Shown here in pieces: positions 1 to 64,000 of a DNA stretch of 64,000 nucleotides. The position numbers and the translations under genes are program-made. The notes under the pieces are model-generated. The model worked only from the letters and a program-made list of their open reading frames with translations, ran no database searches and had not been told where the DNA came from. Source of the stretch: Ignatzschineria rhizosphaerae (GTDB lineage: Bacteria > Pseudomonadota > Gammaproteobacteria > Cardiobacteriales > Wohlfahrtiimonadaceae); contig NZ_CP093379.1 of the NCBI RefSeq assembly GCF_022655595.1, forward strand, positions 988,501 to 1,052,500, written 5' to 3'. Each line of letters opens with the position of its first letter. The first letter of the stretch is position 1.

Positions 1-138
1 CAAAAGGGATTGGCGAAGATTTTTAGTAATTGTTTTAAAATCCTCATCCCAAGAGCCCCAATCATTGAGCATTGCAAGCTTAGTGCGAAGGGTTGTTGTT
101 AAAGGTCCTGGGGTTAGTAATATTTTATCACGGCTCAT
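1..138 (-). CDS. phnW: 2-aminoethylphosphonate--pyruvate transaminase, N-terminal part (runs off left edge)
   Basis: Only the first 46 codons are inside the window; the frame is open to base 1. The protein starts [20 protein letters not shown] and continues with the DWGSWDEDF stretch that is typical of PhnW, a PLP enzyme that moves the amino group of 2-aminoethylphosphonate (AEP) to pyruvate, giving phosphonoacetaldehyde and alanine. An AAGGAG-type ribosome site precedes the ATG. It lies 111 bp downstream of the AEP transporter genes on the same strand, so uptake and first catabolic step are probably one operon. The next enzyme (PhnX or PhnY/PhnA) would be expected beyond the left edge. Family identity is read from the N-terminal motif only, so confidence is good but not complete. 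Confidence 0.85.
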
Positions 139-249
139 AAAAGACTCCTTTTAGGTATCTATTTAGTTTGTATTAGGTTGGAAATTTGGGAAGTTACTAA
201 GAAGTGTTGTCTAGGGTAATCTTAAGAGATTGACTTTAAACATCTCGCT

Positions 250-1944
250 TTAAGCATTTCTCCAGCGCTGCGTTCGGTGTAAAACTACTTTTTCTAAGAG
301 CACAAAGAATATTAAGGCGCTAATAGAGAGTGCAGTAATAATAACGGCCATGGCAGTGGCGCCCCCGACATCTCCGGCATCATCAAGATTAAGGATCGCA
401 ACAGCCGCTAGCTCTGTTTCAGGAGAGTAGATAAAGATGACCGCTGAAATAGTCGTCATCGCATTGATAAAAAGATAACGAGCCACATCAATGAGGGTTG
501 GAATTGAAATGGGGAGCGTTACAGTCCAAAGGGTTCTTAAAACAGGTGTTTTAAGGGATGCTGCGACTGCTTCAAACTCACTATCAATGCTCTTTAGGGC
601 ACTCCCTGTTGAGATAAAGCTCGTACTAAAAAAGTGAATGATCGTACAGACAACTAAGATTGTCATTGTGTGATAAAGACCATTTAGGGGGTTATCAACC
701 ATATTAAAAAAGAGGATATAGCCAATACCTAACACAAGTCCCGGGATCGCCATTGGTAGCATTGCAAAGAGGCGAAGAAATGCTTTGACTCTTGGAAATC
801 CAGCTGTTTTCTCCACTAACCATGCGGCTAAGAAAATAATGATGATCCCAAAGATTGCCGTTAAACTTGCTAGTGTAATGGTATTTAGGACCGTATGAAA
901 AAGATCTGATTCTATTAAGATAGAGTGATAATTAATAAAGCTTAAGCTTAAATTGTAAGGCCAAAAACTTACAAAAGAGGCATAAATAGGCATGATGAGC
1001 ATTGCTAACATCAGTAAACTGATAACGGTGCAGAAGCTAAATATCGCATAATCAAATTTAAGGGATTTTTTAGGCACTAATATGACCGATTTGGCGGTTA
1101 ATGTTGCGGCATGTTTTTTGCGGATTAGAAGATCGATAGAGAAGGTAAATAGTGCCGGCAATAAGAGTAATAAAGCAACTAACGCGCCTTGCTGAAAGTC
1201 TTGTTGCCCAATCATTAGACGAAAAACATCAGTGGCAAGCACATCAAAGTTCCCCCCGACAATTTTAGGAATTCCAAAATCGGTAATTGTTAGGGTAAAA
1301 GCCACCATTGCTGCCGAGATAATGCCATATTTGCAACTTGGTAAGGTGATTGTGAAAAATTTACGAAGCGGCGTTGTTCCCATACTATCCGCAGCTTCAT
1401 ATAATCTTGCATCTGCAATGGTTAATGTGGTTGTTAAAATCATTAACACATGCGGAAAGATGGCAAATAGCTCCGCAAGCACAATGCCTGACATTCCATA
1501 GATCGAATCAAATCCTAATAGTTGCCAAAACTTTAGTGCAATCCCTTGATTTCCAAACCAATAAATTAAGGAAATAGCCGATAAGAGTGAAGGAGCAAGC
1601 AAGGGGATAAGAGAAATGGCCCGATGAACACCTTTAAATGGCATACAGCTTCGGGTTAAACCATAGGCAAAAATAAAAGCAATAGGAATGATGATCACGG
1701 TGACTAAAAAGGCTATTGATAAGCTATTTTTTAAACTATTCAAGAGAGATGGTTGCTGAAAATAGGTGATTAAGCGATCAAAGGTACTACTGCCGGAAAA
1801 GGCGGGATCAACTATAAAAAGATTCTCAAAAACAGTTCCAAGGGGCGCAATTAAGAAGAGGAGGAAAAAGATTAAGATTAGAAATGTTAAAAGCGCAATA
1901 ATGGTGTTGTTAAGGGTGATTCTAGAAAAAAATGTAAAAGACAT
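250..1944 (-). CDS. AEP-type ABC transporter permease, fused two-domain (PhnU2/AepW-like)
   Basis: A 564-residue inner-membrane protein made of two permease halves in tandem, like the FbpB-type and PhnU2-type fused permeases. Many hydrophobic helices are visible. Each half carries an EAA-like cytoplasmic loop that docks on the ATPase: near residues 182-205 (YEAADSMGTTPLRK...LP) and near 455-480 (EFEAVAASLKTPVLRTLW...LP). It starts 4 bp after the ATPase gene and sits between it and phnW, so the predicted substrate is 2-aminoethylphosphonate. Iron(III) transport is the main alternative for this fused architecture, but the phnW neighbour argues against it. Confidence 0.82.
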   Translation of the reverse strand: MSFTFFSRITLNNTIIALLTFLILIFFLLFLIAPLGTVFENLFIVDPAFSGSSTFDRLITYFQQPSLLNSLKNSLSIAFLVTVIIIPIAFIFAYGLTRSCMPFKGVHRAISLIPLLAPSLLSAISLIYWFGNQGIALKFWQLLGFDSIYGMSGIVLAELFAIFPHVLMILTTTLTIADARLYEAADSMGTTPLRKFFTITLPSCKYGIISAAMVAFTLTITDFGIPKIVGGNFDVLATDVFRLMIGQQDFQQGALVALLLLLPALFTFSIDLLIRKKHAATLTAKSVILVPKKSLKFDYAIFSFCTVISLLMLAMLIMPIYASFVSFWPYNLSLSFINYHSILIESDLFHTVLNTITLASLTAIFGIIIIFLAAWLVEKTAGFPRVKAFLRLFAMLPMAIPGLVLGIGYILFFNMVDNPLNGLYHTMTILVVCTIIHFFSTSFISTGSALKSIDSEFEAVAASLKTPVLRTLWTVTLPISIPTLIDVARYLFINAMTTISAVIFIYSPETELAAVAILNLDDAGDVGGATAMAVIITALSISALIFFVLLEKVVLHRTQRWRNA

Positions 1945-1948
1945 GTAA

Positions 1949-3019
1949 TTAAGCGCTCCTAAAGATATTCATTTTTGATTCAGGAAAACGGACCTGTAGG
2001 GATTTGCCGATAGCTATTTGGTGGGTGAGGTTTTCTTGTAAAGAAAATAGCAGCATTAAAGGCTCTTTATTTTGGGGGCTATTGAAGGTGATTAAGGAGT
2101 GGCTTCCTAAAAATTCGATATTTTTCACAATGCCGGTAAAAGCGCTAGTATCTATGTTATCTTCAGGAATAATTTCATAATCTTCAGGGCGAATAAAGGC
2201 GGTTACAGATTCCCCTTGAGTAAGGTCCATTTCCGGTATGGTAATTTCTTGAGTACCTAATTGAATTTTTTGTGAATCAATACAGGTTGCATTTAATTGA
2301 TTCACTCTACCGACAAAGCTTGCGACAAAGGGGGAAACGGGGTTGCTATAGACTTCAAAAGGCGTGCCTATCTGCTCAATTTTTCCATGATTCATGACGA
2401 CAATACGATCAGCAATGGAGAGTGCTTCTTCTTGATCGTGCGTTACCATGATCGTTGTTATCCCAAGTTTTTTCTGTAATGAACAGATCTCTTGACGAAG
2501 GTGAGTACGCACTGTTGCATCAAGTGCTGATAATGGTTCATCTAATAATAAAAGGTTTGGAGAAGTGGCAAGCGCTCTTGCGAGAGCTATACGCTGCTGC
2601 TGCCCACCTGAAAGTTGGGCGGGATATTTTTTCTCGCTACCCGATAAGCCAACGGTTTCTAACAACTCAGTAACACGCTGTTTAATCTTCTTTTTAGGGA
2701 CTTTAAGATTCACAAGTCCGTAAGCAATGTTCTGAAAAATGGTGAGATTAGGGAAGAGTGCATAAGATTGAAAGACAATGCCATAATCCCTTTTTTCAAT
2801 GGGGGCGTGACTAATATCACGCCCATCTTGATAAATAGAGCCTTCTGTTTGAGTTTCAAGTCCGGCAATGATTCGTAGCAAGGTTGTTTTACCGCAACCA
2901 GAAGGACCTAAAAAACAGACAAGTTCTCCTTGGTTTAAGGTTAAATCGATATGATTAAGGGCGGTAAAATTGCCAAATTGCTTTTGAATACCGTTGAGCT
3001 CTAAGTAAGGCCTATTCAT
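1949..3019 (-). CDS. AEP-type ABC transporter ATP-binding protein (PhnT2/AepV-like)
   Basis: A 356-residue importer ATPase. Walker A GPSGCGKT is at residues 38-45, the signature LSGGQQQR near 137, and the Walker B/D-loop LLLLDEPLSALD follows. The last ~120 residues form the regulatory OB-like extension usual in the CysA/MalK/PotA group. It powers the fused permease encoded 4 bp downstream, and lies 20 bp after the binding-protein gene. Sequence alone would allow spermidine, iron or phosphonate transport; assignment to 2-aminoethylphosphonate rests on the phnW neighbour and the Pho box. Confidence 0.85.
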   Translation of the reverse strand: MNRPYLELNGIQKQFGNFTALNHIDLTLNQGELVCFLGPSGCGKTTLLRIIAGLETQTEGSIYQDGRDISHAPIEKRDYGIVFQSYALFPNLTIFQNIAYGLVNLKVPKKKIKQRVTELLETVGLSGSEKKYPAQLSGGQQQRIALARALATSPNLLLLDEPLSALDATVRTHLRQEICSLQKKLGITTIMVTHDQEEALSIADRIVVMNHGKIEQIGTPFEVYSNPVSPFVASFVGRVNQLNATCIDSQKIQLGTQEITIPEMDLTQGESVTAFIRPEDYEIIPEDNIDTSAFTGIVKNIEFLGSHSLITFNSPQNKEPLMLLFSLQENLTHQIAIGKSLQVRFPESKMNIFRSA

Positions 3020-3039
3020 GATTTTATCCTTTTTTGTGA

Positions 3040-4065
3040 CTATTTTGCTTCTGATTTATTGGCATAACGGCTATTCCATTTTTCAAGAATTTTGCCACGA
3101 TCTAATGCCGCTTGATCAAAGTCGATCGCAACTAAACGAGCTTCATAATCATCAGGGATATTTTCTAAGCGAGGCGCCACATTAGGTTCCCCTGTAATGG
3201 CAAAGTTTTTAGCATAAAGTTTCATGGCTTCAGTGCTAGATGCCCAATCTGCAAGCTTTTGGGCGGCTTCAAGATTATCTGTACCTTCCATAATGGCAAA
3301 AGCTTCAACATCCCAACCTAAGCCTTCTTCTGGGAAGATCAGATTAATGGGCGCTCCTCGCTTTTTATTAGAATGACCGCGATATTCAAAGGAGATTCCA
3401 ATAGGATATTCTCCGGTTGCTGCCATATTGCAGGGTTTTGAGCCAGAGTGGGTATATTGAGAAACATTTTGATGTAAGCCATCCATATATTCCCAAGTCT
3501 CATTTTCACCAAACATACTCATCCAACCAATCACATTAAGATAACCCGTACCTGATGAGCTTGGATTAGGCATTACGATTTGATCTTTATAGATAGGATT
3601 TAATAGATCTTTCCATGTTTTAGGTTCTGGAAGGTTTTTCTTAGCGGCTTCCTCTGTATTGAAGCAAATAACGGCGCCTGTAACATCTAAGCCCCACCAT
3701 CTTGGCGGTGTTTGTTGATCTTTGAATTTTGAATCAATTTTAGCAATATTGGAAGGTGCGTAAGGTTTAAGTAAACCTTCGGCATTTAAAACCCCAAGAC
3801 CAGTAATTGCAACACCCCAAACAACATCGGCTTGTGGGTTATCTTTTTCTGCTAAAAGTTTAGCGGCAATAACGCCTGTAGAATCTCGGACGATACGTAG
3901 ATCAATATCAGGATGCGCTTTATTAAACGCTCGTTGATACTCTTTAAGCTGGTCGACTTCAAATGCTGTATAAACCGTTAAAGTCTCTTTTGCAGCATTA
4001 GCATTAGTCAGTCCAAGTGATGCTAATAAGGCAAGTGATAACAGCTGTTTTTTACCAAGTTTCAT
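3040..4065 (-). CDS. AEP-type ABC transporter periplasmic binding protein (PhnS2/AepX-like)
   Basis: Periplasmic solute-binding protein of the iron/AEP binding type, about 341 residues. I place the start at 4065 (MKLGKKQLLSLALLASLG), because an AGGA sits five bases upstream and a clean signal peptide ending in NANA-A follows; the frame is open to an upstream ATG at 4080. The mature protein begins with KETLTVYTAFEVDQLKEY, the usual first strand of this fold. First gene of a four-gene minus-strand operon (binding protein, ATPase, permease, phnW). Substrate assignment is by context. Confidence 0.82.
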   Translation of the reverse strand: MKLGKKQLLSLALLASLGLTNANAAKETLTVYTAFEVDQLKEYQRAFNKAHPDIDLRIVRDSTGVIAAKLLAEKDNPQADVVWGVAITGLGVLNAEGLLKPYAPSNIAKIDSKFKDQQTPPRWWGLDVTGAVICFNTEEAAKKNLPEPKTWKDLLNPIYKDQIVMPNPSSSGTGYLNVIGWMSMFGENETWEYMDGLHQNVSQYTHSGSKPCNMAATGEYPIGISFEYRGHSNKKRGAPINLIFPEEGLGWDVEAFAIMEGTDNLEAAQKLADWASSTEAMKLYAKNFAITGEPNVAPRLENIPDDYEARLVAIDFDQAALDRGKILEKWNSRYANKSEAK

Positions 4066-4102
4066 ATTAATCCTCATCAAAGTTGTGTTGGAAGATGAGA
4101 GA

Positions 4103-4108
4103 AGTATA
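4103..4108 (-). promoter_or_regulatory. -10 element of the AEP operon promoter
   Basis: TATACT on the minus strand, 10 bases downstream of the Pho box, with no recognisable -35 hexamer. Transcription would start near 4096, leaving a leader of about 30 bases before the binding-protein start at 4065. Confidence 0.6.
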
Positions 4109-4118
4109 AAAATTGTAT

Positions 4119-4136
4119 GTGACGGTTTTATGACAA
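4119..4136 (-). promoter_or_regulatory. Pho box (PhoB-binding site) for the AEP operon
   Basis: Read on the minus strand the 18 bases are TTGTCATAAAACCGTCAC. They match the E. coli Pho-box consensus (two TGTCA-type repeats 11 bp apart) at 16 of 18 positions. The site lies 54 bp upstream of the binding-protein start. Exactly 10 bases separate it from a TATACT -10 element, which is the spacing found at PhoB-activated promoters that lack a -35. Predicted induction under phosphate starvation. Confidence 0.75.
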
Positions 4137-4677
4137 TTGAAAATAAATTCAGGCCTCATTCTTTGAGGATAGATTTAATATAAGTTCAGCGAAGATTATT
4201 ACTATAGTAAAATTGATTTAAGAGCCACTAAATCAGATTGCTAGTGCAAAGTATGAGAAGCGCAAGAGCCGTTAAAGGGCAAAATCACTCTGTTAATGGA
4301 TTCTATCAATCGGTTTTATTAAGGATGACATAGTGGTTATGACTGCGAGTATGGAAGAGATATCTAGAGGCGTTTTTATCTTTAGGGAGAGATGAGATAG
4401 TCGCAGAAATACAATAATATTTGATCTTTGTTAAAGCGCAGATGGAAATTGCGCAATATATAAAAATCTCTCCTAGATCATGGCATAATAGGCAACGTTA
4501 AATGAAATACTTAAGATTAGCGCGGATCAAAACAATAAGAAGATGCTTGATCCTAATTTTAAGACCATCCAAGTTGTATATCTTCTAAAATGAGTTCAAT
4601 TTTAGTAAAGTTGAAATTAAATTCTCAAGAGAGATATGTAACGCATTAATCAATTTGGAGTAAGGAATATTATAACC
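4137..4677. other. Gene-free interval between the AEP operon and ibaG
   Basis: About 540 bases without a convincing gene. It holds a decayed copy of the dispersed repeat (about 4195-4275). I see no tRNA and no clear terminator. The ibaG promoter must lie near the right end but no strong hexamer pair stands out. Confidence 0.5.
4195..4275 (+). repeat. Decayed copy D of the dispersed ~200-bp repeat
   Basis: The stretch ATAGTAAAATTGATTTAAGA, followed by the CACTAAATCAGATTGC and TATGAGAAGCGCAAGAG blocks, aligns with the core of the copies at 10943, 11617 and 26845. The reading frame of the intact copy is broken here by several stops. Confidence 0.5.
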
Positions 4678-4917
4678 ATGATGACAAAAGAGAAAGTTCA
4701 AGAGTTGATTCAAGCAGGTTTAAAGTGTGATTTCATCGAGATTAAAGGTGAAGATGGTGTTCACTTTGAAGGCATTGTTGTTAGCCCTGAATTTGAAGGT
4801 ATCTCTATGCTTAAACAACATAAAATGGTTTATGCGACATTAGGCGATCGTCTTGAAACAGAAGAGATTCATGCGTTAGCACTGAAAACCTATACCCCAG
4901 CAGAATGGAGTAAATGA
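4678..4917 (+). CDS. ibaG: BolA family protein IbaG
   Basis: A 79-residue BolA-fold protein with the characteristic HKMVYATLGDR stretch, in which the His-containing loop takes part in binding a shared [2Fe-2S] cluster with a monothiol glutaredoxin. IbaG is the BolA paralogue normally encoded directly upstream of murA in enterobacteria, and that arrangement is kept here. An AAGGA site lies 11 bases before the ATG. The stop overlaps the murA start by four bases (ATGA), indicating translational coupling. Confidence 0.9.
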   Translation: MMTKEKVQELIQAGLKCDFIEIKGEDGVHFEGIVVSPEFEGISMLKQHKMVYATLGDRLETEEIHALALKTYTPAEWSK

Positions 4918-6194
4918 TGGTTAGTAAAGAACGTTTATTAGTTGAGGGCAATGGTGCACTGAAAGGTTCCGTTCGTGCTAGTGGTGCTAAAAATGCAGTA
5001 TTGCCAATTTTAGCAGCCACGATTTTAGCCAGTGAACCTGTGACTTTAAAAAATGTCCCTAAACTGCAAGATGTGATTGTTTTAAGCAAGATTTTAGAAG
5101 ATCTAGGGGCTAAAGTTACAACGGAAGGCGATCGGGTAACGGTTGATCCTTCAGGTATTCATAAAACAAGAGCAAATCATGATCTTGTCAGCCAAATGCG
5201 AGCATCAATTTTAGTTTTAGGACCGATTTTAGCAAAATTTGGGGAAGCAGAAGTATCACTTCCTGGTGGCTGTAATATTGGGAGTCGTCCTGTTGATCAG
5301 CATCTTTTAGGGATGGAAGCATTAGGCGCTGATATTAAAATTGAAAATGGTTATGTTCACGCAACGGTGGGTAAGGGGCAAAAATTACAAGGCAATCATC
5401 ATGCATTTGATGTGGTGACCGTAACGGGTGCTGAGAATGTCCTTATGGCTGCTGTATTAGCAAGCGGTGTAACAATTTTAGATAACTGCGCAAAAGAGCC
5501 AGAGGTGAGTGATTTAGCATTAATGCTTAATCAATTAGGCGCTAAAATTGAAGGGATTGGCACCGATCGCTTGACGATTACGGGGGTTGATAAACTCTCT
5601 GGTGGTGAATATAGTGTGATGCCGGATCGTATTGAGATTGGCACCTACATGGTTGCCGGCGCAATGACCTTTGGGGATATTGTGATTGAAGATTGTGTCC
5701 CTGAGCACCTTGAAGCGGTTTCTTATTCATTAAGACAAGCAGGTTGTCATGTGGATGTTACCGATCGTGAGATTCGCGTTTATCCAGATCTTGCTAAGCT
5801 TAAAGCACTTCGTATTAAAACGGCTCCATATCCACTTTTCGCAACGGATATGCAGGCGCAGTTTATGGCGATGGCGGCGATTTCAGAAGGATCATCGACT
5901 ATTATGGAGACGATTTTTGAAAATCGCTTCATGCATGCTAACGAGCTTGTACGCATGGGGGCGGATATTAAGATCGATAATCGTATCGCTTTTATTGAAG
6001 GCGTTCCAAAGCTTTCAGGCGCAAGCGTGACAGCAACGGATCTTCGTGCATCAGCGGCGCTTATTTTAGCGGGATTGGTGGCAGATGGAACAACAACGAT
6101 TGGCGCGCTTCATCATTTAGATCGCGGTTATGATTCCATTGAAGAGAAGCTCACAAATTTAGGGGCAAAAATTAAGCGTATTACCTTAGCGTAA
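4914..6194 (+). CDS. murA: UDP-N-acetylglucosamine 1-carboxyvinyltransferase (MurA)
   Basis: First committed enzyme of peptidoglycan synthesis: it moves enolpyruvate from PEP to UDP-GlcNAc in the cytoplasm. At 426 residues it is close to the usual ~419. SGAKNAVLPILAATIL is the N-terminal substrate-binding stretch. GGCNIGSRPVD carries the active-site cysteine at about residue 120, so it should be fosfomycin-sensitive by this criterion. Two ATG codons are adjacent (4914 and 4917); the first overlaps the ibaG stop. Followed by a strong terminator. Confidence 0.96.
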   Translation: MMVSKERLLVEGNGALKGSVRASGAKNAVLPILAATILASEPVTLKNVPKLQDVIVLSKILEDLGAKVTTEGDRVTVDPSGIHKTRANHDLVSQMRASILVLGPILAKFGEAEVSLPGGCNIGSRPVDQHLLGMEALGADIKIENGYVHATVGKGQKLQGNHHAFDVVTVTGAENVLMAAVLASGVTILDNCAKEPEVSDLALMLNQLGAKIEGIGTDRLTITGVDKLSGGEYSVMPDRIEIGTYMVAGAMTFGDIVIEDCVPEHLEAVSYSLRQAGCHVDVTDREIRVYPDLAKLKALRIKTAPYPLFATDMQAQFMAMAAISEGSSTIMETIFENRFMHANELVRMGADIKIDNRIAFIEGVPKLSGASVTATDLRASAALILAGLVADGTTTIGALHHLDRGYDSIEEKLTNLGAKIKRITLA

Positions 6195-6230
6195 TTCTAA
6201 ATTTATCGCTTAAATTTCATCACAAATCGC

Positions 6231-6266
6231 AAAAGCCCCTTATGATAATTGATAAGGGGCTTTTTT
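6231..6266 (+). terminator. Rho-independent terminator of ibaG-murA
   Basis: AAAAGCCCCTTAT pairs with ATAAGGGGCTTTT over 13 bp around an 8-base loop, followed by a T run, 36 bp after the murA stop. The flanking A run means it may also act on the other strand. Confidence 0.88.
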
Positions 6267-6304
6267 TGTTTTTTAAAATCAACCTTTAATCTAAATAATT
6301 AATA

Positions 6305-6343
6305 TTTAATGAAAGAAAAAAGACTTCTACTGTTATAGAAGCC
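6305..6343 (-). terminator. Probable terminator of dsbD
   Basis: On the minus strand GGCTTCTA pairs with TAGAAGTC (one G-U pair) and a run of six T follows. It lies about 75 bp past the dsbD stop. Confidence 0.65.
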
Positions 6344-6416
6344 TTTTTATGTGGAGTCATTGTTTAGTAGGTTGATATCACAATGATTTCAATTTTGAGT
6401 TTTGATTTTACCTTTA

Positions 6417-8237
6417 TTAGTTTTGGTAATGATCAATGATGTAATTGATGTGACGCAGGAAATCTTCTTTTGGCACACTTCCCATAACTCTAAAGTTAGG
6501 CATCTCTTTACCTTCTTGGTCAAAGAAGAGCATTGCCGGCGGACCAAAGATATTAAAGTGCTCTTGTAGGCGCTGATCTTGCGCGTCATTTTTAGTGACA
6601 TCTGAGACTAATAGGTGCATCTCCGCCATTTTTGCCTTTACTTGTGGGTCGCTAAAGACATACTTTTCCATCTCCTTACAAGCAACACACCAATCGGCAT
6701 TAAATTCGAGCATCGTAATTTTGCCACTGTTTTGAGCAAGCCCTTCATTTAATCCTGAAATCCCTTTAACTGGCATAAATGTTGCTGTTTCAATCACTCT
6801 TGTTGAATCATTAACGGATTGGACGCCAAAGAGTATGGTTCCTAATGCCAATGCTCCAAAGAAGAGACGAATTTTTCCTTGGCTCTCAATAATTGCAACA
6901 AGTAGCCAAATAAAGCTAGCAAAAGCAACAGCGGCATAGATCATCTGCTCCCAATATAGTGGGAGGGTTAAACCAATAAAGTATGCAGCTAGCCCTAAGA
7001 GCATAAATCCAAATAGAACTTTGATTTTATCCATCCAAGGCCCAACTTTTGGTAAAAGGTGCCCAGATGATGCGCCAAGAACAAGAAGCGGTACGCCCAT
7101 CCCCATGCTCATACTAAAGAGGGCAGCTCCCCCTAAGAAGTAGTTTTGAGATTGTGCCACAAGCGTAATAATGCCTATTAATGGTGCGGTAACACAAGGG
7201 CCGACAATAAGTGCTGAGAGCATCCCCATAATCGCAGTTCCCCAATAGCTACTTTTCCCCGATTGTTTATTGCTAAGAATACTTAAACGAGATTGAATAA
7301 ATGCCGGCATTTGAATCTGGTATAAGCCAAACATTCCAAGGGATAATAAGATAAAGAGTGAGCCAAAGCCAATAAGTGTATAAGCGTTTTGTAAAAAGCC
7401 CGCAAGCCCTTTTCCAAAGTAAGCCGCTAGAAGTCCGACGATTGTATAAACAAGTCCCATAGAGAGAACATAGACTAATGAGATCGTGAACCCTTTTTTA
7501 GGAGAAATCTGACCGCTACGCGTTAAAATTCCTGAAAGAATAGGAAGCATGGGTAAAACACATGGTGTGAAAGTTAAGAGTAATCCTAAGAAGAAAAAGA
7601 GAGGAATAGCTAAGTATTGATTATCAGCTAAATATTGTGAGAGACGATCATGCTCTGCAATAATCTCCGGCATTGCATCATTTGTACTAGGAGTACTGAT
7701 TGCTAAAATGTCATTATCAGGATTAATAGCAGGATTAACCTTAACCTCTAGCTCGTAAGCTTGAGGTGCAAAGCAGTAACCACTTTTAGCGCAACCTTGG
7801 GCTTCAATTTCAAAATAGGCAGTATTGATATTATTGGCATTTTGAATCTGAAAAGGAATGATAAGTGAGGAATCATAGATCTCTTGGGCGCCAAAGAACT
7901 CATCTTCATGATCTTTACCCTTAGGAAGAATAATCTCTTCAAGCTCACCATTACTATTTTTAAGCGCAATAGAGATCTTATCTTTATAGAGATAGTAATC
8001 CGGATTGATATCCCACATTAGAATAAACTCGCCTTTTTCCGCATCTTCTACATGAATGGTGGGAATAAAGGCTTGCGTTGGGCGAAGAAGGGTCGAGGGA
8101 TCTAATCCTATTGGCGTGGGGTTATTAAGCCCTTGGGATTGATTAAAAAGAGACTGTGCCAGAAGTGTTGGAGGTGCTAATGTTATTGTAACTAGTAATA
8201 TTAGCGTCCAGATTGTTCGAGCGAACCTTTGTAGCAT
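6417..8237 (-). CDS. dsbD: Thiol:disulfide interchange protein DsbD
   Basis: A 606-residue three-domain membrane protein that carries electrons from cytoplasmic thioredoxin to periplasmic DsbC/DsbG and CcmG. A signal peptide precedes the alpha domain, whose cysteine pair is in CAKSGYC. The membrane domain has eight or so helices with its cysteines in TFTPCVLPMLP and GPCVTAPLIG. The C-terminal gamma domain is thioredoxin-like with the CVAC pair in NADWCVACKEME. All six conserved cysteines are present. Monocistronic: flanked by its own terminator and by a 279-bp gap before the tRNA. Confidence 0.94.
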   Translation of the reverse strand: MLQRFARTIWTLILLVTITLAPPTLLAQSLFNQSQGLNNPTPIGLDPSTLLRPTQAFIPTIHVEDAEKGEFILMWDINPDYYLYKDKISIALKNSNGELEEIILPKGKDHEDEFFGAQEIYDSSLIIPFQIQNANNINTAYFEIEAQGCAKSGYCFAPQAYELEVKVNPAINPDNDILAISTPSTNDAMPEIIAEHDRLSQYLADNQYLAIPLFFFLGLLLTFTPCVLPMLPILSGILTRSGQISPKKGFTISLVYVLSMGLVYTIVGLLAAYFGKGLAGFLQNAYTLIGFGSLFILLSLGMFGLYQIQMPAFIQSRLSILSNKQSGKSSYWGTAIMGMLSALIVGPCVTAPLIGIITLVAQSQNYFLGGAALFSMSMGMGVPLLVLGASSGHLLPKVGPWMDKIKVLFGFMLLGLAAYFIGLTLPLYWEQMIYAAVAFASFIWLLVAIIESQGKIRLFFGALALGTILFGVQSVNDSTRVIETATFMPVKGISGLNEGLAQNSGKITMLEFNADWCVACKEMEKYVFSDPQVKAKMAEMHLLVSDVTKNDAQDQRLQEHFNIFGPPAMLFFDQEGKEMPNFRVMGSVPKEDFLRHINYIIDHYQN

Positions 8238-8475
8238 AAGTTATCCCTTTTAATTGTTTTCACAAGATCATCTAATTGATCGCATTATTATATAAAGATG
8301 AATAATAACAGATCATACCGATTTTTATAAATCTTAGCATTTGATAAGTCGGAAAAATTTAGAGCATCTTGGCATAATCTACAATAGTGGTCAATGCAGA
8401 ATGTACGAATTAGCTGTAAGGAATTGTCAAAAAATAAGGATGCCGGCAATGGTTATTAATTGTACTGATTTTGGT

Positions 8476-8503
8476 TTGACAGATTTTAAAAAAAATCTAT
8501 AAT
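8476..8503 (+). promoter_or_regulatory. Promoter of tRNA-Gly copy 1
   Basis: TTGACA (8476-8481) and TATAAT (8498-8503) with a 16-bp spacer: both hexamers perfect. The tRNA begins 13 bases further on. Confidence 0.85.
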
Positions 8504-8516
8504 AGTCACATCTTCT

Positions 8517-8592
<76 letters not shown>

Positions 8593-8597
8593 AGTTT

Positions 8598-8629
8598 TAA
8601 AAGCCTAACTTTTTAGTTAGGCTTTTTTT
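8598..8629 (+). terminator. Terminator of tRNA-Gly copy 1
   Basis: AAAAGCCTAAC and GTTAGGCTTTT form a stem around a short T-rich loop, followed by a T run, directly after the CCA end. Confidence 0.85.
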
Positions 8630-8715
8630 ATTCCTTTATCTCTATATATTTCTAGAATTTCTAGACTCAAAGAGTATAAAGCCTTTCAAAGTAGGTCATT
8701 CCATATAAGGTAAAG

Positions 8716-8743
8716 AAAAAGCCACGAGTTTATCGTGGCTTTG
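8716..8743 (-). terminator. Terminator of gltP
   Basis: AAAGCCACGA pairs with TCGTGGCTTT around a 5-base loop. On the minus strand the stem is followed by TTTTTC. It lies about 60 bp past the gltP stop. Confidence 0.7.
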
Positions 8744-8801
8744 GATACTGATTTTTATAATGCTTCTTTAGATTATTCTTTATCTAAAAAAGTGATCATC
8801 A

Positions 8802-10130
8802 TTACTCTAAATCTTGATTATCATTAAAGTAGTTAGCCGCTTTATCTGCATCAAAACAGCCTTCCCATTTCGCGATCACTAATGCCGCAAGCGCATTTCC
8901 GACAACATTAAGAGCCGTTCTTGCCATATCTAAGATGCGATCAATCCCGATGATATAAGCCACACTTTCAAGCGGAATACCGACGGTACCAATGGTGGCA
9001 AGTAGTACTACAATAGAGACGCCAGGAACGCCAGCGATCCCTTTAGAAGTGAGCATTAAGGTGATTACTAAAATGATCTGATCAGTAATTGAGAGATCAA
9101 CACCAGTAATTTGGGCAAGAAAGATTGCAGCAATACTTTGATAGAGCGTTGAGCCATCTAAGTTAAATGAGTAACCAATAGGAATCACAAAGCCTGTTAC
9201 TCTTGAAGGTGCGCCGTAACGCTCCATTTTCTCCATAATTCGTGGGAGAACTGTTTCAGAACTGGCGGTGGTATACGCTAAAATTAACTCATCTTTTAGA
9301 ATCTTCAGAAGCGTAAAGATATTAATGCCGCAGATAAATGCTACAAATCCTAGTACAACTAGGGCAAAGAAGATAATTGTGCCGTAAACTAAAAGTGCAA
9401 GTTTTAAAAGAGGATAGAGCGACTCATACCCAAAGTTTGCAACCGTTGTTGCTATGAGGGCAAAAACACCAATAGGCGCATAACGCATGATCATATTAGT
9501 GACCTTAAACATTGCGCCAGAAACACCCTGAAGCACTTGGATTACCGGCGTTTTTTGTGCAAGCGGCATTGAAGCTAATCCTAAACCAAAAAGCACAGAG
9601 AAGAAGATCACAGCAAGCATACTATTATTGTTAGACATTGCCGCAAAAACATTACTTGGGAAAATGGAGAGTAGTGTTGTTACAAAAGGGCTTCTGCTAG
9701 CATCAGACATCTCTTCAATCGTATGGCTATAACTTGAGATATCAGATTCAACGAGGGAGTTAATATCAAGCCCGCTTCCAGGTTGGAAGATATTCGCCGA
9801 AATAATTCCTACAATAATGGCAACGGTTGTGATGATTTCAAAATAGACAATCGTTTTTAAGCCCATTTTCCCAAGTTCTCGGGTATTTTCACCGCCGGCG
9901 ATACCTACCGTTAAGGTGGAGATAACAATCGGTACCACGATCATTTTTATCATGATGATAAGGATTTGCCCTGCAGGGTAGAAAATATTATTGATAATCC
10001 ATGTCTTAGACTCATGATCATGTAAAATGATACCGGCAACGATTCCAAGCGCTAAAGCGATCAGTATTTGAAAGCCGAGATTGGGCATTTTAAATCGTTT
10101 ATGAGTTCGAACTGCGATAGTATCAGTCAA
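8802..10130 (-). CDS. gltP: Proton/sodium-glutamate (dicarboxylate) symporter, GltP type
   Basis: A 442-residue DAACS-family secondary transporter of the inner membrane. TASSETVLPRIMEKMERYGA is the serine-rich re-entrant hairpin HP1, and GYSFNLDGSTLYQSIAAIFL contains the NLDGST substrate/cation motif of TM7; SKGIAGVPG marks HP2. The wording around these motifs is closer to GltP than to DctA, but glutamate versus C4-dicarboxylate specificity cannot be settled by eye. Transcribed alone, with its own terminator, between two tRNA-Gly genes. Confidence 0.85.
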   Translation of the reverse strand: MTDTIAVRTHKRFKMPNLGFQILIALALGIVAGIILHDHESKTWIINNIFYPAGQILIIMIKMIVVPIVISTLTVGIAGGENTRELGKMGLKTIVYFEIITTVAIIVGIISANIFQPGSGLDINSLVESDISSYSHTIEEMSDASRSPFVTTLLSIFPSNVFAAMSNNNSMLAVIFFSVLFGLGLASMPLAQKTPVIQVLQGVSGAMFKVTNMIMRYAPIGVFALIATTVANFGYESLYPLLKLALLVYGTIIFFALVVLGFVAFICGINIFTLLKILKDELILAYTTASSETVLPRIMEKMERYGAPSRVTGFVIPIGYSFNLDGSTLYQSIAAIFLAQITGVDLSITDQIILVITLMLTSKGIAGVPGVSIVVLLATIGTVGIPLESVAYIIGIDRILDMARTALNVVGNALAALVIAKWEGCFDADKAANYFNDNQDLE

Positions 10131-10511
10131 AATAACCTCCTAAATGCATTTTAGTTGATAGATAATTTCTAAGACCAGAGGATTTACGAGAGGTTGTTTT
10201 CTATATAGCAAAGGCTCGAGAACTGCAGGGTAAATCACGGTGTTTTAGAATATCTTTTAGTATAAAAGTGCAATATATTATATTAGTTTGCAGATAATTG
10301 CTAAATATAATTGGCATTGGTTGAGCAAGATAGGTATCTTTTAACAATGCCTAATTGATTTTAGTTTTTAATGGTTTTACTGTTTATCTATAAAAAGGCC
10401 TTATTTTTTAATGAGTTAAGTTATTTTGATGAATCTATGTTGTACTAACATTACTCACTTTATAAACTTAGTTGACAACCTTATAAAAAGCGCTATAATT
10501 CATCTCCTATT
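10131..10511. other. Gene-free interval upstream of gltP
   Basis: About 380 very AT-rich bases separating the gltP start from tRNA-Gly copy 2. It must carry the gltP promoter. I see no further gene; the only clear signal is the tRNA promoter at its right end. Confidence 0.5.
10472..10499 (+). promoter_or_regulatory. Promoter of tRNA-Gly copy 2
   Basis: TTGACA (10472-10477) and TATAAT (10494-10499), spacer 16 bp; both hexamers perfect. Confidence 0.85.
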
Positions 10512-10587
<76 letters not shown>

Positions 10588-10594
10588 AATTTTA

Positions 10595-10623
10595 AAAGTC
10601 TAACTTTTTAGTTAGGCTTTTTT
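10595..10623 (+). terminator. Terminator of tRNA-Gly copy 2
   Basis: AAGTCTAAC pairs with GTTAGGCTT (one G-U pair), followed by T5. Close relative of the copy 1 terminator with a single change in the left arm. Confidence 0.75.
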
Positions 10624-10777
10624 GTGATTACTCATTATTGACAATGAGTATTTCAATGCTCCATTAAGACAGCGCTTAGATATTTGTTTTGAATATTGAG
10701 ATTTGAGCTTGTTAACTCTGAATAAGTAAGCGACCTATAGGAGCGATGATCTGTTTTTAACCAATTGCTAAATAAAC

Positions 10778-10806
10778 TTTGCTTATATGATTTTATTCGC
10801 TATAAT
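10778..10806 (+). promoter_or_regulatory. Promoter of tRNA-Gly copy 3
   Basis: TATAAT at 10801-10806 is perfect; the best -35 is TTTGCT (10778-10783) with a 17-bp spacer, weaker than for the other three copies. The sequence after the -10 resembles that of copy 2. Confidence 0.65.
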
Positions 10807-10818
10807 TTATTTCCTGTT

Positions 10819-10894
<76 letters not shown>

Positions 10895-10901
10895 AAATTT
10901 T

Positions 10902-10938
10902 AAAAGCTCAGTAATGAATCATTACTGAGCTTTTTTTA
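10902..10938 (+). terminator. Terminator of tRNA-Gly copy 3
   Basis: AAAAGCTCAGTAATG pairs with CATTACTGAGCTTTT in a long perfect stem with a tiny loop, then a T run. Unrelated in sequence to the terminators of the other copies. Confidence 0.88.
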
Positions 10939-10942
10939 TTGC

Positions 10943-11144
10943 TGAAATTACGTGTCAGCAGTTTTAAGCCTTTTTCAGTTCGTGCCAGAATTTAATGCGT
11001 AATAGCTATAAAATCGGTTTAAAAGGGGTGCATCAAATTGCCGATTCATCAGTTATGAAAAGCGCAAGTATGTTTCTATCCGGCATCATGTCAGAGTTTG
11101 ATTCACGCTATACAGTTTTACTTTTAAAATAGTGTTTCTTAAAC
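10943..11144 (+). repeat. Dispersed ~200-bp repeat, copy A (frame broken)
   Basis: Starts TGAAATTACGTGTCAGCAG and ends TTTCTTAAAC. It aligns over its full length with the reverse complement of 26845-27064; a block of about 38 bases around ATGCGTAATAGCTATAAAAT is identical in both. The 50-codon frame of copy B is recognisable (ISYEKRK...SIR), but it is reached only after a frameshift and then ends early. Its right edge coincides with the stop codon of the DUF4326 gene. Confidence 0.75.
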
Positions 11145-11587
11145 TAACTACGCGATTTTTTAAGGTATTGATGTTCCATCAATAGCAGGTTCACTTGACC
11201 ATGTAGGGTATGGGTTTCCTCTTTTGTAAGAGATTCATTATTACTAGCCTTGATAGCTAGCGTCTCTATCTCACTATCAAAGTGGCTAAAAAGAAAATTT
11301 AATATACTGATTAAAACTTCCCCATGACAATGTTTCGGTTTGCAATAACAGCCAAGAACTTTATCTTTCAACGTTAAAAATGTCAGCATAAAGGCTGTAT
11401 TTTGCATCAGCTTATCTTTAATATAGGGTTCATATTTGGCAATGGCTGCCTCACGGTTTTGATCGTTACGATAATAGGGGTTGCCATAAAGCCCCTTTTG
11501 TCCATAACGATTTCCTCGCCCTATATAGATATCAAATGCTTCCTCGCGAAGATTTACAAATTGTGTCTGTGTTACAGATTGTCCCAT
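11144..11587 (-). CDS. DUF4326 domain protein
   Basis: A 147-residue protein that fits DUF4326: it has VNLREEAFDIYIGRGNRYGQ, then GLYGNPYYRNDQNREAAIAKYEPYI and the cysteine/histidine motif GCYCKPKHCHGEVL. DUF4326 proteins are common in phages and mobile DNA; no biochemical role is established that I know of. It stands alone on the minus strand between tRNA-Gly copies 3 and 4 and is flanked on both sides by copies of the dispersed repeat in the same orientation, which suggests it arrived as accessory DNA. The last residues (KKSRS) and stop abut the repeat edge. Confidence 0.8.
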   Translation of the reverse strand: MGQSVTQTQFVNLREEAFDIYIGRGNRYGQKGLYGNPYYRNDQNREAAIAKYEPYIKDKLMQNTAFMLTFLTLKDKVLGCYCKPKHCHGEVLISILNFLFSHFDSEIETLAIKASNNESLTKEETHTLHGQVNLLLMEHQYLKKSRS

Positions 11588-11616
11588 GTTCTAATTAAAA
11601 GTCCTTAATATAAATA

Positions 11617-11786
11617 TTTATAGCAAGATCGGTTTAAAAGAGACTGAATCAGCAGATTGCTGGCGCATCGGTTACGAGAAACTCAAGAACGATTCTATTG
11701 GTATCATCCCAGTGAGCTTGTGAGTTTGATTTAGATGTTGCATTGTTTTGATTTTAAAATAATGTCTCTTAAACCGAGTCAACTAT
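11617..11786 (+). repeat. Dispersed ~200-bp repeat, copy C (decayed)
   Basis: TATAGCAAGATCGGTTTAAA, then GACTGAATCAGCAGATTGCT and the terminal TCTTAAACCGAGTCAACTAT align with copies A and B. The frame of copy B can be followed (IGLKETES..CWRIGYEKLKN) before stops intervene. The 5' third of the unit is missing. Confidence 0.65.
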
Positions 11787-11802
11787 ATGTTGATAAGCCT
11801 TA

Positions 11803-12669
11803 TTAAATAACGCTACTAGCCGCAGCGCCGACTGCAGATGCTAAGGCTAATGCATCTTTTACACTCATAAAAGCTTGTGGATCTTTGCAATCTTGTAAAA
11901 CAACAGCGCCTTCTTCAAACATTAAGAGCTCATTTGTGGCAAATTGATGCCAATTTTCATTAGAGGTTAAAGGCAGCGTTGCAATAACAGCGACACGATC
12001 TTTCGGAGTTGTTACGGCGGCAAAGTCGATATTGACATCATCATCGAGTAAGGTTGCCTCACCAAAAGGGGCTTGGCGTATGATGTAGTGTAATAGAGTA
12101 CTAGAATGGGCAATCATCCATTCTCCATTACTAAGTATAAAGTTAAAGATTCCCGCTTCTCTAATTTTTTCAGTCAATTGCTGAATTTCTCTAAAAATCT
12201 CTTCCTTTGTCGGTTTATGATTAAATCGCTGTCTAAGATGCTCTAGGATATAACAAAAAGCCTGTTCAGAATCTGTTGTACCGACAGGGCGATAATATTG
12301 CCCTTGGCTCTCTTTAAAAAGTGTTTTAGGATCATTTAAATGCCCATTATGAGCAAAGAGCCAATATTCACCCCACAGCTCACGCATAAAGGGATGAGTA
12401 TTGGCAAGGGATACATGTCCTTGGGTTGCTTTACGAATGTGGGAAATCACATTTTTAGATTTGATTTGATATGCTTTTACAAGGTCTGCAACAGGAGAAG
12501 AGGCGCAAGGGCGATCATCTTGATAAATTCGAATTCCTTTACCTTCAAAGAAAGCGATACCAAAACCATCTACATGAATATCAGTTTCACCACCACGTCG
12601 ACGAAAGCCTTCAAAGGAGAAGACAATATCGGTGGGGGTATTACAATTCATTCCTAATAATTGACACAT
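11803..12669 (-). CDS. Class II glutamine amidotransferase, YafJ type
   Basis: A 288-residue Ntn-hydrolase: after removal of Met1 the N-terminal residue is the catalytic Cys2 (MCQLLGMNCNTP). Family landmarks follow: FRRRGGETDIHVDGFGIAFF, SHIRKATQGHVSLANTHPF, and FAHNGHL. It hydrolyses an amide, by family analogy glutamine or a gamma-glutamyl compound; the physiological substrate of YafJ is not firmly known. Transcribed alone; upstream is a 294-bp gap before tRNA-Gly copy 4. Confidence 0.9.
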   Translation of the reverse strand: MCQLLGMNCNTPTDIVFSFEGFRRRGGETDIHVDGFGIAFFEGKGIRIYQDDRPCASSPVADLVKAYQIKSKNVISHIRKATQGHVSLANTHPFMRELWGEYWLFAHNGHLNDPKTLFKESQGQYYRPVGTTDSEQAFCYILEHLRQRFNHKPTKEEIFREIQQLTEKIREAGIFNFILSNGEWMIAHSSTLLHYIIRQAPFGEATLLDDDVNIDFAAVTTPKDRVAVIATLPLTSNENWHQFATNELLMFEEGAVVLQDCKDPQAFMSVKDALALASAVGAAASSVI

Positions 12670-12921
12670 GATAGAGGTTTCCTCTTATTTTTTATAATGA
12701 TAAGTGCTTTTTTAATATTATTAAGATTACCATGTTTAAAGGCTAATAACTTACTATAAGCGCTATTGTTCAGCAGTATAGAGAATAACGCATAAAGTAG
12801 AATCAGGTTTTTTTATATTTGCGCTATAAAAGGGAATCTAAGCGGTGGTGTTATCTAAAATATTTTTAAGGGGATTAATTAAGGGTATTAGCAGATGGTT
12901 AGTATTTGGTCACTAATGGCG

Positions 12922-12949
12922 TTGACAGAATAAGAAATCGGTCTATAAT
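12922..12949 (+). promoter_or_regulatory. Promoter of tRNA-Gly copy 4
   Basis: TTGACA (12922-12927) and TATAAT (12944-12949), spacer 16 bp, both perfect. The following bases (TAG..TACATCTTCT) are nearly the same as in copy 1. Confidence 0.85.
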
Positions 12950-12963
12950 AGCCTACATCTTCT

Positions 12964-13039
<76 letters not shown>

Positions 13040-13045
13040 AATTTT

Positions 13046-13078
13046 AAAAGCCGAACTTTAATCAGTTCGGCTTTTTTG
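13046..13078 (+). terminator. Terminator of tRNA-Gly copy 4
   Basis: AAAAGCCGAAC and GTTCGGCTTTT pair around an 8-base loop, followed by T. Confidence 0.85.
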
Positions 13079-13188
13079 CGTATTGAGTTTGTGGGTCTCA
13101 TAAGTTATTGGGGCTTTAAAAGATAAAGCGCTATGAGTCGCAGATTTTCACGATATAATGCTCACAACATAAAGATAAGAGAAAAGTC

Positions 13189-13437
13189 ATGAGTGATAAA
13201 GAGTTAACGCTTGAAGCACAAGTTAAGGATTTAGCATCAAGAGTCATGGAGCTTGAAAGTCGAGAAGCCTTTCATGAATATACGGTAGAAAATCTCAACC
13301 AGACGATTATTCGTCAACAAGAGATGCTTGATCGCTTAGTAAGAGTTTCGCAGCAATTGATTGATAAAGTCAAAGAGATGCCAAGCAGTGAAGAGAAAGC
13401 TTGGAGTGCTGATGAAGAAGTACCGCCGCACTATTAA
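13189..13437 (+). CDS. slyX: SlyX family protein
   Basis: An 82-residue mostly helical coiled-coil protein of the SlyX family, recognised by the ELESREAFHEYTVENLNQTI stretch and the terminal PPHY tetrapeptide that nearly all members share. The function of SlyX is unknown. An AAGAGAAAAG purine stretch precedes the ATG. It lies upstream of hrpA in the same direction with a 220-bp gap. Confidence 0.9.
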   Translation: MSDKELTLEAQVKDLASRVMELESREAFHEYTVENLNQTIIRQQEMLDRLVRVSQQLIDKVKEMPSSEEKAWSADEEVPPHY

Positions 13438-13657
13438 TACTTAGAAGTGTCTTAAGGTCTTTAACGCTGAAATCTTGCAAAATTTTAATGAAAAGTGATA
13501 AACACCATTTCACTACTTAAGGTTACTTAAAGCGATAATCTATAGTGATTCACTTTCAACGCTTCATATAGATTGATCTGATTGAAGCATCAATTAGGGA
13601 ATAAAGAGAAATTCTTACAATACCGTTAGGTATTACGATAATAGATAGAAATAACGA

Positions 13658-16600
13658 ATGGATATTAAAAATGAAATTGCGCAGCTAGAAGCGCTACTAC
13701 CTTTTACCCAAACTCGAAATAGTCATTATTTAACGAGGGAGCTAAGAGGCTTAAAGCGTGAATCAACACCTAGCGTTGAAGCGGTAGAGCGTTTAAAAGA
13801 AAAGATTGTTACTTCAGCTGCGATGACAGATGAGATTCGCTCAAATTTTCCGGCATTAAATTATCAAGAGGATCTCCCGATCTATCAAGCGCGAGAAGAG
13901 GTAATTGCGGCGCTTAAAAATCATCAGGTATTGATTATCTGTGGAGAGACAGGTTCTGGGAAAACAACGCAGCTTGCCAAGTTTTGTCTTGAGATAGGGT
14001 TAGGTTCTCGGGGCTTAATTGGGCATACGCAGCCTCGCCGTTTAGCTGCTCGTTCAGTTGCTGAGCGTATTGCCGAAGAGTTAGAGACACCTCTTGGGGA
14101 CTTTGTTGGTTATAAAATGCGGTTTAATGATAAGACCGATGAGAAAACTGTCTTAAAGTTGATGACAGATGGCATATTGTTAACGGAACTAACCCATGAT
14201 CGTTTTTTAAATCAATATGAAGTCATTATTATTGATGAGGCACATGAGCGTAGTTTAAATATCGACTTTTTACTGGGTATCTTAAAGAATATTTTACCAA
14301 GACGACCGGATCTTAAGTTGATTATCACCTCGGCAACCATTGATCCTGAGAAGTTTTCTAATTATTTTGGTGGGCGAGAAAAAGCGCCGATCATTGAAGT
14401 CTCAGGCAGAACTTATCCGGTTGAGATTCGTTATCGTGATCTGCATTTAGATGAAGAGAATGACCCTATTGAGATAGAAGAGGGGATCATTCAAGCTGTT
14501 CAAGAATTGCAGCTAGAAAAAGAGGGCGATATCTTAGTCTTCTTACCAGGTGAGCGAGAAATTTTAGAAACTGCCGATCTTTTGCGTAAAGAGTTTAGAG
14601 GATATGAGGTTTTACCGCTCTTTTCTCGTTTAAGCCAAGCAGAGCAGAATAAGATCTTTTCCCCGAAAGGACCAAAGCGGATTGTACTAGCTACTAACGT
14701 TGCCGAAACATCTATTACAGTCCCTAGAATAAGATATGTGATTGATACGGGTGTTGCGCGTATTAGTCGCTATAGTGCGCGCTCTCGCTTGCAGAGCTTA
14801 CTAATTGAGCCTATTTCACAAGCTGCGGCGAATCAGCGTTCAGGGCGTTGTGGGCGCGTGGCAGAAGGAATCGCTATTCGCCTTTATAGTGAGGAAGATT
14901 TTAATAATCGCTCAGAGTTTTTAGATCCTGAGATATTAAGAACGCATCTTGCCTCAGTAATTTTGCAGATGGGGCACTTAAAGCTAGGGAATCCTGAGTA
15001 TTTCCCCTTTATTGAAATGCCGGAAATGCGCCAAATCCGTGAAGGATTTCAGACATTAAAAGAGCTAAAAGCCGTCCGAGATAATGGCGCTTTAACACCA
15101 TTAGGAAAAACGCTAGCGCAAATTCCAATCGATCCAAAATTTGGTGCTATGATGATTCATGGTGCGCAAAATGGTGTGGGTCATGAATTATTGGTATTAG
15201 TAGCAGGGCTTTCAATACAAGACCCAAGAGAAAGGCCGCTTGAATATCAGCAACAAGCAGATGAGAAACATCGTATTTTTAAAGCCACAAATTCTGATTT
15301 TATCGCGCTACTTAATCTTTGGGCGTGGTATCAAAGCAAGGCAAAAGAAGAGAGTCAAAACCAAATGCGCAAAGAGAGTCGTGCGCATTTTTTAAATTTC
15401 ATGCGTATGCGGGAATGGTTTGATCTCTACCAGCAATTAAAATCGGTGTATCAAAAAATTAAATTAACACTTAATCCCTTTCCGCCTAGTGATCCTACTA
15501 ATCAACCACCGGGATTTAAAGAGGGTGCTTATTGTTTTCCTAGGTTTAGTCAAGATCAGATTCATCAGTCTATTTTAGTGGGGATTTTAGATCAGATTGG
15601 CGAGCTAGGTGAAGATAAGCTCTACAGCGGTGGAAATGGGCGAAAATTTAGAATATTTCCAGGATCCACGCTCTTTAGAAAACCACCTAAATGGATGATG
15701 GCATTAGAGATTGTGGAAACAAGCCAAGTCTATGCGCGTTTAAATGCCGCGATTAACCCTGAGTGGGTGGAAGTTTTAGGTAGTCACCTTCTTAAAAAAG
15801 AGTACACAGAACCACACTGGAGTAAGCAGCAAGGACAGGCAGCTGCTCATGAAACGGTGAAAATTTTTAATTTAGCTATCATTAAAAATCGTATTGTCTC
15901 TTTTGGTAGCATTAAGCCTGATATCTCCCGTGAATTGATGATTCGTGAAGGATTAGTCGAGGGCGATATTCAAACAAGAGCGCATTTTTATAGAGAAAAT
16001 CAGAAGACTATTTTACAAGTTGCCGAAATGGAAGAGAAAACACGGCGACGAGATATTTTAATAGAAGAGTGGAAGTTATTTGAATGGTATAACGCAAGAT
16101 TGCCGCAAAATATTTATTCTGTAGCGACTTTAGAAAAGTGGTGTAAGAATCGTCAAAACAATGATTCTTTAATCTTTACGCAAGAGGATATCTTGGAAAA
16201 TGATGATGCACTTAATCTAGAAGAATTTCCGACAACGGTAAGTTTTGGGCAGTTAAAGCTCAATGCGGTATATCTGTTTGACCCTGCTTCCATGCAAGAT
16301 GGCATGACATTGATGGTACCTTTAGCGGCGCTGAATCTCTTAGAGAAAACTCGCTTAGATTGGCTTGTTTCAGGATTATTAGAAGAGAAGATTACAGAGA
16401 TTATGCGTTCACTTCCAAGAGCGCTTCGCCGTCATTTTGTGCCGCTACCTGATGTGGCGAAAGAGATGGTAGAAAAGCTCACTTTTGGGGAAGGGAATCT
16501 CTATTTTCAAATCGCTGATTTTTTAACAAAGCGTGCCGGCGTTAAGATAGAACCCCATTTCTTTAATGAAGAGGCGCTTGATAAGCACCTTCGAATGAAT

Positions 16601-17743
16601 ATTAGGGTAATCGATACAGGTGGTAAAACAATTGCTGAAGGAAGAGATCTTACGGCGCTTACTCAGCAATTGCGTGGTCAGGCTGAAAATGCGTTTCAAA
16701 AATTAGCCGATAGCTTTGGTAAAGCGCAAAAACCTGCTTCTAAAAAAGTAAAAGGGCAAGAAAAAGGGCAAGAAAAAGGATCGGCTCATGCCTCAAAATC
16801 CTCCTTTAATTCACAAGATGACCTCTCTTTAGGATCAAAAGAAACAATGCTTAATACACCTTTATCACTTGAAGATTGGCAAGTCGATAGTGAGGTTCGT
16901 TTTATGCGTAATGGTATTGAGCTTAAAGGCTATCCTGCTTTGATTGTGACAGATGGGCAGCCCGTTACTTTACGAGCGCAGCTTTTTGATAGACCGCACG
17001 TTGCTAGTGATAAACATTTAAATAGTTTGGTACTTTTAACCTTAAAGATGCTCCATGAGCAGGTAAAATACCTTAAAAAGCAATGGCCCCAATTTGGGAA
17101 GTTGCGATTATTATTTAAGCAAGTTGGTAATGAAACATTGCTGCAAGAAGATCTAATGCGGGCAATTATTAAAGATGCACTTTTAACGCAAGAGTTGCCG
17201 CAAAATGCGAAAAGCTTTGCTAAAATTTTAGAAAAAATGCGCAAAGAAATTGTCTCTGATGCAACAAAGTTGAGTAATTTAATCGTCGAGATTTTTGAGC
17301 AGTTTAAGGTGGTTAGAGAGTCTTTAAATGATCTGCATCCTATGAATAGAGCTGTTGCTGAGAAGCGAATTAAACATGCTTTAGATCGTTTGATTTATGC
17401 AGACTTTATTACAGATACGCCAAGAGAGTGGCGAGAGGAGCTACCTCGATTTTTAGAAGCAATCAAGCTTCGAGTCGAGAGATTTCCGCAAAATATGAAT
17501 CGAGATAATGCGCAAAATGCAGTCATTGAAATGCATTGGCAGCAATATGAGAAGGCGAAAGCATTTTTCACGAAGCGAGAAGAGAAGCTCTCATTGGTGG
17601 AGGAGTATCGTTGGATGATTGAAGAGATGGCAGTCTCTTTCTTCTCTCAACCAATGAAAACAAGAATTACTGTCTCAGAAAAACGTTTAAACAAAACATG
17701 GGAAGAGATAGATCTATTGATCAAAAATAGTAGTTATCAGTAA
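13658..17743 (+). CDS. hrpA: ATP-dependent RNA helicase HrpA
   Basis: A 1361-residue DEAH-box helicase, slightly longer than the ~1300 of E. coli HrpA. Walker A is CGETGSGKTTQ near residues 93-103; the DEAH box is IIIDEAHERSLNIDF near 193; motif III is TSATID; motif VI is QRSGRCGRV near 390. Then come the helicase-associated/OB segment and the long C-terminal DUF3418 region. A charged low-complexity linker with a short tandem KGQEKGQEKG repeat (16753-16784) interrupts the C-terminal half. HrpA helps rescue collided ribosomes and process mRNA in E. coli. The start has only a weak ribosome site. Confidence 0.95.
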   Translation: MDIKNEIAQLEALLPFTQTRNSHYLTRELRGLKRESTPSVEAVERLKEKIVTSAAMTDEIRSNFPALNYQEDLPIYQAREEVIAALKNHQVLIICGETGSGKTTQLAKFCLEIGLGSRGLIGHTQPRRLAARSVAERIAEELETPLGDFVGYKMRFNDKTDEKTVLKLMTDGILLTELTHDRFLNQYEVIIIDEAHERSLNIDFLLGILKNILPRRPDLKLIITSATIDPEKFSNYFGGREKAPIIEVSGRTYPVEIRYRDLHLDEENDPIEIEEGIIQAVQELQLEKEGDILVFLPGEREILETADLLRKEFRGYEVLPLFSRLSQAEQNKIFSPKGPKRIVLATNVAETSITVPRIRYVIDTGVARISRYSARSRLQSLLIEPISQAAANQRSGRCGRVAEGIAIRLYSEEDFNNRSEFLDPEILRTHLASVILQMGHLKLGNPEYFPFIEMPEMRQIREGFQTLKELKAVRDNGALTPLGKTLAQIPIDPKFGAMMIHGAQNGVGHELLVLVAGLSIQDPRERPLEYQQQADEKHRIFKATNSDFIALLNLWAWYQSKAKEESQNQMRKESRAHFLNFMRMREWFDLYQQLKSVYQKIKLTLNPFPPSDPTNQPPGFKEGAYCFPRFSQDQIHQSILVGILDQIGELGEDKLYSGGNGRKFRIFPGSTLFRKPPKWMMALEIVETSQVYARLNAAINPEWVEVLGSHLLKKEYTEPHWSKQQGQAAAHETVKIFNLAIIKNRIVSFGSIKPDISRELMIREGLVEGDIQTRAHFYRENQKTILQVAEMEEKTRRRDILIEEWKLFEWYNARLPQNIYSVATLEKWCKNRQNNDSLIFTQEDILENDDALNLEEFPTTVSFGQLKLNAVYLFDPASMQDGMTLMVPLAALNLLEKTRLDWLVSGLLEEKITEIMRSLPRALRRHFVPLPDVAKEMVEKLTFGEGNLYFQIADFLTKRAGVKIEPHFFNEEALDKHLRMNIRVIDTGGKTIAEGRDLTALTQQLRGQAENAFQKLADSFGKAQKPASKKVKGQEKGQEKGSAHASKSSFNSQDDLSLGSKETMLNTPLSLEDWQVDSEVRFMRNGIELKGYPALIVTDGQPVTLRAQLFDRPHVASDKHLNSLVLLTLKMLHEQVKYLKKQWPQFGKLRLLFKQVGNETLLQEDLMRAIIKDALLTQELPQNAKSFAKILEKMRKEIVSDATKLSNLIVEIFEQFKVVRESLNDLHPMNRAVAEKRIKHALDRLIYADFITDTPREWREELPRFLEAIKLRVERFPQNMNRDNAQNAVIEMHWQQYEKAKAFFTKREEKLSLVEEYRWMIEEMAVSFFSQPMKTRITVSEKRLNKTWEEIDLLIKNSSYQ

Positions 17744-17777
17744 TTATCTTCATTAGTCTCTTATTTCCGCTTGATTT

Positions 17778-17808
17778 AAAAACGCTTAGAATTCTAAGCG
17801 TTTTTAGT
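17778..17808 (+). terminator. Terminator after hrpA
   Basis: A perfect palindrome, AAAACGCTTAGA followed by its complement, then a T run, about 35 bp after the hrpA stop. Confidence 0.85.
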
Positions 17809-18150
17809 TTTATTGCGCGCTATCTCTCCCGTTATTACAGGCTTTAAAGAGGGAAAGATTTTCTGCTGTAAGGAGAATCTCATAGTAAGTGGAATAGTAT
17901 TGATTGTTTTGAAGTTTAAATTCCCCTCTCACTTACTAAAAATAGCGATAGTGGTGATTGTCGAAAGGTAATTATAAAGGGTAGAGGAGTTTGTAAAAAG
18001 CATCAGAAAATAAATAAGAGCGACAGAGTTTATTTTGTGTTTTATCAATAGAATGAATGGGTTAATATTTTTTGAGTTTCCTTGTTAGGAAAGAGGGGTA
18101 TTTTTTAATTAGAAAGAGTGCTCACATATTCTGCAAAACTGTAAATAATC
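17809..18150. other. Gene-free interval between hrpA and the DEAD-box gene
   Basis: About 340 AT-rich bases with no gene I can defend. The reading frames crossing it lack ribosome sites and family motifs. The promoter and leader of the next gene begin at its right end. Confidence 0.5.
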
Positions 18151-18178
18151 TTGAAAAAATATTAAAAAGGCGTATGAT
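18151..18178 (+). promoter_or_regulatory. Promoter of the DEAD-box helicase gene
   Basis: TTGAAA (18151-18156), 16-bp spacer, TATGAT (18173-18178). Transcription would start near 18185, giving an unusually long leader of about 158 bases. Confidence 0.6.
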
Positions 18179-18184
18179 ATGCCT

Positions 18185-18342
18185 TCCCATCGCCCTGTTG
18201 GTTCATAATTTGAGATTATGACATAAGTGTACTTGACACTTATTTGAGATTCGGTCGATGTTATTTTTGGCCGAATGTTCAAGCGCATTCCCCTACAATA
18301 CAATAAAAAGGAATTCCATTTTTTAATGGAGTCAATATACCT
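18185..18342 (+). promoter_or_regulatory. Structured 5' leader of the DEAD-box helicase mRNA
   Basis: Three hairpins can be drawn. ATAAGTGT/ACACTTAT (18223-18243) has a 5-base loop. ATTCGGTC/GGCCGAAT (18249-18276) is a second stem with one G-U pair. TCCATT/AATGGA around TTTT (18315-18330) includes most of the GGAG ribosome site (18328-18331). Long leaders that control translation are known for cold-shock helicases such as CsdA; a comparable role here is inference. Confidence 0.45.
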
Positions 18343-19869
18343 ATGTCTAAATTTTCAGATTTAAATTTAAATCCTATTCTTTTGACCGCTGTCGAAAAAA
18401 TGGGTTATGACACAGCAACTGAAGTGCAAACTAAAGTTATTCCAATGGCAATGGGCGGACAAGATGTCATGGTTTCAAGCCAAACAGGAAGTGGTAAAAC
18501 AGCCGCTTTCTTGCTGCCAATCCTCCATCAAATCATGGCAGAAAAAGACCTACCAGCATCTGATACTAATGAGGAAGAGAAAGGGCAGAAAAAAGGCCGA
18601 GGACGAGGTCGTAATCAGCGTTACTCAATGCCAGAACCACAAGCAATTGTGATGTGTCCAACACGTGAGCTTGCTTTGCAAGTTGCTGGTGAAGCAATTC
18701 AATTAAAGGGAAGTCATCGTAATTTCAGAGTAGCAACAGTTGTAGGTGGAATGCCTTATGGTCGTCAAATTCGCGAATTACAAAATGTTACACTTTTAGT
18801 AGCAACGCCAGGACGTTTAATTGACCTTTATAAACAAAGAGAAATTAGTTTTGATAAGGTAAGTTTCTTTATTGCCGATGAAGCGGATAGAATGCTCGAT
18901 ATGGGATTCTCAGAAGATCTTGAGACGCTCCATAAAAGCTGTATCAATAATCGTCAAACATTAATGTTCTCAGCAACATTCCCGCCAAAAGTAATGCACT
19001 TAGCAGAAGGAATGATGCATCATCCTATTCGTGTGGAAATTTCACCGAAAGATACGATTAACAAAAACATTACGCAAATTCTACATTGGGCAGATGGGCG
19101 TGAGCATCAGAAAAAAATGCTTCTTCATTGGCTTGAAAATGCAGAGATTGACCAAGCAGTTGTCTTTGTGCCAACGCAGCTTGATACAGAAGAGATTGCA
19201 GAAGAGTTACGTGATAAAGGGCTTTCTGTAGATTATCTTCACGGTGGAATGCAGCAACGAGTGAGAAACCGTTGTTTAGATAATTTACGTCGTGGTAAAA
19301 CAAAGATCTTAGTAGCAACAGATGTTGCTGCTCGTGGGATTGATGTGGAAACAATTACCCATGTCTTTAACTTTGGTGTGCCGCGTCAACCTGAAGATTA
19401 TGTTCATCGTATTGGTCGCACAGGTCGTGCGGGACGTGAGGGGATTGCTGTAACATTTGTCCACTTTAAAGATAAGCGTTTACTTGATGCGGTTGAAAAC
19501 TTTATTCAGCTTGAGATCAAAGCGAGTATTATTGATGGTTTAGAGCCAAAAAGAGAACCTGTACGCAGTGCGCCTAAAGGTCGTGGTCGTGGCCGCGGTA
19601 ATGGCGGTCGTCCGGGTAGTCAAGCTCGTGGAAGAGGTCGTTCAGATGGACGTAGAAGTAGCGGCCGTAATGAGCGTGAAGCAGGTGCTGGTCGTCGTGA
19701 TGATCGCCGTGAAGGGGATCGTAAAGAAGGTGGACGTTCAGAACGTGCAGGTACAGAGCGTCGTGAAGATCGTGGACAACAAGAGCGCCAAGCACGCCCT
19801 GCAAGACGCGAACAGCGTCCGGCTGCAAATCGTAGTGAAGGTCGTCCAAGTCGCCGCGCAAGCCGTTAA
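18343..19869 (+). CDS. DEAD-box ATP-dependent RNA helicase (RhlE-like) with RG-rich tail
   Basis: A 508-residue helicase. It shows a Q motif with ATEVQTKVIPMAM, Walker A SSQTGSGKTAAF near residue 46, PTRELALQ, TPGRLID, the DEAD box IADEADRMLD near 180, SAT in MFSATFPPK, and motif VI HRIGRTGRAGR near 360. The last ~100 residues are an arginine-glycine-rich low-complexity tail, as in RhlE and cold-shock helicases that act on ribosome assembly or mRNA decay. The exact orthologue (RhlE, RhlB or DeaD) is not decided by eye. GGAG lies 11 bases before the ATG and inside a leader hairpin. Confidence 0.9.
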   Translation: MSKFSDLNLNPILLTAVEKMGYDTATEVQTKVIPMAMGGQDVMVSSQTGSGKTAAFLLPILHQIMAEKDLPASDTNEEEKGQKKGRGRGRNQRYSMPEPQAIVMCPTRELALQVAGEAIQLKGSHRNFRVATVVGGMPYGRQIRELQNVTLLVATPGRLIDLYKQREISFDKVSFFIADEADRMLDMGFSEDLETLHKSCINNRQTLMFSATFPPKVMHLAEGMMHHPIRVEISPKDTINKNITQILHWADGREHQKKMLLHWLENAEIDQAVVFVPTQLDTEEIAEELRDKGLSVDYLHGGMQQRVRNRCLDNLRRGKTKILVATDVAARGIDVETITHVFNFGVPRQPEDYVHRIGRTGRAGREGIAVTFVHFKDKRLLDAVENFIQLEIKASIIDGLEPKREPVRSAPKGRGRGRGNGGRPGSQARGRGRSDGRRSSGRNEREAGAGRRDDRREGDRKEGGRSERAGTERREDRGQQERQARPARREQRPAANRSEGRPSRRASR

Positions 19870-19893
19870 GAATTATCTGTAATAAGATTGTTA

Positions 19894-19924
19894 AGAAAGA
19901 GTGGTCTTTACCACTCTTTTTTGT
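19894..19924 (+). terminator. Terminator of the DEAD-box gene
   Basis: AAAGAGTGG and CCACTCTTT form a stem around a 6-base loop, followed by TTT, about 25 bp after the stop. Confidence 0.85.
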
Positions 19925-20014
19925 TATTTATTTGTTTAAATATTCGCTAATCAATAGTAATATTTCATGAATCTAGTAATATCTTTTTAAACTCTTGTAT
20001 ATTTTATACTATGC

Positions 20015-20587
20015 ATGTTTAAATCAAATAATGAGGTTAAATACGTCATGCCACAACAGCAATGGCACTCATTAGAAGCGCTATATACCATAACTTCTAA
20101 TGAGGGGAAAAGGCTATTAACAAAGTTACACGCTCTGTTAACAATAGAATCATTAACGCAAGGATTAGAAGCATTAGATCCGCAATTTAACGTAAATCTA
20201 CTCTCTTTAAAAGAGAGTGACGATTACTATAGCGAGATACTGATAAAGCCTAGAAAACTATGCCGCAAAGTCTTTTTAGAACTTTCAGGCGAGGCGATGA
20301 TTTATGCAGAGAGTCTTTGTGATCTTGAGGCAAAAGCGTGCTGTGAGTATTTAAATTGCGGCACAACTTCATTAGGGCGCAGATTGTTTAGTGGAAATAC
20401 TTTAGAACGATCGGAATTTAGTTATGCAATTTTTAAGGTACAGGCTTTGCCCATGGTTATTCAAAAGCGCCTTCAGCCCTCAAGCGAAATAATTTGTGCA
20501 AGGAGATCGCACTTCATTTTAGAAGAAGCGCCGTTGCTCATCACAGAGTGGTACCTTCCTGCGCTTTTGTTAAAAGGGGAATATTGA
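20015..20587 (+). CDS. ubiC: Chorismate--pyruvate lyase (UbiC)
   Basis: UbiC removes pyruvate from chorismate to give 4-hydroxybenzoate, the first step of ubiquinone synthesis. The 190-residue protein has the family pattern: a Leu-Cys-Arg-Lys-Val-Phe-Leu strand followed by AMIYAESL, the TTSLGRRLFSG loop, and the C-terminal ARRSHFILEEAPLLITEWYLP with the conserved Arg and the active-site Glu. The frame opens at 20015; an internal ATG at 20048 (MPQQQW) is an equally plausible start and would bring it closer to the ~165 residues of E. coli UbiC. No ubiA neighbour is present, unlike in E. coli. Confidence 0.8.
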   Translation: MFKSNNEVKYVMPQQQWHSLEALYTITSNEGKRLLTKLHALLTIESLTQGLEALDPQFNVNLLSLKESDDYYSEILIKPRKLCRKVFLELSGEAMIYAESLCDLEAKACCEYLNCGTTSLGRRLFSGNTLERSEFSYAIFKVQALPMVIQKRLQPSSEIICARRSHFILEEAPLLITEWYLPALLLKGEY

Positions 20588-20736
20588 TTCCCCAATAGAT
20601 TGCTAATGGGGTTAAGGAAGATCCTTAAAATAAATTTATAAGCGTTTAAATTAGATCATCAATGAAGATTTGAGTGGCTTGATAATTTTGAAATAAGTTT
20701 GTAAAAAATCACAATGTTACTATTGTTTTTATTATC

Positions 20737-20762
20737 TATCGTATATAAGTGTAAATACGATA
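20737..20762. promoter_or_regulatory. Palindrome upstream of the LysR gene, candidate operator
   Basis: TATCGTAT and ATACGATA are perfect 8-base inverted arms separated by 10 bases, 66 bp upstream of the regulator start. Size and symmetry fit a LysR-type (T-N11-A) recognition site and would suit autoregulation. Binding by this regulator is inference. Confidence 0.45.
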
Positions 20763-20828
20763 TAACGAGTAGCATTTATTAAGTATTTTGATGATAATTA
20801 TATATAGTACATTATTGGAGGAAGTGGT

Positions 20829-21749
20829 ATGACATTACGACTTATGAGAATTTTTAGGTCAGTAGCAGAGCATAAAAGTTTTAGTCGCGCAGCTGAAGAG
20901 CTTGATATTACAAGACCTGCGGTGAGCCAAGCAATTACACAATTAGAAGAATATTTATCTGTTAAATTATTTAATAGAACCACAAGACGGGTAGATTTAA
21001 CACCAGAAGGTGAACTCTATTATCATCATGCAGTTGATATTTTGGAACGAATGGGGGCAATGGAAGATCAATTGCAAAAACCACTTGAAGGTCCTGCAGG
21101 GCGTGTAAGAGTGGTAGCATCACCCTCTGTAGCTAGAAGCTATCTCCTTCCTCATGTTGTTAATTTTCAAAAAGCTTACCCCCATATTGAAATCTTAATT
21201 GAAACTCAGAGTAATAATTTAATCAGTTTTAATGAATCTGCGATTGATTTTGCGCTTCATGTCGGTGATAACTACCCACAAGATTTGGAGTCACAAGTAT
21301 TAGCGGATGTACATTTTGTCTGCTGTGCCTCTCCTGAGTATATTGCAGAATATGGAGAGCCAAAGACATTAGATGACTTAGAAAAACATAAGGCTGTTAA
21401 TTATTTTTCTGTCAATACAGGTAGAACTAACCCTTGGGGATTTATTCATAAGGAAGGGATTAGACATGTTCGTATGAATCATGATATTGCCGTGACGGAT
21501 GCTGATTCTGCGGTGGCTTATACTTTAGCCGGGAAAGGAATCTCTGTTTTTGCACTATTTTTAGCAGATGAATATCTTCAATCTGGAAAACTTGTACAGA
21601 TTTTAAAGGATTACCCAATTGCAAGTCGCCCTTTAAGACTTTTAAATATTCCTAATAAAGCGATGAGCCAACGCTTAAAACTCTTTTATGATTGGTTAAC
21701 CAAGATTGATAAAAAACCAGATGTAAAAAATTACGCTACCATAAGATAG
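20829..21749 (+). CDS. LysR family transcriptional regulator
   Basis: A 306-residue LysR-type regulator with an N-terminal winged helix-turn-helix (LMRIFRSVAEHKSFSRAAEE, then ITRPAVSQAITQLEEYL; residues ~4-45) and a periplasmic-binding-like effector domain (from ~90). A strong GGAGGAAG ribosome site precedes the ATG. It is convergent with sstT, so its target is not given by an adjacent divergent gene. The wording resembles the large CrgA/YhjC-like subgroup; the effector is unknown. Confidence 0.9.
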   Translation: MTLRLMRIFRSVAEHKSFSRAAEELDITRPAVSQAITQLEEYLSVKLFNRTTRRVDLTPEGELYYHHAVDILERMGAMEDQLQKPLEGPAGRVRVVASPSVARSYLLPHVVNFQKAYPHIEILIETQSNNLISFNESAIDFALHVGDNYPQDLESQVLADVHFVCCASPEYIAEYGEPKTLDDLEKHKAVNYFSVNTGRTNPWGFIHKEGIRHVRMNHDIAVTDADSAVAYTLAGKGISVFALFLADEYLQSGKLVQILKDYPIASRPLRLLNIPNKAMSQRLKLFYDWLTKIDKKPDVKNYATIR

Positions 21750-21764
21750 GGCAGCGTAATTGAT
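21728..21764 (-). terminator. Candidate terminator of sstT, inside the 3' end of the LysR gene
   Basis: On the minus strand AATTACGCTGCC pairs with GGTAGCGTAATT (one G-U pair), followed by T4. It begins 36 bp past the sstT stop and overlaps the last codons of the convergent gene. Confidence 0.6.
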
Positions 21765-21792
21765 ATCAATATAATTGATCAGCACTCCAATA

Positions 21793-21827
21793 ATAGGGCC
21801 TAGTTTTTATAATTAGGCTCTTTTTTT
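21793..21827 (+). terminator. Candidate terminator of the LysR gene, overlapping the 3' end of sstT
   Basis: GGGCCTA and TAGGCTC form a stem followed by T7. With the preceding entry it forms a reciprocal pair of terminators for the two convergent genes. Confidence 0.55.
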
Positions 21828-23029
21828 GTTGCCGCAAAATCAGCAGCTGCTGTAAAGAGTACATCTGTTGAGGAGTTTAAGGCGGTTTCTGTAGAATCTT
21901 GAATAACGCCTACGACATAACCAATTAAAACCAGTTGCATCGCAATATCATTATCGATATTAAAGAGCGCACAAGCTAGTGGAATAAGTAGTAAAGAGCC
22001 GCCAGCAACACCTGAAGCGCCACAAGCACCAATTGTTGCAAAAACACTTAAAAGTAGGGCTGATAAGAAATCAACCTCAATCCCAAGGGTATTCACCGCA
22101 GCCAATGTAAATACGGTAATGGTCACTGCAGCGCCCGCCATATTAATGGTTGCGCCTAGTGGAATGGAGACCGCATAGATCTCTTCTCTAACTCCCAATT
22201 TACGACTAAGCTCGATATTGACAGGAATATTAGCCGCTGAACTTCGGGTAAAAAAGGCTGTCATGCCGCTTTCTCTAATGCACTTAAATACTAATGGATA
22301 AGGATTTTTGCGTATCATCATGTAAACAAGCGCAGGATTGACAATAAGGGCTACTACCGCCATTGCAATTAATAAAACAACGACAAGTTGTAAGTAAGCT
22401 TTTATTCCCTCAAAACCGGTTTCAGCAATTGTGATGGAGACAACACCAAAAACACCGAGAGGCGCTATAAGAATAATTTTTTTAATAACATTGGTCACAA
22501 GTTTTGCTAAATCTTGAAATAGATCCCGCGTTGATTGATTGGTCGTTCTTAAAGTAAAGCCAAAAAGTGCTCCCCAAGAGATTAAACCAATATAGTTAGC
22601 TGTTACTAATGCATTAACCGGGTTATCTACCATATTCATAAATAGTGTATGGAGTACTTCTTTAATATCCGCAGGACCTCGAGCTTCTGCGCTACCAACA
22701 TCTAAAGGAACGGTAATAGGATAGATAAAGCTAATGGTAACAGCCACTAATGCTGCAAAGAAGGTGCCGCAAAGATAGAGTAGAATAATTTTCTGCATGG
22801 TCCCACCACTATCTTGTTTTTGATAGTTAGAGATCGCAGCAATAATCAAAATAAAGATTAAAACAGGGGCGATTGCCTTTAAAGCACCGACAAAGAAATC
22901 ACCCATAATGCCAACGGATTGCGCGACACCAATAGGGAAGAGAAAGCCAACAATAACCCCAAGGATAAGACCGATAAGAATTTGTTGTACGAGACTAAAG
23001 CAATTGATAAATTTAAATAATGCACTCAT
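21800..23029 (-). CDS. sstT: Serine/threonine:Na+ symporter (SstT)
   Basis: A 409-residue DAACS-family transporter close in length to E. coli SstT (414). It shows the FVGALKAIAPVLIFILIIAAIS opening, the HP1-like TRSSAANIPVNIELSRKLGV stretch, IPLGATINMAGAAVTI with the cation motif, and GASGVAGGSLLLIPLACALF. It imports serine and threonine with sodium. Transcribed alone toward the LysR gene. Confidence 0.93.
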   Translation of the reverse strand: MSALFKFINCFSLVQQILIGLILGVIVGFLFPIGVAQSVGIMGDFFVGALKAIAPVLIFILIIAAISNYQKQDSGGTMQKIILLYLCGTFFAALVAVTISFIYPITVPLDVGSAEARGPADIKEVLHTLFMNMVDNPVNALVTANYIGLISWGALFGFTLRTTNQSTRDLFQDLAKLVTNVIKKIILIAPLGVFGVVSITIAETGFEGIKAYLQLVVVLLIAMAVVALIVNPALVYMMIRKNPYPLVFKCIRESGMTAFFTRSSAANIPVNIELSRKLGVREEIYAVSIPLGATINMAGAAVTITVFTLAAVNTLGIEVDFLSALLLSVFATIGACGASGVAGGSLLLIPLACALFNIDNDIAMQLVLIGYVVGVIQDSTETALNSSTDVLFTAAADFAATKKEPNYKN

Positions 23030-23094
23030 GTATGACTGTCCTATGATACTAATACAGTCTGAGAATAGCGTAAGATCTTGAGAGTAACAAGATG

Positions 23095-23553
23095 TTAACT
23101 AAATATATTGTCTTTTAACCAACGCTCGACAATAATTGCCGCTGAAATTGCATCTAATGTTGCTTTTTTTCCTTTTTGTGAAGGCTTTAAATACTGCTCA
23201 CTTTGCGATGAGCTATAAGACTCATCAACCTCATAAACTGCCAGCCCATATCTTCCGTGAAGCCTATTCATAAATTTGCGAATGATTTTGATATGCTCGG
23301 TTTCTGTCCCATCTTGCGTGTACGGGATACCAACAATAAATGCATCGGGCTGCCAGTCATCTAGTAGTTTTTGAATCGCATTCCAATCGGGTTGATTATT
23401 GGTAACTTTAAGAATAGAAATAGGCTGCGCAGTCTCTGTAAGAAGATTGCCGACAGCCACGCCTAAATTCTTAGTACCAAAATCAAACCCTAATACGATT
23501 TCTAAGGTTTGATCGCTCTTATATTGCCCTAATGTGGGAGTTTTTCTATTCAT
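23095..23553 (-). CDS. ruvX: Putative pre-16S rRNA nuclease / Holliday junction resolvase YqgF (RuvX)
   Basis: A 152-residue RNase H-like nuclease. The first acidic residue is in GFDFGTKNLGVAVG, the VGIP motif (FIVGIPYTQDGTET) follows, then VYEVDESYSSSQSEQ with the second acidic pair and LDAISAAIIVERWL with the last aspartate. YqgF trims the 5' end of 16S rRNA in E. coli. Here it is the last gene of pepN-nitroreductase-ruvX; only 3 bp separate it from the gene before. In E. coli it pairs with yqgE, which is not seen here. Confidence 0.9.
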   Translation of the reverse strand: MNRKTPTLGQYKSDQTLEIVLGFDFGTKNLGVAVGNLLTETAQPISILKVTNNQPDWNAIQKLLDDWQPDAFIVGIPYTQDGTETEHIKIIRKFMNRLHGRYGLAVYEVDESYSSSQSEQYLKPSQKGKKATLDAISAAIIVERWLKDNIFS

Positions 23554-23556
23554 GCT

Positions 23557-24105
23557 CTAATTAAGTTCTGTGACAAAATCATGATAGGATTGTTTGGGAA
23601 AAGGCAAGGGAGTTTTATCAGGATAGCCATACCAAAACATCCCTTCAATAACCTCCTCTTGAGGGTTAATCCCAAAAATAGCGTAGACTTCCTTCTTAAA
23701 GAGAAGAGAGCCTGTTGACCATTTACTACCAATTCCATCTTCTGTTAATGATTGCATCATAATATATAATGCAATGCTAAGTGTTGCGTAATCTTCATGA
23801 GCGGTTTTTTCATCTTCTTGAACCTTCCGCGTGGCTAATACCCAACCTGGAATTGCTCGCCAGCGGTTTAATTTCTTTTCTGCTGTTTGTGGATCACGAG
23901 AAGAGAACTCTTTTTCTGCATATTGTAAAAATTGTGTTTTACTCTTTTCTCCTAGAAGATAGAAGCGGCAAGGTTGAGTATGATGATGGTTAGGAGCAAA
24001 AACAGAGAGTTTCAACGCTTTTTCAATTAATTCATACGGCACAGCATCTGGTTTAAAATGATGGATCGTACGGCGATTTTGAATAAGTTGGGTGACTTGA
24101 CTCAT
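23557..24105 (-). CDS. Nitroreductase family protein (FMN-dependent)
   Basis: A 182-residue protein of the nitroreductase fold. RRTIHHFKPDAVPYELIEKALKL is the FMN-phosphate-binding start, APNHHHTQPCRFYLLGE the second conserved block, and EDGIGSKWSTGSLLF plus EVIEGMFWYGYPDKTP the C-terminal cofactor-binding parts. Physiological substrate unknown. Its start overlaps the pepN stop by four bases (ATGA), so it is translationally coupled to pepN. Confidence 0.85.
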   Translation of the reverse strand: MSQVTQLIQNRRTIHHFKPDAVPYELIEKALKLSVFAPNHHHTQPCRFYLLGEKSKTQFLQYAEKEFSSRDPQTAEKKLNRWRAIPGWVLATRKVQEDEKTAHEDYATLSIALYIMMQSLTEDGIGSKWSTGSLLFKKEVYAIFGINPQEEVIEGMFWYGYPDKTPLPFPKQSYHDFVTELN

Positions 24106-26663
24106 TGAAGGATCCTTTTTAATTGGTCAAATAGATTATTAGAAATATTGGGTGCTTTCATCATACCATTAATGATTGCCGTGACTTCTGTTTGAAGAGG
24201 ATTAGGCAGTCTTGCAAGTTTAGTGAAAGGCGTAATTAATCTTGCCGCAGTCACAGAGTTAATCGCATCAATTATCAGTATCTCATTGGCAATCCATTGA
24301 TAAAGTGGAGTGCCTATTTTGGCAAGGGCATAACGATTACGGCCAATTGCACCAACAATAGCTCTTGCTCTGTTAGGGTTTTGACGATTAAAGCCTGGGT
24401 GATTGACAATTTTATCTAGCGTTTCCATTGTTAAATGAGGATTACGTTCTTGTAAGCCAAACCAACGATCTATCAGTGTCGAGTAATCCTGATACTTTTC
24501 ATAGTAGTCTTGAATCATCGCCTCTTTTTGAGGAATATCTTGCCACACAGCGTATTTTAAAGCCCAGCTAATATCTGTCATATTGGTAGCTGTTTTATAT
24601 TGTTCTGTGATTAACGCTTGGCATTCTGGCAGGAAAGAGAGGAACTGTAGCGCAATATTTTTAATTGCTCGTGAATCCACATGATCATCTTGAAAATCAT
24701 GATAGAGTTTTAACCACTCTTCTTTGAAGCGAGTTGCAATATGCGTCTCAATTTTTTCGCGAGTATGGCGAAGAGAGAGGATATTTTCAGTCTCCATTAA
24801 ACCAAGATAGTAGCCATCATCTGCAAAGGTTAATAATAGCGCACAAAATGCCGGATCTTGATATGCAAATTCAAAAAGTGGCTCAAACGCATCGGCAATT
24901 AGATGGGCCATTTGAGTTTTTGATAATTCTTGAGAAAAGACAACTTTAATGACAAGGTTTTGTAACGCTTCCCATTTAGCAAAATAGTCTGTTTCATAAG
25001 CAATCAGGGTTTTAAGCTCAGCTAATGAATAATCATAATCTAAAACAACCGGTGCGGAAAAGTCACGAAGTAATGAGATGACTGGTAATTCTTCAATATT
25101 ATGAAAAACCAAGCATTGCTCATGCGTGGTAAGGGTAAAGGTCTCTTCTAGTAATATCTCCCCTTTTTGTGAAAATAGGGCATATTTCACAGGGATAGGC
25201 ATAGGGTTTTGTAATGCCTTAGAAATAGGATCATAAAGAGACTGTTTAAGAGAGAGTCTGAGCTCTTTTTTATCGGCATCATAATGCGTTGCTGCTTTTA
25301 AGATAGGGGTTCCGCGCTGGCTATACCATAAGGGGAAGCTATCAAATAGACGAGGATTTTCAGACTTCATTGCCTGATAAAAGTCATCTACTGTCGCTGC
25401 CATCCCATCAAATTCTTTAATATAGCGCTGAAAGCCTTTGTCAAATCCCTCTTTACCTAAAATGGTTTGATAAAGGCGAATAATCTCAGCCCCTTTTTCA
25501 TAAGTGGTTGTGGTGTAGATATTTTCAATAGAGCCCACAGCATCAGGTCTCACTGCATGAGATAAAGGGCCTTGATCGTAAGGAAATTGGTAAGTTCTTA
25601 AAAAGTTCACATCTTCAATTCGGCGAATACCAGGATGCTGCTCTTGGGAGATAAACTCTTGCTCTCTAAAAACCGTTAATCCCTCTTTTAAAGAGAGATT
25701 AAACCAATCTTGGCAAGTAATACGATTACCTGTCCAGTTGTGAAAATATTCATGTCCCACAACTGCTTCTACAAAGTTAAACTCATTATCCGTTGCCGTT
25801 TCTGGTGTTGCAAGAATGCAGCTAGTATTGAAAAGATTAAGTCCTTTATTCTCCATAGCGCCGCTATTAAAGTCATCAACTGCTACAAGGTTATAATAAT
25901 CTAAATCACACACAAGATTAAAGCGCTCTTCATCCCATTTCATTGCTTTTTTTAATGAATCTAACGAAAATTGGCAACGATGGATATCTTTTTTATCTGC
26001 ATATACTCGCAATCTTACAGGTTTACCATCCGGGCGGATATGAGTATCTTCAATATACTCAAGATCTCCGGCAACAATGGCAAAGAGATAGGTCGGTTTA
26101 AAGAAGGGGTCTTCCCAAATTGCGTAATGTGCTGTTTGGCTATATTCCCCCTCTTCAATTAAGTTGCCGTTAGAGAGAAGGACGGGATATTTCTTATCAG
26201 CAATTAATTTAACGCGATAATTTGTCATAACATCAGGGCGATCAAAGAAATAGGTAATATTTCTAAAGCCCTGGGGTTCACAATCACTAAAAAACATCTC
26301 ATTTGAGAGATAGATGCCACTAAGCGCGGTATTACTGCTAGGGTCGATAGTGTTAATAATCTCAATCACATTATTTTTTTGAGATAAAATTAAAACTAGA
26401 TGATTGTTATCAAAGATATATTCACTAGGATCTAAGGGTTTTTCATCAATGAAGATCTGTGTTAAGACAAGTTCGTTTGAGCCGTGAAGCTTAATTTCAA
26501 AAGGTGCTTGGCAGGTATCATTAAATTGAAGTTCAAATTTACCGGCAATTTGTGTTTGTGTTGGATCTAATGTGATCGTTAATTCGTAATTGTGGACTTT
26601 AAAGTGCGGCGCTTGATAATCAGAGCGGTAAATTTGATGGTCATTTTTATAAGAAAATGGCAT
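24102..26663 (-). CDS. pepN: Aminopeptidase N (PepN)
   Basis: An 853-residue M1-family zinc aminopeptidase of the cytoplasm that removes N-terminal residues from peptides. GAMEN is present in FNSGAMENKGLNLFN, and the zinc site is VVGHEYFHNWTGNRITCQDW (HEXXH) with the third ligand Glu in LKEGLTVFREQE. The C-terminal ~400 residues form the helical domain typical of the proteobacterial PepN type. First gene of a three-gene operon. Length is close to the E. coli enzyme (870). Confidence 0.95.
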   Translation of the reverse strand: MPFSYKNDHQIYRSDYQAPHFKVHNYELTITLDPTQTQIAGKFELQFNDTCQAPFEIKLHGSNELVLTQIFIDEKPLDPSEYIFDNNHLVLILSQKNNVIEIINTIDPSSNTALSGIYLSNEMFFSDCEPQGFRNITYFFDRPDVMTNYRVKLIADKKYPVLLSNGNLIEEGEYSQTAHYAIWEDPFFKPTYLFAIVAGDLEYIEDTHIRPDGKPVRLRVYADKKDIHRCQFSLDSLKKAMKWDEERFNLVCDLDYYNLVAVDDFNSGAMENKGLNLFNTSCILATPETATDNEFNFVEAVVGHEYFHNWTGNRITCQDWFNLSLKEGLTVFREQEFISQEQHPGIRRIEDVNFLRTYQFPYDQGPLSHAVRPDAVGSIENIYTTTTYEKGAEIIRLYQTILGKEGFDKGFQRYIKEFDGMAATVDDFYQAMKSENPRLFDSFPLWYSQRGTPILKAATHYDADKKELRLSLKQSLYDPISKALQNPMPIPVKYALFSQKGEILLEETFTLTTHEQCLVFHNIEELPVISLLRDFSAPVVLDYDYSLAELKTLIAYETDYFAKWEALQNLVIKVVFSQELSKTQMAHLIADAFEPLFEFAYQDPAFCALLLTFADDGYYLGLMETENILSLRHTREKIETHIATRFKEEWLKLYHDFQDDHVDSRAIKNIALQFLSFLPECQALITEQYKTATNMTDISWALKYAVWQDIPQKEAMIQDYYEKYQDYSTLIDRWFGLQERNPHLTMETLDKIVNHPGFNRQNPNRARAIVGAIGRNRYALAKIGTPLYQWIANEILIIDAINSVTAARLITPFTKLARLPNPLQTEVTAIINGMMKAPNISNNLFDQLKRILQ

Positions 26664-26790
26664 GGCTATCCCTAACTGTTATGATGGCTATTATTGTTGT
26701 GTTGAACACTTTACGAAGTGTACCATTTTCCCTGTATCTGTAGGTAAACTTTGGCATAAAATGTATAAAATTACTGAACCTTTATGATGC

Positions 26791-26816
26791 AAAAAAGAGT
26801 GCAGAGCACTCTTTTA
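26791..26816 (-). terminator. Hairpin with minus-strand T run downstream of repeat copy B
   Basis: AAAAGAGTGC and GCACTCTTTT pair around AGA; on the minus strand a T run follows. It would end a transcript crossing the small frame at 26860-27012 before pepN. Confidence 0.6.
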
Positions 26817-26844
26817 TAGTTGATTTGGTTAAGAGAAATTATCT

Positions 26845-27064
26845 TATAGTCGATTTGGTTTAAGAATAGCTGTTTTCAAAGTAAAACAGTACAGCTTGTG
26901 AATCAAGCCCACTTGCACAATACCGGATAGAACCATTCTTACGCTTCTTATAACTGATGCGCCAGTAATCTGATTCAGTGACTTTTAAACCGATTTTATA
27001 GCTATTACGCATTAAATTCCGATATGAACCGAAAAAGGCTTAAAACTGCTGGCACGTAATTTCA
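26845..27064 (-). repeat. Dispersed ~200-bp repeat, copy B (best preserved)
   Basis: Reverse complement of the unit at 10943-11144, with near-identical first 37 bases and an identical block of about 38 bases. Its far end, CTTAAACCAAATCGACTATA on the minus strand, matches the end of copy C. A second copy of the terminal TATAGT-GATTTGGTT motif sits at 26815-26832. Confidence 0.75.
26860..27012 (-). CDS. Small 50-residue protein encoded in repeat copy B, unknown function
   Basis: An intact frame of 50 codons, MRNSYKIGLKVTESDYWRIS to LFYFENSYS. It contains a basic patch (KKRKNGSIR) and one cysteine. The other repeat copies keep parts of the same frame but have shifts and stops, so the repeat once carried this protein, or this frame is the surviving part of a larger gene: it stays open upstream of the ATG to a stop just before AFFGSYRNL. 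No good ribosome site is visible. I recognise no family. Expression is doubtful. Confidence 0.4.
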   Translation of the reverse strand: MRNSYKIGLKVTESDYWRISYKKRKNGSIRYCASGLDSQAVLFYFENSYS

Positions 27065-27195
27065 AAAAACATGCAAGCATTCGACCCAGTTGCTCATCAA
27101 CCTATTTTAGGAGGATGACTTACTAATAAATTTCGACTTCTGATTTTATTTGAAAATCACTATACTATAGAATAATATTGCTATTTGAAATAGAA

Positions 27196-27732
27196 CTATT
27201 GTTTGTTAAAGACAATGCTATCAATTGCAGCTTGAGCAGCTTTTTGATCTTTAGTGGTACCAATACAGATCGTTGTAATGGTCTGTTCTACTGCAATTTT
27301 ACAATGTTCAAAGTAGGGCTGGCCATTATCTTTTGTTTCTGCAATATAGGTGATTTGTGTATCACTCCCTTTAACAGGTGAGACTTTAAAATCAACAATC
27401 TCATTAATGGCTTCCATCTGCTCATTCATGACTTCTTCAAATTCTTTGAGCGTAATAACGATTCCTTCAGGTAGATCTAGACTAACAGCATAGAGAAGAT
27501 CTTTGGAGATATCGCCATTTTCAGCTTGCAGTAAGGTGATACTCTCTACCGGCGTGCCTTCAAGGCGGCTCGCTGTGATGACATCTCTTTTGTCCATAAC
27601 ATCTTGATAGTCAGAGTTTATATCCATGGAAAATAGTTGATTTGTCGGCTCTACTTTTTTAACAGATTCGCCACATGCTGCAATAATCACAGCGGCGCCT
27701 AAAATGATAGAAGCTTTAAAAAATTTATGCAT
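27196..27732 (-). CDS. Hypothetical lipoprotein
   Basis: A 178-residue protein with a lipoprotein signal peptide: MHKFFKASIILGAAVIIAAC, with Cys20 as the lipidation site (lipobox IAAC). The mature part is soluble and acidic with two further cysteines late in the chain (EHCKI and TTICIG), possibly a disulfide in the periplasm. No family recognised. Transcribed alone downstream of murI with a 116-bp gap. Confidence 0.7.
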   Translation of the reverse strand: MHKFFKASIILGAAVIIAACGESVKKVEPTNQLFSMDINSDYQDVMDKRDVITASRLEGTPVESITLLQAENGDISKDLLYAVSLDLPEGIVITLKEFEEVMNEQMEAINEIVDFKVSPVKGSDTQITYIAETKDNGQPYFEHCKIAVEQTITTICIGTTKDQKAAQAAIDSIVFNKQ

Positions 27733-27848
27733 ATGTTTACACCCTGATTGGAATCAATGAACAAATTCGATCCGTGGTACATTTGATCGATATTTGGTTG
27801 TATAAATTTACTATTAAAAAATGATTTTAACATAACTCTAGTAGAGGG

Positions 27849-28664
27849 TTAAGTTTTGATTTTCTTGATAGATAAGGGTTTATTGATCGAAAAGAGTAAT
27901 GAGGACTGCTGCGTAAATACCTCTAGATCTCCAGTAGTAAAGAGATAAAGCTCAGTACTAGGCGTTTTTTTACTGTGATTAACGCTTGTATCTGAAAAAG
28001 AGTAAGAAAGGCGGTTGTAGCATTCTTGAACAATAGCAGGTGCAGGATCAATAATAGTGACAGATGCCGGCAAAAGATGGTCTAGTGCCGGCGCTAGAAA
28101 GGGGAAATGAGTACAACCTAATACAAGTTGATCAATAGGGTATTCTTGAAAAACCTGAAGAGTTGGTGCTAATACGGTTAAATTAGATGAGGGGGTAATC
28201 TTTTGTGTCTCTACAAGGTCAACCCAAGAAGTACCAATAATCTTATGGACTTGACAGTTTTGGGCATAATGCGAGATCAGATTTTTAAGGCGAGCGCTAT
28301 TGAGAGTTGATTGTGTCGCAGCAACTGCGATATGGCCTGTTTGGGTTGCTAGTGCTGCAGGTTTTATCGCAGGCTCTGTCCCAATAATTGGGAGCATGGG
28401 GTATTGGGTTCGTAATTTAGAGGCACTTACAGCTGTTGCGGTATTACAGGCAATTACTAAAGCATCGATATGCTTTGTTAGTAAAAAATCCGTAAGCGTT
28501 AACATTCTTTGATGAATGTATTCATCTGTTTTTAATCCATAAGGAAGATGACCAGAATCTGCAATATAATAAAATTCAATATCTTGATCGGTAGGTGCCT
28601 GTAGGAATGCATTTAGAATTGAAAAACCACCAATACCGGAATCAATTAGACCAATGCGTAGCAT
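27849..28664 (-). CDS. murI: Glutamate racemase (MurI)
   Basis: A 271-residue cofactor-independent racemase that makes D-glutamate for peptidoglycan. The two catalytic cysteines are in ALVIACNTATAVSA and VLGCTHFPFLAP; the N-terminal IGLIDSGIGGFSILNAF loop is diagnostic. It begins 15 bp after the mraZ stop, so the two form an operon. Confidence 0.94.
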   Translation of the reverse strand: MLRIGLIDSGIGGFSILNAFLQAPTDQDIEFYYIADSGHLPYGLKTDEYIHQRMLTLTDFLLTKHIDALVIACNTATAVSASKLRTQYPMLPIIGTEPAIKPAALATQTGHIAVAATQSTLNSARLKNLISHYAQNCQVHKIIGTSWVDLVETQKITPSSNLTVLAPTLQVFQEYPIDQLVLGCTHFPFLAPALDHLLPASVTIIDPAPAIVQECYNRLSYSFSDTSVNHSKKTPSTELYLFTTGDLEVFTQQSSLLFSINKPLSIKKIKT

Positions 28665-28679
28665 TAAATCTCCCTCATA

Positions 28680-29177
28680 TTAGCTTCTAGCAAGCGGAAC
28701 AACGATTGCAGGATCTAATATTGGTGCTTCCTCTTCCTCAAATCGCATCACTTCTTCTGCTAATTGGGAGAAATCTTCAGGATCAATCGCAAGCATCTCT
28801 TCATAAGTTGCTAGATCCCACATTTCAAATAGATTGCCATTACCTAGAAGAATTAATTCAGAAGTAATACTGGCATATCCCATTAAACGTTTAGGTAGAA
28901 CCATTCTGCCTTGTGCATCTAAAATAATCTCAGTAGCACCGCCTCGCACAAAACGTGCAAATTCCCGCTCTTTTTTAACAAATGGATTAAGCTTGTTAAG
29001 CTCTGCTTCTACTTCTCGCCAGGCATCAATAGGATAGAAGTTTAAGCACTTATCAAGCGCTCTACTAATAACAAAGTGATTCATCTCATCATCAAATTGT
29101 TTTCTAAGCGCAGCCGGAAGCGCAACACGATTTTTCGTGTCGACTTTGAGCTCATATTCGCCTAGAAATTGGTACAT
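28680..29177 (-). CDS. mraZ: Transcriptional regulator MraZ
   Basis: A 165-residue AbrB-like regulator with two SpoVT/AbrB half-domains: FLGEYELKVDTKNRVALPAA at the start and the second DAQGRMVLPKRLMGYA near residue 85. MraZ normally heads the dcw cell-division cluster and represses it through repeated GGGA-type sites. Here the dcw genes are absent; the gene is followed by murI. No run of GGGA repeats is visible in the 67 bp upstream. The C-terminus is about 15 residues longer than in E. coli MraZ. Confidence 0.92.
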   Translation of the reverse strand: MYQFLGEYELKVDTKNRVALPAALRKQFDDEMNHFVISRALDKCLNFYPIDAWREVEAELNKLNPFVKKEREFARFVRGGATEIILDAQGRMVLPKRLMGYASITSELILLGNGNLFEMWDLATYEEMLAIDPEDFSQLAEEVMRFEEEEAPILDPAIVVPLARS

Positions 29178-29244
29178 AGCGCTAATACCCTAAAATTTAA
29201 TAATGCTTCTGACATATTACGATCTTTATACTTTAAATGCCAAA

Positions 29245-31308
29245 TTATTTTGGTTCTACCAACCAAATAAGCGGTTTTAATTCAAGCATCATAAAGCGAG
29301 TAAGGTTAGAGCGTTTCTCATGTATGTCGGGGTTCATGCGTAATTTAATGAGTTGAAAAATCTCATTAAACTCTTCAATTTGATCGGTATCTAACGTCTC
29401 TAACAATCCTGAAAGATAAGATAATTGAGAGAATATTGATTGCATTTCAATCAGTTCATCATTAATTTCTGAGATATTATGTTGCCGATTTTTAACCGGC
29501 TCATCTTTCATTCTCTCTAAAGAGTTTGAGAGCGAGACAATGGATGCTTGAGCCGTTCTTAAAGCAAGCTTTAGATCAGCATCATCTTCAGCAATTTTGG
29601 AGATTTTCCATTTCTCAATCTCTAACATCACAGCATATAGATTCTCTCGGGCGGTATGAATCAGCTTTGGTAGGTTTACTTTTTCCCAGCTAGGAAGCAC
29701 ATGGCTAAAGCCTAAGGCGATAACAGCTGCGATAATGGTATCAATGATTCTTTCTAATGAGACTGAAAAACCCTGTAAGGTTGTTAGATCCTTACTAATA
29801 TTGAGCAATATCAGAACATACACAGTAGTAAAGGTGACGCTTAAAGGATTATGAATACGGATTAATCCATTATTAAGGATGACCGAGATAAAGAGAATCG
29901 TCAGTAGTCCTAAAGTCGAGATCTCAAGTGAAATCAGTAATCCTCCAATCAGGCATCCAATAATTGTTCCGATAATACGATTACGACTCCGCTCTTTTGT
30001 TAGGCTAAATCCTGGGCGCATGAGACTCAATAGTGTAAAGGCGATCCAAAACCCATGAGAGAGGAAATCGGTCATGCTGACTAAAGTTAAAGCAAAGAAC
30101 ATCGCCATTGAGGAGCGAATAGCAAAACGCATGACTGGCGATTTTAGGGTAAGGTTCTTGGTAATGTAGTCGTTAGACCAATAAGAGTGCGAGAGGAACT
30201 TTTTTAATTTATGACGTGGGAAAGTTCCTTCAAGTTCGATATCATCCACTAAAAATGAGCGGATACGCTCTAAGTTGCGTGAAAGAGACCAAACTTTACG
30301 AAAGTGGTTGGCGACAATTTGATAAGCATCTAACGCTTCACCTTCTAAATCTTGCCTTCTAAGAAGTTCAAGTTCATATTCAAGTGCGCGAAGTTCTGCT
30401 TTAAAGCCGAGTCTTTTGAGCATATCTCCTGCGCGAAGAGAGTACATTCCCATCTCTTCAAGATTACTTCCTGCTTTAGAAAAACTATCACGAAAGAAGA
30501 TCTGCAAATCACTATTGGGATAATTTTCACGAATGACCATAAAGTCTTGTAACGGAATAGTTGCAATTTCTCTTGTTTCTACGAGTAATAAGAGTTCATT
30601 GATCATCTGATTAAGGTGATGGTCATTTTCATAATCTAGGCGAAATAGAAGATCTCGCATTCCTTGGAGCTCTTCTAGTAATTCTGTTTGGGAATTAATA
30701 AAATTTTTAAATTCTTTCTCAATATCAACGTTTTGGCGGTAGCATTTTGAGAGTGCTTTTAAATAATGGGAGAGATGAAAATAGATTCCTGAAAGGTTTT
30801 GGCGAATAATATAGCGCTCAAATACTTTTGTGACAATCATGGAAAAAGAGAAGTAAAAAATTGCCCCAAAGCAGAAATAAGCAAGGTAAACCAAAGGAGA
30901 AGCTGCGGTATTTGAAGCAGCTAATAGCGCAGTGAATCCCACGATAAAGCCAAGAGCTATAAATTTCACTCTAAAAGCATAGATAAATGCCACCACAAAG
31001 GAGATTGCCGATAAAGAGATGATCTTTAAAGGATGTAATCCGGGTGTTTGAAAAATAAAGAGCAGGGTAATAAGAACAATGGCGATAAAGGTGCCAAACA
31101 TCTCATTACGTTTATGTTTGAGTGTTCCTGTTTGATCGGCAATAGACATGGTTAAACTTCCATAGCCTGCGATCATTAAAATCTCGAGTGGAATATTAAA
31201 ACAATAGAGGATCGCAACCGGGATAAAGATCCCTAATGCCATCTTAACGCCCATGGCAAAATCGCTGCTGAAGAAGAATCGATAAGTTGCAGTAATAAAA
31301 TGATTCAT
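29245..31308 (-). CDS. FUSC-family inner-membrane protein (YccS/AaeB-like)
   Basis: A 687-residue protein with two membrane blocks, at residues ~15-165 and ~395-530, each of about five or six helices, around a large soluble helical region and a C-terminal helical tail. This is the duplicated FUSC arrangement of YccS, YhfK and AaeB. The second block has the NRIIGTIIGCLIGGLLISLE stretch typical of the family. Related proteins export aromatic acids; no adaptor or AaeA partner is adjacent, so the substrate is unknown. Confidence 0.8.
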   Translation of the reverse strand: MNHFITATYRFFFSSDFAMGVKMALGIFIPVAILYCFNIPLEILMIAGYGSLTMSIADQTGTLKHKRNEMFGTFIAIVLITLLFIFQTPGLHPLKIISLSAISFVVAFIYAFRVKFIALGFIVGFTALLAASNTAASPLVYLAYFCFGAIFYFSFSMIVTKVFERYIIRQNLSGIYFHLSHYLKALSKCYRQNVDIEKEFKNFINSQTELLEELQGMRDLLFRLDYENDHHLNQMINELLLLVETREIATIPLQDFMVIRENYPNSDLQIFFRDSFSKAGSNLEEMGMYSLRAGDMLKRLGFKAELRALEYELELLRRQDLEGEALDAYQIVANHFRKVWSLSRNLERIRSFLVDDIELEGTFPRHKLKKFLSHSYWSNDYITKNLTLKSPVMRFAIRSSMAMFFALTLVSMTDFLSHGFWIAFTLLSLMRPGFSLTKERSRNRIIGTIIGCLIGGLLISLEISTLGLLTILFISVILNNGLIRIHNPLSVTFTTVYVLILLNISKDLTTLQGFSVSLERIIDTIIAAVIALGFSHVLPSWEKVNLPKLIHTARENLYAVMLEIEKWKISKIAEDDADLKLALRTAQASIVSLSNSLERMKDEPVKNRQHNISEINDELIEMQSIFSQLSYLSGLLETLDTDQIEEFNEIFQLIKLRMNPDIHEKRSNLTRFMMLELKPLIWLVEPK

Positions 31309-31339
31309 AAACCCTTAAATCCCCCCTTATTGTCTCAAA

Positions 31340-31373
31340 AACGCCATATTGACTAAAGTGACAATATGGCGCT
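31340..31373 (-). terminator. Terminator of the purine permease gene
   Basis: CGCCATATTG and CAATATGGCG pair around a 10-base loop; on the minus strand TTTTTG follows. It lies about 30 bp past the permease stop. Confidence 0.75.
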
Positions 31374-31401
31374 TAACCCTTAAATTTTAAAGCTTTTTCG
31401 A

Positions 31402-32721
31402 TTAGAAAAGTGCAAATTTAAGTAAAAATAGAAATGCGATGATGTAAGTTGCAGGATGGATATCTCGGAATTTCCCTGTCCCCATCTTTAATGCCGCATA
31501 GCTGATAAAACCAAAAGCAAACCCTTCAGCAATCGAGTAAGTAAAAGGAATTCCCAATACTAAAAGCGCAGCAGGAATAGAATCTGTTGGCGAGTCCCAA
31601 TCTACTTCTGTTAATTCACGTAGCATTAATCCTGCGATATAGACTAATGCGGGTGCTGTGGCATAAGCGGGAATAGATGCCGCTAATGGGGAAAAGAAGA
31701 TTGCAAGAATAAAACATGCCGCAATTGCAAGCGCTGTTAAACCTGTGCGGCCGCCAGCTTGAACGCCGGAGTTACTCTCTACATAAGCTGTTACTGAACT
31801 TGTACCGAGTAAGCTTCCTGATAAAATAGCGGTACTATCAGCAAATAACGCACGGTTAAAGCGCTTTTTAGCTTGAGGCACTTTAGTTTCATCTAAAAGC
31901 CCTCCACGTTTAGCCACACTCATTAAAACACCAGTTGCATCAAAGAGTTCTACTAAAACAAGCGCAATTAAAATTTGTACAAAGCTACCACTTAACACTT
32001 TTTCAAAGCTTAATTGGAAGAATGTCGGAGCTAATGATGGTGGCGCTGATACAACGCCTACAAACTCATTATGTCCTAAAATAGCACTTAAGATAGAGAC
32101 GAAAAGAATACTAATTAAAATTGCACCACGAATTTTAAAGTTATCTAAAACAACGATTAAGAAGAACCCTAAAATTGCATAAAGAGCACCAGGGGATGAG
32201 AGATCACCCATACTTACTAACGTTGCCGGGTTACCTTGAATAATGCCAACAGCTGGATTAGATAGTCCAATAAAGGCTAAGAAGAGTCCGATACCTGCAC
32301 CAATTGAAGCGCGAAGTGATTTTGGAATTCCCCCAATAATCCATGAGCGTAAACCTGTTGCGGTTAAGATAAAGAAGATAACGCCAGAAACAAAGACGGC
32401 GCCTAATGCTTCTTGCCAAGTATAACCAAATCCACCCGTTGTGACAGGCGCTGCTATGGTAAAAGCAAAAAAGGCATTAAGACCCATTCCAGGAGCCATA
32501 CCGACAGGGTAGTTTGCGGCAAGCGCCATAACAATGGTCCCGATTGCAGCTGCAATACAGGTTGCCATGAAGATTGCATCAGTATTCATCCCTGTGTTGC
32601 CTAAAATGCTAGGGTTGACGAAGATGATATAAGACATGGTTAAAAAGGTGGTAATTCCGGCAAAAATTTCTGTGCGGAAATTGGTGCCATGGGCCTTTAA
32701 TTTGAATATTTTCTCTAACAT
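31402..32721 (-). CDS. NCS2-family purine permease (AzgA-like)
   Basis: A 439-residue membrane transporter with about 12-14 helices. TEIFAGITTFLTMSYIIFVN and PVGMAPGMGLNAFFAF near residues 18-90 are diagnostic of the AzgA/PurP/GhxP subgroup; SSVTAYVESNSGVQAGGRTG is the second substrate-site block. Members bring in adenine or guanine/hypoxanthine with protons. Which base cannot be said from sequence. Monocistronic between two terminators. Confidence 0.88.
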   Translation of the reverse strand: MLEKIFKLKAHGTNFRTEIFAGITTFLTMSYIIFVNPSILGNTGMNTDAIFMATCIAAAIGTIVMALAANYPVGMAPGMGLNAFFAFTIAAPVTTGGFGYTWQEALGAVFVSGVIFFILTATGLRSWIIGGIPKSLRASIGAGIGLFLAFIGLSNPAVGIIQGNPATLVSMGDLSSPGALYAILGFFLIVVLDNFKIRGAILISILFVSILSAILGHNEFVGVVSAPPSLAPTFFQLSFEKVLSGSFVQILIALVLVELFDATGVLMSVAKRGGLLDETKVPQAKKRFNRALFADSTAILSGSLLGTSSVTAYVESNSGVQAGGRTGLTALAIAACFILAIFFSPLAASIPAYATAPALVYIAGLMLRELTEVDWDSPTDSIPAALLVLGIPFTYSIAEGFAFGFISYAALKMGTGKFRDIHPATYIIAFLFLLKFALF

Positions 32722-32749
32722 GACGCGTCCTTTATGCGAAGAGAATTAA

Positions 32750-32776
32750 AAAAGTCTCGCTAAGAACGAGACTTAT
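32750..32776 (-). terminator. Terminator of the TerC-family gene
   Basis: AAGTCTCG and CGAGACTT pair around a 7-base loop; a T run follows on the minus strand. It lies right after the TerC-family stop. Confidence 0.78.
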
Positions 32777-32781
32777 TAAAA

Positions 32782-33783
32782 TTAAGATATTTTCCCTTTT
32801 TTAGGAAAAAGAAGGGAAAGAACAATAGATCCAATCAGAGTTCCTAAAATAACACTCAAGGAGAGCGCTGTTGGGAAATGGTAATCAAAATAGAGAATGA
32901 GCATTTTGATACCGATAAAAATTAAGATAATTGCAAGACCATATTGTAAAAGATGGAAGCGCTCCGCCATATCTGCTAATAAGAAGTACATTGCACGAAG
33001 CCCTAAAATTGCAAAGACATTAGAGGTCATTACGATAAAGGGGTCAGTCGTTACCGCAAAGACAGCAGGAACCGAATCCACAGCAAAAATAATATCAGAA
33101 ATCGTAATTAAGACTAAAACGATAAAGAGTGGCGTTGCATATTTGATGCCATCTTTGAAAATAAAGAAGTGCTCTTTATGGTAATCATCGGTTGTTTTAA
33201 AGAATTTCTTAGTAATTTTAACAATTTTATTTTGGCTAAGATCGGCTTCTTCATCGTGCCCAAAGCACATCTTAATCCCTGTAAAGAGTAGAAATGCGCC
33301 AAAGAGATAAAGAATCCATTCAAATTTAGAGATCAAATAGCTACCGATAAGCACCATTACGACGCGTAAAAATACCGCAGCTAAAACACCATAAACTAAA
33401 ACTCGGCGTTGATATATATTCGGGACTTTAAAGTAGCTAAAGATTAATAAAAAGATGAAAATATTATCAATTGAGAGAGATTTTTCAACAACATAACCTG
33501 TTAAAAATTCTAATGCTTTATCTAAAGCGTATGAACTATTATCGCCTAATGCTAAAGGGATGCTCTCTGCCGGAATCATATATTTGATATATGCCCAAAG
33601 ACCAAGATCAAAAAGAAGTGCAACAGAAATCCAGATAATAGTCCATGTTAGGGCTTCTTTAGCACTAACTTTATGATCACCGCTTGCTTTGAGGGCAAAC
33701 ATATCAATGAGGATCATGATAGAAACAACAATCCCAAACACTAAATAGAGCATGGGAGAACCTATAGAGACATGTGAAGTCAC
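32782..33783 (-). CDS. TerC family membrane protein (Alx-like)
   Basis: A 333-residue protein with about nine membrane helices. EKSLSIDNIFIFLLIFSYF and ISDIIFAVDSVPAVFAVTTD carry the paired acidic residues thought to coordinate metal ions in TerC proteins; related Alx exports manganese. In E. coli alx is controlled by a pH/Mn2+ riboswitch; here only 37 bp separate it from the gshA stop, so no such element fits. Likely co-transcribed with gshA. Confidence 0.88.
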   Translation of the reverse strand: MTSHVSIGSPMLYLVFGIVVSIMILIDMFALKASGDHKVSAKEALTWTIIWISVALLFDLGLWAYIKYMIPAESIPLALGDNSSYALDKALEFLTGYVVEKSLSIDNIFIFLLIFSYFKVPNIYQRRVLVYGVLAAVFLRVVMVLIGSYLISKFEWILYLFGAFLLFTGIKMCFGHDEEADLSQNKIVKITKKFFKTTDDYHKEHFFIFKDGIKYATPLFIVLVLITISDIIFAVDSVPAVFAVTTDPFIVMTSNVFAILGLRAMYFLLADMAERFHLLQYGLAIILIFIGIKMLILYFDYHFPTALSLSVILGTLIGSIVLSLLFPKKGKIS

Positions 33784-33820
33784 AGGTAAATACCTCGGTA
33801 ATTTAAAAAAAGTTAAAATA

Positions 33821-35371
33821 TCAGAATTTAAAGTAATTTTCTAGATATTCTGAGAAAGGAATTTGAGGGGCTTCTTCGATGGCTTTTTGCTTTGCTAAAG
33901 ACTCCTTCGCTAAGTTTTTAAATTGATCAGTTTCGGTGTTTTCTAAAGATTTAAATTGCTTGATATAGAGCGATTTTGCTGTTTCAAAGAAAAATTCTTG
34001 ATAAGGCTTTTGGCTTTCAGTTAATGCTTGTAGCACTTTTTGAGAAGGTAGCTTCTCTGGCTGCTCAATTTTTTCAAGCATGTTTTTTAGGGCTTTTTGA
34101 TGCTTTTCACCTAAAATTTGGGCAATCGGTTCAAGCCATTTAATAACAGAAAGCAACGCTTCTTTCAGGGTATATTCTTCATCAGAAACGATAAAAGGCT
34201 GATCAAGAGCTAAGCCTGTTTTAGCCACAATTTTAAGATTCTTTTGGTTATGCTCATACTCTTTTTGTGATAGATCTGGCGCATCAGTTAAAATTGATGC
34301 CGTTAAAAAGAGTTGTAGGAAGAGCATTGATTCAACATCGATTCCCTCGGCAATGAGGGGGTTGATATCAATTGAGCGAAGTTCAATATATTCAATCCCC
34401 CGGTGATTGAGCGCTGTTAAGAAATTCTCTCCTTTACGCACAATCTGTTTCGGGCGGATACTGGCATAGTACTCATTTTCTATCTGCAAAATGTGATTGT
34501 TGATCTGGTTATATTCACCATTTTCAATCACAGGAATTTGCGAGAAGATATTACAAGGAGTGGAGATTGCAAATTGAATATTTTTAGTAAACTCTTCAAT
34601 ATTATTAAAAGACACATCAAAATGACATTTATTATTGCCATAACCAATGTCTGAAAGGCGAAGAGATTCTCCTTCAGGAAGATAACTATCGGTGTCATTT
34701 AGTGATTGAAAAACATTCTCTTTACCTGCTAAAAAACTTTTATCCATCGCAGGTGATGCGCCAAGAAGGTAGGGAATGATGTAACCATAACGTGATACAT
34801 TGCGGCAAGCATGAAGGTATCTTGCGGTTTTAAAGGCCGCTAATGAATCATTATTGCTGGTAACTTCTTGAAAGGCTTTAAAAAAGTGATCTTTTAAGGA
34901 GAAGTTGAAATGAATGCCGGAGATAACTTGCATCATTTTGCCATATCGCAAGCTTAATCCCTTGCGATAGAGGGATTTCATTTTAGCGTCATTAGAATTG
35001 CCATATTGGGCAATCGTAATCTCCTCTTCAGAGGCGATGAAAGGCGGCATTGAGCCCGGCCAAAAGATCTCATCTTCTAATTGGCTTAGCGTAAACCGTT
35101 GAATATGATTAAGATCTTGTAGCGCCTCTTCGACGCTAGCGACTGGATTTGTCACAAATTCAAGCATCGGCTCTGCAAAGTCAGTTGTAATATGGCTGTG
35201 CGTTAATGCTGATCCTATCGCTTCTGGGTGCGGCTTATTGCTGATTCGTCCTGTGTGTTGATTAACTCTTAACGTTTCACGCTCAAGCCCGACATTCACA
35301 TCTTTAATCTTGTTTTGATGTGTTCCCAGTAAATCTAGGTTCTGCTTTAGGTTGCTATATAATTTATTCAT
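33821..35371 (-). CDS. gshA: Glutamate--cysteine ligase (GshA)
   Basis: The first and rate-limiting step of glutathione synthesis: ATP-dependent joining of glutamate to cysteine. At 516 residues it matches the E. coli class (518). VNVGLERETLRVNQHTGRIS carries ATP/Mg ligands; ALTHSHITTDFAEPMLEFVT is the second signature; FNFSLKDHFFKAF and EYIELRSIDINPL follow. Start at the conserved LYSNL... N-terminus. Upstream is rnt with a 52-bp gap. Confidence 0.95.
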   Translation of the reverse strand: MNKLYSNLKQNLDLLGTHQNKIKDVNVGLERETLRVNQHTGRISNKPHPEAIGSALTHSHITTDFAEPMLEFVTNPVASVEEALQDLNHIQRFTLSQLEDEIFWPGSMPPFIASEEEITIAQYGNSNDAKMKSLYRKGLSLRYGKMMQVISGIHFNFSLKDHFFKAFQEVTSNNDSLAAFKTARYLHACRNVSRYGYIIPYLLGASPAMDKSFLAGKENVFQSLNDTDSYLPEGESLRLSDIGYGNNKCHFDVSFNNIEEFTKNIQFAISTPCNIFSQIPVIENGEYNQINNHILQIENEYYASIRPKQIVRKGENFLTALNHRGIEYIELRSIDINPLIAEGIDVESMLFLQLFLTASILTDAPDLSQKEYEHNQKNLKIVAKTGLALDQPFIVSDEEYTLKEALLSVIKWLEPIAQILGEKHQKALKNMLEKIEQPEKLPSQKVLQALTESQKPYQEFFFETAKSLYIKQFKSLENTETDQFKNLAKESLAKQKAIEEAPQIPFSEYLENYFKF

Positions 35372-35423
35372 ACCAATTCTCTTATCTCACATTGTTTTGT
35401 GTAAGTGTATCTTATTAAAGAGA

Positions 35424-36095
35424 TTATCTCGCATCGATTGGATCATCATGAGCTTGAAATAGCTCAATATTAAAACCAATCTTCTCTTGCCATAAGTTCA
35501 CAATATTACAAAAGAGCTCCGCTGTTTTTTCTGTATCATAAAGCGCTGAATGGGCTTTACTATGATCCCATTCAATTCCTGCGGCCATAATGGATCGTGC
35601 AAGTACTGTTTGCCCATAAGCAAGTCCGGCAAGGCTAACTGTATCAATGACAGAAAATGGGTGGAAAGGGGAGTTTTTAATGCCTGTTCTTTCGATGGCA
35701 GCATTTAAGAAACCTAAATCAAAATGCGCATTATGTCCCACTAAAATAGCTCTGGTGCAACCTTTCTCTTTGAGCACTTGACGAACAACAGTAAAGATTT
35801 TTTTAAGCGCTTCTTTTTCAGAGATCGCAAAACGAAATGGATTATCAACTTTGATACCATTAATACGCATTGATTCAGGGTTTAATAATAACCCTTTTTC
35901 TGGCTCAACATGTGCTGAGACAGACTCTGTTGTAGAGAGCTTTCCTGATTCGTCCATATCAACTAAGACAGCAGCTATTTCTAAAAGTGCATCCGTTTTA
36001 GGATTCACGCCCCCTGTCTCAACATCAATGACAACAGGTAGAAAACCTCGAAAACGCATCGAGATTGGGGGAGGGGATTGTAAGTGATCAGCCAT
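35424..36095 (-). CDS. rnt: Ribonuclease T
   Basis: A 223-residue DEDDh 3'-5' exonuclease that trims 3' ends of tRNA and other stable RNAs. Motif I is VVIDVETGG (D, E), motif II is [13 protein letters not shown], and motif III is [11 protein letters not shown] with the catalytic His and Asp. The [20 protein letters not shown] wording is specific to RNase T rather than to DNA polymerase epsilon. Confidence 0.94.
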
Positions 36096-36154
36096 AATTA
36101 TGAAGAGATTCTTCTCGCCTTTTTTGTCTGTTGGATTAAAAGATCTGTTTATGA

Positions 36155-37426
36155 TTATGCTTTAGAAGCTTTGGCTTCTTTAGCATTAGAATAAACAATT
36201 TCTGGAGCGACTTTTTCAGTAACGCAATTTTCATGAACAATGACTTTTTGGACATTATCTAAAGAAGGAAGTTCAAACATCGTATCTAATAAGAGATGTT
36301 CAATAATACTTCTTAAACCACGAGCTCCTGTTTTACGTTTCAAGGCTTCTTGTGCAATAGCTTTGAGCGCTTCATCTGTAAATTCTAACTCAACGCCCTC
36401 CATCTCAAAAAGATAAGAGAATTGTTTGGTAATCGCATTTTTAGGTTCTGTCAAAATATTGACTAATGCCGCTTCATCGAGCTCTTCTAAAGTCGTAATA
36501 ACGGGTAATCGACCGATAAATTCAGGAATTAGACCATACTTAGCTAAATCTTCCGCTTCCACTTGTGCAAAGAGTTCAGAAAGATTTTTCTCTTCGTCCG
36601 TAGTTTTAACATCTGCACCAAAACCGATACCGCCCTTTGATTGACGTTGTTGCACGATTTTTTCAAGGCCAGAGAAAGCGCCACCGCAGATAAAGAGAAT
36701 ATTACGTGTATTGACTTCAATTAGCTCGGCATTAGGATGTTTGCGCCCACCACTTGGAGAGACCGATGCCGTGGTTCCTTCAATAATTTTCAAGAGGGCT
36801 TGTTGTACGCCTTCACCTGAAACATCACGAGTAATTGATGGGTTTTCACTGCGGCGTGAGATTTTATCAATCTCATCAACATAGATAATGCCAGATTCTG
36901 CGCTTTCAACATCAAATTCACAGTTTTGAAGAAGGCGTAAGACAATGTTTTCAACATCTTCTCCCACATAGCCAGCTTCTGTTAAGGTGGTTGCATCAGC
37001 AATTGCAAAAGGAACATTTAGGCTACGTGCTAATGTTTCTGCTAGTAATGTTTTACCTGAACCTGTTGGCCCGATTAAAAGAATATTACTCTTACTAAGT
37101 TCAATATCGTTATGATCATTTAACTGCTCACTACTAAGGCGCTTATAGTGATTATAAACGGCGACACTCAATGTGCGCTTTGCATGCGATTGGCCGATAA
37201 CATATTGGTCTAAATTTTCATAGATCTCTTTGGGGGTTGGTAGGCTCTCAGCTTCAGCTTCAATCTCTGCTTTGACATCATCTAACACAAGGTTGTTGCA
37301 CAGTTCAATACATTCTTTACAGATATAAACGCCATTTCCCGAGATAAGACGCTCAGCTTCACTCTGATCTTTGCCACAGAAAGAACACTCAACACTTTTC
37401 GTTGGTTTGTCTGTTTTATTACTCAT
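36155..37426 (-). CDS. clpX: ATP-dependent Clp protease ATPase subunit ClpX
   Basis: A 423-residue AAA+ unfoldase. The N-terminal zinc domain has four cysteines (CSFCGKDQ and CKECIELC). Walker A is [12 protein letters not shown] near residue 117, Walker B YVDEIDKI. The ClpP-docking loop is GGIGFG. The usual YVG pore loop is present as AGYVGEDVE. Downstream of clpP with a 161-bp gap. Confidence 0.97.
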
Positions 37427-37587
37427 ATTGTGAATCTACTCCGGTAGTTTGGAAATATCTTGGCCTACAAATTGTAAGCCGTGAGTTAATTTAGAGAGTC
37501 AAAGCTTAAAGTGGTTTGACTCTTCATATTTAAGGGCTATTTAAAATTTATCAAGAACAAAGATTAATAATAGCAAGTCATAGGAAA

Positions 37588-38196
37588 TTAACGTTTCGTG
37601 ACAACCTTATCAATTAAACCATATTTCGCAGCTTCTTCTGCGCTCATAAAGTTGTCTCTATCGGTATCTTTTTCAATTTGTTTAATGGTTTTGTGGGTAT
37701 GATGTGCTAATAAGCTATTGAGCTGTTTTTTAATCTTTAGCATTTCACGTGTATGGATCTCGATATCAGATGCTTGACCTTGATAGCCACCAAGAGGCTG
37801 ATGAATCATGACTCTTGCGTTTGGCAGAGCAAAGCGTTTTCCTTCAGCACCTGCAGCAAGCAAAAATGCGCCCATGCTACAAGCCTGTCCTAAACACATT
37901 GTTGAGATATCAGGTTTTACAAATTGCATAGTGTCATAAATAGACATCCCCGCAGTGACTGAGCCACCAGGAGAATTGATATAGAGATGAATATCTTTAT
38001 TAGGATCTTCGGCTTCTAAAAACAACATTTGCGCAACAATTAAGTTCGCCATATGGTCTTCAACTTGTCCTACCATGAAGATAATTCTCTCTTTTAAAAG
38101 GCGAGAGTAAATATCGTAAGAGCGCTCACCTCGGCCAGTTTGTTCAACAACCATTGGCACTAAATGTGACATTTGAGTATCTATAATAGAAGACAT
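37588..38196 (-). CDS. clpP: ATP-dependent Clp protease proteolytic subunit ClpP
   Basis: A 202-residue serine protease. The catalytic serine is in [16 protein letters not shown], the histidine in [20 protein letters not shown], and the aspartate later in the [10 protein letters not shown] region. A short N-terminal propeptide precedes LVPMVVEQ. The usual upstream neighbour tig is missing; instead serC is divergent. Confidence 0.97.
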
Positions 38197-38399
38197 AACG
38201 CTAATCCCTTTATGGTTATAACCAATTAATCTCTTTCAAACGAATTAGTTTAGCAGAAATAGGAGATGTTTTATGAATATAATTCGGCGAAAGAATATTT
38301 ATTGCGGAAAGTGTGAAATATCTGTCTTGTCGTAGTATGATAAACCACGCTTATTTACAGACATTTTCAATGATTTTTCTAAGGAAAAGGATTAAAGCC

Positions 38400-39500
38400 G
38401 TGAGAGAGACTTATAATTTCTGCGCAGGACCTGCAACAATGCCCTATAACGTCTTAAAGACAGCTCAAAAAGAGTTGTTAGATTGGGAGCAACAAGGGGC
38501 TTCGGTTATGGAGGTTTCCCATCGTGGTAAGGAGTTTATTGCACTTGCAAAAGAGTGTGAGGCGGATCTTCGCGAACTGCTTAATATTCCAGTAAATTAC
38601 AAGGTATTATTTCTTCAAGGTGGTGGGCTTGCTCAGTTTGGCTTAATTCCTTTAAATCTCTTAGGGGATAAGATGGGGGATGGCAAAACGACAGTCGATT
38701 ATTTAGAGACAGGCGTTTGGTCTAAAAAATCAGCCATTGAAGGAAGCCGTTATGCCGTATCAAATATTGTATATAGCGGTAAATCTGAAGGGTATATTAA
38801 TGTGCCAGATAAAAATGCCATTAATGTCAATCCTGAAAGCGCATATCTTCATATCTGCTCTAATGAGACAATTAATGGCGTAGAGTTTTTCTATGATATC
38901 AAAAATTGTCCTATTCCTGTCGTTGCGGATATGAGTTCTAATATTCTTTCAAGAAGAATTGATGTTAGCCAATATGGTCTCATCTATGCAGGTGCTCAGA
39001 AAAATATTGGTCCTGCAGGATTAACGGTTGTGATCATTCGTGAAGACCTTTTAGGTAAGGCTTCAAAATTTGTGCCAGATGCATTAAATTACACATTGCA
39101 GGCAGAAAATGACTCTATGCTTAATACCCCGCCAACTTTTGCGATTTACTTAATGAGTCTTGTGCTTAAAGAGTTAAAAGAGAAAGGCGGACTAGTTGAG
39201 ATGGAAAAGCTTAATCATAAAAAAGCATTTATGCTTTACAGCACAATTGACAATAGCCGTTTGTATCGTAATCCGGTTCATGTCGATGCTCGTTCAAATA
39301 TGACAATTCCTTTTACATTGGCGGATCCTACACTTGATGCACTTTTCTTAAAAGAAGCAGAAGCCCATAATCTTATCAATTTAAAAGGCCATCGTAGTGT
39401 TGGGGGGATGCGTGCGAGCATTTATAACGCAATGCCGATTGAAGGGGTTATTGCTTTAACAAACTTTATGAAAGATTTTGAAGCAAGATATTATTCATAA
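38400..39500 (+). CDS. serC: Phosphoserine aminotransferase (SerC)
   Basis: A PLP enzyme of serine and pyridoxine biosynthesis converting 3-phosphohydroxypyruvate to phosphoserine. I place the start at GTG 38400 (366 residues): AAGGAAAAGG lies just upstream and the product begins RETYNFCAGPATMP as in other SerC proteins. The frame is open back to 38313, which would add 29 residues with no family counterpart. The PLP lysine is in AGAQKNIGPAGLTVV. Last residues (MPIEGVIALTNFMKDFE) are canonical. Divergent from clpP. Confidence 0.93.
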   Translation: MRETYNFCAGPATMPYNVLKTAQKELLDWEQQGASVMEVSHRGKEFIALAKECEADLRELLNIPVNYKVLFLQGGGLAQFGLIPLNLLGDKMGDGKTTVDYLETGVWSKKSAIEGSRYAVSNIVYSGKSEGYINVPDKNAINVNPESAYLHICSNETINGVEFFYDIKNCPIPVVADMSSNILSRRIDVSQYGLIYAGAQKNIGPAGLTVVIIREDLLGKASKFVPDALNYTLQAENDSMLNTPPTFAIYLMSLVLKELKEKGGLVEMEKLNHKKAFMLYSTIDNSRLYRNPVHVDARSNMTIPFTLADPTLDALFLKEAEAHNLINLKGHRSVGGMRASIYNAMPIEGVIALTNFMKDFEARYYS

Positions 39501-39576
39501 TGATTTTTATCAAAAATAGTAAATGTTGAATATTAGGCAACCTTTCTATTAACAAAGAAATATATTGTCGATATGA

Positions 39577-39606
39577 TAGCTAGAGTGAAAACTCTAGCTT
39601 TTTATT
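39577..39606 (+). terminator. Terminator of serC
   Basis: AGCTAGAGT and ACTCTAGCT form a perfect 9-bp stem closed by a GAAA tetraloop and followed by T5. Confidence 0.85.
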
Positions 39607-39778
39607 TTGGAGACTAAGAATTGAACAATCTGTGACTAACTGCTGATATCAGGAAAGAGGAAAGGTTTGGTCACTTGTATCTATCTGAGCACAGAAAAAG
39701 ATAAGCAATTGCTGCTCATTCCGCTATACTTAGATGAGTTTTAAGTTATTTAGAAATAGCGTACTAATCAAATAAAAA

Positions 39779-41941
39779 ATGGATATAGAAAACGCAATGT
39801 TAAATGAGAAAAAATTTGTAAAAAGTCAGTTTGCGAAAATCGTCAGTAGCGCTTTAATTGCGACCTCGCTTTTATGGGGTGGGCTGTCAATTGCAGCAAA
39901 GCCGAATAATGATATTGAAAAGCGAGCAGTAATCGCAGCGCCTAGCTATAATGAGCAATTGATTAACTCTGCGCATTCTGCGATTTTAGCGCAATATCAT
40001 TACGATCGATTACCGATTGATAATGTATTGTCAGAGCGAATCTATACCCTTTACTTAAAAGCTTTAGATCCACAGAAAGTTTTCTTTACGCAATCTGATA
40101 TTGATGGCTTTGAACAATATCGTTATCAATTTGATGATTTTGTAAAACGCTCTCAGCTTGATGTTCCCTATGATATGTATCGTTTGTTATTACAACGTAT
40201 GGATGAGCAATATGCGTTGGTAAAAGAGCTTTTAGCAGAGGATTATGATTTTGATGTTGATAAAAAAATCATTATTCAACGTAAAGATGAAGCTTATGCT
40301 AAAGATCAGGCTGCATTGAGATCACTTTGGAAAGATCGTTTACAAAATGAATTAATCAATTTAATGGTAACGGATGAAAAGCTCTCATTAGCAGAAGCTA
40401 AAGAGAAGCTTCAAAAGCGTTATAACACTCGTAGTAAGCGTATCCATGATATGGAAGAAGGCGAGTTATTTAGTTTAGTCATGAATGTGATCTCTTTAAG
40501 CTTTGACCCCCATTCAGGTTATTACTCTGCAAAACAGATGGAGCAGTTTAATATTAGCATGAGCCTCTCGCTTCAGGGCATTGGTACAGTATTAAGGCAA
40601 GATGATGATTCTGTAAAAATTGTAGAGGTTGTGACAGGTGGTCCTGCTGACCTTACAGGGCAAGTGCAAATTGGTGATGAGATTATTGGGGTTGCCCAAG
40701 GCGAGGATGGCGAATTTGTTGATATCGTGGGAATGCGTTTAGATAAAGTTGTCGAAATGGTTCGTGGTGAAAAAGGAACGACTGTTCGATTACAGATGAT
40801 TGGCAACAAAGGCAAAGGCGCTGAGAAAATTGTTAAAATCATTCGTGATACTGTCAAACTCGAAGAGCAAGAGGCTAAATCTGAAGTCTTTAATATGCCT
40901 TCAGAAAATGGCAAAGAAGAGTATAAATTAGGGGTAATTACACTTCCGGCCTTCTATAGTGACTTTGAAGGCAGTAAACAGGGCGTTGAAGACTTTAAGA
41001 GCACCACAAGAGATGTGAAAAAACTCCTTCTACCGCTTATCAATGAAGAAGATATTGATGGTTTAGTGATAGATCTTCGTGGTAATGGTGGGGGATCTTT
41101 AACAGAAGTTATTGACCTATCAGCACTTTTTATTGGTAGCAATAAAACAGTTGTTCAAACACGCGGCTTTGATGGAAATACAGATGCGCAAGGAAGCACT
41201 GTAGAAGATCTGATCTATTCAGGACCAATGGTTGTTTTAGTCGATCGTTTAAGTGCATCAGCAAGTGAAATTTTTGCCGGTAGCATGCAAGATCAAGGTC
41301 GTGCGGTGATTGCAGGGTCTACCAGTTTTGGCAAAGGAACTGTTCAAACAATGATTGATTTGAGTAGAATCCTCGCAAAATCCACAAAACCTGGGCAATC
41401 TAAAGTTACCATTGCAAAATTCTATCGTGCAAATGGAGAAACCACACAAGAGAAAGGGGTTGTTCCGGATGTGACTTTACCAAGCAGTTATGATCCTACA
41501 GAGATCGGTGAAGCAAAAGAGATGTATGTAATGTCTTGGGATACAATTGAAGCTGCGCCAGATTATGATCCTTCAGTGGTGATTAAGCCTTCTGTCGTGG
41601 ATAAACTTCAGGCGAAGAGCTCGGCGAGATTTAAAACAGATGAGAAACATCAAATTTATCAGCGTCAAGCCAATAAAACTTTAGATCTATGGAAGATCAA
41701 TGAGCTAAGCCTTAATCTTCAAGCTCGTAAGGAGAAACTGAAAGCAGAAGAGGCTGAAAATCTTGAATTACAAAATCGTATGCGAGTGCTGTATGATTAT
41801 GAGCCTTTAACTTTAGAGGAGTTTCGTAATGAAGATGGTACCTATACAAAATTGTTAAAAGATACAGAAACTGATCTTATTCTTGAAGAGGGATTGCTTA
41901 TTTTAAGAGATGTGGTGGATCTTCAACATCAAAAGAAATAA
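39779..41941 (+). CDS. prc: Carboxy-terminal processing protease Prc (Tsp)
   Basis: A 720-residue periplasmic S41 protease that degrades substrates from the C-terminus and trims proteins such as FtsI. An N-terminal hydrophobic segment (residues ~20-40, cleaved after the SIAA stretch) exports it. The PDZ domain is at ~250-340 (SLSLQGIGTVL...). The catalytic Ser-Lys pair is in RLSASASEIFAGS and STSFGKGTVQT. The C-terminal DUF3340 region is helical. Starts at 39779 or the in-frame ATG at 39797. Confidence 0.93.
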   Translation: MDIENAMLNEKKFVKSQFAKIVSSALIATSLLWGGLSIAAKPNNDIEKRAVIAAPSYNEQLINSAHSAILAQYHYDRLPIDNVLSERIYTLYLKALDPQKVFFTQSDIDGFEQYRYQFDDFVKRSQLDVPYDMYRLLLQRMDEQYALVKELLAEDYDFDVDKKIIIQRKDEAYAKDQAALRSLWKDRLQNELINLMVTDEKLSLAEAKEKLQKRYNTRSKRIHDMEEGELFSLVMNVISLSFDPHSGYYSAKQMEQFNISMSLSLQGIGTVLRQDDDSVKIVEVVTGGPADLTGQVQIGDEIIGVAQGEDGEFVDIVGMRLDKVVEMVRGEKGTTVRLQMIGNKGKGAEKIVKIIRDTVKLEEQEAKSEVFNMPSENGKEEYKLGVITLPAFYSDFEGSKQGVEDFKSTTRDVKKLLLPLINEEDIDGLVIDLRGNGGGSLTEVIDLSALFIGSNKTVVQTRGFDGNTDAQGSTVEDLIYSGPMVVLVDRLSASASEIFAGSMQDQGRAVIAGSTSFGKGTVQTMIDLSRILAKSTKPGQSKVTIAKFYRANGETTQEKGVVPDVTLPSSYDPTEIGEAKEMYVMSWDTIEAAPDYDPSVVIKPSVVDKLQAKSSARFKTDEKHQIYQRQANKTLDLWKINELSLNLQARKEKLKAEEAENLELQNRMRVLYDYEPLTLEEFRNEDGTYTKLLKDTETDLILEEGLLILRDVVDLQHQKK

Positions 41942-42056
41942 GAAATTGCTGAGAAACCCTATCAGTAAATAGAGGTCATAGAATTTGTAAGATCTAGATG
42001 CGATAAACTATTTAAATCTTAGATTAAGATCGATCAATACCGTGAATTTAAAAGAG

Positions 42057-42092
42057 ATAAAAACCTCATCATTTTGAGGTTTTTATTTTTTA
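42057..42092 (+). terminator. Terminator after prc
   Basis: AAAAACCTCA and TGAGGTTTTT pair around a short loop, followed by a T-rich run. Confidence 0.82.
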
Positions 42093-42146
42093 AACGTATA
42101 AAATATGACGAATATAAGTAGCTAAACGTAAGGGATATTATAAAAG

Positions 42147-43244
42147 ATGGAAGATATTAAAGGTAAACGCGTCATTGTTGGCATGAGTGGCGGTGTTGAC
42201 TCATCTGTTGCGGCGTTTCTTTTAAAAGAGCGTGGTGCTGATGTCCACGGAGTTTTCATGAAAAACTGGGAAGAGGAGTTTGACCAAGGTTATTGTACTG
42301 CTGAAGATGATCTTAAAGATGCAGAGGCGGTTTGCGAAACCTTAGGGATTCCTCTTCATAAAGTTAACTTTGCCAAAAACTATAAAGAACGTGTATTTGA
42401 TTATTTCTTAGATACTTTAAAGGATGGTTTAACTCCTAATCCTGATGTGCTTTGTAACAAAGAGATTAAGTTTAAAGCATTTTTAGAATATGCCGAGGAG
42501 CTCGGCGCTGATTATTTAGCAACAGGGCACTATACTCGTGTTAAACGAGAAGATGGGAAAGCATATCTTTTAAAAGGAATTGATGATAATAAAGATCAGA
42601 GCTACTTTCTCTATCTTTTAAATCAGCAGCAACTGATCAACACGCTCTTTCCTATTGGGGATTATGAGAAGTCTGAAGTTCGCCAAATTGCGTTAGATAA
42701 TAAGCTCATTACCTTTGATAAAAAAGACTCTACCGGCATCTGTTTTATTGGTGAGCGTGATTTTACAGATTTTATTATGCAATATTTACCAACAGAGCCA
42801 GGAGAGATGATTCTACCCAATGGGGAAGTGGTTGCAGAGCATAAAGGTCTAGCATTTTACACGATTGGTCAGCGTCAAGGTTTAGGTATTGGCGGGCGTA
42901 AAGATTCCAATGGTGAGCCTTGGTTTGTAGCGGATAAAGATCTTAAAAATAATAAACTCATTGTGGTACAAGGAGATCAACAAGAACTCTACGGTAGGGG
43001 CTTGATTGCTCGTGAACTTCATGAGATTAATCCTATTGATTGGGATGAAGTGAATCCACGATTAACCGCCAAGATTCGCTATCGTCAAAAAGATGTGAAG
43101 TGTCAGGTAACTGTGGTAGAAAATAATCGTATCGAAGTTACCTTTGATGCGCCGCAAAGAGCAATTACACCAGGCCAATCGATTGTCTTTTATGATGGCG
43201 ATATCTGTTTAGGCGGCGCATTTATTGAATCTAAAATCGCTTAA
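42147..43244 (+). CDS. mnmA: tRNA-specific 2-thiouridylase MnmA
   Basis: A 365-residue enzyme that adds sulfur to U34 of tRNA-Lys, -Glu and -Gln. The PP-loop is [14 protein letters not shown] at residues ~11-24. The catalytic cysteines are in [12 protein letters not shown] (~109) and [11 protein letters not shown] (~205). TGHYTRV and [14 protein letters not shown] complete the pattern. Monocistronic, with strong terminators on both sides. Confidence 0.96.
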
Positions 43245-43315
43245 AACTTTGAGCTAACGATTTAGGCTAAAGAGTATTTACAGTAATTAAAAAAACGTAT
43301 CAAAGTATCAATGAT

Positions 43316-43358
43316 ACCCCAAAAGCTAGACGCAGCTTTTGGGGTGTTTTTCTTTTTT
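43316..43358 (+). terminator. Terminator of mnmA
   Basis: ACCCCAAAAGCT and AGCTTTTGGGGT form a perfect 12-bp stem around AGACGC, followed by a T-rich tract. Confidence 0.9.
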
Positions 43359-43359
43359 T

Positions 43360-43670
43360 AATGAAAAGGAATTCTTTTCCTAAAAGATGCATTGTTAATA
43401 CGATAAGAGGAAGATGTATAAGTGGTTTTTAACGAAGTAAGCTTGTATTTAAGGAAGAGGCTTATTTTTTAATATATTACCGCTTAAATAGCCAAAATGG
43501 CTGATTTAAACTATTTTTTGTCAAAAATCATGGCGCAATTTATCGATTATTCATATAACCATTGATCTATTAGGACAAAGATCAATCATAACAGCCTCTT
43601 ATTAAGGTATCTCAATTGATAATAGCTCTCAATTAAAGTACACTAAGACCACTTTGAAAATAATAAAAGA
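43360..43670. other. Gene-free interval upstream of the ABC exporter
   Basis: About 310 AT-rich bases. Apart from the exporter promoter at 43616-43644 I see no gene, repeat or RNA in it. Confidence 0.5.
43616..43644 (+). promoter_or_regulatory. Promoter of the ABC exporter
   Basis: TTGATA (43616-43621), 17-bp spacer, TACACT (43639-43644). Start of transcription would be near 43651, 20 bases before the ATG. Confidence 0.6.
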
Positions 43671-45509
43671 ATGAGCATGAAACTACTTGAGCTGTTTGAA
43701 TCTTTCATAAAACCTTTTAAGCATCACCCTGATGAAGCTCCACCAACAACACTCTTCGCCTTTTATTGGCACTATGTTAAACAAGTAAAATGGGTTTTTG
43801 TAGGGCTTTTAGTTATTGGTTTTTTTGTCTCTATTCTAGAGATTGCTCTCTTTAGTTATATTGGTAAAATTGTCGACATGGTGGAATCAGTAAGCTCCCC
43901 TAAAGAGCTATGGGCAGAGCATTCTGGTGAATTTATCTGGATGATGGTAGTCATTGTCTTACTTCGGCCAATAGCATCATTAATCCATAATCTCATAATG
44001 AATCAAGCGCTAACGACAAACTTTACCTCCATGATACGTTGGCAGCAGCATCGTTATGTCTTAAAACAGAGTATTAATTTCTTTCATAGTAGTTTATCTG
44101 GCGGAATCGCTGCTAGAGTCATGAATACAGGCCAAGCGATTCGAAACTCAGTCATTATGTCTACAGATTCTATGTGGCGTGTGGTGATATACGCAGTAAC
44201 AACAGTGGTACTATTTTTTGAAGTGAATATTTGGCTAACGGTACCGATTTTATTGTGGATACTCGCTTATATACTGCTTTTAAGCTACTTTTTACCTAGA
44301 ACTCGAAAAAGATCCCATCGCTCGGCAAAAGCACGCTCTAAGCTAATGGGGCATGTGGTTGATAGCTATAGCAATATTACAACCTTAAAACTTTTTTCTC
44401 ATAGTTCTAAAGATGAAAATGATGCAAAAGCAGTCATGCGTGAACAAACCGATGCAGCGCTCTACTCAACAAAGCTTTCCACATCTATGGATTTCTCTTT
44501 GATGATGATCAACAGCCTACTAATTGCAAGCACTGTGGGCGTTTCACTCTATCTATGGGGCACTTCTTTAATCACGGCCGGAGCTATTGCCTTTACGGTG
44601 AGTTTAGTGATTCGAATTAATACTATGTCGAGCTGGGTCATGCGTGTTGTGAGTCATATTTTTGAAGATATTGGTAGCGTACAAGATGGGATTAAAGTCA
44701 TTGCGCAAGAGAGAGAAGTTGTTGATGCTAAAAATGCTAAAGCCCTCAAGAATATTGAAGGTGAAGTGATCTTTAAAGATGTTGATTTCCATTATCATCC
44801 GGCAAAACCGATCTATGAGACTTTAAATTTACATATTAAAGCAGGTGAGAAAATTGGGTTAGTAGGGCCTTCTGGCGCTGGAAAAACGACTTTAACCCAG
44901 ATATTACTAAGACTTTATGATGTAAAGGGTGGTGAAATTACCATTGATGGGCAAAACATTGCCGGTGTAACGCAAGATAGTTTGCGGGAAAATATCGGTG
45001 TTGTGACTCAAGAGCCGGCGCTTTTCCATAGGTCTATTCGTGATAATCTTTTATACGGTAACCATGATGCAACAGATGAGATGCTCTATGAAGCTTTAAA
45101 AAAGACAAAAGCTGATGAATTTGTCAGAGAGCTCGTTGACCAAAACGGCAAACGTGGGTTAGATGCTTTAGTGGGGGAAAGCGGGGTAAAACTCTCTGGT
45201 GGTCAGCGTCAACGAATTGCGATTGCTCGTGTATTACTAAAAGATGCACCCATTTTAATTTTAGATGAAGCAACCTCAGCCTTAGACTCTGAATCAGAAG
45301 CAGTTATTCAAGAAAATCTCGGCATTTTAATGGAAGGCAAAACGGTGATCGCCATTGCTCATAGACTCTCGACTATTTCAGAAATGGATCGTTTAATTGT
45401 GATGGATCATGGAAAGATTGTCGAGATGGGAAGTCATCAAGAGCTCGTGAAGAATAACGGTATTTACGCATCTTTCTGGCGTAAACAAGTCGGTCAAGAT
45501 GCTATTTAA
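43671..45509 (+). CDS. ABC exporter, fused membrane and ATPase domains (MsbA/multidrug type)
   Basis: A 612-residue half-transporter that would act as a homodimer in the inner membrane. The six-helix membrane domain covers residues ~40-330. The ATPase has Walker A GPSGAGKTTLTQ near 400, signature LSGGQRQRIAIARVL near 510, Walker B ILILDEATSALD, and an H-loop in IAIAHRLST. It resembles drug/lipid exporters of the YheI/MsbA type; the substrate cannot be told. Transcribed alone from its own promoter. Confidence 0.88.
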   Translation: MSMKLLELFESFIKPFKHHPDEAPPTTLFAFYWHYVKQVKWVFVGLLVIGFFVSILEIALFSYIGKIVDMVESVSSPKELWAEHSGEFIWMMVVIVLLRPIASLIHNLIMNQALTTNFTSMIRWQQHRYVLKQSINFFHSSLSGGIAARVMNTGQAIRNSVIMSTDSMWRVVIYAVTTVVLFFEVNIWLTVPILLWILAYILLLSYFLPRTRKRSHRSAKARSKLMGHVVDSYSNITTLKLFSHSSKDENDAKAVMREQTDAALYSTKLSTSMDFSLMMINSLLIASTVGVSLYLWGTSLITAGAIAFTVSLVIRINTMSSWVMRVVSHIFEDIGSVQDGIKVIAQEREVVDAKNAKALKNIEGEVIFKDVDFHYHPAKPIYETLNLHIKAGEKIGLVGPSGAGKTTLTQILLRLYDVKGGEITIDGQNIAGVTQDSLRENIGVVTQEPALFHRSIRDNLLYGNHDATDEMLYEALKKTKADEFVRELVDQNGKRGLDALVGESGVKLSGGQRQRIAIARVLLKDAPILILDEATSALDSESEAVIQENLGILMEGKTVIAIAHRLSTISEMDRLIVMDHGKIVEMGSHQELVKNNGIYASFWRKQVGQDAI

Positions 45510-45566
45510 ATGATGTTTTGATAAACCCTAATCTAATAATATTGAATCAACATTTTTTGTATTTTT

Positions 45567-45606
45567 AAATCCCTTTAAAGGATATAAAATCCTTAAAGGG
45601 ATGTTT
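45567..45606 (+). terminator. Terminator of the ABC exporter
   Basis: ATCCCTTTAAAGGAT pairs with ATCCTTAAAGGGAT with one bulged base, around ATAAA, followed by GTTTTA. The T run is modest. Confidence 0.6.
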
Positions 45607-45731
45607 TAATTGTCTTATTTTTTAAAAATAAAATAGTGATAACTTGCTCAACAATTACTCATAAAATCGCTGTTAAATTGCTTATTTAACGCTATTTTGA
45701 TCTGTTTTTGAGGCTTTATTACAAAATAAAT

Positions 45732-45761
45732 TTGACAAAGCTGTGAAATCAAGCGTACTAT
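45732..45761 (+). promoter_or_regulatory. Promoter of the M-box/CorA operon
   Basis: TTGACA (45732-45737), 18-bp spacer, TACTAT (45756-45761). Predicted start near 45768, about 15 bases before the aptamer. Confidence 0.65.
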
Positions 45762-45782
45762 CTCTTCACAAATTGCAGGTAC

Positions 45783-45942
45783 CTCGTTAGGTGAGGCTCC
45801 TGTACGGAGACATGCTACTGCCCAGAAACGTCCAAAGACGCCAACGGGTTTGAACAGAGACTATCGAGTTAAGGTGGTCTATAACGTAGCTAGAAAAATA
45901 AAATTTTCTTATGCCGTACAGTGCTAAAGCTCAATGAATTGG
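45783..45942 (+). promoter_or_regulatory. M-box (ykoK leader) Mg2+ riboswitch
   Basis: The conserved M-box blocks appear in order: CTCGTTAGGTGAGGCTCCTG, then ACGGAGACATGCTACTGCCC, CGTCCAAAGACGCCAACGGG, TTAAGGTGG, and finally GCCGTACAGTGCTAAAGCTC. M-boxes fold on Mg2+ and shut down Mg2+ transporter genes when the ion is plentiful. It is followed by a switch region and a terminator, and then by three CorA-family genes, exactly the expected targets. Recognised from memory of the consensus. Confidence 0.93.
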
Positions 45943-45954
45943 AGGGATCAATGC

Positions 45955-46000
45955 AGGGAGCTTTTTAGCGCCTAATTATTGGCGTGCTGAAAAAGCTGCT
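45955..46000 (+). promoter_or_regulatory. Switch arms of the M-box expression platform
   Basis: GGGAGCTTTTTAGCGCC (about 45956-45972) can pair with the downstream GGCGTGCTGAAAAAGCT, or instead with GCTAAAGCTC at the 3' edge of the aptamer (45922-45931). The two pairings exclude each other, which is the logic needed to link aptamer folding to the terminator further down. Confidence 0.5.
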
Positions 46001-46033
46001 ATGCATTGTCATGTTGTGCTAATACAGACATTG

Positions 46034-46071
46034 TAAAAGCGCACCTTCTTCATTGAGGGTGCGCTTTTTTG
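46034..46071 (+). terminator. Intrinsic terminator controlled by the M-box
   Basis: AAAGCGCACC and GGGTGCGCTTT pair around about 11 bases, followed by T. It lies between the aptamer and the first corA start (46128), so it would act as an attenuator. Confidence 0.85.
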
Positions 46072-46127
46072 TTATGGCTTTAAAAAAGCTTCTTATTACA
46101 CACATTTCAATCATAAGGAGTTCAGTC

Positions 46128-47060
46128 ATGATCACAACAAATAATGCTCATGTACAACTCAATACCATCACTCCTACAGTGGAGCAGATGAAGGCTAGAA
46201 CAATATGGATCAATCTTGTTTCTCCGCCACAAGCAAAAATTAGTTCCGTACTTACGGCTTTATCACTGCCAAGAGATACGTTAAATCAGCCTAGAACTAG
46301 TCTTTTAAAAAAAATTGGCGATGTATTACTACTGAAATTGGAGATTCCTAAAAGAAATCTGCCAAACTCAGCAGTACCATACCAAGTCACAATGCTTACA
46401 ATTTTGGTAAAAGACAATAAAGTTGTCACGATTAGTGAAGGGGATTGCCCGCTTCTCATGCGTTTAGAACATGAGTATCTTGTGAGATGGGCAGAGCAGG
46501 ACATTACGAGTTTTGTGTATCGCATCTTATCAATCACAACCACAAGTTTCCTAAATGCGACGAAAGAAGTGAGTGAGACGATTGATAAGTTTGAAGAGAA
46601 ATTAAAATCTTCTTTTAGCAATCGCAGTGTTTATCAGTTGATTAATCACAATAAAAGTTTTCTCTATTTCTCAAGAGCTTTAAATCGTAATCATCAGTTA
46701 CTAAAAACCTTAGAAGAGAAAAGTTATTTAAAAGCAGATAACGAACAAGATCTTACACTTAGCGATCTGATCGTAGAAACTGCGCAAGCTGAGAGTTTAG
46801 CAAGAGTTTATAACAGCAACTTAAGTAGTTTAATGGATGCATACTCGGCATTGATTGAGAATAATTTAAGTTTATCAGTCCAGTACTTAACGATTTTTGT
46901 GACAATTTCGGCAATTCCGATGGCCGTAGCGGGCATTTATGGGATGAACACTCCATTACCGATACAAGATGAACCTTATGCATTAGTAGCACTTGCAGGA
47001 TTAAGTGTATTCCTGATTGTGGTGGTTTTAGGCTTCTTTAAAAAGAAAAAATTAATATAA
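46128..47060 (+). CDS. CorA-family divalent cation transporter, paralogue 1
   Basis: About 310 residues from ATG 46128 (MITTNNAHVQLNTI), which has AAGGAG seven bases upstream. The frame also opens at 46053, but that start lies inside the attenuator hairpin and is rejected. The cytoplasmic helical domain is followed by two C-terminal membrane helices. The pore signature is intact: AGIYGMNTPLP. The tail is basic (KKKK). First of three tandem paralogues under an M-box; expected to import Mg2+. Confidence 0.88.
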   Translation: MITTNNAHVQLNTITPTVEQMKARTIWINLVSPPQAKISSVLTALSLPRDTLNQPRTSLLKKIGDVLLLKLEIPKRNLPNSAVPYQVTMLTILVKDNKVVTISEGDCPLLMRLEHEYLVRWAEQDITSFVYRILSITTTSFLNATKEVSETIDKFEEKLKSSFSNRSVYQLINHNKSFLYFSRALNRNHQLLKTLEEKSYLKADNEQDLTLSDLIVETAQAESLARVYNSNLSSLMDAYSALIENNLSLSVQYLTIFVTISAIPMAVAGIYGMNTPLPIQDEPYALVALAGLSVFLIVVVLGFFKKKKLI

Positions 47061-47087
47061 AAATTTTAATGATCAGGAGAGATTCCC

Positions 47088-48038
47088 ATGTTAAAAATTT
47101 ACAAAAATGGTCAAGACAAAATGCTCGTAGAAGAAGCTGTAATCAGACCAAACAGCTTAGTAATGATGATTGCGCCAACGGCAGAGCAAATTAATCAAGT
47201 CACCCGTGATTATGATATTCCAGAAAAATTCTTCCTAGATGCCTTAGATCAAGATGAACGTCCACGTTTAGAGCGTGATGAAAATAGCTATCTCATTGTA
47301 TTGAATATTCCTCTTAAAAACCCCAATAGCCAAATGAAAAATGAAGCTCCCTATTTAACGCTTCCTTTAGGAATTATTCATACGGAAAATAATATTTTCT
47401 TAGTGAGTAAAGAGCCACATCCAATTCTTCAAGATTTGATTGATGGAGAGTATGGACAGTTCCAAACACATATGAAAACAAAAATTACGCTACTTCTCTT
47501 TAAAGCAGTGGCCAAACATTATGATGATCATCTTGGCTTTATCAATGATGAAGCTGCGAAATTGCAGCAAGAACTTAATGAGTCATATCACAACAAAGAG
47601 CTCTTTAGCTTAATTAACCTTAATAAGAGTTTGGTGTTTTTCTCAACATCACTCTCGGCATTAGTGATTTTATATCGTCAAATTATGCAAGGTAAAACGC
47701 TGAAAATTCAAGATGAAGATCGCCGTCTTTTAAATGATATTTTAGCAGATATTGAGCAATCAGCCGATGTTGCAGAGATGCGACGTGAGAGCTTAAGTAA
47801 CTTAATGGATGCTTATGCAGTGATTGTTCATAACAACTTAAACACTGTTCTAAAAACTTTAACAGCAATCGCAATAGTGATGATTATTCCGACGATGATT
47901 GGCTCGATCTTTTCGATGAACGTCGATTTACCAGAGGAGCATAATCCAATTTCTACGGTGATTATTGGTTCTGGAATGATGGGGATTAGTATCATTTTAT
48001 TACTTGTTTTCTACTTCAAAAAATATATTAAATTTTAA
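47088..48038 (+). CDS. CorA-family protein, paralogue 2, with SMN in place of GMN
   Basis: A 316-residue paralogue with AGGAGA before the ATG and 27 bp from the gene before. Layout is the same: soluble helical domain, then two membrane helices. The selectivity signature reads GSIFSMNVDLP, so the invariant glycine of GMN is serine and the following loop is more acidic (DLPEEHN). GMN is normally essential for transport, so this subunit may have altered ion preference or act only with its neighbours. Confidence 0.85.
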   Translation: MLKIYKNGQDKMLVEEAVIRPNSLVMMIAPTAEQINQVTRDYDIPEKFFLDALDQDERPRLERDENSYLIVLNIPLKNPNSQMKNEAPYLTLPLGIIHTENNIFLVSKEPHPILQDLIDGEYGQFQTHMKTKITLLLFKAVAKHYDDHLGFINDEAAKLQQELNESYHNKELFSLINLNKSLVFFSTSLSALVILYRQIMQGKTLKIQDEDRRLLNDILADIEQSADVAEMRRESLSNLMDAYAVIVHNNLNTVLKTLTAIAIVMIIPTMIGSIFSMNVDLPEEHNPISTVIIGSGMMGISIILLLVFYFKKYIKF

Positions 48039-48088
48039 GATCACATCATGATCCAAAATTTGCATTAATAATTTATAAAAGGAGATCA

Positions 48089-49039
48089 ATGATGATCCAA
48101 ATCTACAAAAACTTAGTGATGAATACTTACCATCATGAAACAGCAATCACTTCAGACAACTGGGTTCGTGTTATTAACCCTGATGAAGCAGAGATTAAAA
48201 GATTAGAGGATAAGCTTAATATCTCGCGCTTTTTTATCGAAGAATCACTAGATGCCAATACTCGACCAATGATTGAAGAGGAAAATGGTATTACGTCTAT
48301 TATTATTCATATTCCTTATATGGATCCTACGATTACTGAAAACTCCAAAGGCATTCGTTATCGTACTATTCCTTTTGGCATTGTCTTAACAGATACTCAT
48401 TTTGTGACAATTTGTAGTGTAGAAGCGGAGATTTTACTCAATGCTTTTATTAAAAATTGCCAAGGGTTAGGGAAGCATATGCAGGTACAAAACGTTTTAG
48501 ATATGCTCCATCATGTTGCGCAAAGATATCTTCGCTTAATGCATACCATGGAATTTGAGATTGCAGAGGCAGAAGAAGAGTTATCACGCTCATATAGAAA
48601 CTCAGAGCTCTATACATTACTCTACTTAAATGAAGGTCTTCTTTTTATGACAATCTCTTTAAAACAGATGTTATACCTTATGCGTAAAATCAATCATGAA
48701 CAATATCTAGAGATGCTGCCTAACGGTGTTGAGCTATTTGAAGATACTATCATTGAGATGGAGCAAGCATATTCTGTGGCGCAAATTAATCAATTAAACT
48801 CTAATAACGTCATGGATGCTTATGGCAATATTATTCAAAATAACGTGAGTCATATTGTTAAGTTGTTAACTGCTTTAACGATTGTGCTATCAATTCCGAC
48901 ATTAATAGCGAGTATTTATGGAATGAACGTTCCATTACCATTTCAAGAAGAGCCAGCTGCATTTAGTATTTTAATTGTGGTAATGGTTGTGCTTAGTGGT
49001 CTTGTGGCAGGATTCTTCTATAAGAAAAAATTCTTTTAA
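48089..49039 (+). CDS. CorA-family divalent cation transporter, paralogue 3
   Basis: A 316-residue paralogue with AAGGAG before the ATG, 50 bp after paralogue 2. Its signature is canonical: ASIYGMNVPLPFQEEP. Two membrane helices flank it and the tail is basic (YKKKFF). The three proteins are clearly homologous along their length, with the shared LSRSYRN/LNESYHN helix and the NVMDAY/NLMDAY motif before the first membrane helix, but are well diverged, so the triplication is old. Confidence 0.88.
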   Translation: MMIQIYKNLVMNTYHHETAITSDNWVRVINPDEAEIKRLEDKLNISRFFIEESLDANTRPMIEEENGITSIIIHIPYMDPTITENSKGIRYRTIPFGIVLTDTHFVTICSVEAEILLNAFIKNCQGLGKHMQVQNVLDMLHHVAQRYLRLMHTMEFEIAEAEEELSRSYRNSELYTLLYLNEGLLFMTISLKQMLYLMRKINHEQYLEMLPNGVELFEDTIIEMEQAYSVAQINQLNSNNVMDAYGNIIQNNVSHIVKLLTALTIVLSIPTLIASIYGMNVPLPFQEEPAAFSILIVVMVVLSGLVAGFFYKKKFF

Positions 49040-49154
49040 TTATTAGCTTTGATTAATGTAAAAACTTCATAAAAATATTCATCAAAGGATAAAAAGTATG
49101 CGCTTATATTCTCTTAATTAAGACAAAAGGAAGGTTGAATGAACGGACATTCAT

Positions 49155-49192
49155 GAAGCCCTTGGTACTACGGTATCAAGGGCTTTTTTAAT
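49155..49192 (+). terminator. Terminator of the corA cluster
   Basis: AAGCCCTTG and CAAGGGCTT form a stem around 12 bases, followed by T5. Confidence 0.85.
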
Positions 49193-49340
49193 CTTTGTTT
49201 GTAATAAATATTGATTATTCTTGAGTGATAGAATATTAAAACCGTATGCTATATAAAATACCGGCAACTTTAATATTTTATTAAAATCTACCGGCATTGA
49301 AATATTTTTAAAACGTCAAAATATCAATATCTATGAGTGA

Positions 49341-50561
49341 TTAAACGTCAGCTTTACCTTGCATAACTTCACGGACGATATATTCAGCAATCGCAAGTGA
49401 TGAGGTTGCTCCTGGTGATGGAGCATTACGAATATGTGTAATATTACCATCGCGGCGAATCACGAAATCATCTACAAGCGTACCATCTGGATTCATTGCT
49501 TGTGCACGAATACCTCGAGTTGCAGGTTTTACAGTCATATTAGAGAGCGATGGTACATACTTTGTCGCTTCATTAATGAAGTTCTTTTGGCTAAATACAG
49601 TTTTAGATTCACGCATTGCAGCAGGAATATTACGAAACGCAAAGCGCCAAAAGCCAGGATAGAAGATAAATTCTTTAATATCTTTAAAGTTAAAGCCTTT
49701 TCCATCATAGTTTTCACGAGCTTTAGAGAGAAATGCATTAGGACCAATTGTCATTTTTCCATCAATACGTTTTGTAAAATGTACCCCTAAGAATGGGTAT
49801 TTAGGATCTGGAACTGGGTATATCAATCCTTTAACATCATGTGTAAATTGATCATCAAGCACAAAGTATTGACCAAAGAATGGCACAATTTTTGGCGTTT
49901 CCACATCACCAGAATTCTTCGCTAAACGATCAGATTGAAGACCCGCACAGCTCACTGCATAATCAAATTGTGTTGGATAGACTTTTCCACTTTGAAGCGT
50001 AATAGTAATTTTACCATCACTATTGTTTTTAATAGATTGTACTGGGCTATTAAGCTCAATTTTACCACCACGTTCAATAATCTCTTCAGCAATACGTTTT
50101 GCAATTTTTTCATAGCTAACAATGGCTGTTTCTGGAGAGTGAAGGGCAGCAACACCGATACAGTTTGGTTCTACAGTTTTAATCTCTTCACCGTAGAGCA
50201 TTTTAACGTTAGGTACTTCATTATCAAGGGCGATTTGGTAAAGTTTTTTCAAACGCGCTTCTTCAACTTCATTCAATGCAACAACCACTTTTCCGCACTG
50301 ATCATAAGGAAGATTGTTATCTGTACAATAATTGCGTACAAGCTCAACACCACGTCGACATAATCTTGCTTTTAAGCTACCCTTTGCATAATATAATCCT
50401 GCATGGACAACGCCAGAGTTATGACTTGTTTGATGTTGTGCGACTTCTGACTCTTTTTCAAAAAGCGTTACATTAGCACCTGGATAATCAATGAGAAGTT
50501 GTCTTGCAACGGATAATCCGTTAATACCTCCTCCGATAACTGCATAGTTGACGGTTGACAC
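49341..50561 (-). CDS. lhgO: L-2-hydroxyglutarate oxidase/dehydrogenase (LhgO)
   Basis: A 406-residue FAD enzyme of the DAO family that oxidises L-2-hydroxyglutarate to 2-oxoglutarate and passes electrons to the quinone pool. The FAD-binding start is VIGGGINGLSVARQL. HQTSHNSGVVHAGLYYAKGS is specific to this family, as is the C-terminal GIRAQAMNPDGTLVDDF and NAPSPGATSSLAIAEYI. In E. coli lhgO sits with csiD and gabDTP; none is present here. Divergent from a GntR regulator with under 30 bp between start codons. Confidence 0.92.
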   Translation of the reverse strand: MSTVNYAVIGGGINGLSVARQLLIDYPGANVTLFEKESEVAQHQTSHNSGVVHAGLYYAKGSLKARLCRRGVELVRNYCTDNNLPYDQCGKVVVALNEVEEARLKKLYQIALDNEVPNVKMLYGEEIKTVEPNCIGVAALHSPETAIVSYEKIAKRIAEEIIERGGKIELNSPVQSIKNNSDGKITITLQSGKVYPTQFDYAVSCAGLQSDRLAKNSGDVETPKIVPFFGQYFVLDDQFTHDVKGLIYPVPDPKYPFLGVHFTKRIDGKMTIGPNAFLSKARENYDGKGFNFKDIKEFIFYPGFWRFAFRNIPAAMRESKTVFSQKNFINEATKYVPSLSNMTVKPATRGIRAQAMNPDGTLVDDFVIRRDGNITHIRNAPSPGATSSLAIAEYIVREVMQGKADV

Positions 50562-50590
50562 ATTTATCTCCTTATTAAAGATACTTGAAT

Positions 50591-51301
50591 ATGAAAAAAC
50601 TAAAAAAAATCGAAAGTCTCTCTGATCAAGCGTTTGAACTCTTACGCGAAGCGATTCTTAACAATGTGTTAGAACCAGGAAAACTCTATTCGGCAACTGA
50701 AATTGGTGAATGGGTAGGCGCATCTCGCACTCCAATTCGGGAAGCTGCGCAACAACTTGCAAATATTGGTCTTGTTCGTATTGAAAGAAACCGAGGAATC
50801 CGTATTCTTCCAACGTCTTTAAAAGATTTGTTAGAATCTTTTCAAATCCGTTTAATGCTAGAGGTGCCGCTTGTTCGTAAAGTTGCCATGATTCGTACAG
50901 AGGAAGATATTAAGACCTTAGAGAAAGCTTATAACAAGCTCCTTAAAGCAGCTGAGTCAGATGATGCAAAAGAAACGCTTAATGCTGATAAGGATTACCA
51001 TTCTGAGCTTCTTAAAATTGCAGCTGTTGAAAGAGCTTTAGCAATTATCGATAACACTCGTAACACGGTTCTCTTGACAGGACCTAGTACTATTCCACAT
51101 TCTCGAACCTGTATGGAAGCTTTTGAAGATCACAAAGGACTTCATGAAGCAATCTTAAAGGGGGATCCAGAAACTGCAGGGAAGGAGATGGAACGACATA
51201 TCATTAATACCGCTCGTCTCTTAGTAACCCAAGAATCGGGAAGCCGAGAAAACTGGAATGATTCAGATCTTCTTGAACAGTTTTCATGGATTCATAAATA
51301 G
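50591..51301 (+). CDS. GntR family (FCD-domain) transcriptional regulator
   Basis: About 236 residues from ATG 50591; a TTG six bases upstream is also in frame. The N-terminal winged helix-turn-helix is SLSDQAFELLREAILNNVLE with ATEIGEWVGASRTPIREAAQ; the rest is an all-helical FCD effector domain with the metal-ligand histidines expected in DKDYHSELL and KGLHEAI. Position suggests control of lhgO, with 2-hydroxyglutarate a natural effector candidate; CsiR/LgoR-type regulators do this in other bacteria. The start lacks a strong ribosome site. Confidence 0.85.
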   Translation: MKKLKKIESLSDQAFELLREAILNNVLEPGKLYSATEIGEWVGASRTPIREAAQQLANIGLVRIERNRGIRILPTSLKDLLESFQIRLMLEVPLVRKVAMIRTEEDIKTLEKAYNKLLKAAESDDAKETLNADKDYHSELLKIAAVERALAIIDNTRNTVLLTGPSTIPHSRTCMEAFEDHKGLHEAILKGDPETAGKEMERHIINTARLLVTQESGSRENWNDSDLLEQFSWIHK

Positions 51302-51371
51302 TTAAAATTCGCTCCTTGTTGTTTGTTGATTAAAATTCTTCTGATAATAGCTATTTTTAGCATAAGTTAGA

Positions 51372-51383
51372 GTTGCATGCAAC
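51372..51383. promoter_or_regulatory. Perfect 12-bp palindrome, candidate operator
   Basis: GTTGCATGCAAC, in the gap between the GntR gene and the DUF4440 gene. It resembles the TTGTnnACAA-like sites of FCD-type GntR regulators. Which regulator uses it is unknown. Confidence 0.3.
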
Positions 51384-51502
51384 ATACAGAGAGTAATAAT
51401 CCTAAATTTGTGTAGACAAGGAGCAGACTTTAACTAAATGTAGCTTAAATAGGCTCTTAATAGTCGTTAAATCAGTTACCAAAAAATAATCAGAGGTTAG
51501 TT

Positions 51503-51880
51503 ATGCAAGAGTTATTTCGTCAAATTATCCATTTGGAAAAGAAATTACATCACCCTGAGCATCGTCAAAATAGACTGTTTTTAACAGCAACACTCCATGA
51601 TGATTTCTTGGAGTTTGGTCGTTCGGGGTTTACAACTAATAAAGCGCAAACTTTACAGGATCTATTAGGCGTTGAACCAAATTCTGTTTCCATGATTCAT
51701 TCTGAAAATTATGTCTCGGTTCTACTGAAACCAGGCGTAATATTGGTGACATATCAGAGTTATCAATTAAAAAATCAAGAGCGAATTAAACTTACGAACC
51801 GATCATCTGTTTGGGTAGAAACACGCTCTACAGATTGGCAGTTACGATTTCATCAAGGTACGCCGGTAGCAATAGATTAG
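51503..51880 (+). CDS. DUF4440-like (NTF2 fold) protein
   Basis: A 125-residue protein with the pattern seen in DUF4440/SnoaL-like proteins: N-terminal helices (QELFRQIIHLEKKLHHPEHR), LTATLHDDFLEFGRSGFT, and the closing WQLRFHQGTPVAID. Fold assignment is from these motifs; no substrate is known. It is the last ordinary chromosomal gene before the recombinase cluster, so its downstream side marks or adjoins the left boundary of the island. Confidence 0.7.
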   Translation: MQELFRQIIHLEKKLHHPEHRQNRLFLTATLHDDFLEFGRSGFTTNKAQTLQDLLGVEPNSVSMIHSENYVSVLLKPGVILVTYQSYQLKNQERIKLTNRSSVWVETRSTDWQLRFHQGTPVAID

Positions 51881-52090
51881 GAAACTCATAGATTAAGAGG
51901 CAACATAACAAGCATTAAGTATTGTGGCTAGTATATTTCTATTTTTCTGATATATGTAAAACGTCTGATTCTATATATTATGTTAAATTAACGGTACCTA
52001 CAATTCTACTTCACGAATCTACTAAAATAACTAAATTTATGATGTAACCTGTTAGACTGATAATTCTTATTTTTAGGTTTTGTAGTCAAA
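51881..52090. other. Boundary interval between chromosome and recombinase island
   Basis: 210 AT-rich bases. No terminator or clear inverted repeat is visible. The left end of the mobile element is expected here, but with only one end in the window the attachment site cannot be defined. Confidence 0.4.
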
Positions 52091-53315
52091 ATGTATATCA
52101 ATAAAAAAATTAAAGTTCAAAATGAAACTGGTCATTATTTAATAAGAAAAGATACGCAATTACCTCTTATGTTTCCTCTATTGTATAAAGTATTTAGGCT
52201 TCGCAATAAATCGGTTAGTACTCAAAAAGTTACAATATTAGCTATACTTAATTGGTACAATTATTGGGCTTTTAAAAAACATGAATGCTTTGATACCTCT
52301 TTTTTCAATAGTAAGTATGATCTTGAAATCATCTATCCAGAATTTGATGGTTTTTTATTATTTCTGTCCAAATCATGTAAGAAATCAGTAAAATCCACGT
52401 CCATGTATTTATCATGCTTAAAAGGTTTTTTTGAATATTTAGCATTACGCTATACTAGTGCTAAATATGAGTCATGCAATAAAGAAGTTAATCATAATGT
52501 TCAATTTTTACGTATACACAACCGTTTAAATACTTTGTTTCAATATAATGAAACTAATGCCTTATCGTTAAATAAAAGCTGGAATGTTCCATTAATTCAA
52601 ATAGATAAAGATCTTTTAGATAAGATTTTAAATATTGTCAAACCATCAAGTAAACTTACTGTTAATCCCATGAATCCCTGGAAGACACCCCATATCCAAT
52701 TAAGAAATTATATTATAATCAGTTTATTAGCGAATTATGGTTTAAGGATAGGAGAACTCTTATCTTTGACTATTCATAGTATAAAACCTAATTTATCAGG
52801 TAATGGCTATTCTTTGATAGTAACTGAGTCAAATGAAGAAGACAGTAGATTTAGCAAGCCTTTAATTAAAACAACAGATTCACATAGAAATATATTTTTA
52901 TCTCCTTTTCATTATGAATTATTAAGTGTTTATCTTAATGTAGTCAGATTGCAGAGCCCTACTCACCATTCATTTCTATTTATTAGTTCAGGATCAAAAC
53001 GTCATGCTTTAAGTTATGAACAAGTAAAAAAAATAGTATCTAAATTATCAAATGTAACTAAAGAATTTTATCCAGAGTTGTTAGATATGAAAACTTTTAA
53101 GTTAACTGCTCATACTTTTCGTCATGTATGGGCTACTCATTACTTAGAATATCTTGTAGAAACTGAAAGGCAAGATTTAGAGGTAGCTAAAGATAACTTA
53201 AGATCTATGGGGGGGGTGGAATATGATGAGTGAAATCCCTACATATTACGCTAATGAATATATTTCTAGAAAAGCAAATAAAGCCAATCAAAAGCGAATT
53301 CTTAAAGGATTGTAA
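52091..53315 (+). pseudogene. Tyrosine recombinase 1 (TnpA-like), interrupted by a G8-tract frameshift
   Basis: As written the frame from 52091 stops at 53233 after 380 codons. Catalytic residues visible are Arg219 (YGLRIGEL) and His341/Arg344 (AHTFRHVW), but no tyrosine box. At 53209-53216 there is a run of eight G. Read with seven G the frame continues WNMMSEIPTYYANEYISRKA and ends at 53315, adding the expected C-terminal Tyr box (~residues 385-390) for 407 residues, and leaves 3 bp to the next gene. So this is a frameshifted, phase-variable or miscalled gene. N-terminal SAM-like DNA-binding region at ~40-125. Visibly more AT-rich than the chromosome. Confidence 0.85.
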
Positions 53316-53318
53316 TCT

Positions 53319-54839
53319 ATGCCAAAGTTACAAGGCGACTTTTTTTTAAATAGTGCTATCGCACTAGATCTTACTCAAGATCAAAGAGATTTTTTAATAC
53401 TCAGTGCCATACCCACTAACCTTAAGTTAATAAGTCGAGATTTTGATAGTGAATACGTTGAAACAAATGTAGATGTATGGCGGATAAAATATTCAGGCCG
53501 AAGTTACTTATTTAAGTTTGACCTGAAAGATACTTATAAGAACAAGTTTTTGAAATGGGTTACTTCATCAATTTTAAAAGTACATAGTATTAGCTATGGA
53601 TATGCTTGCTATTTAGCGCTCACTAAATTCCTGCTATCAGATTCAACCCAAATATCTTTTAGTAGCACTCTTTGCTATCTTCAGTCAGAAACTGTTTTAG
53701 AAAACACGAAAATTTATTACCCATTAAAAAGGGTTATTTCTTTTCTAATAGAATCTGAGTTTCCTGAATTCCCTTTAGAGGCTCTCTTTGAATTAGAATC
53801 TATTCCTAAGCCTAAATTAAAAGACTGGGAGTATTACTACCAGTTTGATATAAAAATCAAACCTGATTTAAAACGATTTATACGTAATGCAATTTTAAAT
53901 TTGGTCCAGGATTTAAGTAAGCTATCTTACGAGGAGATTATATATCTATCTACACTAGTAGTATGTTATGAATCTGGTCTCAGACCTTTTCAACTATTTA
54001 ATTTAAAAATGCAAGATTTTAAAAAGCATAATATGTTTTTTGAATTGGATGTTTCTAGTCAAAAAATCTCAAGTAAACGTAAAAAAAAACAGGTTGTATC
54101 TTTAAGTAGTGAGGCTGGGAAAATACTGGAAGAATTAGTAAATAGAAGACTATTAATACCTTTTGAAACAGATCAGCTTTTACAAATCTCTCCATTAACA
54201 CCAATGATTCAAACAGACTCTCATTATTATCTTAATTCTGCTCTAAAATTAATTCAGAAAAAATGTAACTCACAGAATTCTGATGATCATTTACCTATAA
54301 TTTCAGCATATGATTTTCGACATAATGTAGGTCATAGCTTGGCTATGAGTGGAGCATCTGCTGATGAAATTGCCTATATGCTTGGACATAATTCAACAGT
54401 TGTCGCTAGACATTATATCTCTGCCACCCCTGAGATTGCTATTTTGAAACAAAAAGCCCTAGGAGAAAACAATGCTTATTTAGATATGATGGGGCTAATA
54501 ATGACAGGAGATATAACGACCGAGGATAAGTGGACTACAGAAAAGGTATCGGGGAGCATTGCATTAAGTCTAGTTACAGGCATAGGAGGATGTGGTGCTG
54601 AAAGCTGTCACTTTATCCCAGTGAGAGCATGCTATGGTTGTAGTAATTTTTATCCCTTTAGAGATGCTGATCATAATCATGTTAAAAATCTATTAAAAGA
54701 GGAAGTGAAATTACTAATGGATTTATCTGATAATACAGGTCAAGCTAGCCGAAATCCTATTATAAATGAGTATGAACAAACAATTTTTGAAGTAGATAGC
54801 GTCATTACTAGATGCCAGAAACAAGGGAGAGGGAAATAA
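53319..54839 (+). CDS. Tyrosine recombinase 2 of a three-integrase cluster
   Basis: A 506-residue recombinase. Arg222 is in YESGLRPFQLFNLK; the second box is AYDFRHNVGHSLAMSG with Arg334, followed by YMLGHNST and the nucleophile Tyr366 in ARHYIS. After the catalytic domain comes a cysteine cluster (C424, C429, C437, C440 in GGCGAESCHF and ACYGCSNF), probably a zinc finger. This arrangement is seen in multi-recombinase elements of the Tn554 type. It ends one base into the start of recombinase 3. Confidence 0.88.
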   Translation: MPKLQGDFFLNSAIALDLTQDQRDFLILSAIPTNLKLISRDFDSEYVETNVDVWRIKYSGRSYLFKFDLKDTYKNKFLKWVTSSILKVHSISYGYACYLALTKFLLSDSTQISFSSTLCYLQSETVLENTKIYYPLKRVISFLIESEFPEFPLEALFELESIPKPKLKDWEYYYQFDIKIKPDLKRFIRNAILNLVQDLSKLSYEEIIYLSTLVVCYESGLRPFQLFNLKMQDFKKHNMFFELDVSSQKISSKRKKKQVVSLSSEAGKILEELVNRRLLIPFETDQLLQISPLTPMIQTDSHYYLNSALKLIQKKCNSQNSDDHLPIISAYDFRHNVGHSLAMSGASADEIAYMLGHNSTVVARHYISATPEIAILKQKALGENNAYLDMMGLIMTGDITTEDKWTTEKVSGSIALSLVTGIGGCGAESCHFIPVRACYGCSNFYPFRDADHNHVKNLLKEEVKLLMDLSDNTGQASRNPIINEYEQTIFEVDSVITRCQKQGRGK

Positions 54840-57256
54840 TGCTAACCAGGAGAAATAATCTCAAATCGTTTATTCAAAATGAAAAGACCTACTATAATGA
54901 ACATTTACTAAAAACATCTGGAGAAGATTGGAATAGTCCTATTTGGGCTGGTAAAGGATCAGGCTGGTTAGCTATCAGAAACAAGTCTATTAGTTTTAAT
55001 TTTGAGTCTTTAAAGAGATTGACAGGATTCAAAACTAACATTTCAACTATAGATTCAAATTATCAAAACTTCATGAAGTCGATGATTATATATAGATTTA
55101 GATTAAACAATGTCTCCCCACAAGCATTGAATGCTTTACTACTTAATCTAAAACGTATTTATATTATTTTATATGAAATAACAGGGCAAACAGACCCTTG
55201 TTATATCACAACAGAAATAATACAAGAAACAGATACTCGTCTTGTAAAGTCAGGATATAAAAATATATTTGATGCTGTGGCAAACTTATGTGTAATTCAG
55301 GGAATCTTAAATAATTTAAATCTTACCTTATCCCCCCTGCTCCATACTAATAAACATAAACTTAACAACACGTATAACAAAATTAACAAGCAAAAAATTC
55401 TCTTAAAAACAAATGTTGTAGATGACTTAGCATATGAAGGTGATGACAAACTTATTTCTTTTGATGCTTTTAGAGCCTATGCATGGATTACTAATAACAC
55501 TAGAAATAAATGTGAACTATTAGGGTGCCGTATAGTAGACATTCTTTTTGCTACAGGCATGAGAATAAATGAAATTCTATATTTACCAAGAGATTGCTGG
55601 GTAGAAAGAGAAATAGAATCAGAGTCGCACCTTGATTCTATTAAAGATTTAAATAATAAATCCTTAAAAATGTATGGTCTTAGATATTTCTCAGAAAAAA
55701 ATTCTGATGCCTATATTCATTGGATAGAACCCAATGCTGTTTCGATAGTTAAACGAGCTATTCAAGATATTTTGGAACTGACTTATGACTATCATTTACA
55801 AGCTAAGTTTCTCGTAGAAAATGAAGGAGCTCGAATTCTTAATAAAGATATATTTAGAGATGAAGTTTCTTTGTTTGATGTGCTAGAAAAATTATTCGAA
55901 ACCAATCGTTTTTTCAAATGGTTCGAACCCAAGAAAGGTAGGAAAAAGAATCTACTTATTCTTTTAAAGGAAAGTGTTGAGCACTGGTGTTCATTAAACA
56001 ATATTTCCCCTATTAGAATGATTGATGTGAAAGTAAGGTTTTCAATAGAAGAGAATAGATTTATTAATGATCCTACACTAAGGCATTCAACCTCAATTCC
56101 TATATATAAAGTTGAAGATTGGGAAAATGCTCTAAAAAAGCATTTCAATAACCCTAAACAGTTTCTACACTTCAACTTTAAAATTAGAAATGCTGAGAGT
56201 AAAGTTAGATTAGATGAACTGTTATTGGTAGCTCCCCTTGGATCTACTAATGTTAATAATGCTATTAGATTGCTTCCTGTAGTGGAACCAATAAGTTACC
56301 AGTCAATTTCAAAATTTCTCTCATCAAATGGGAAAAACAATAATCAAAACATCTTCGATGTTCATAAACTCTATGAAGCTGATGGAAATAGAATTAATAT
56401 TAATACTCATTTTATGAGACACAATATCAATACTTTTCTTGCTCTTGAAAATATTAGCGAGCATCAACAAGCTATTATGATGGGAAGAAAAGATATTAGG
56501 CAGAATAAAGCTTATCAGCATTTACCTGAAGAGCATCACTATCAGCTTCAAAGTCGTTTTCAGATCAATAAACAAAAAGAATCAGATACTCCAAAAGAAG
56601 GGGAAATTGAGGCATTAATTACAAACCCATTAGATCACTTAAGCACTGAGCCGATGTTGTTTTCTGAACAATTAAATTTAGAAAAGAATGTCCAAAGAGC
56701 ATTTCATTCTTTAGACTCATCTATTCAAACCAAAGAGCTAACTTTATCTCTCTGTGAAAATAATTTACTTTTGAACGAACTGCAGAATACTTATAATGAA
56801 ATTGAAAACTCAAGCGGTCCTCAGTCTGCAAAGGAATTTATCAATACACATGGAGGTTCTTTGCATATAGTTCCTAATGGGGCTTGTACGAGAAATATAG
56901 CGCTTCATGGCTGTCATAAAAGAATGAAATGTATCAGTGGAGATGGCTGCTCAAATCTAACTGTAACTGGTCGTATTGGAGAGTTATCCAATATCAAAAC
57001 AACTATTAACAACATGCGTAATAACATTATTAAATTAGAAAACTTACAGGAAAAAGATCCACAATATAGTAGAGCATTGATAGAACAACAGTCTGATTTG
57101 ATCAATATGGAGAAAGTATTGAATAAAGCAGAATTAGCTGCCCAAAATAATCTAAAACTATATGTTTTTGATAATGGTAATAACTACTCAGCCAATCAAC
57201 GTCCCACTATGCTCGTTGATTTATTTCGAAATGCAATAGATAATCAAGACTCTTAA
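54839..57256 (+). CDS. Tyrosine recombinase 3, large, of a three-integrase cluster
   Basis: About 805 residues from ATG 54839, which overlaps the previous stop (TAATG) and has AGAGGGA upstream; the frame is open to 54812. Arg242 is in FATGMRINEILYLP; the second box is HFMRHNINTFLA (His524, Arg527), with MMGRKD in place of the usual LGH and Tyr559 in NKAYQHL. A ~270-residue insertion separates Arg I from box II. A C-terminal Cys motif (GACTRNIALHGC.. and KCISGDGC) and a long helical tail follow. Very AT-rich. Confidence 0.85.
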   Translation: MLTRRNNLKSFIQNEKTYYNEHLLKTSGEDWNSPIWAGKGSGWLAIRNKSISFNFESLKRLTGFKTNISTIDSNYQNFMKSMIIYRFRLNNVSPQALNALLLNLKRIYIILYEITGQTDPCYITTEIIQETDTRLVKSGYKNIFDAVANLCVIQGILNNLNLTLSPLLHTNKHKLNNTYNKINKQKILLKTNVVDDLAYEGDDKLISFDAFRAYAWITNNTRNKCELLGCRIVDILFATGMRINEILYLPRDCWVEREIESESHLDSIKDLNNKSLKMYGLRYFSEKNSDAYIHWIEPNAVSIVKRAIQDILELTYDYHLQAKFLVENEGARILNKDIFRDEVSLFDVLEKLFETNRFFKWFEPKKGRKKNLLILLKESVEHWCSLNNISPIRMIDVKVRFSIEENRFINDPTLRHSTSIPIYKVEDWENALKKHFNNPKQFLHFNFKIRNAESKVRLDELLLVAPLGSTNVNNAIRLLPVVEPISYQSISKFLSSNGKNNNQNIFDVHKLYEADGNRININTHFMRHNINTFLALENISEHQQAIMMGRKDIRQNKAYQHLPEEHHYQLQSRFQINKQKESDTPKEGEIEALITNPLDHLSTEPMLFSEQLNLEKNVQRAFHSLDSSIQTKELTLSLCENNLLLNELQNTYNEIENSSGPQSAKEFINTHGGSLHIVPNGACTRNIALHGCHKRMKCISGDGCSNLTVTGRIGELSNIKTTINNMRNNIIKLENLQEKDPQYSRALIEQQSDLINMEKVLNKAELAAQNNLKLYVFDNGNNYSANQRPTMLVDLFRNAIDNQDS

Positions 57257-57260
57257 TTAA

Positions 57261-57782
57261 TTGAGTGAAAATTGGATGAGCACTAGTATAAAAAGATTAG
57301 CCGGGAAAGATCTCGATATTCTCGTAGAAAAAGAGCTTCAAGAAATGCTACAGGAAGGATATGATCTCTCCCCTATCTCAGCGAAAGTTGTGCATTTAAG
57401 ATTACTTGAGAAACAAATTATTAATGGGGGATTAAGCACTTTAAGTACTCCATATAGAAAAAATCTTATAGCTGAATATAAAGATAAACAATTATATGAA
57501 GCAAATTTAACAGAAGAAGCTAAAAGACAATTAAGTTCTAATAGATCATTAGAGGGCTATAAACGCCGTTACCAAGAGAAGTGTGATGAAGTCACAGCTC
57601 TCGAAGCAATTGTACAAAATAATATTGCTGCTTTAGTTGAAATAGTTATAGCGGTTGAGAGCAGAACACCTCTAAAAATTGAAAATATTCTTGCCCCTAC
57701 CCTGCTAACAGACTTAGATATACAAACAGAGACTAAATTACATAAAAAAAATCTCGAAGTAGTTACTATAAAAAAGTCTTAA
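57261..57782 (+). CDS. Small helical protein of the recombinase operon, unknown function
   Basis: 173 residues if started at TTG 57261; ATG 57276 (MSTSIKRLAGKDLDIL) is a likelier start and gives 168. Predicted largely alpha-helical, with a charged coiled-coil-like middle (EGYKRRYQEKCDEVTALEAI). It follows recombinase 3 by a few bases, in the place where Tn554-type elements carry tnpC and where gamma-mobile-trio elements carry a third, non-recombinase protein. Homology to either is not shown. Its stop overlaps the stop of the convergent zinc-finger gene by two bases. Confidence 0.65.
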   Translation: MSENWMSTSIKRLAGKDLDILVEKELQEMLQEGYDLSPISAKVVHLRLLEKQIINGGLSTLSTPYRKNLIAEYKDKQLYEANLTEEAKRQLSSNRSLEGYKRRYQEKCDEVTALEAIVQNNIAALVEIVIAVESRTPLKIENILAPTLLTDLDIQTETKLHKKNLEVVTIKKS

Positions 57783-59095
57783 CCTAATGAATAGTTGTGC
57801 ATAATAAAATCAAGAGTTGCATCTATAGTTTCCCCCTTCCTGATTAGATCAGCAAAACTATTCAGCACATCTTTTTCAATATTATATTCAACAGCTTGCT
57901 GCAATATATACATGGACTTAGAGTGTGTCTCTGAAAAATCTTCTATTTGATCCTTCTTTGAAAAAATCAATTTCACCTGTTCAGCTGGTGTATATTCATC
58001 AATTTCAAATAATTCATAAAAGAACTGACTTAAAATACTTACTGATGAACCTTGACTACGATTCCAAGGCATAGTGGATGCCTCATTTTTAAGAATTAAA
58101 TCTAAGAGCCGTTGAAGCTTTCCTAATAACGTTTTTGATGCCTTGTCCTTGTTATAGTAGGAACGAGTTGATAAAGCAGCAGCATCTCTCACTATTCTCC
58201 AAATAATGGACCATACTTCTGACATACTATATTTTTCTAGAGATGTACGAATAAGGTTATTTATTTTTTGATAATCATCTTCATGAATTTCAAGTCCATG
58301 ATGACTATTTTGCATTTCAAAATAAGCCATACAATCACTCGTAGCGATATCTAACCATACTTGATATATTTTATCACATGGGGTTATTCTTCTCTGCCTT
58401 AAAAGTCTAATGGTATCAGATATAGGAGTACCTGCTTTATCTGGTACAAAAACATAGGTAACGTAATAATAGTAGTAAGATAAAGATTTATCATCGTTCA
58501 ATACATATGCATTGCTATTAGCTTTAGATGGAGAATCGATAATCACACCCTCAGCGATGAGTTTTTTGATAATCGCAAAAATTTCTTTACCAGTAGGTGC
58601 TAGTTCTGTACATTCATCGACTTTAAATCCATTAGAAATAGAACTAGAAGTAAGAGCCTTACTCAATCCAATCAGAAGCAGCTTAATATGTACAGGAATT
58701 TTGGAATAATCATAGCGGATCTTAGCATTATGCTCAATTCGTGTAGCGATTCTTTGTTGCAATAATAGTTGCTCTTTCTGTTTGCGCTGCAATAAAGCAT
58801 CTTTTTTTCTTATTTCACATTCTTTACAATCTCTATGATGTTTAAAGGAAGATTGACTGTCTGTTCGGGAAGTACATAGAAAAGGTTCTCCACATGAAGG
58901 ACAAGAATATTTATCGTTCCATGCCTTTGAAATACTTAGAATATAATCTAAAAGCTTTGGAAGAGTTTTTATATCTTTAAATGGCAGTAAATTACTGGTC
59001 TTGACTATGAATTTACCATCTTCATCCTGCCCCCAGTATTCATTTACTAATTTAATATCAGCCAGATCCTCTGAAAATATTTCTACTTTTATCAT
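57779..59095 (-). CDS. Zinc-finger protein of unknown function (island cargo)
   Basis: A 438-residue soluble protein I do not recognise. Residues 65-93 form a clear metal site: C65-x2-C68, H86/H87, C90-x2-C93 (CPSCGEPF and HHRDCKEC). A lysine/glutamine-rich helix follows (KKDALLQRKQKEQLLLQQRI), then a region around 145-215 that could be a winged helix, and a helical C-terminal half. It converges tail-to-tail on the recombinase operon and is divergent from the methyltransferase gene over a 174-bp shared upstream region. Regulator or nucleic-acid-binding partner are possibilities only. Confidence 0.6.
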   Translation of the reverse strand: MIKVEIFSEDLADIKLVNEYWGQDEDGKFIVKTSNLLPFKDIKTLPKLLDYILSISKAWNDKYSCPSCGEPFLCTSRTDSQSSFKHHRDCKECEIRKKDALLQRKQKEQLLLQQRIATRIEHNAKIRYDYSKIPVHIKLLLIGLSKALTSSSISNGFKVDECTELAPTGKEIFAIIKKLIAEGVIIDSPSKANSNAYVLNDDKSLSYYYYYVTYVFVPDKAGTPISDTIRLLRQRRITPCDKIYQVWLDIATSDCMAYFEMQNSHHGLEIHEDDYQKINNLIRTSLEKYSMSEVWSIIWRIVRDAAALSTRSYYNKDKASKTLLGKLQRLLDLILKNEASTMPWNRSQGSSVSILSQFFYELFEIDEYTPAEQVKLIFSKKDQIEDFSETHSKSMYILQQAVEYNIEKDVLNSFADLIRKGETIDATLDFIMHNYSLG

Positions 59096-59269
59096 TATAT
59101 TATGTCTCTTATTTTAGGTTAATCTGTTTTAATTCTACCGTTTAAAGCAATATTTTAGTTGTACTATAAATTTATCCATTTTCATAGTGGGCAAACTCGA
59201 TTCATCCTAACCCGTATTTATTTCTATTAGTGGTAAACTATTCGATAATAAAATTAACTAGTCATTACC

Positions 59270-62005
59270 ATGGATCAGAATATGGCAATTAACCAAACAG
59301 AATTATTTAGTAAGCTTGAAAAACTCACACAAAACAAAGATCAAGATAATTTCATCTTTGATTTCTTAAGCCTCTATGACTTCCCTAAATCTACGATTAC
59401 TCGACTTAAAAAAACGGTTGCTGGGGAAATAGATAATATCAATGTTGCCGCAGAGCCGGAAAAAGGTGAGGTTGCCAACCAAAAAGGGATTTACTTTAAG
59501 CCCATTATTGATGGTGAAAAGCTATTGGAAACAATGGATTTCTTAAGAGACAGTGCTACTATCCAATCGAAAGGCATTACCTTTATTATCGTGACTGATT
59601 ATGAAGATATCTTGGCTTACGATGTTGAAAATGAAGAAATGATAGATTGTCCTTTCACAGATTTGCATAAAGAATATGGCTTCTTTTTACCCCTAGCTGG
59701 ATATGAAAAAGGTGCTGATTACAGTGATAATCCTGCGGATGTAAAGGCTGCGGAGAAGCTAAGTCGTTTATTCGATTTAATCCGTTATAAGAATGAATTC
59801 AATACTGATGCTGAAATCCATGCGCTCAATGTCTTTTTAACTCGTTTACTCTTCTGTTTTTTCGCTGAAGATACCGCTATTTTTAATAAAAATCAGTTTA
59901 GCGATACTTTGGCTAAACATACTAAAACAGATGGTTCTGACTTAAAAGGATTTTTAAAATCATTATTTCTGGTTTTAAACAGTGAGCCTTCCTCAGAATT
60001 ACGCCAAAACTCAGCATCTCATTTTACGCAGTTCCCATATGTTAATGGCCGTCTTTTTGCACAAGAAGATACTGTTCCTGAGTTCGATGCACGAACACGC
60101 CGTATGCTTCTTGAGTGTAGTTCTTTAAACTGGTCCGAAATTAATCCTGATATTTTTGGTTCAATGTTTCAGGCGGTGATTCACGAAAATCAAAGACGTA
60201 GTCTGGGCCAACATTATACTTCTGTCCCTAATATTATGAAGCTACTACGTCCACTTTTCTTAGATCCACTTGAAGAAGAGTTGATTCGAAGCCGTCATAG
60301 TGAAAAGAAATTAAAAGAGCTCCTATTGCGTTTAAGCAATATTCGCATTTTTGACCCTGCTTGCGGATCAGGTAACTTTTTGATCATTGCTTTTAAAGAG
60401 CTACGCCTACTTGAAATTCGGATATTCCAAGCCTTAGAAGCTTTAAATGATAAGCCTGAGATGATGATGTCAAATATCCGTTTAAGCCAATTCTATGGTA
60501 TTGAGATAGATGACTTTGCCCATGAAATTGCTCTACTCTCTTTATGGCTAGCAGAACACCAAATGAATCGAGAATTCAATCGATTACTACACAGTCATGT
60601 CCCTACTCTGCCTCTTCATGAAAGCGGTAATATTATCCAAGGAAACAGCCTTAGAACCGATTGGGTAGAGTTTTGTCCTGCAAACAAAGGGGAAGAAGTT
60701 TATGTTGTCGGTAATCCTCCATTTGTTGGAGTCAATAGTCGTTCAAAAGAACAATCTAAAGATATGGAAATTGTTTTTAAAAGCTTTAATACCTTTAAAG
60801 CATTGGACTATGTAACATCATGGTTTTGGAAAGGCGCACAATATGTAAACAATACCGATTCTAAGATGGCATTAGTAGCAACCAATTCTATTTGTCAGGG
60901 TGTTCAAGTAGCCCCTCTATGGGAATCAATTTTTAATTTAGGTTTAGAAATAGATTTCGCTTATCAAGCCTTTTTATGGAAAAACAATGCTAGAGATAAA
61001 GCTTCTGTTTATGTAGTAATTGTAGGATTATCAAAAAAAGCACTTAATAAAAACAAATCCATTTACAAAGAAATTAATAATAACTGGCATCAACTAAATG
61101 TTAGTAATATTAGCCCTTATTTAATTGAAGGAGTAAATATAGCCATTCGAGAAAGAAGGACTTTGCCAATATCTGATATTCCTAAAATGATAAAAGGCAA
61201 TATGCCCATCGATGGCGGAAACTATTTATTAACAGATGATGAAAAGCAAGAATTGCTAAGATTAGAACCTGAAGCTATAAACTTTATTAAAAAGGTCGTG
61301 GGTTCTCAAGAGTTTCTTCAGGGAATTAGTCGTTGGTGTTTATGGTTAGCAGATTTATCATTAGAGGATATTAAACAGTACCCTCAGATTCAAAAGAGAG
61401 TAGATGCTGTAAAAAAAATACGACAGAGTAATCCAGATACTGTAAAGCTTGCTGCCAGACCTCATCAATTTAGAGAAACTAATAATCCAGATACTTTTAT
61501 TATTATTCCAAGTGTTTCAACAGAAAGAAGAGTGTATGTCCCTATTGACATACTTGGGAAAGAGACAATTATCACAAATTTGAGTTTTTGGATTCCGAAC
61601 GCTGATTTATACCATTTTGGTATTTTGACATCCCTTTTGCATAATGACTGGATGAGGGTAGTAGCAGGAAGATTAAAGAGTGATTACAGATACTCGTCTA
61701 CATTGGTTTACAATACCTTTCCATGGCCTCAAAACATCGGTTTACAACGACGCAATAATATAGAGAAACTAGGGAAAGATATTCTACGCACACGTGCTCA
61801 GTATCCTAATAAAACACTAGCAGATCTATATGATCCCGATACAATGCCTATAGATCTATTAGAAGCGCATGAAACATTAGATCGAGCTGTTGAGAAGCTC
61901 TATCGGGATGCCCCTTTTAGAGATAGTACAGAACGTGTTGACTATCTATTTAAGCTCTATGAAAAGTTGATTAATGAAGAGAAAGCCCAAGGTAAAAAGA
62001 AATAG
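59270..62005 (+). CDS. MmeI/YeeA-like class I N6-adenine DNA methyltransferase
   Basis: 911 residues. SAM motif I is IRIFDPACGSGNFLI (~360-372); the catalytic motif IV is VVGNPPFVG (NPPF 482-485), giving N6-adenine specificity; GQHYTSVPNIM (~314) is the typical lead-in. The N-terminal ~180 residues (SRLKK-like start, KGIYFKPIID, FIIVTDYEDILAYD, FFLPLAGYEK) match large MmeI-type methyltransferases, but I see no PD-(D/E)XK nuclease residues of the kind MmeI carries. The C-terminal half should hold the target-recognition domain. Start could also be ATG 59282. The helicase starts 12 bp downstream, so the two are one operon. Confidence 0.85.
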   Translation: MDQNMAINQTELFSKLEKLTQNKDQDNFIFDFLSLYDFPKSTITRLKKTVAGEIDNINVAAEPEKGEVANQKGIYFKPIIDGEKLLETMDFLRDSATIQSKGITFIIVTDYEDILAYDVENEEMIDCPFTDLHKEYGFFLPLAGYEKGADYSDNPADVKAAEKLSRLFDLIRYKNEFNTDAEIHALNVFLTRLLFCFFAEDTAIFNKNQFSDTLAKHTKTDGSDLKGFLKSLFLVLNSEPSSELRQNSASHFTQFPYVNGRLFAQEDTVPEFDARTRRMLLECSSLNWSEINPDIFGSMFQAVIHENQRRSLGQHYTSVPNIMKLLRPLFLDPLEEELIRSRHSEKKLKELLLRLSNIRIFDPACGSGNFLIIAFKELRLLEIRIFQALEALNDKPEMMMSNIRLSQFYGIEIDDFAHEIALLSLWLAEHQMNREFNRLLHSHVPTLPLHESGNIIQGNSLRTDWVEFCPANKGEEVYVVGNPPFVGVNSRSKEQSKDMEIVFKSFNTFKALDYVTSWFWKGAQYVNNTDSKMALVATNSICQGVQVAPLWESIFNLGLEIDFAYQAFLWKNNARDKASVYVVIVGLSKKALNKNKSIYKEINNNWHQLNVSNISPYLIEGVNIAIRERRTLPISDIPKMIKGNMPIDGGNYLLTDDEKQELLRLEPEAINFIKKVVGSQEFLQGISRWCLWLADLSLEDIKQYPQIQKRVDAVKKIRQSNPDTVKLAARPHQFRETNNPDTFIIIPSVSTERRVYVPIDILGKETIITNLSFWIPNADLYHFGILTSLLHNDWMRVVAGRLKSDYRYSSTLVYNTFPWPQNIGLQRRNNIEKLGKDILRTRAQYPNKTLADLYDPDTMPIDLLEAHETLDRAVEKLYRDAPFRDSTERVDYLFKLYEKLINEEKAQGKKK

Positions 62006-62017
62006 AGGATAGTGAAG

Positions 62018-64000
62018 ATGAGTCAAACGGTCAATTTAGTAGAAGTGAATTATGAGCAGACAGGTGCTAGTACTCAGCAAAATACTATGGGTATGCGAGA
62101 GATGCAAGCTAGAGCTTATGCTTATAGAAATAGTCAATATCTATTGATTAAAGCGCCACCGGCATCTGGTAAATCAAGAGCTTTGATGTTTTTGGCCTTA
62201 GACAAACTCCAAAAGCAAAATATTCAAAAAGCAATTGTTACGGTTCCTGAAATGTCTATTGGAGGGTCATTTAAGGATACTGATTTAATACGATATGGTT
62301 TTTATGCGAATTGGCATATCGAAGATAAAAACAACCTCTGCCTAACTGATGGTGAGACAACAGGTAAAGTTGACCGTTTCGTTGCATTCCTAAAAAGCAG
62401 TTCCCCAGAGGATAATATTATCCTCTGTACACATGCAACACTGCGTCATGCTTTCAAAAAGCTAGAGCCTGAGGATTTTAATAATACCGTTTTAGCAATC
62501 GATGAATTTCATCATGTTTCTGCAGGTGATGAAAACATATTGGGTCATTTAATCGATGAAGTTATGCATGGTTCTAATGCTCATATTATAGCTATGACTG
62601 GCTCCTACTTTCGAGGCGATGCTGTTCCTATATTAGAACCAGAGGATGAAGCAAAATTTGAAAAGGTAACTTACACGTACTATGAGCAACTCAATGGCTA
62701 TGAGTTCTTAAAGTCATTAGGAATTGGTTATCATTTTTATCAGGGCCGTTATATAGATGCTTTGAATGAAGTTTTAGATACAAATCAAAAGACCTTAATC
62801 CATATTCCAAGTGTGAATTCTTCAGCATCGACAGGAAACAAGTATACAGAAGTTGGACATATTCATGATGTGATTGGTGAGGTTGTTGCCAAAGATCCAA
62901 AAACACATATTTTGACTTTAAAGCGCCATAGCGATGGTAAGCTGATTAAGGTAGCTGACCTTGTTGATGACAGTAAAGAGCGCCCTCTTGTCATGGAATA
63001 CCTCCGAAATGTTAATCATGCAGATGATATCGATATTATTATTGCTTTAGGTATGGCTAAAGAAGGTTTTGACTGGCCATGGTGTGAACATGCTTTGACT
63101 GTAGGCTTTCGAAATTCGCTCACAGAAATTGTACAGATTATTGGTCGAGCAACCCGTGATTGTGAAGGTAAAACCCATGCACAATTCACTAATCTTATTC
63201 CACAGCCTGATGCTACTAATGATGATGTCGTGGTTTCTGTGAACACCATGTTAAAAGCAATTAGTGCATCGCTCTTAATGGAGCAAATATTAAAGCCTAA
63301 TATCACCTTTAGACCCAGATCTAGCATCAATGAAGGTGAAAAGTTAGCACCAGGTACAGTTATTGTTGACGATACAACTAAAGCACCCTCTGCAAAGGTG
63401 CTTGAGATTCTTAATGGCTCTACAGATGATATTTTTGCAACCTTATTAAATACCCCTGAAGCCCAACAAGCCTATTGGTCTGAGCAAGGAATTATTGAAA
63501 CAGAGGTTGTTAATAAACTCATTATTCCGCAAATTATCCGAAAGCTCCATCCTGATCTTGATGATGAAGAAGTTGACCAAATTCATCAAGGATTATTGAC
63601 AAGCTTGTTTATCCGACAAAATGGTGGTGTTGTAGAAGGTACTTCCCTACCCTTGAATGCTATTATTGAAGGAGAATTAGCTGGAGGAGAGATAAGTTCT
63701 GAAGGACAACCTGGTGATTATAGTGGACAGCAATTTGTCAATATTGGCAATCGATTCATTAATTTAGATGATCTAAATGTGGATTTAATCGCTTCTGTAA
63801 ATCCATTTCAGGGAGCCTACGAAATACTGTCTAAAAATATTGATGCACCATTATTAAAAACCTTACAACAAAGTTTTGCATCCCAGAAAATTAATATGAC
63901 TGAGGAAGAAGCAGTTATGCTTTGGCCTAGAATCAATCAATTCAAGACAGATTATGACCGATTACCAGATCTTAATAGCAATGATAATATCGAGCGAAGA
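62018..64000 (+). CDS. SF2 DEAD/DEAH-type helicase, partial (runs off right edge)
   Basis: ATG 62018 with AGAGGAT upstream; 661 codons are open to the last base. Walker A is KAPPASGKSRAL (A46-S53), Walker B IDEFHH (D162, E163), motif III AMTGSYFRGD, motif V GMAKEGFDWPW, motif VI QIIGRATRD, all in order. A ~250-residue helical domain follows. It is paired with the upstream methyltransferase, as in the B. subtilis prophage yeeA-yeeB pair. Helicase plus methyltransferase suggests an ATP-dependent restriction or modification system; the nuclease, if any, would be in the missing C-terminus or the next gene. Confidence 0.85.
   Translation, partial: MSQTVNLVEVNYEQTGASTQQNTMGMREMQARAYAYRNSQYLLIKAPPASGKSRALMFLALDKLQKQNIQKAIVTVPEMSIGGSFKDTDLIRYGFYANWHIEDKNNLCLTDGETTGKVDRFVAFLKSSSPEDNIILCTHATLRHAFKKLEPEDFNNTVLAIDEFHHVSAGDENILGHLIDEVMHGSNAHIIAMTGSYFRGDAVPILEPEDEAKFEKVTYTYYEQLNGYEFLKSLGIGYHFYQGRYIDALNEVLDTNQKTLIHIPSVNSSASTGNKYTEVGHIHDVIGEVVAKDPKTHILTLKRHSDGKLIKVADLVDDSKERPLVMEYLRNVNHADDIDIIIALGMAKEGFDWPWCEHALTVGFRNSLTEIVQIIGRATRDCEGKTHAQFTNLIPQPDATNDDVVVSVNTMLKAISASLLMEQILKPNITFRPRSSINEGEKLAPGTVIVDDTTKAPSAKVLEILNGSTDDIFATLLNTPEAQQAYWSEQGIIETEVVNKLIIPQIIRKLHPDLDDEEVDQIHQGLLTSLFIRQNGGVVEGTSLPLNAIIEGELAGGEISSEGQPGDYSGQQFVNIGNRFINLDDLNVDLIASVNPFQGAYEILSKNIDAPLLKTLQQSFASQKINMTEEEAVMLWPRINQFKTDYDRLPDLNSNDNIERR

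Follow-up and report, generated by a model that had tools for sequence, protein, structure and literature searches.

A ginABCD island beside a dif-like site, and dif as a probable attachment site for a group of GInts

Genes and ends of the island

The window, a stretch of 64,000 nucleotides from Ignatzschineria rhizosphaerae, carries most of a 21.3-kb island (21,319 bp), which extends from window position 51989 to position 1061807 of the genome contig, about 9.3 kb past the window end. The extent of 52091–62005 given in an earlier note on this DNA was thus too short. The features are as follows.

51961..51988, + strand: dif-like site, attL, with XerC-side arm ACGTCTGATTC, spacer TATATA and XerD arm TTATGTTAAAT; intact after insertion; assigned from conservation in five relatives and the GC-skew flip
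51982..51988, + strand: GTTAAAT, 7-bp crossover core, left copy (right copy at L009:9402-9408, L009 being the record on which the island continues)
51989..52090, + strand: island left end, with the 14-bp inverted-repeat arm TAACGGTACCTACA; a CTTCAC box lies at 20 bp from the core
52091..53318, + strand: ginA, tyrosine recombinase 1; open from 52091 to 53233 (380 aa), after which the frame is lost and the C-terminal end lies in a different one
53319..54839, + strand: ginB, tyrosine recombinase 2, 506 aa, with a C-terminal four-Cys cluster
54812..57256, + strand: ginC, large divergent tyrosine recombinase, 814 aa from the first ATG, with a four-Cys cluster
57261..57782, + strand: ginD, 173-aa all-helical protein
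57779..59095, - strand: cargo, 438-aa protein with a Cys-rich motif and no family above the cut-off
59270..62005, + strand: cargo, MmeI-type IIG restriction-modification enzyme
62012..64000, + strand: cargo, ResIII-type helicase-like protein, leaving the window at its end
Beyond the window (L009): cargo, T5orf172 (GIY-YIG) protein, SLATT with Drt3a and Drt3b, BovA and a Cas2-like protein
L009:9408 = G000:C1:1061807: island right end

The cargo, which includes the MmeI-type enzyme, DRT3 and BovA, serves phage defence for the most part, and the earlier description of a cargo-bearing mobile island held. The left arm TAACGGTACCTACA recurs inverted at the right end with 13/14 identical positions, next to the second GTTAAAT copy. 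The direct repeats at attL and attR (TTATGTTAAAT and TTAAGTTAAAT) match at 10/11 positions, the last seven being identical. The right flank has diverged from that of the relative G006, to which clear homology returns only near L009:9553, so the right edge is placed exactly only by the motif. The GC content falls from 35–36% in the flanks to 31.3% for the whole island and 26.5% in its last 200 bp, which gives an AT-rich 3' end after the cargo.

The Gin proteins

Three tandem tyrosine recombinases and a small helical protein had been noted before, and the open reading frames, the Pfam matches and the recurrence of the same set in 39/49 loci bear this out. Phage_integrase (cut-off 27.1 bits) matched the ginA and ginB products at 43.2 and 53.8 bits, respectively, and the ginC product at only 15.1 bits, which is under the cut-off. 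No family scored above the cut-off for the ginD product. The 506 aa previously given for the second recombinase stands, while the 805 aa of the third becomes 814 aa when counted from the first ATG. Each recombinase had also been credited with Arg and His/Arg boxes and a Tyr. Conservation, with some substitutions, indeed holds for the Arg, Lys, His/Arg and Tyr boxes; the expected Tyr end of the first gene lies out of frame. All 26 of 26 aligned GinB copies have R, K, R, H, H and Y, with a variable His/Lys position ahead of the second Arg, and GinC has R-K-HxxR-R-Y in 28/28. The catalytic residues of GinA, GinB and GinC are largely conserved. The extra Cys clusters reported for two recombinases are likewise real features, as their four Cys residues are kept in all aligned copies of GinB (26/26) and GinC (28/28).

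For the predicted GinC model, Cre was the first structural match, the model being weak across residues 540-635, a region with part of the catalytic end. Sequence searches of the PDB returned weak Xer/XerA matches for GinB and GinA, and no match for GinC. With GinD the best E was 0.18, which is not significant, and the fold search yielded no match.

The ginA frame of the window is lost in a G run near 53207, so that the expected Tyr-bearing end falls in another frame. Because of this break, the window's copy of the island is probably fixed, unless it is helped in trans or the break is a sequencing error. Two E. coli examples have their flank fully read, and in each of them ginA is broken as well (an internal stop in L084 and a frameshift in L085); it is split in L046, L029 and L061. 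We rejected a decay pattern specific to ginA, since ginB, ginC and ginD are likewise broken or split in other loci.

Kinship with GInts

The earlier note held that the gene count fits no known element and that the island might be new. The accessible text of Bardaji 2017 (PMC5385486) describes GInts, the Tn6571 family, as elements defined by the ginABCD operon, three integrase genes plus a small HLH gene, all four of which are necessary. The window's gene count and order, three tyrosine recombinases followed by a small helical protein at one end, fit this definition exactly.

Related loci were recruited through similarity to the window's GinC and include some near-duplicates. All four Gin proteins match the same loci, on one strand and in the same order, in 39/49, which speaks against unrelated best matches for each protein. 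In the other ten at least one gin gene is missing (L021, L034, L037, L043, L049, L051, L053, L057, L064 and L065). The ginABCD-bearing loci come from Acinetobacter, Psychrobacter, Enterobacterales, Vibrionaceae and others. ISNCY transposases were seen upstream of ginA in L012 (annotated as ISKpn21 family), L013, L020 and L091. Profile matches link the window's gin genes to a GInt located where ssb ends (G260); GinD falls short of 1e-2 there. The kinship is based on the published definition and the matches to the ssb GInt.

Gene order, kinship with the ssb GInt, the AT-rich 3' end, imperfect attL/attR repeats and site-specific insertion with a known empty site were all found here. The mobility proposed earlier agrees with the genus relatives, as 8/8 of those searched lack the third gene. 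Together with the target data below, we consider the island, with its ginABCD genes, cargo and short AT-rich 3' end, to be a GInt belonging to a group with dif as attachment site, at a probability of roughly 0.87.

The dif-like target

Bacteria use dif for separating joined chromosomes. The island directly adjoins a dif-like site (51961-51988) that is conserved in the genus and lies where the GC skew flips, at the replication terminus. In G006 the same site is empty, as the earlier note had suggested looking for in relatives, and homology with the window's left flank stops at the site; positions 51399-51949 of the window, including a DUF4440 gene, are also unmatched there. The XerC-side arm differs from that of E. 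coli, and the whole-dif score (14/22) is tied with chance sites in the same stretch. The case therefore rests on the XerD arm, on the conservation among relatives and on the GC skew. When the window was searched for TTATGTTAAATTAAC, two mismatches being allowed, one match was obtained against 0.83 expected, which is uninformative alone.

The XerD arm of dif, TTATGTTAAA, was then counted upstream of ginA in 54 ginA-bearing loci drawn from chromosomes, plasmids and viral contigs. Oriented alike, it lies no more than 3 kb away in 50/54 (0.35 expected); of these, 42 have it within 350 bp (0.04 expected) and the other eight at 0.67-2.7 kb. Four of the 54 have no XerD arm upstream. The background was four matches in 921,870 bases on both strands, and loci without a ginA start (5/39 named-genome, 1/4 viral and 1/7 plasmid) were left out of the count. 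At five plasmid loci located at pdif, the XerD arm is invariant and the spacer variable.

Two exact pairs of filled and empty sites were obtained, one in E. coli (2015-01-2097 vs JME66) and one on an IncHI1 plasmid (pN19S0223-1 vs pMAK1). Read from the aligned sequences, both show the exchange to fall inside the 7-bp GTTAAAT in the XerD-binding arm. In the filled sites all 28 bp of dif are intact on the ginA side and a 7-bp repeat is formed. For three right ends a matching empty site is available; their sequences are ATAAGTTAAAT, ATAAGTTAAAT and TTAAGTTAAAT, with ATAA or TTAA preceding GTTAAAT and no recognisable XerC arm. Searching for right ends by inverted copies of the left arm succeeded for the window only. 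The spacing pattern of the known ends gave candidates in six more loci (L013, L038, L046, L047, L060 with two, and L084), of which L013 and L084 were compared with an empty site. Islands are stacked by dif in E. coli PSS-16.

Among distant GInts, G287 is adjacent to a dif and oppositely oriented, and G260 is located at ssb. Because of the latter, dif use is confined to part of the GInt family. The literature search, with most subscription papers outside its reach, yielded no dif-targeting GInt, and the accessible portions of PMC8138268, PMC12907356 and PMC9455709 describe none. The new part is dif as a GInt target; the GInt type itself is already known.

Proposed mechanism and alternatives

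GinA, GinB and GinC, with GinD, would bind the island ends and the XerD arm of dif. In the joined circle the ends would be arranged as RTGAAY, about 20 bp, GTTAAAT, about 20 bp and STTCAY. Strands would be exchanged within GTTAAAT and the circle inserted in a fixed orientation. This would rebuild dif, so dimer resolution should go on and the site should be free for the next island, and islands could consequently stack beside dif. The gin recombinases are the likely agents of integration, because the crossover position is unfit for XerCD exchange. We consider it probable, with slightly less assurance than the GInt assignment, that a broad gamma-proteobacterial GInt group uses the XerD arm of dif through its own recombinases, crosses inside GTTAAAT and rebuilds dif. 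The site and its plasmid copies would then be a reusable docking site for stacking defence islands, with XerD possibly sharing or competing for the arm.

The island might instead be an IMEX-like passenger that the host XerCD integrates at dif, the gin recombinases serving otherwise. In favor of this are the identity of the site as dif and the use of Xer by known elements integrated there, as stated for LME-1 (PMC9765430) and filamentous vibriophages (PMC4246890) in the accessible parts of those papers. After a XerCD exchange in the spacer, however, the right junction would carry TTATGTTAAAT from the host, whereas the observed right ends differ and have no XerC arm. Moreover, the text available from Bardaji et al. 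states that a GInt needs all four gin genes, and we regard the passenger explanation as quite improbable. We are less dismissive of joint action of the gin recombinases and host XerD on the same arm. The crossover falls within that arm, and across the five plasmid loci it is the arm that stays constant and the spacer that changes; yet XerD is not known to bind the site of the ssb GInt, and such a hybrid synapse seems unlikely.

The earlier note favored a relative of GMT, Tn554 or RIT elements, which fits the multi-recombinase head. The consulted sections of Bardaji et al. (PMC5385486) and of Nonaka et al. mention a weak GinD-TnpC similarity and resemblances to Tn554 and RIT, respectively. Against this kinship, no GMT family matched the island, NF040692 occurs only elsewhere in the genome and the phmmer comparison was negative. 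Archetypal RIT recombinases are reported to have 315-410 aa, as opposed to 506 and 814 aa here, and Tn554 has three genes; the proposal is very improbable and was abandoned. Terminus regions often gather mobile DNA, and a permissive region rather than target choice could in principle explain the dif association. Base-exact junctions in two pairs, a single orientation in 50/54 loci and the same behavior at plasmid pdif sites make this explanation hardly credible, the least so of all.

Significance

As dif is widely conserved, a self-integrating island that spares it would, if our reading is true, have a safe harbor in many gamma-proteobacteria and pdif plasmids. It would also account for the location of an E. 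coli defence island at the replication terminus (hipA-ydeT) and connect the resolution of chromosome dimers with the integration of islands in a way open to experiment. It would further suggest that cargo moves between chromosomes and conjugative plasmids at matching sites. For annotation, ginABCD should be sought next to TTATGTTAAA.

Comparison with known systems

Gamma-Mobile-Trio islands are recombinase-headed and carry defence genes, as does the present island, but the proteins differ by family and phmmer tests. None of the four Gin proteins matches a GMT model, and a GMT assignment was rejected. NF040692 ('recomb_assoc'), which we take to be GmtX, matches twice elsewhere in the same genome; these two copies have a common left edge, which is not dif, and the loci around them gave no phmmer match to the four Gin proteins. 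By description, we also rejected RIT (three recombinases of 315-410 aa and no fourth gene, against 506 and 814 aa and a fourth gene here) and Tn554 (two recombinases and TnpC, against three recombinases and GinD).

IMEXs such as LME-1 share attachment at dif; per the accessible text of PMC9765430, LME-1 relies on host Xer exchange, whereas the present island brings recombinases of its own, and its crossover falls within the XerD arm. XerCD exchange in the dif spacer, as in IMEXs, was not seen at the right junctions, on comparative evidence. Strand-biased circularizing integrative elements (SE), in what could be consulted of PMC10214605, share four genes, imperfect terminal inverted repeats and a TnpC-like fourth protein. 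Their gene order, intA-tfp-intB-srap, is unlike ginABCD, and the authors find that SE and GInt proteins cluster apart. An SE assignment was rejected by description, as the second SE gene is non-catalytic, whereas GinB, the second gene product here, keeps R, K, R, H, H and Y. The dif-hunter insertion sequences of the IS1202 family are likewise found next to dif and pdif in a single orientation and do not disrupt the site, according to the available part of PMC10132070; they have a single transposase and occupy the XerC side, in contrast to the XerD side used here.

GInts (Tn6571; PMC5385486 and Hochhauser 2023, PMC10121019) share, in the passages available, the ginABCD order, three recombinases with a small helical protein, cargo, the AT-rich 3' end, short imperfect direct repeats and site specificity, as well as defence cargo in E. 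coli. Two differences stand out from those passages. Published GinC is reported to lack the first Arg or the RHRY motif, whereas GinC here keeps R-K-HxxR-R-Y. The published targets are ssb and the genes for an ABC transporter and a ribonucleotide reductase, and the target here is dif/pdif.

The gin operon

The island is headed by four consecutive genes, identified by ORF reading:

52091-57782, + strand: ginA, ginB, ginC and ginD

The earlier note had described this head as a recombinase trio plus a small helical protein, and it was indeed found in that form, consecutive and on one strand. The proposed size of 506 residues was borne out for the second recombinase, but the third measured 814 residues rather than 805, and the first ran for 380 residues before its frame broke; the fourth, helical protein has 173 residues. 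The ginA frame of the window was lost in a G run near 53207, and ginA is open over about 420-510 codons in many relatives. The ginA and ginB products scored above the Pfam Phage_integrase cut-off, the ginC product below it. In the GinA alignment, the catalytic R, K and R were present in 25/25 sequences, H in 23/25, W in 24/25 and Y in 24/25, the sole Y gap being the window's broken end. GinB kept R, K, R, H, H and Y in 26/26, with a variable His/Lys position preceding the second Arg, and GinC kept R, K, H, R, R and Y in 28/28. Judging from these alignments, most catalytic residues are kept by all three recombinases. The modest-confidence structure model of GinC (mean pLDDT 70.5) had Cre as its best match (E 1.6e-3). 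GinD was helical in its predicted structure (mean pLDDT 75.7), and this model had no match in the PDB. The window copy formed a long branch in the GinC tree, and therefore its exact place there is unsure.

The dif site as the target

In the relative G006, the island is absent and its two flanks lie close together, which provided the empty site that the earlier note had proposed to look for. The corresponding place in G006 and four further genus relatives (G001, G002, G004 and G005) contains TGTCYGATTCTATATATTATGTTAAAT; the window has CGTCTGATTC as the first part and is identical in the remainder. The last 11 bases of the site are the XerD arm of dif. The island is located in the interval, about 1.04 to 1.10 Mb, over which the GC skew switches from positive to negative. 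We took the 28 bases at 51961-51988 as the dif-like site, with the island starting at 51989. The left flank 51399-51949 had no match in G006, and homology on the right became clear again only near position 9553 of L009, the stretch holding the island's right part.

The junctions were read exactly in two pairs. The empty site of E. coli JME66 is GGTGCGCATAATGTATATTAT-GTTAAAT-CATGTCTGAG; in the filled site of E. coli 2015-01-2097, the whole dif is followed by the island, which ends in CACAACATAA-GTTAAAT-CATGTCTGAG. The IncHI1 plasmids pMAK1 (empty) and pN19S0223-1 (filled) agree. The bases preceding the right GTTAAAT belong to the island in both pairs, and likewise in the window, where they read TTAA; this places the exchange point inside GTTAAAT, a part of the XerD arm. 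Had XerCD made the exchange in the spacer, TTATGTTAAAT would stand at the right, where island bases were found instead. Left ends often carry STTCAY beyond the core, at a distance of about 19-20 bp, and known right ends carry RTGAAY about 19-20 bp before it; a joined circle would therefore have inverted boxes flanking GTTAAAT. The ends of the window island form a 13/14 inverted repeat. A pattern built from known right ends yielded further candidates. Position, orientation, core, intact dif, and empty and filled sites are all seen in the sequences; the strand exchange is probably performed by the gin proteins.

The dif site across the family

The ginA start was located in 54 loci: 34/39 from named genomes, 3/4 viral, 6/7 from plasmids (including Pseudomonas), 10 from E. 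coli, and the window. A same-strand copy of TTATGTTAAA was found upstream of ginA, no more than 3 kb away in 50/54 and no more than 350 bp away in 42/54; these counts are not independent because most loci were recruited by similarity to the window GinC or a related head and some are near-duplicates. Elsewhere in these loci, four copies were counted over both strands of 921,870 bases, a background that predicts 0.35 (3 kb) and 0.04 (350 bp) loci by chance. L045, L053, L054 and L092 lacked it within 3 kb upstream. At five plasmid loci, the spacer between the arms varied and the XerD arm was constant; the last base of this arm deviates in the Pseudomonas plasmid. ISNCY transposases precede ginA in four loci: L012, where the annotation is ISKpn21 family, L013, L020 and L091. 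Members of the IS1202 family, ISKpn21 among them, have been reported adjoining dif-like sites (PMC10132070).

For E. coli, one head matched in 300 of 5426 complete genomes, with at least 80% of the head covered in 69. Ten loci among the 25 matches listed were read: the XerD arm lay within 350 bp of ginA in nine, and the left flank was the autotransporter/hipA side of the terminus in eight, three of which had the ydeT side within view. In E. coli PSS-16, the gin operon at dif (ginA annotated as frameshifted) is followed downstream by a second ginC tail (87% identity) and a second ginD (L085:38456-39126). This arrangement is an array, stacked adjoining dif. The empty plasmid dif copies of pMAK1 (L116:1872) and pHCM1 (L117) are followed by GTTAAAT-19 bp-GTTCATGAG, resembling the left end of a GInt that lacks the gin genes.

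Two elements deviate. The distant GInt of genome G287 (L124:4774) adjoins dif in reverse orientation, as though it had entered from the XerC side, and that of G218 adjoins the dif-like ACTTCGCATAA-tacata-TTATGTCAAAA. Recognition details therefore vary.

Cargo and surroundings

The downstream genes had been proposed as cargo, and an RM enzyme, DRT3, BovA and others were found there:

57779-59095, -, Cys-rich protein, 438 residues, no family over the cut-off, beside the RM enzyme
cargo, MmeI-type IIG restriction-modification enzyme (PADLOC, 1006 bits)
cargo, helicase-like protein, after the RM enzyme
cargo, T5orf172 (GIY-YIG) protein, after the helicase-like protein
cargo, SLATT protein with Drt3a and Drt3b, DRT3 defence
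cargo, -, BovA
last cargo gene listed, small protein with weak Cas2 matches, presumably VapD-like

The 438-residue Cys-rich protein is possibly an unrecognised defence gene. Beyond the cargo lie DsbB and then an acyl-CoA dehydrogenase-type gene. Outside the island, four tRNA-Gly(gcc) genes occur within 4.5 kb (window 8517-13039), and a membrane-protein gene (L009:14321-15214, minus strand) ends in a repeated NMDHS peptide (15-bp tandem repeat).

Relation to known elements

The relationship to GMT islands that the earlier note had considered is excluded: no GMT model matched the four gin proteins, and NF040692, which we assume to be GmtX, matched only elsewhere in the source genome. Its two copies there (C1, about 890.9 kb, L102:5885, and about 3023.2 kb, L115:6160) are 99.95% identical over the 6.4 kb compared, and their common left edge is TTATATATAGTACCTTGAACTATG, not dif.

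The GinC alignment scan gave 39 loci in named bacterial genomes and four in viral contigs, and the third protein of the window had tblastn matches in 115 plasmid records. Among 49 loci (the scan loci and the six plasmid loci fetched first), 39 had all four gin genes in one order on one strand; the remaining 10, several at contig ends, lacked one or more. The GinC profile matched four of 369 gamma-proteobacterial genomes, one being the source genome. Each of the remaining three genomes carries homologues of GinA, GinB and GinC, arranged in this order; GinD passed the threshold only in G287.

Three integrases followed by a small helix-loop-helix gene make up the ginABCD operon that defines GInts (Bardaji et al. 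2017, PMC5385486). Hochhauser et al. 2023 (PMC10121019) name the GInt a Tn6571-family transposon and describe defence cargo at several E. coli hotspots. In the main texts of the literature searched, we did not find dif as a GInt target; the whole word 'dif' is absent from those of PMC5385486 and PMC10214605 (Nonaka et al. 2023), and words beginning with 'xer' from that of PMC10121019. In G260, one of the three other genomes matched by the GinC profile, the GInt homologue lies directly behind an SSB gene, a published GInt target, which ties the group to known GInts. The element is of an already known kind. GinC of this group, owing to its invariant catalytic residues, looks more complete than GinC as described in print.
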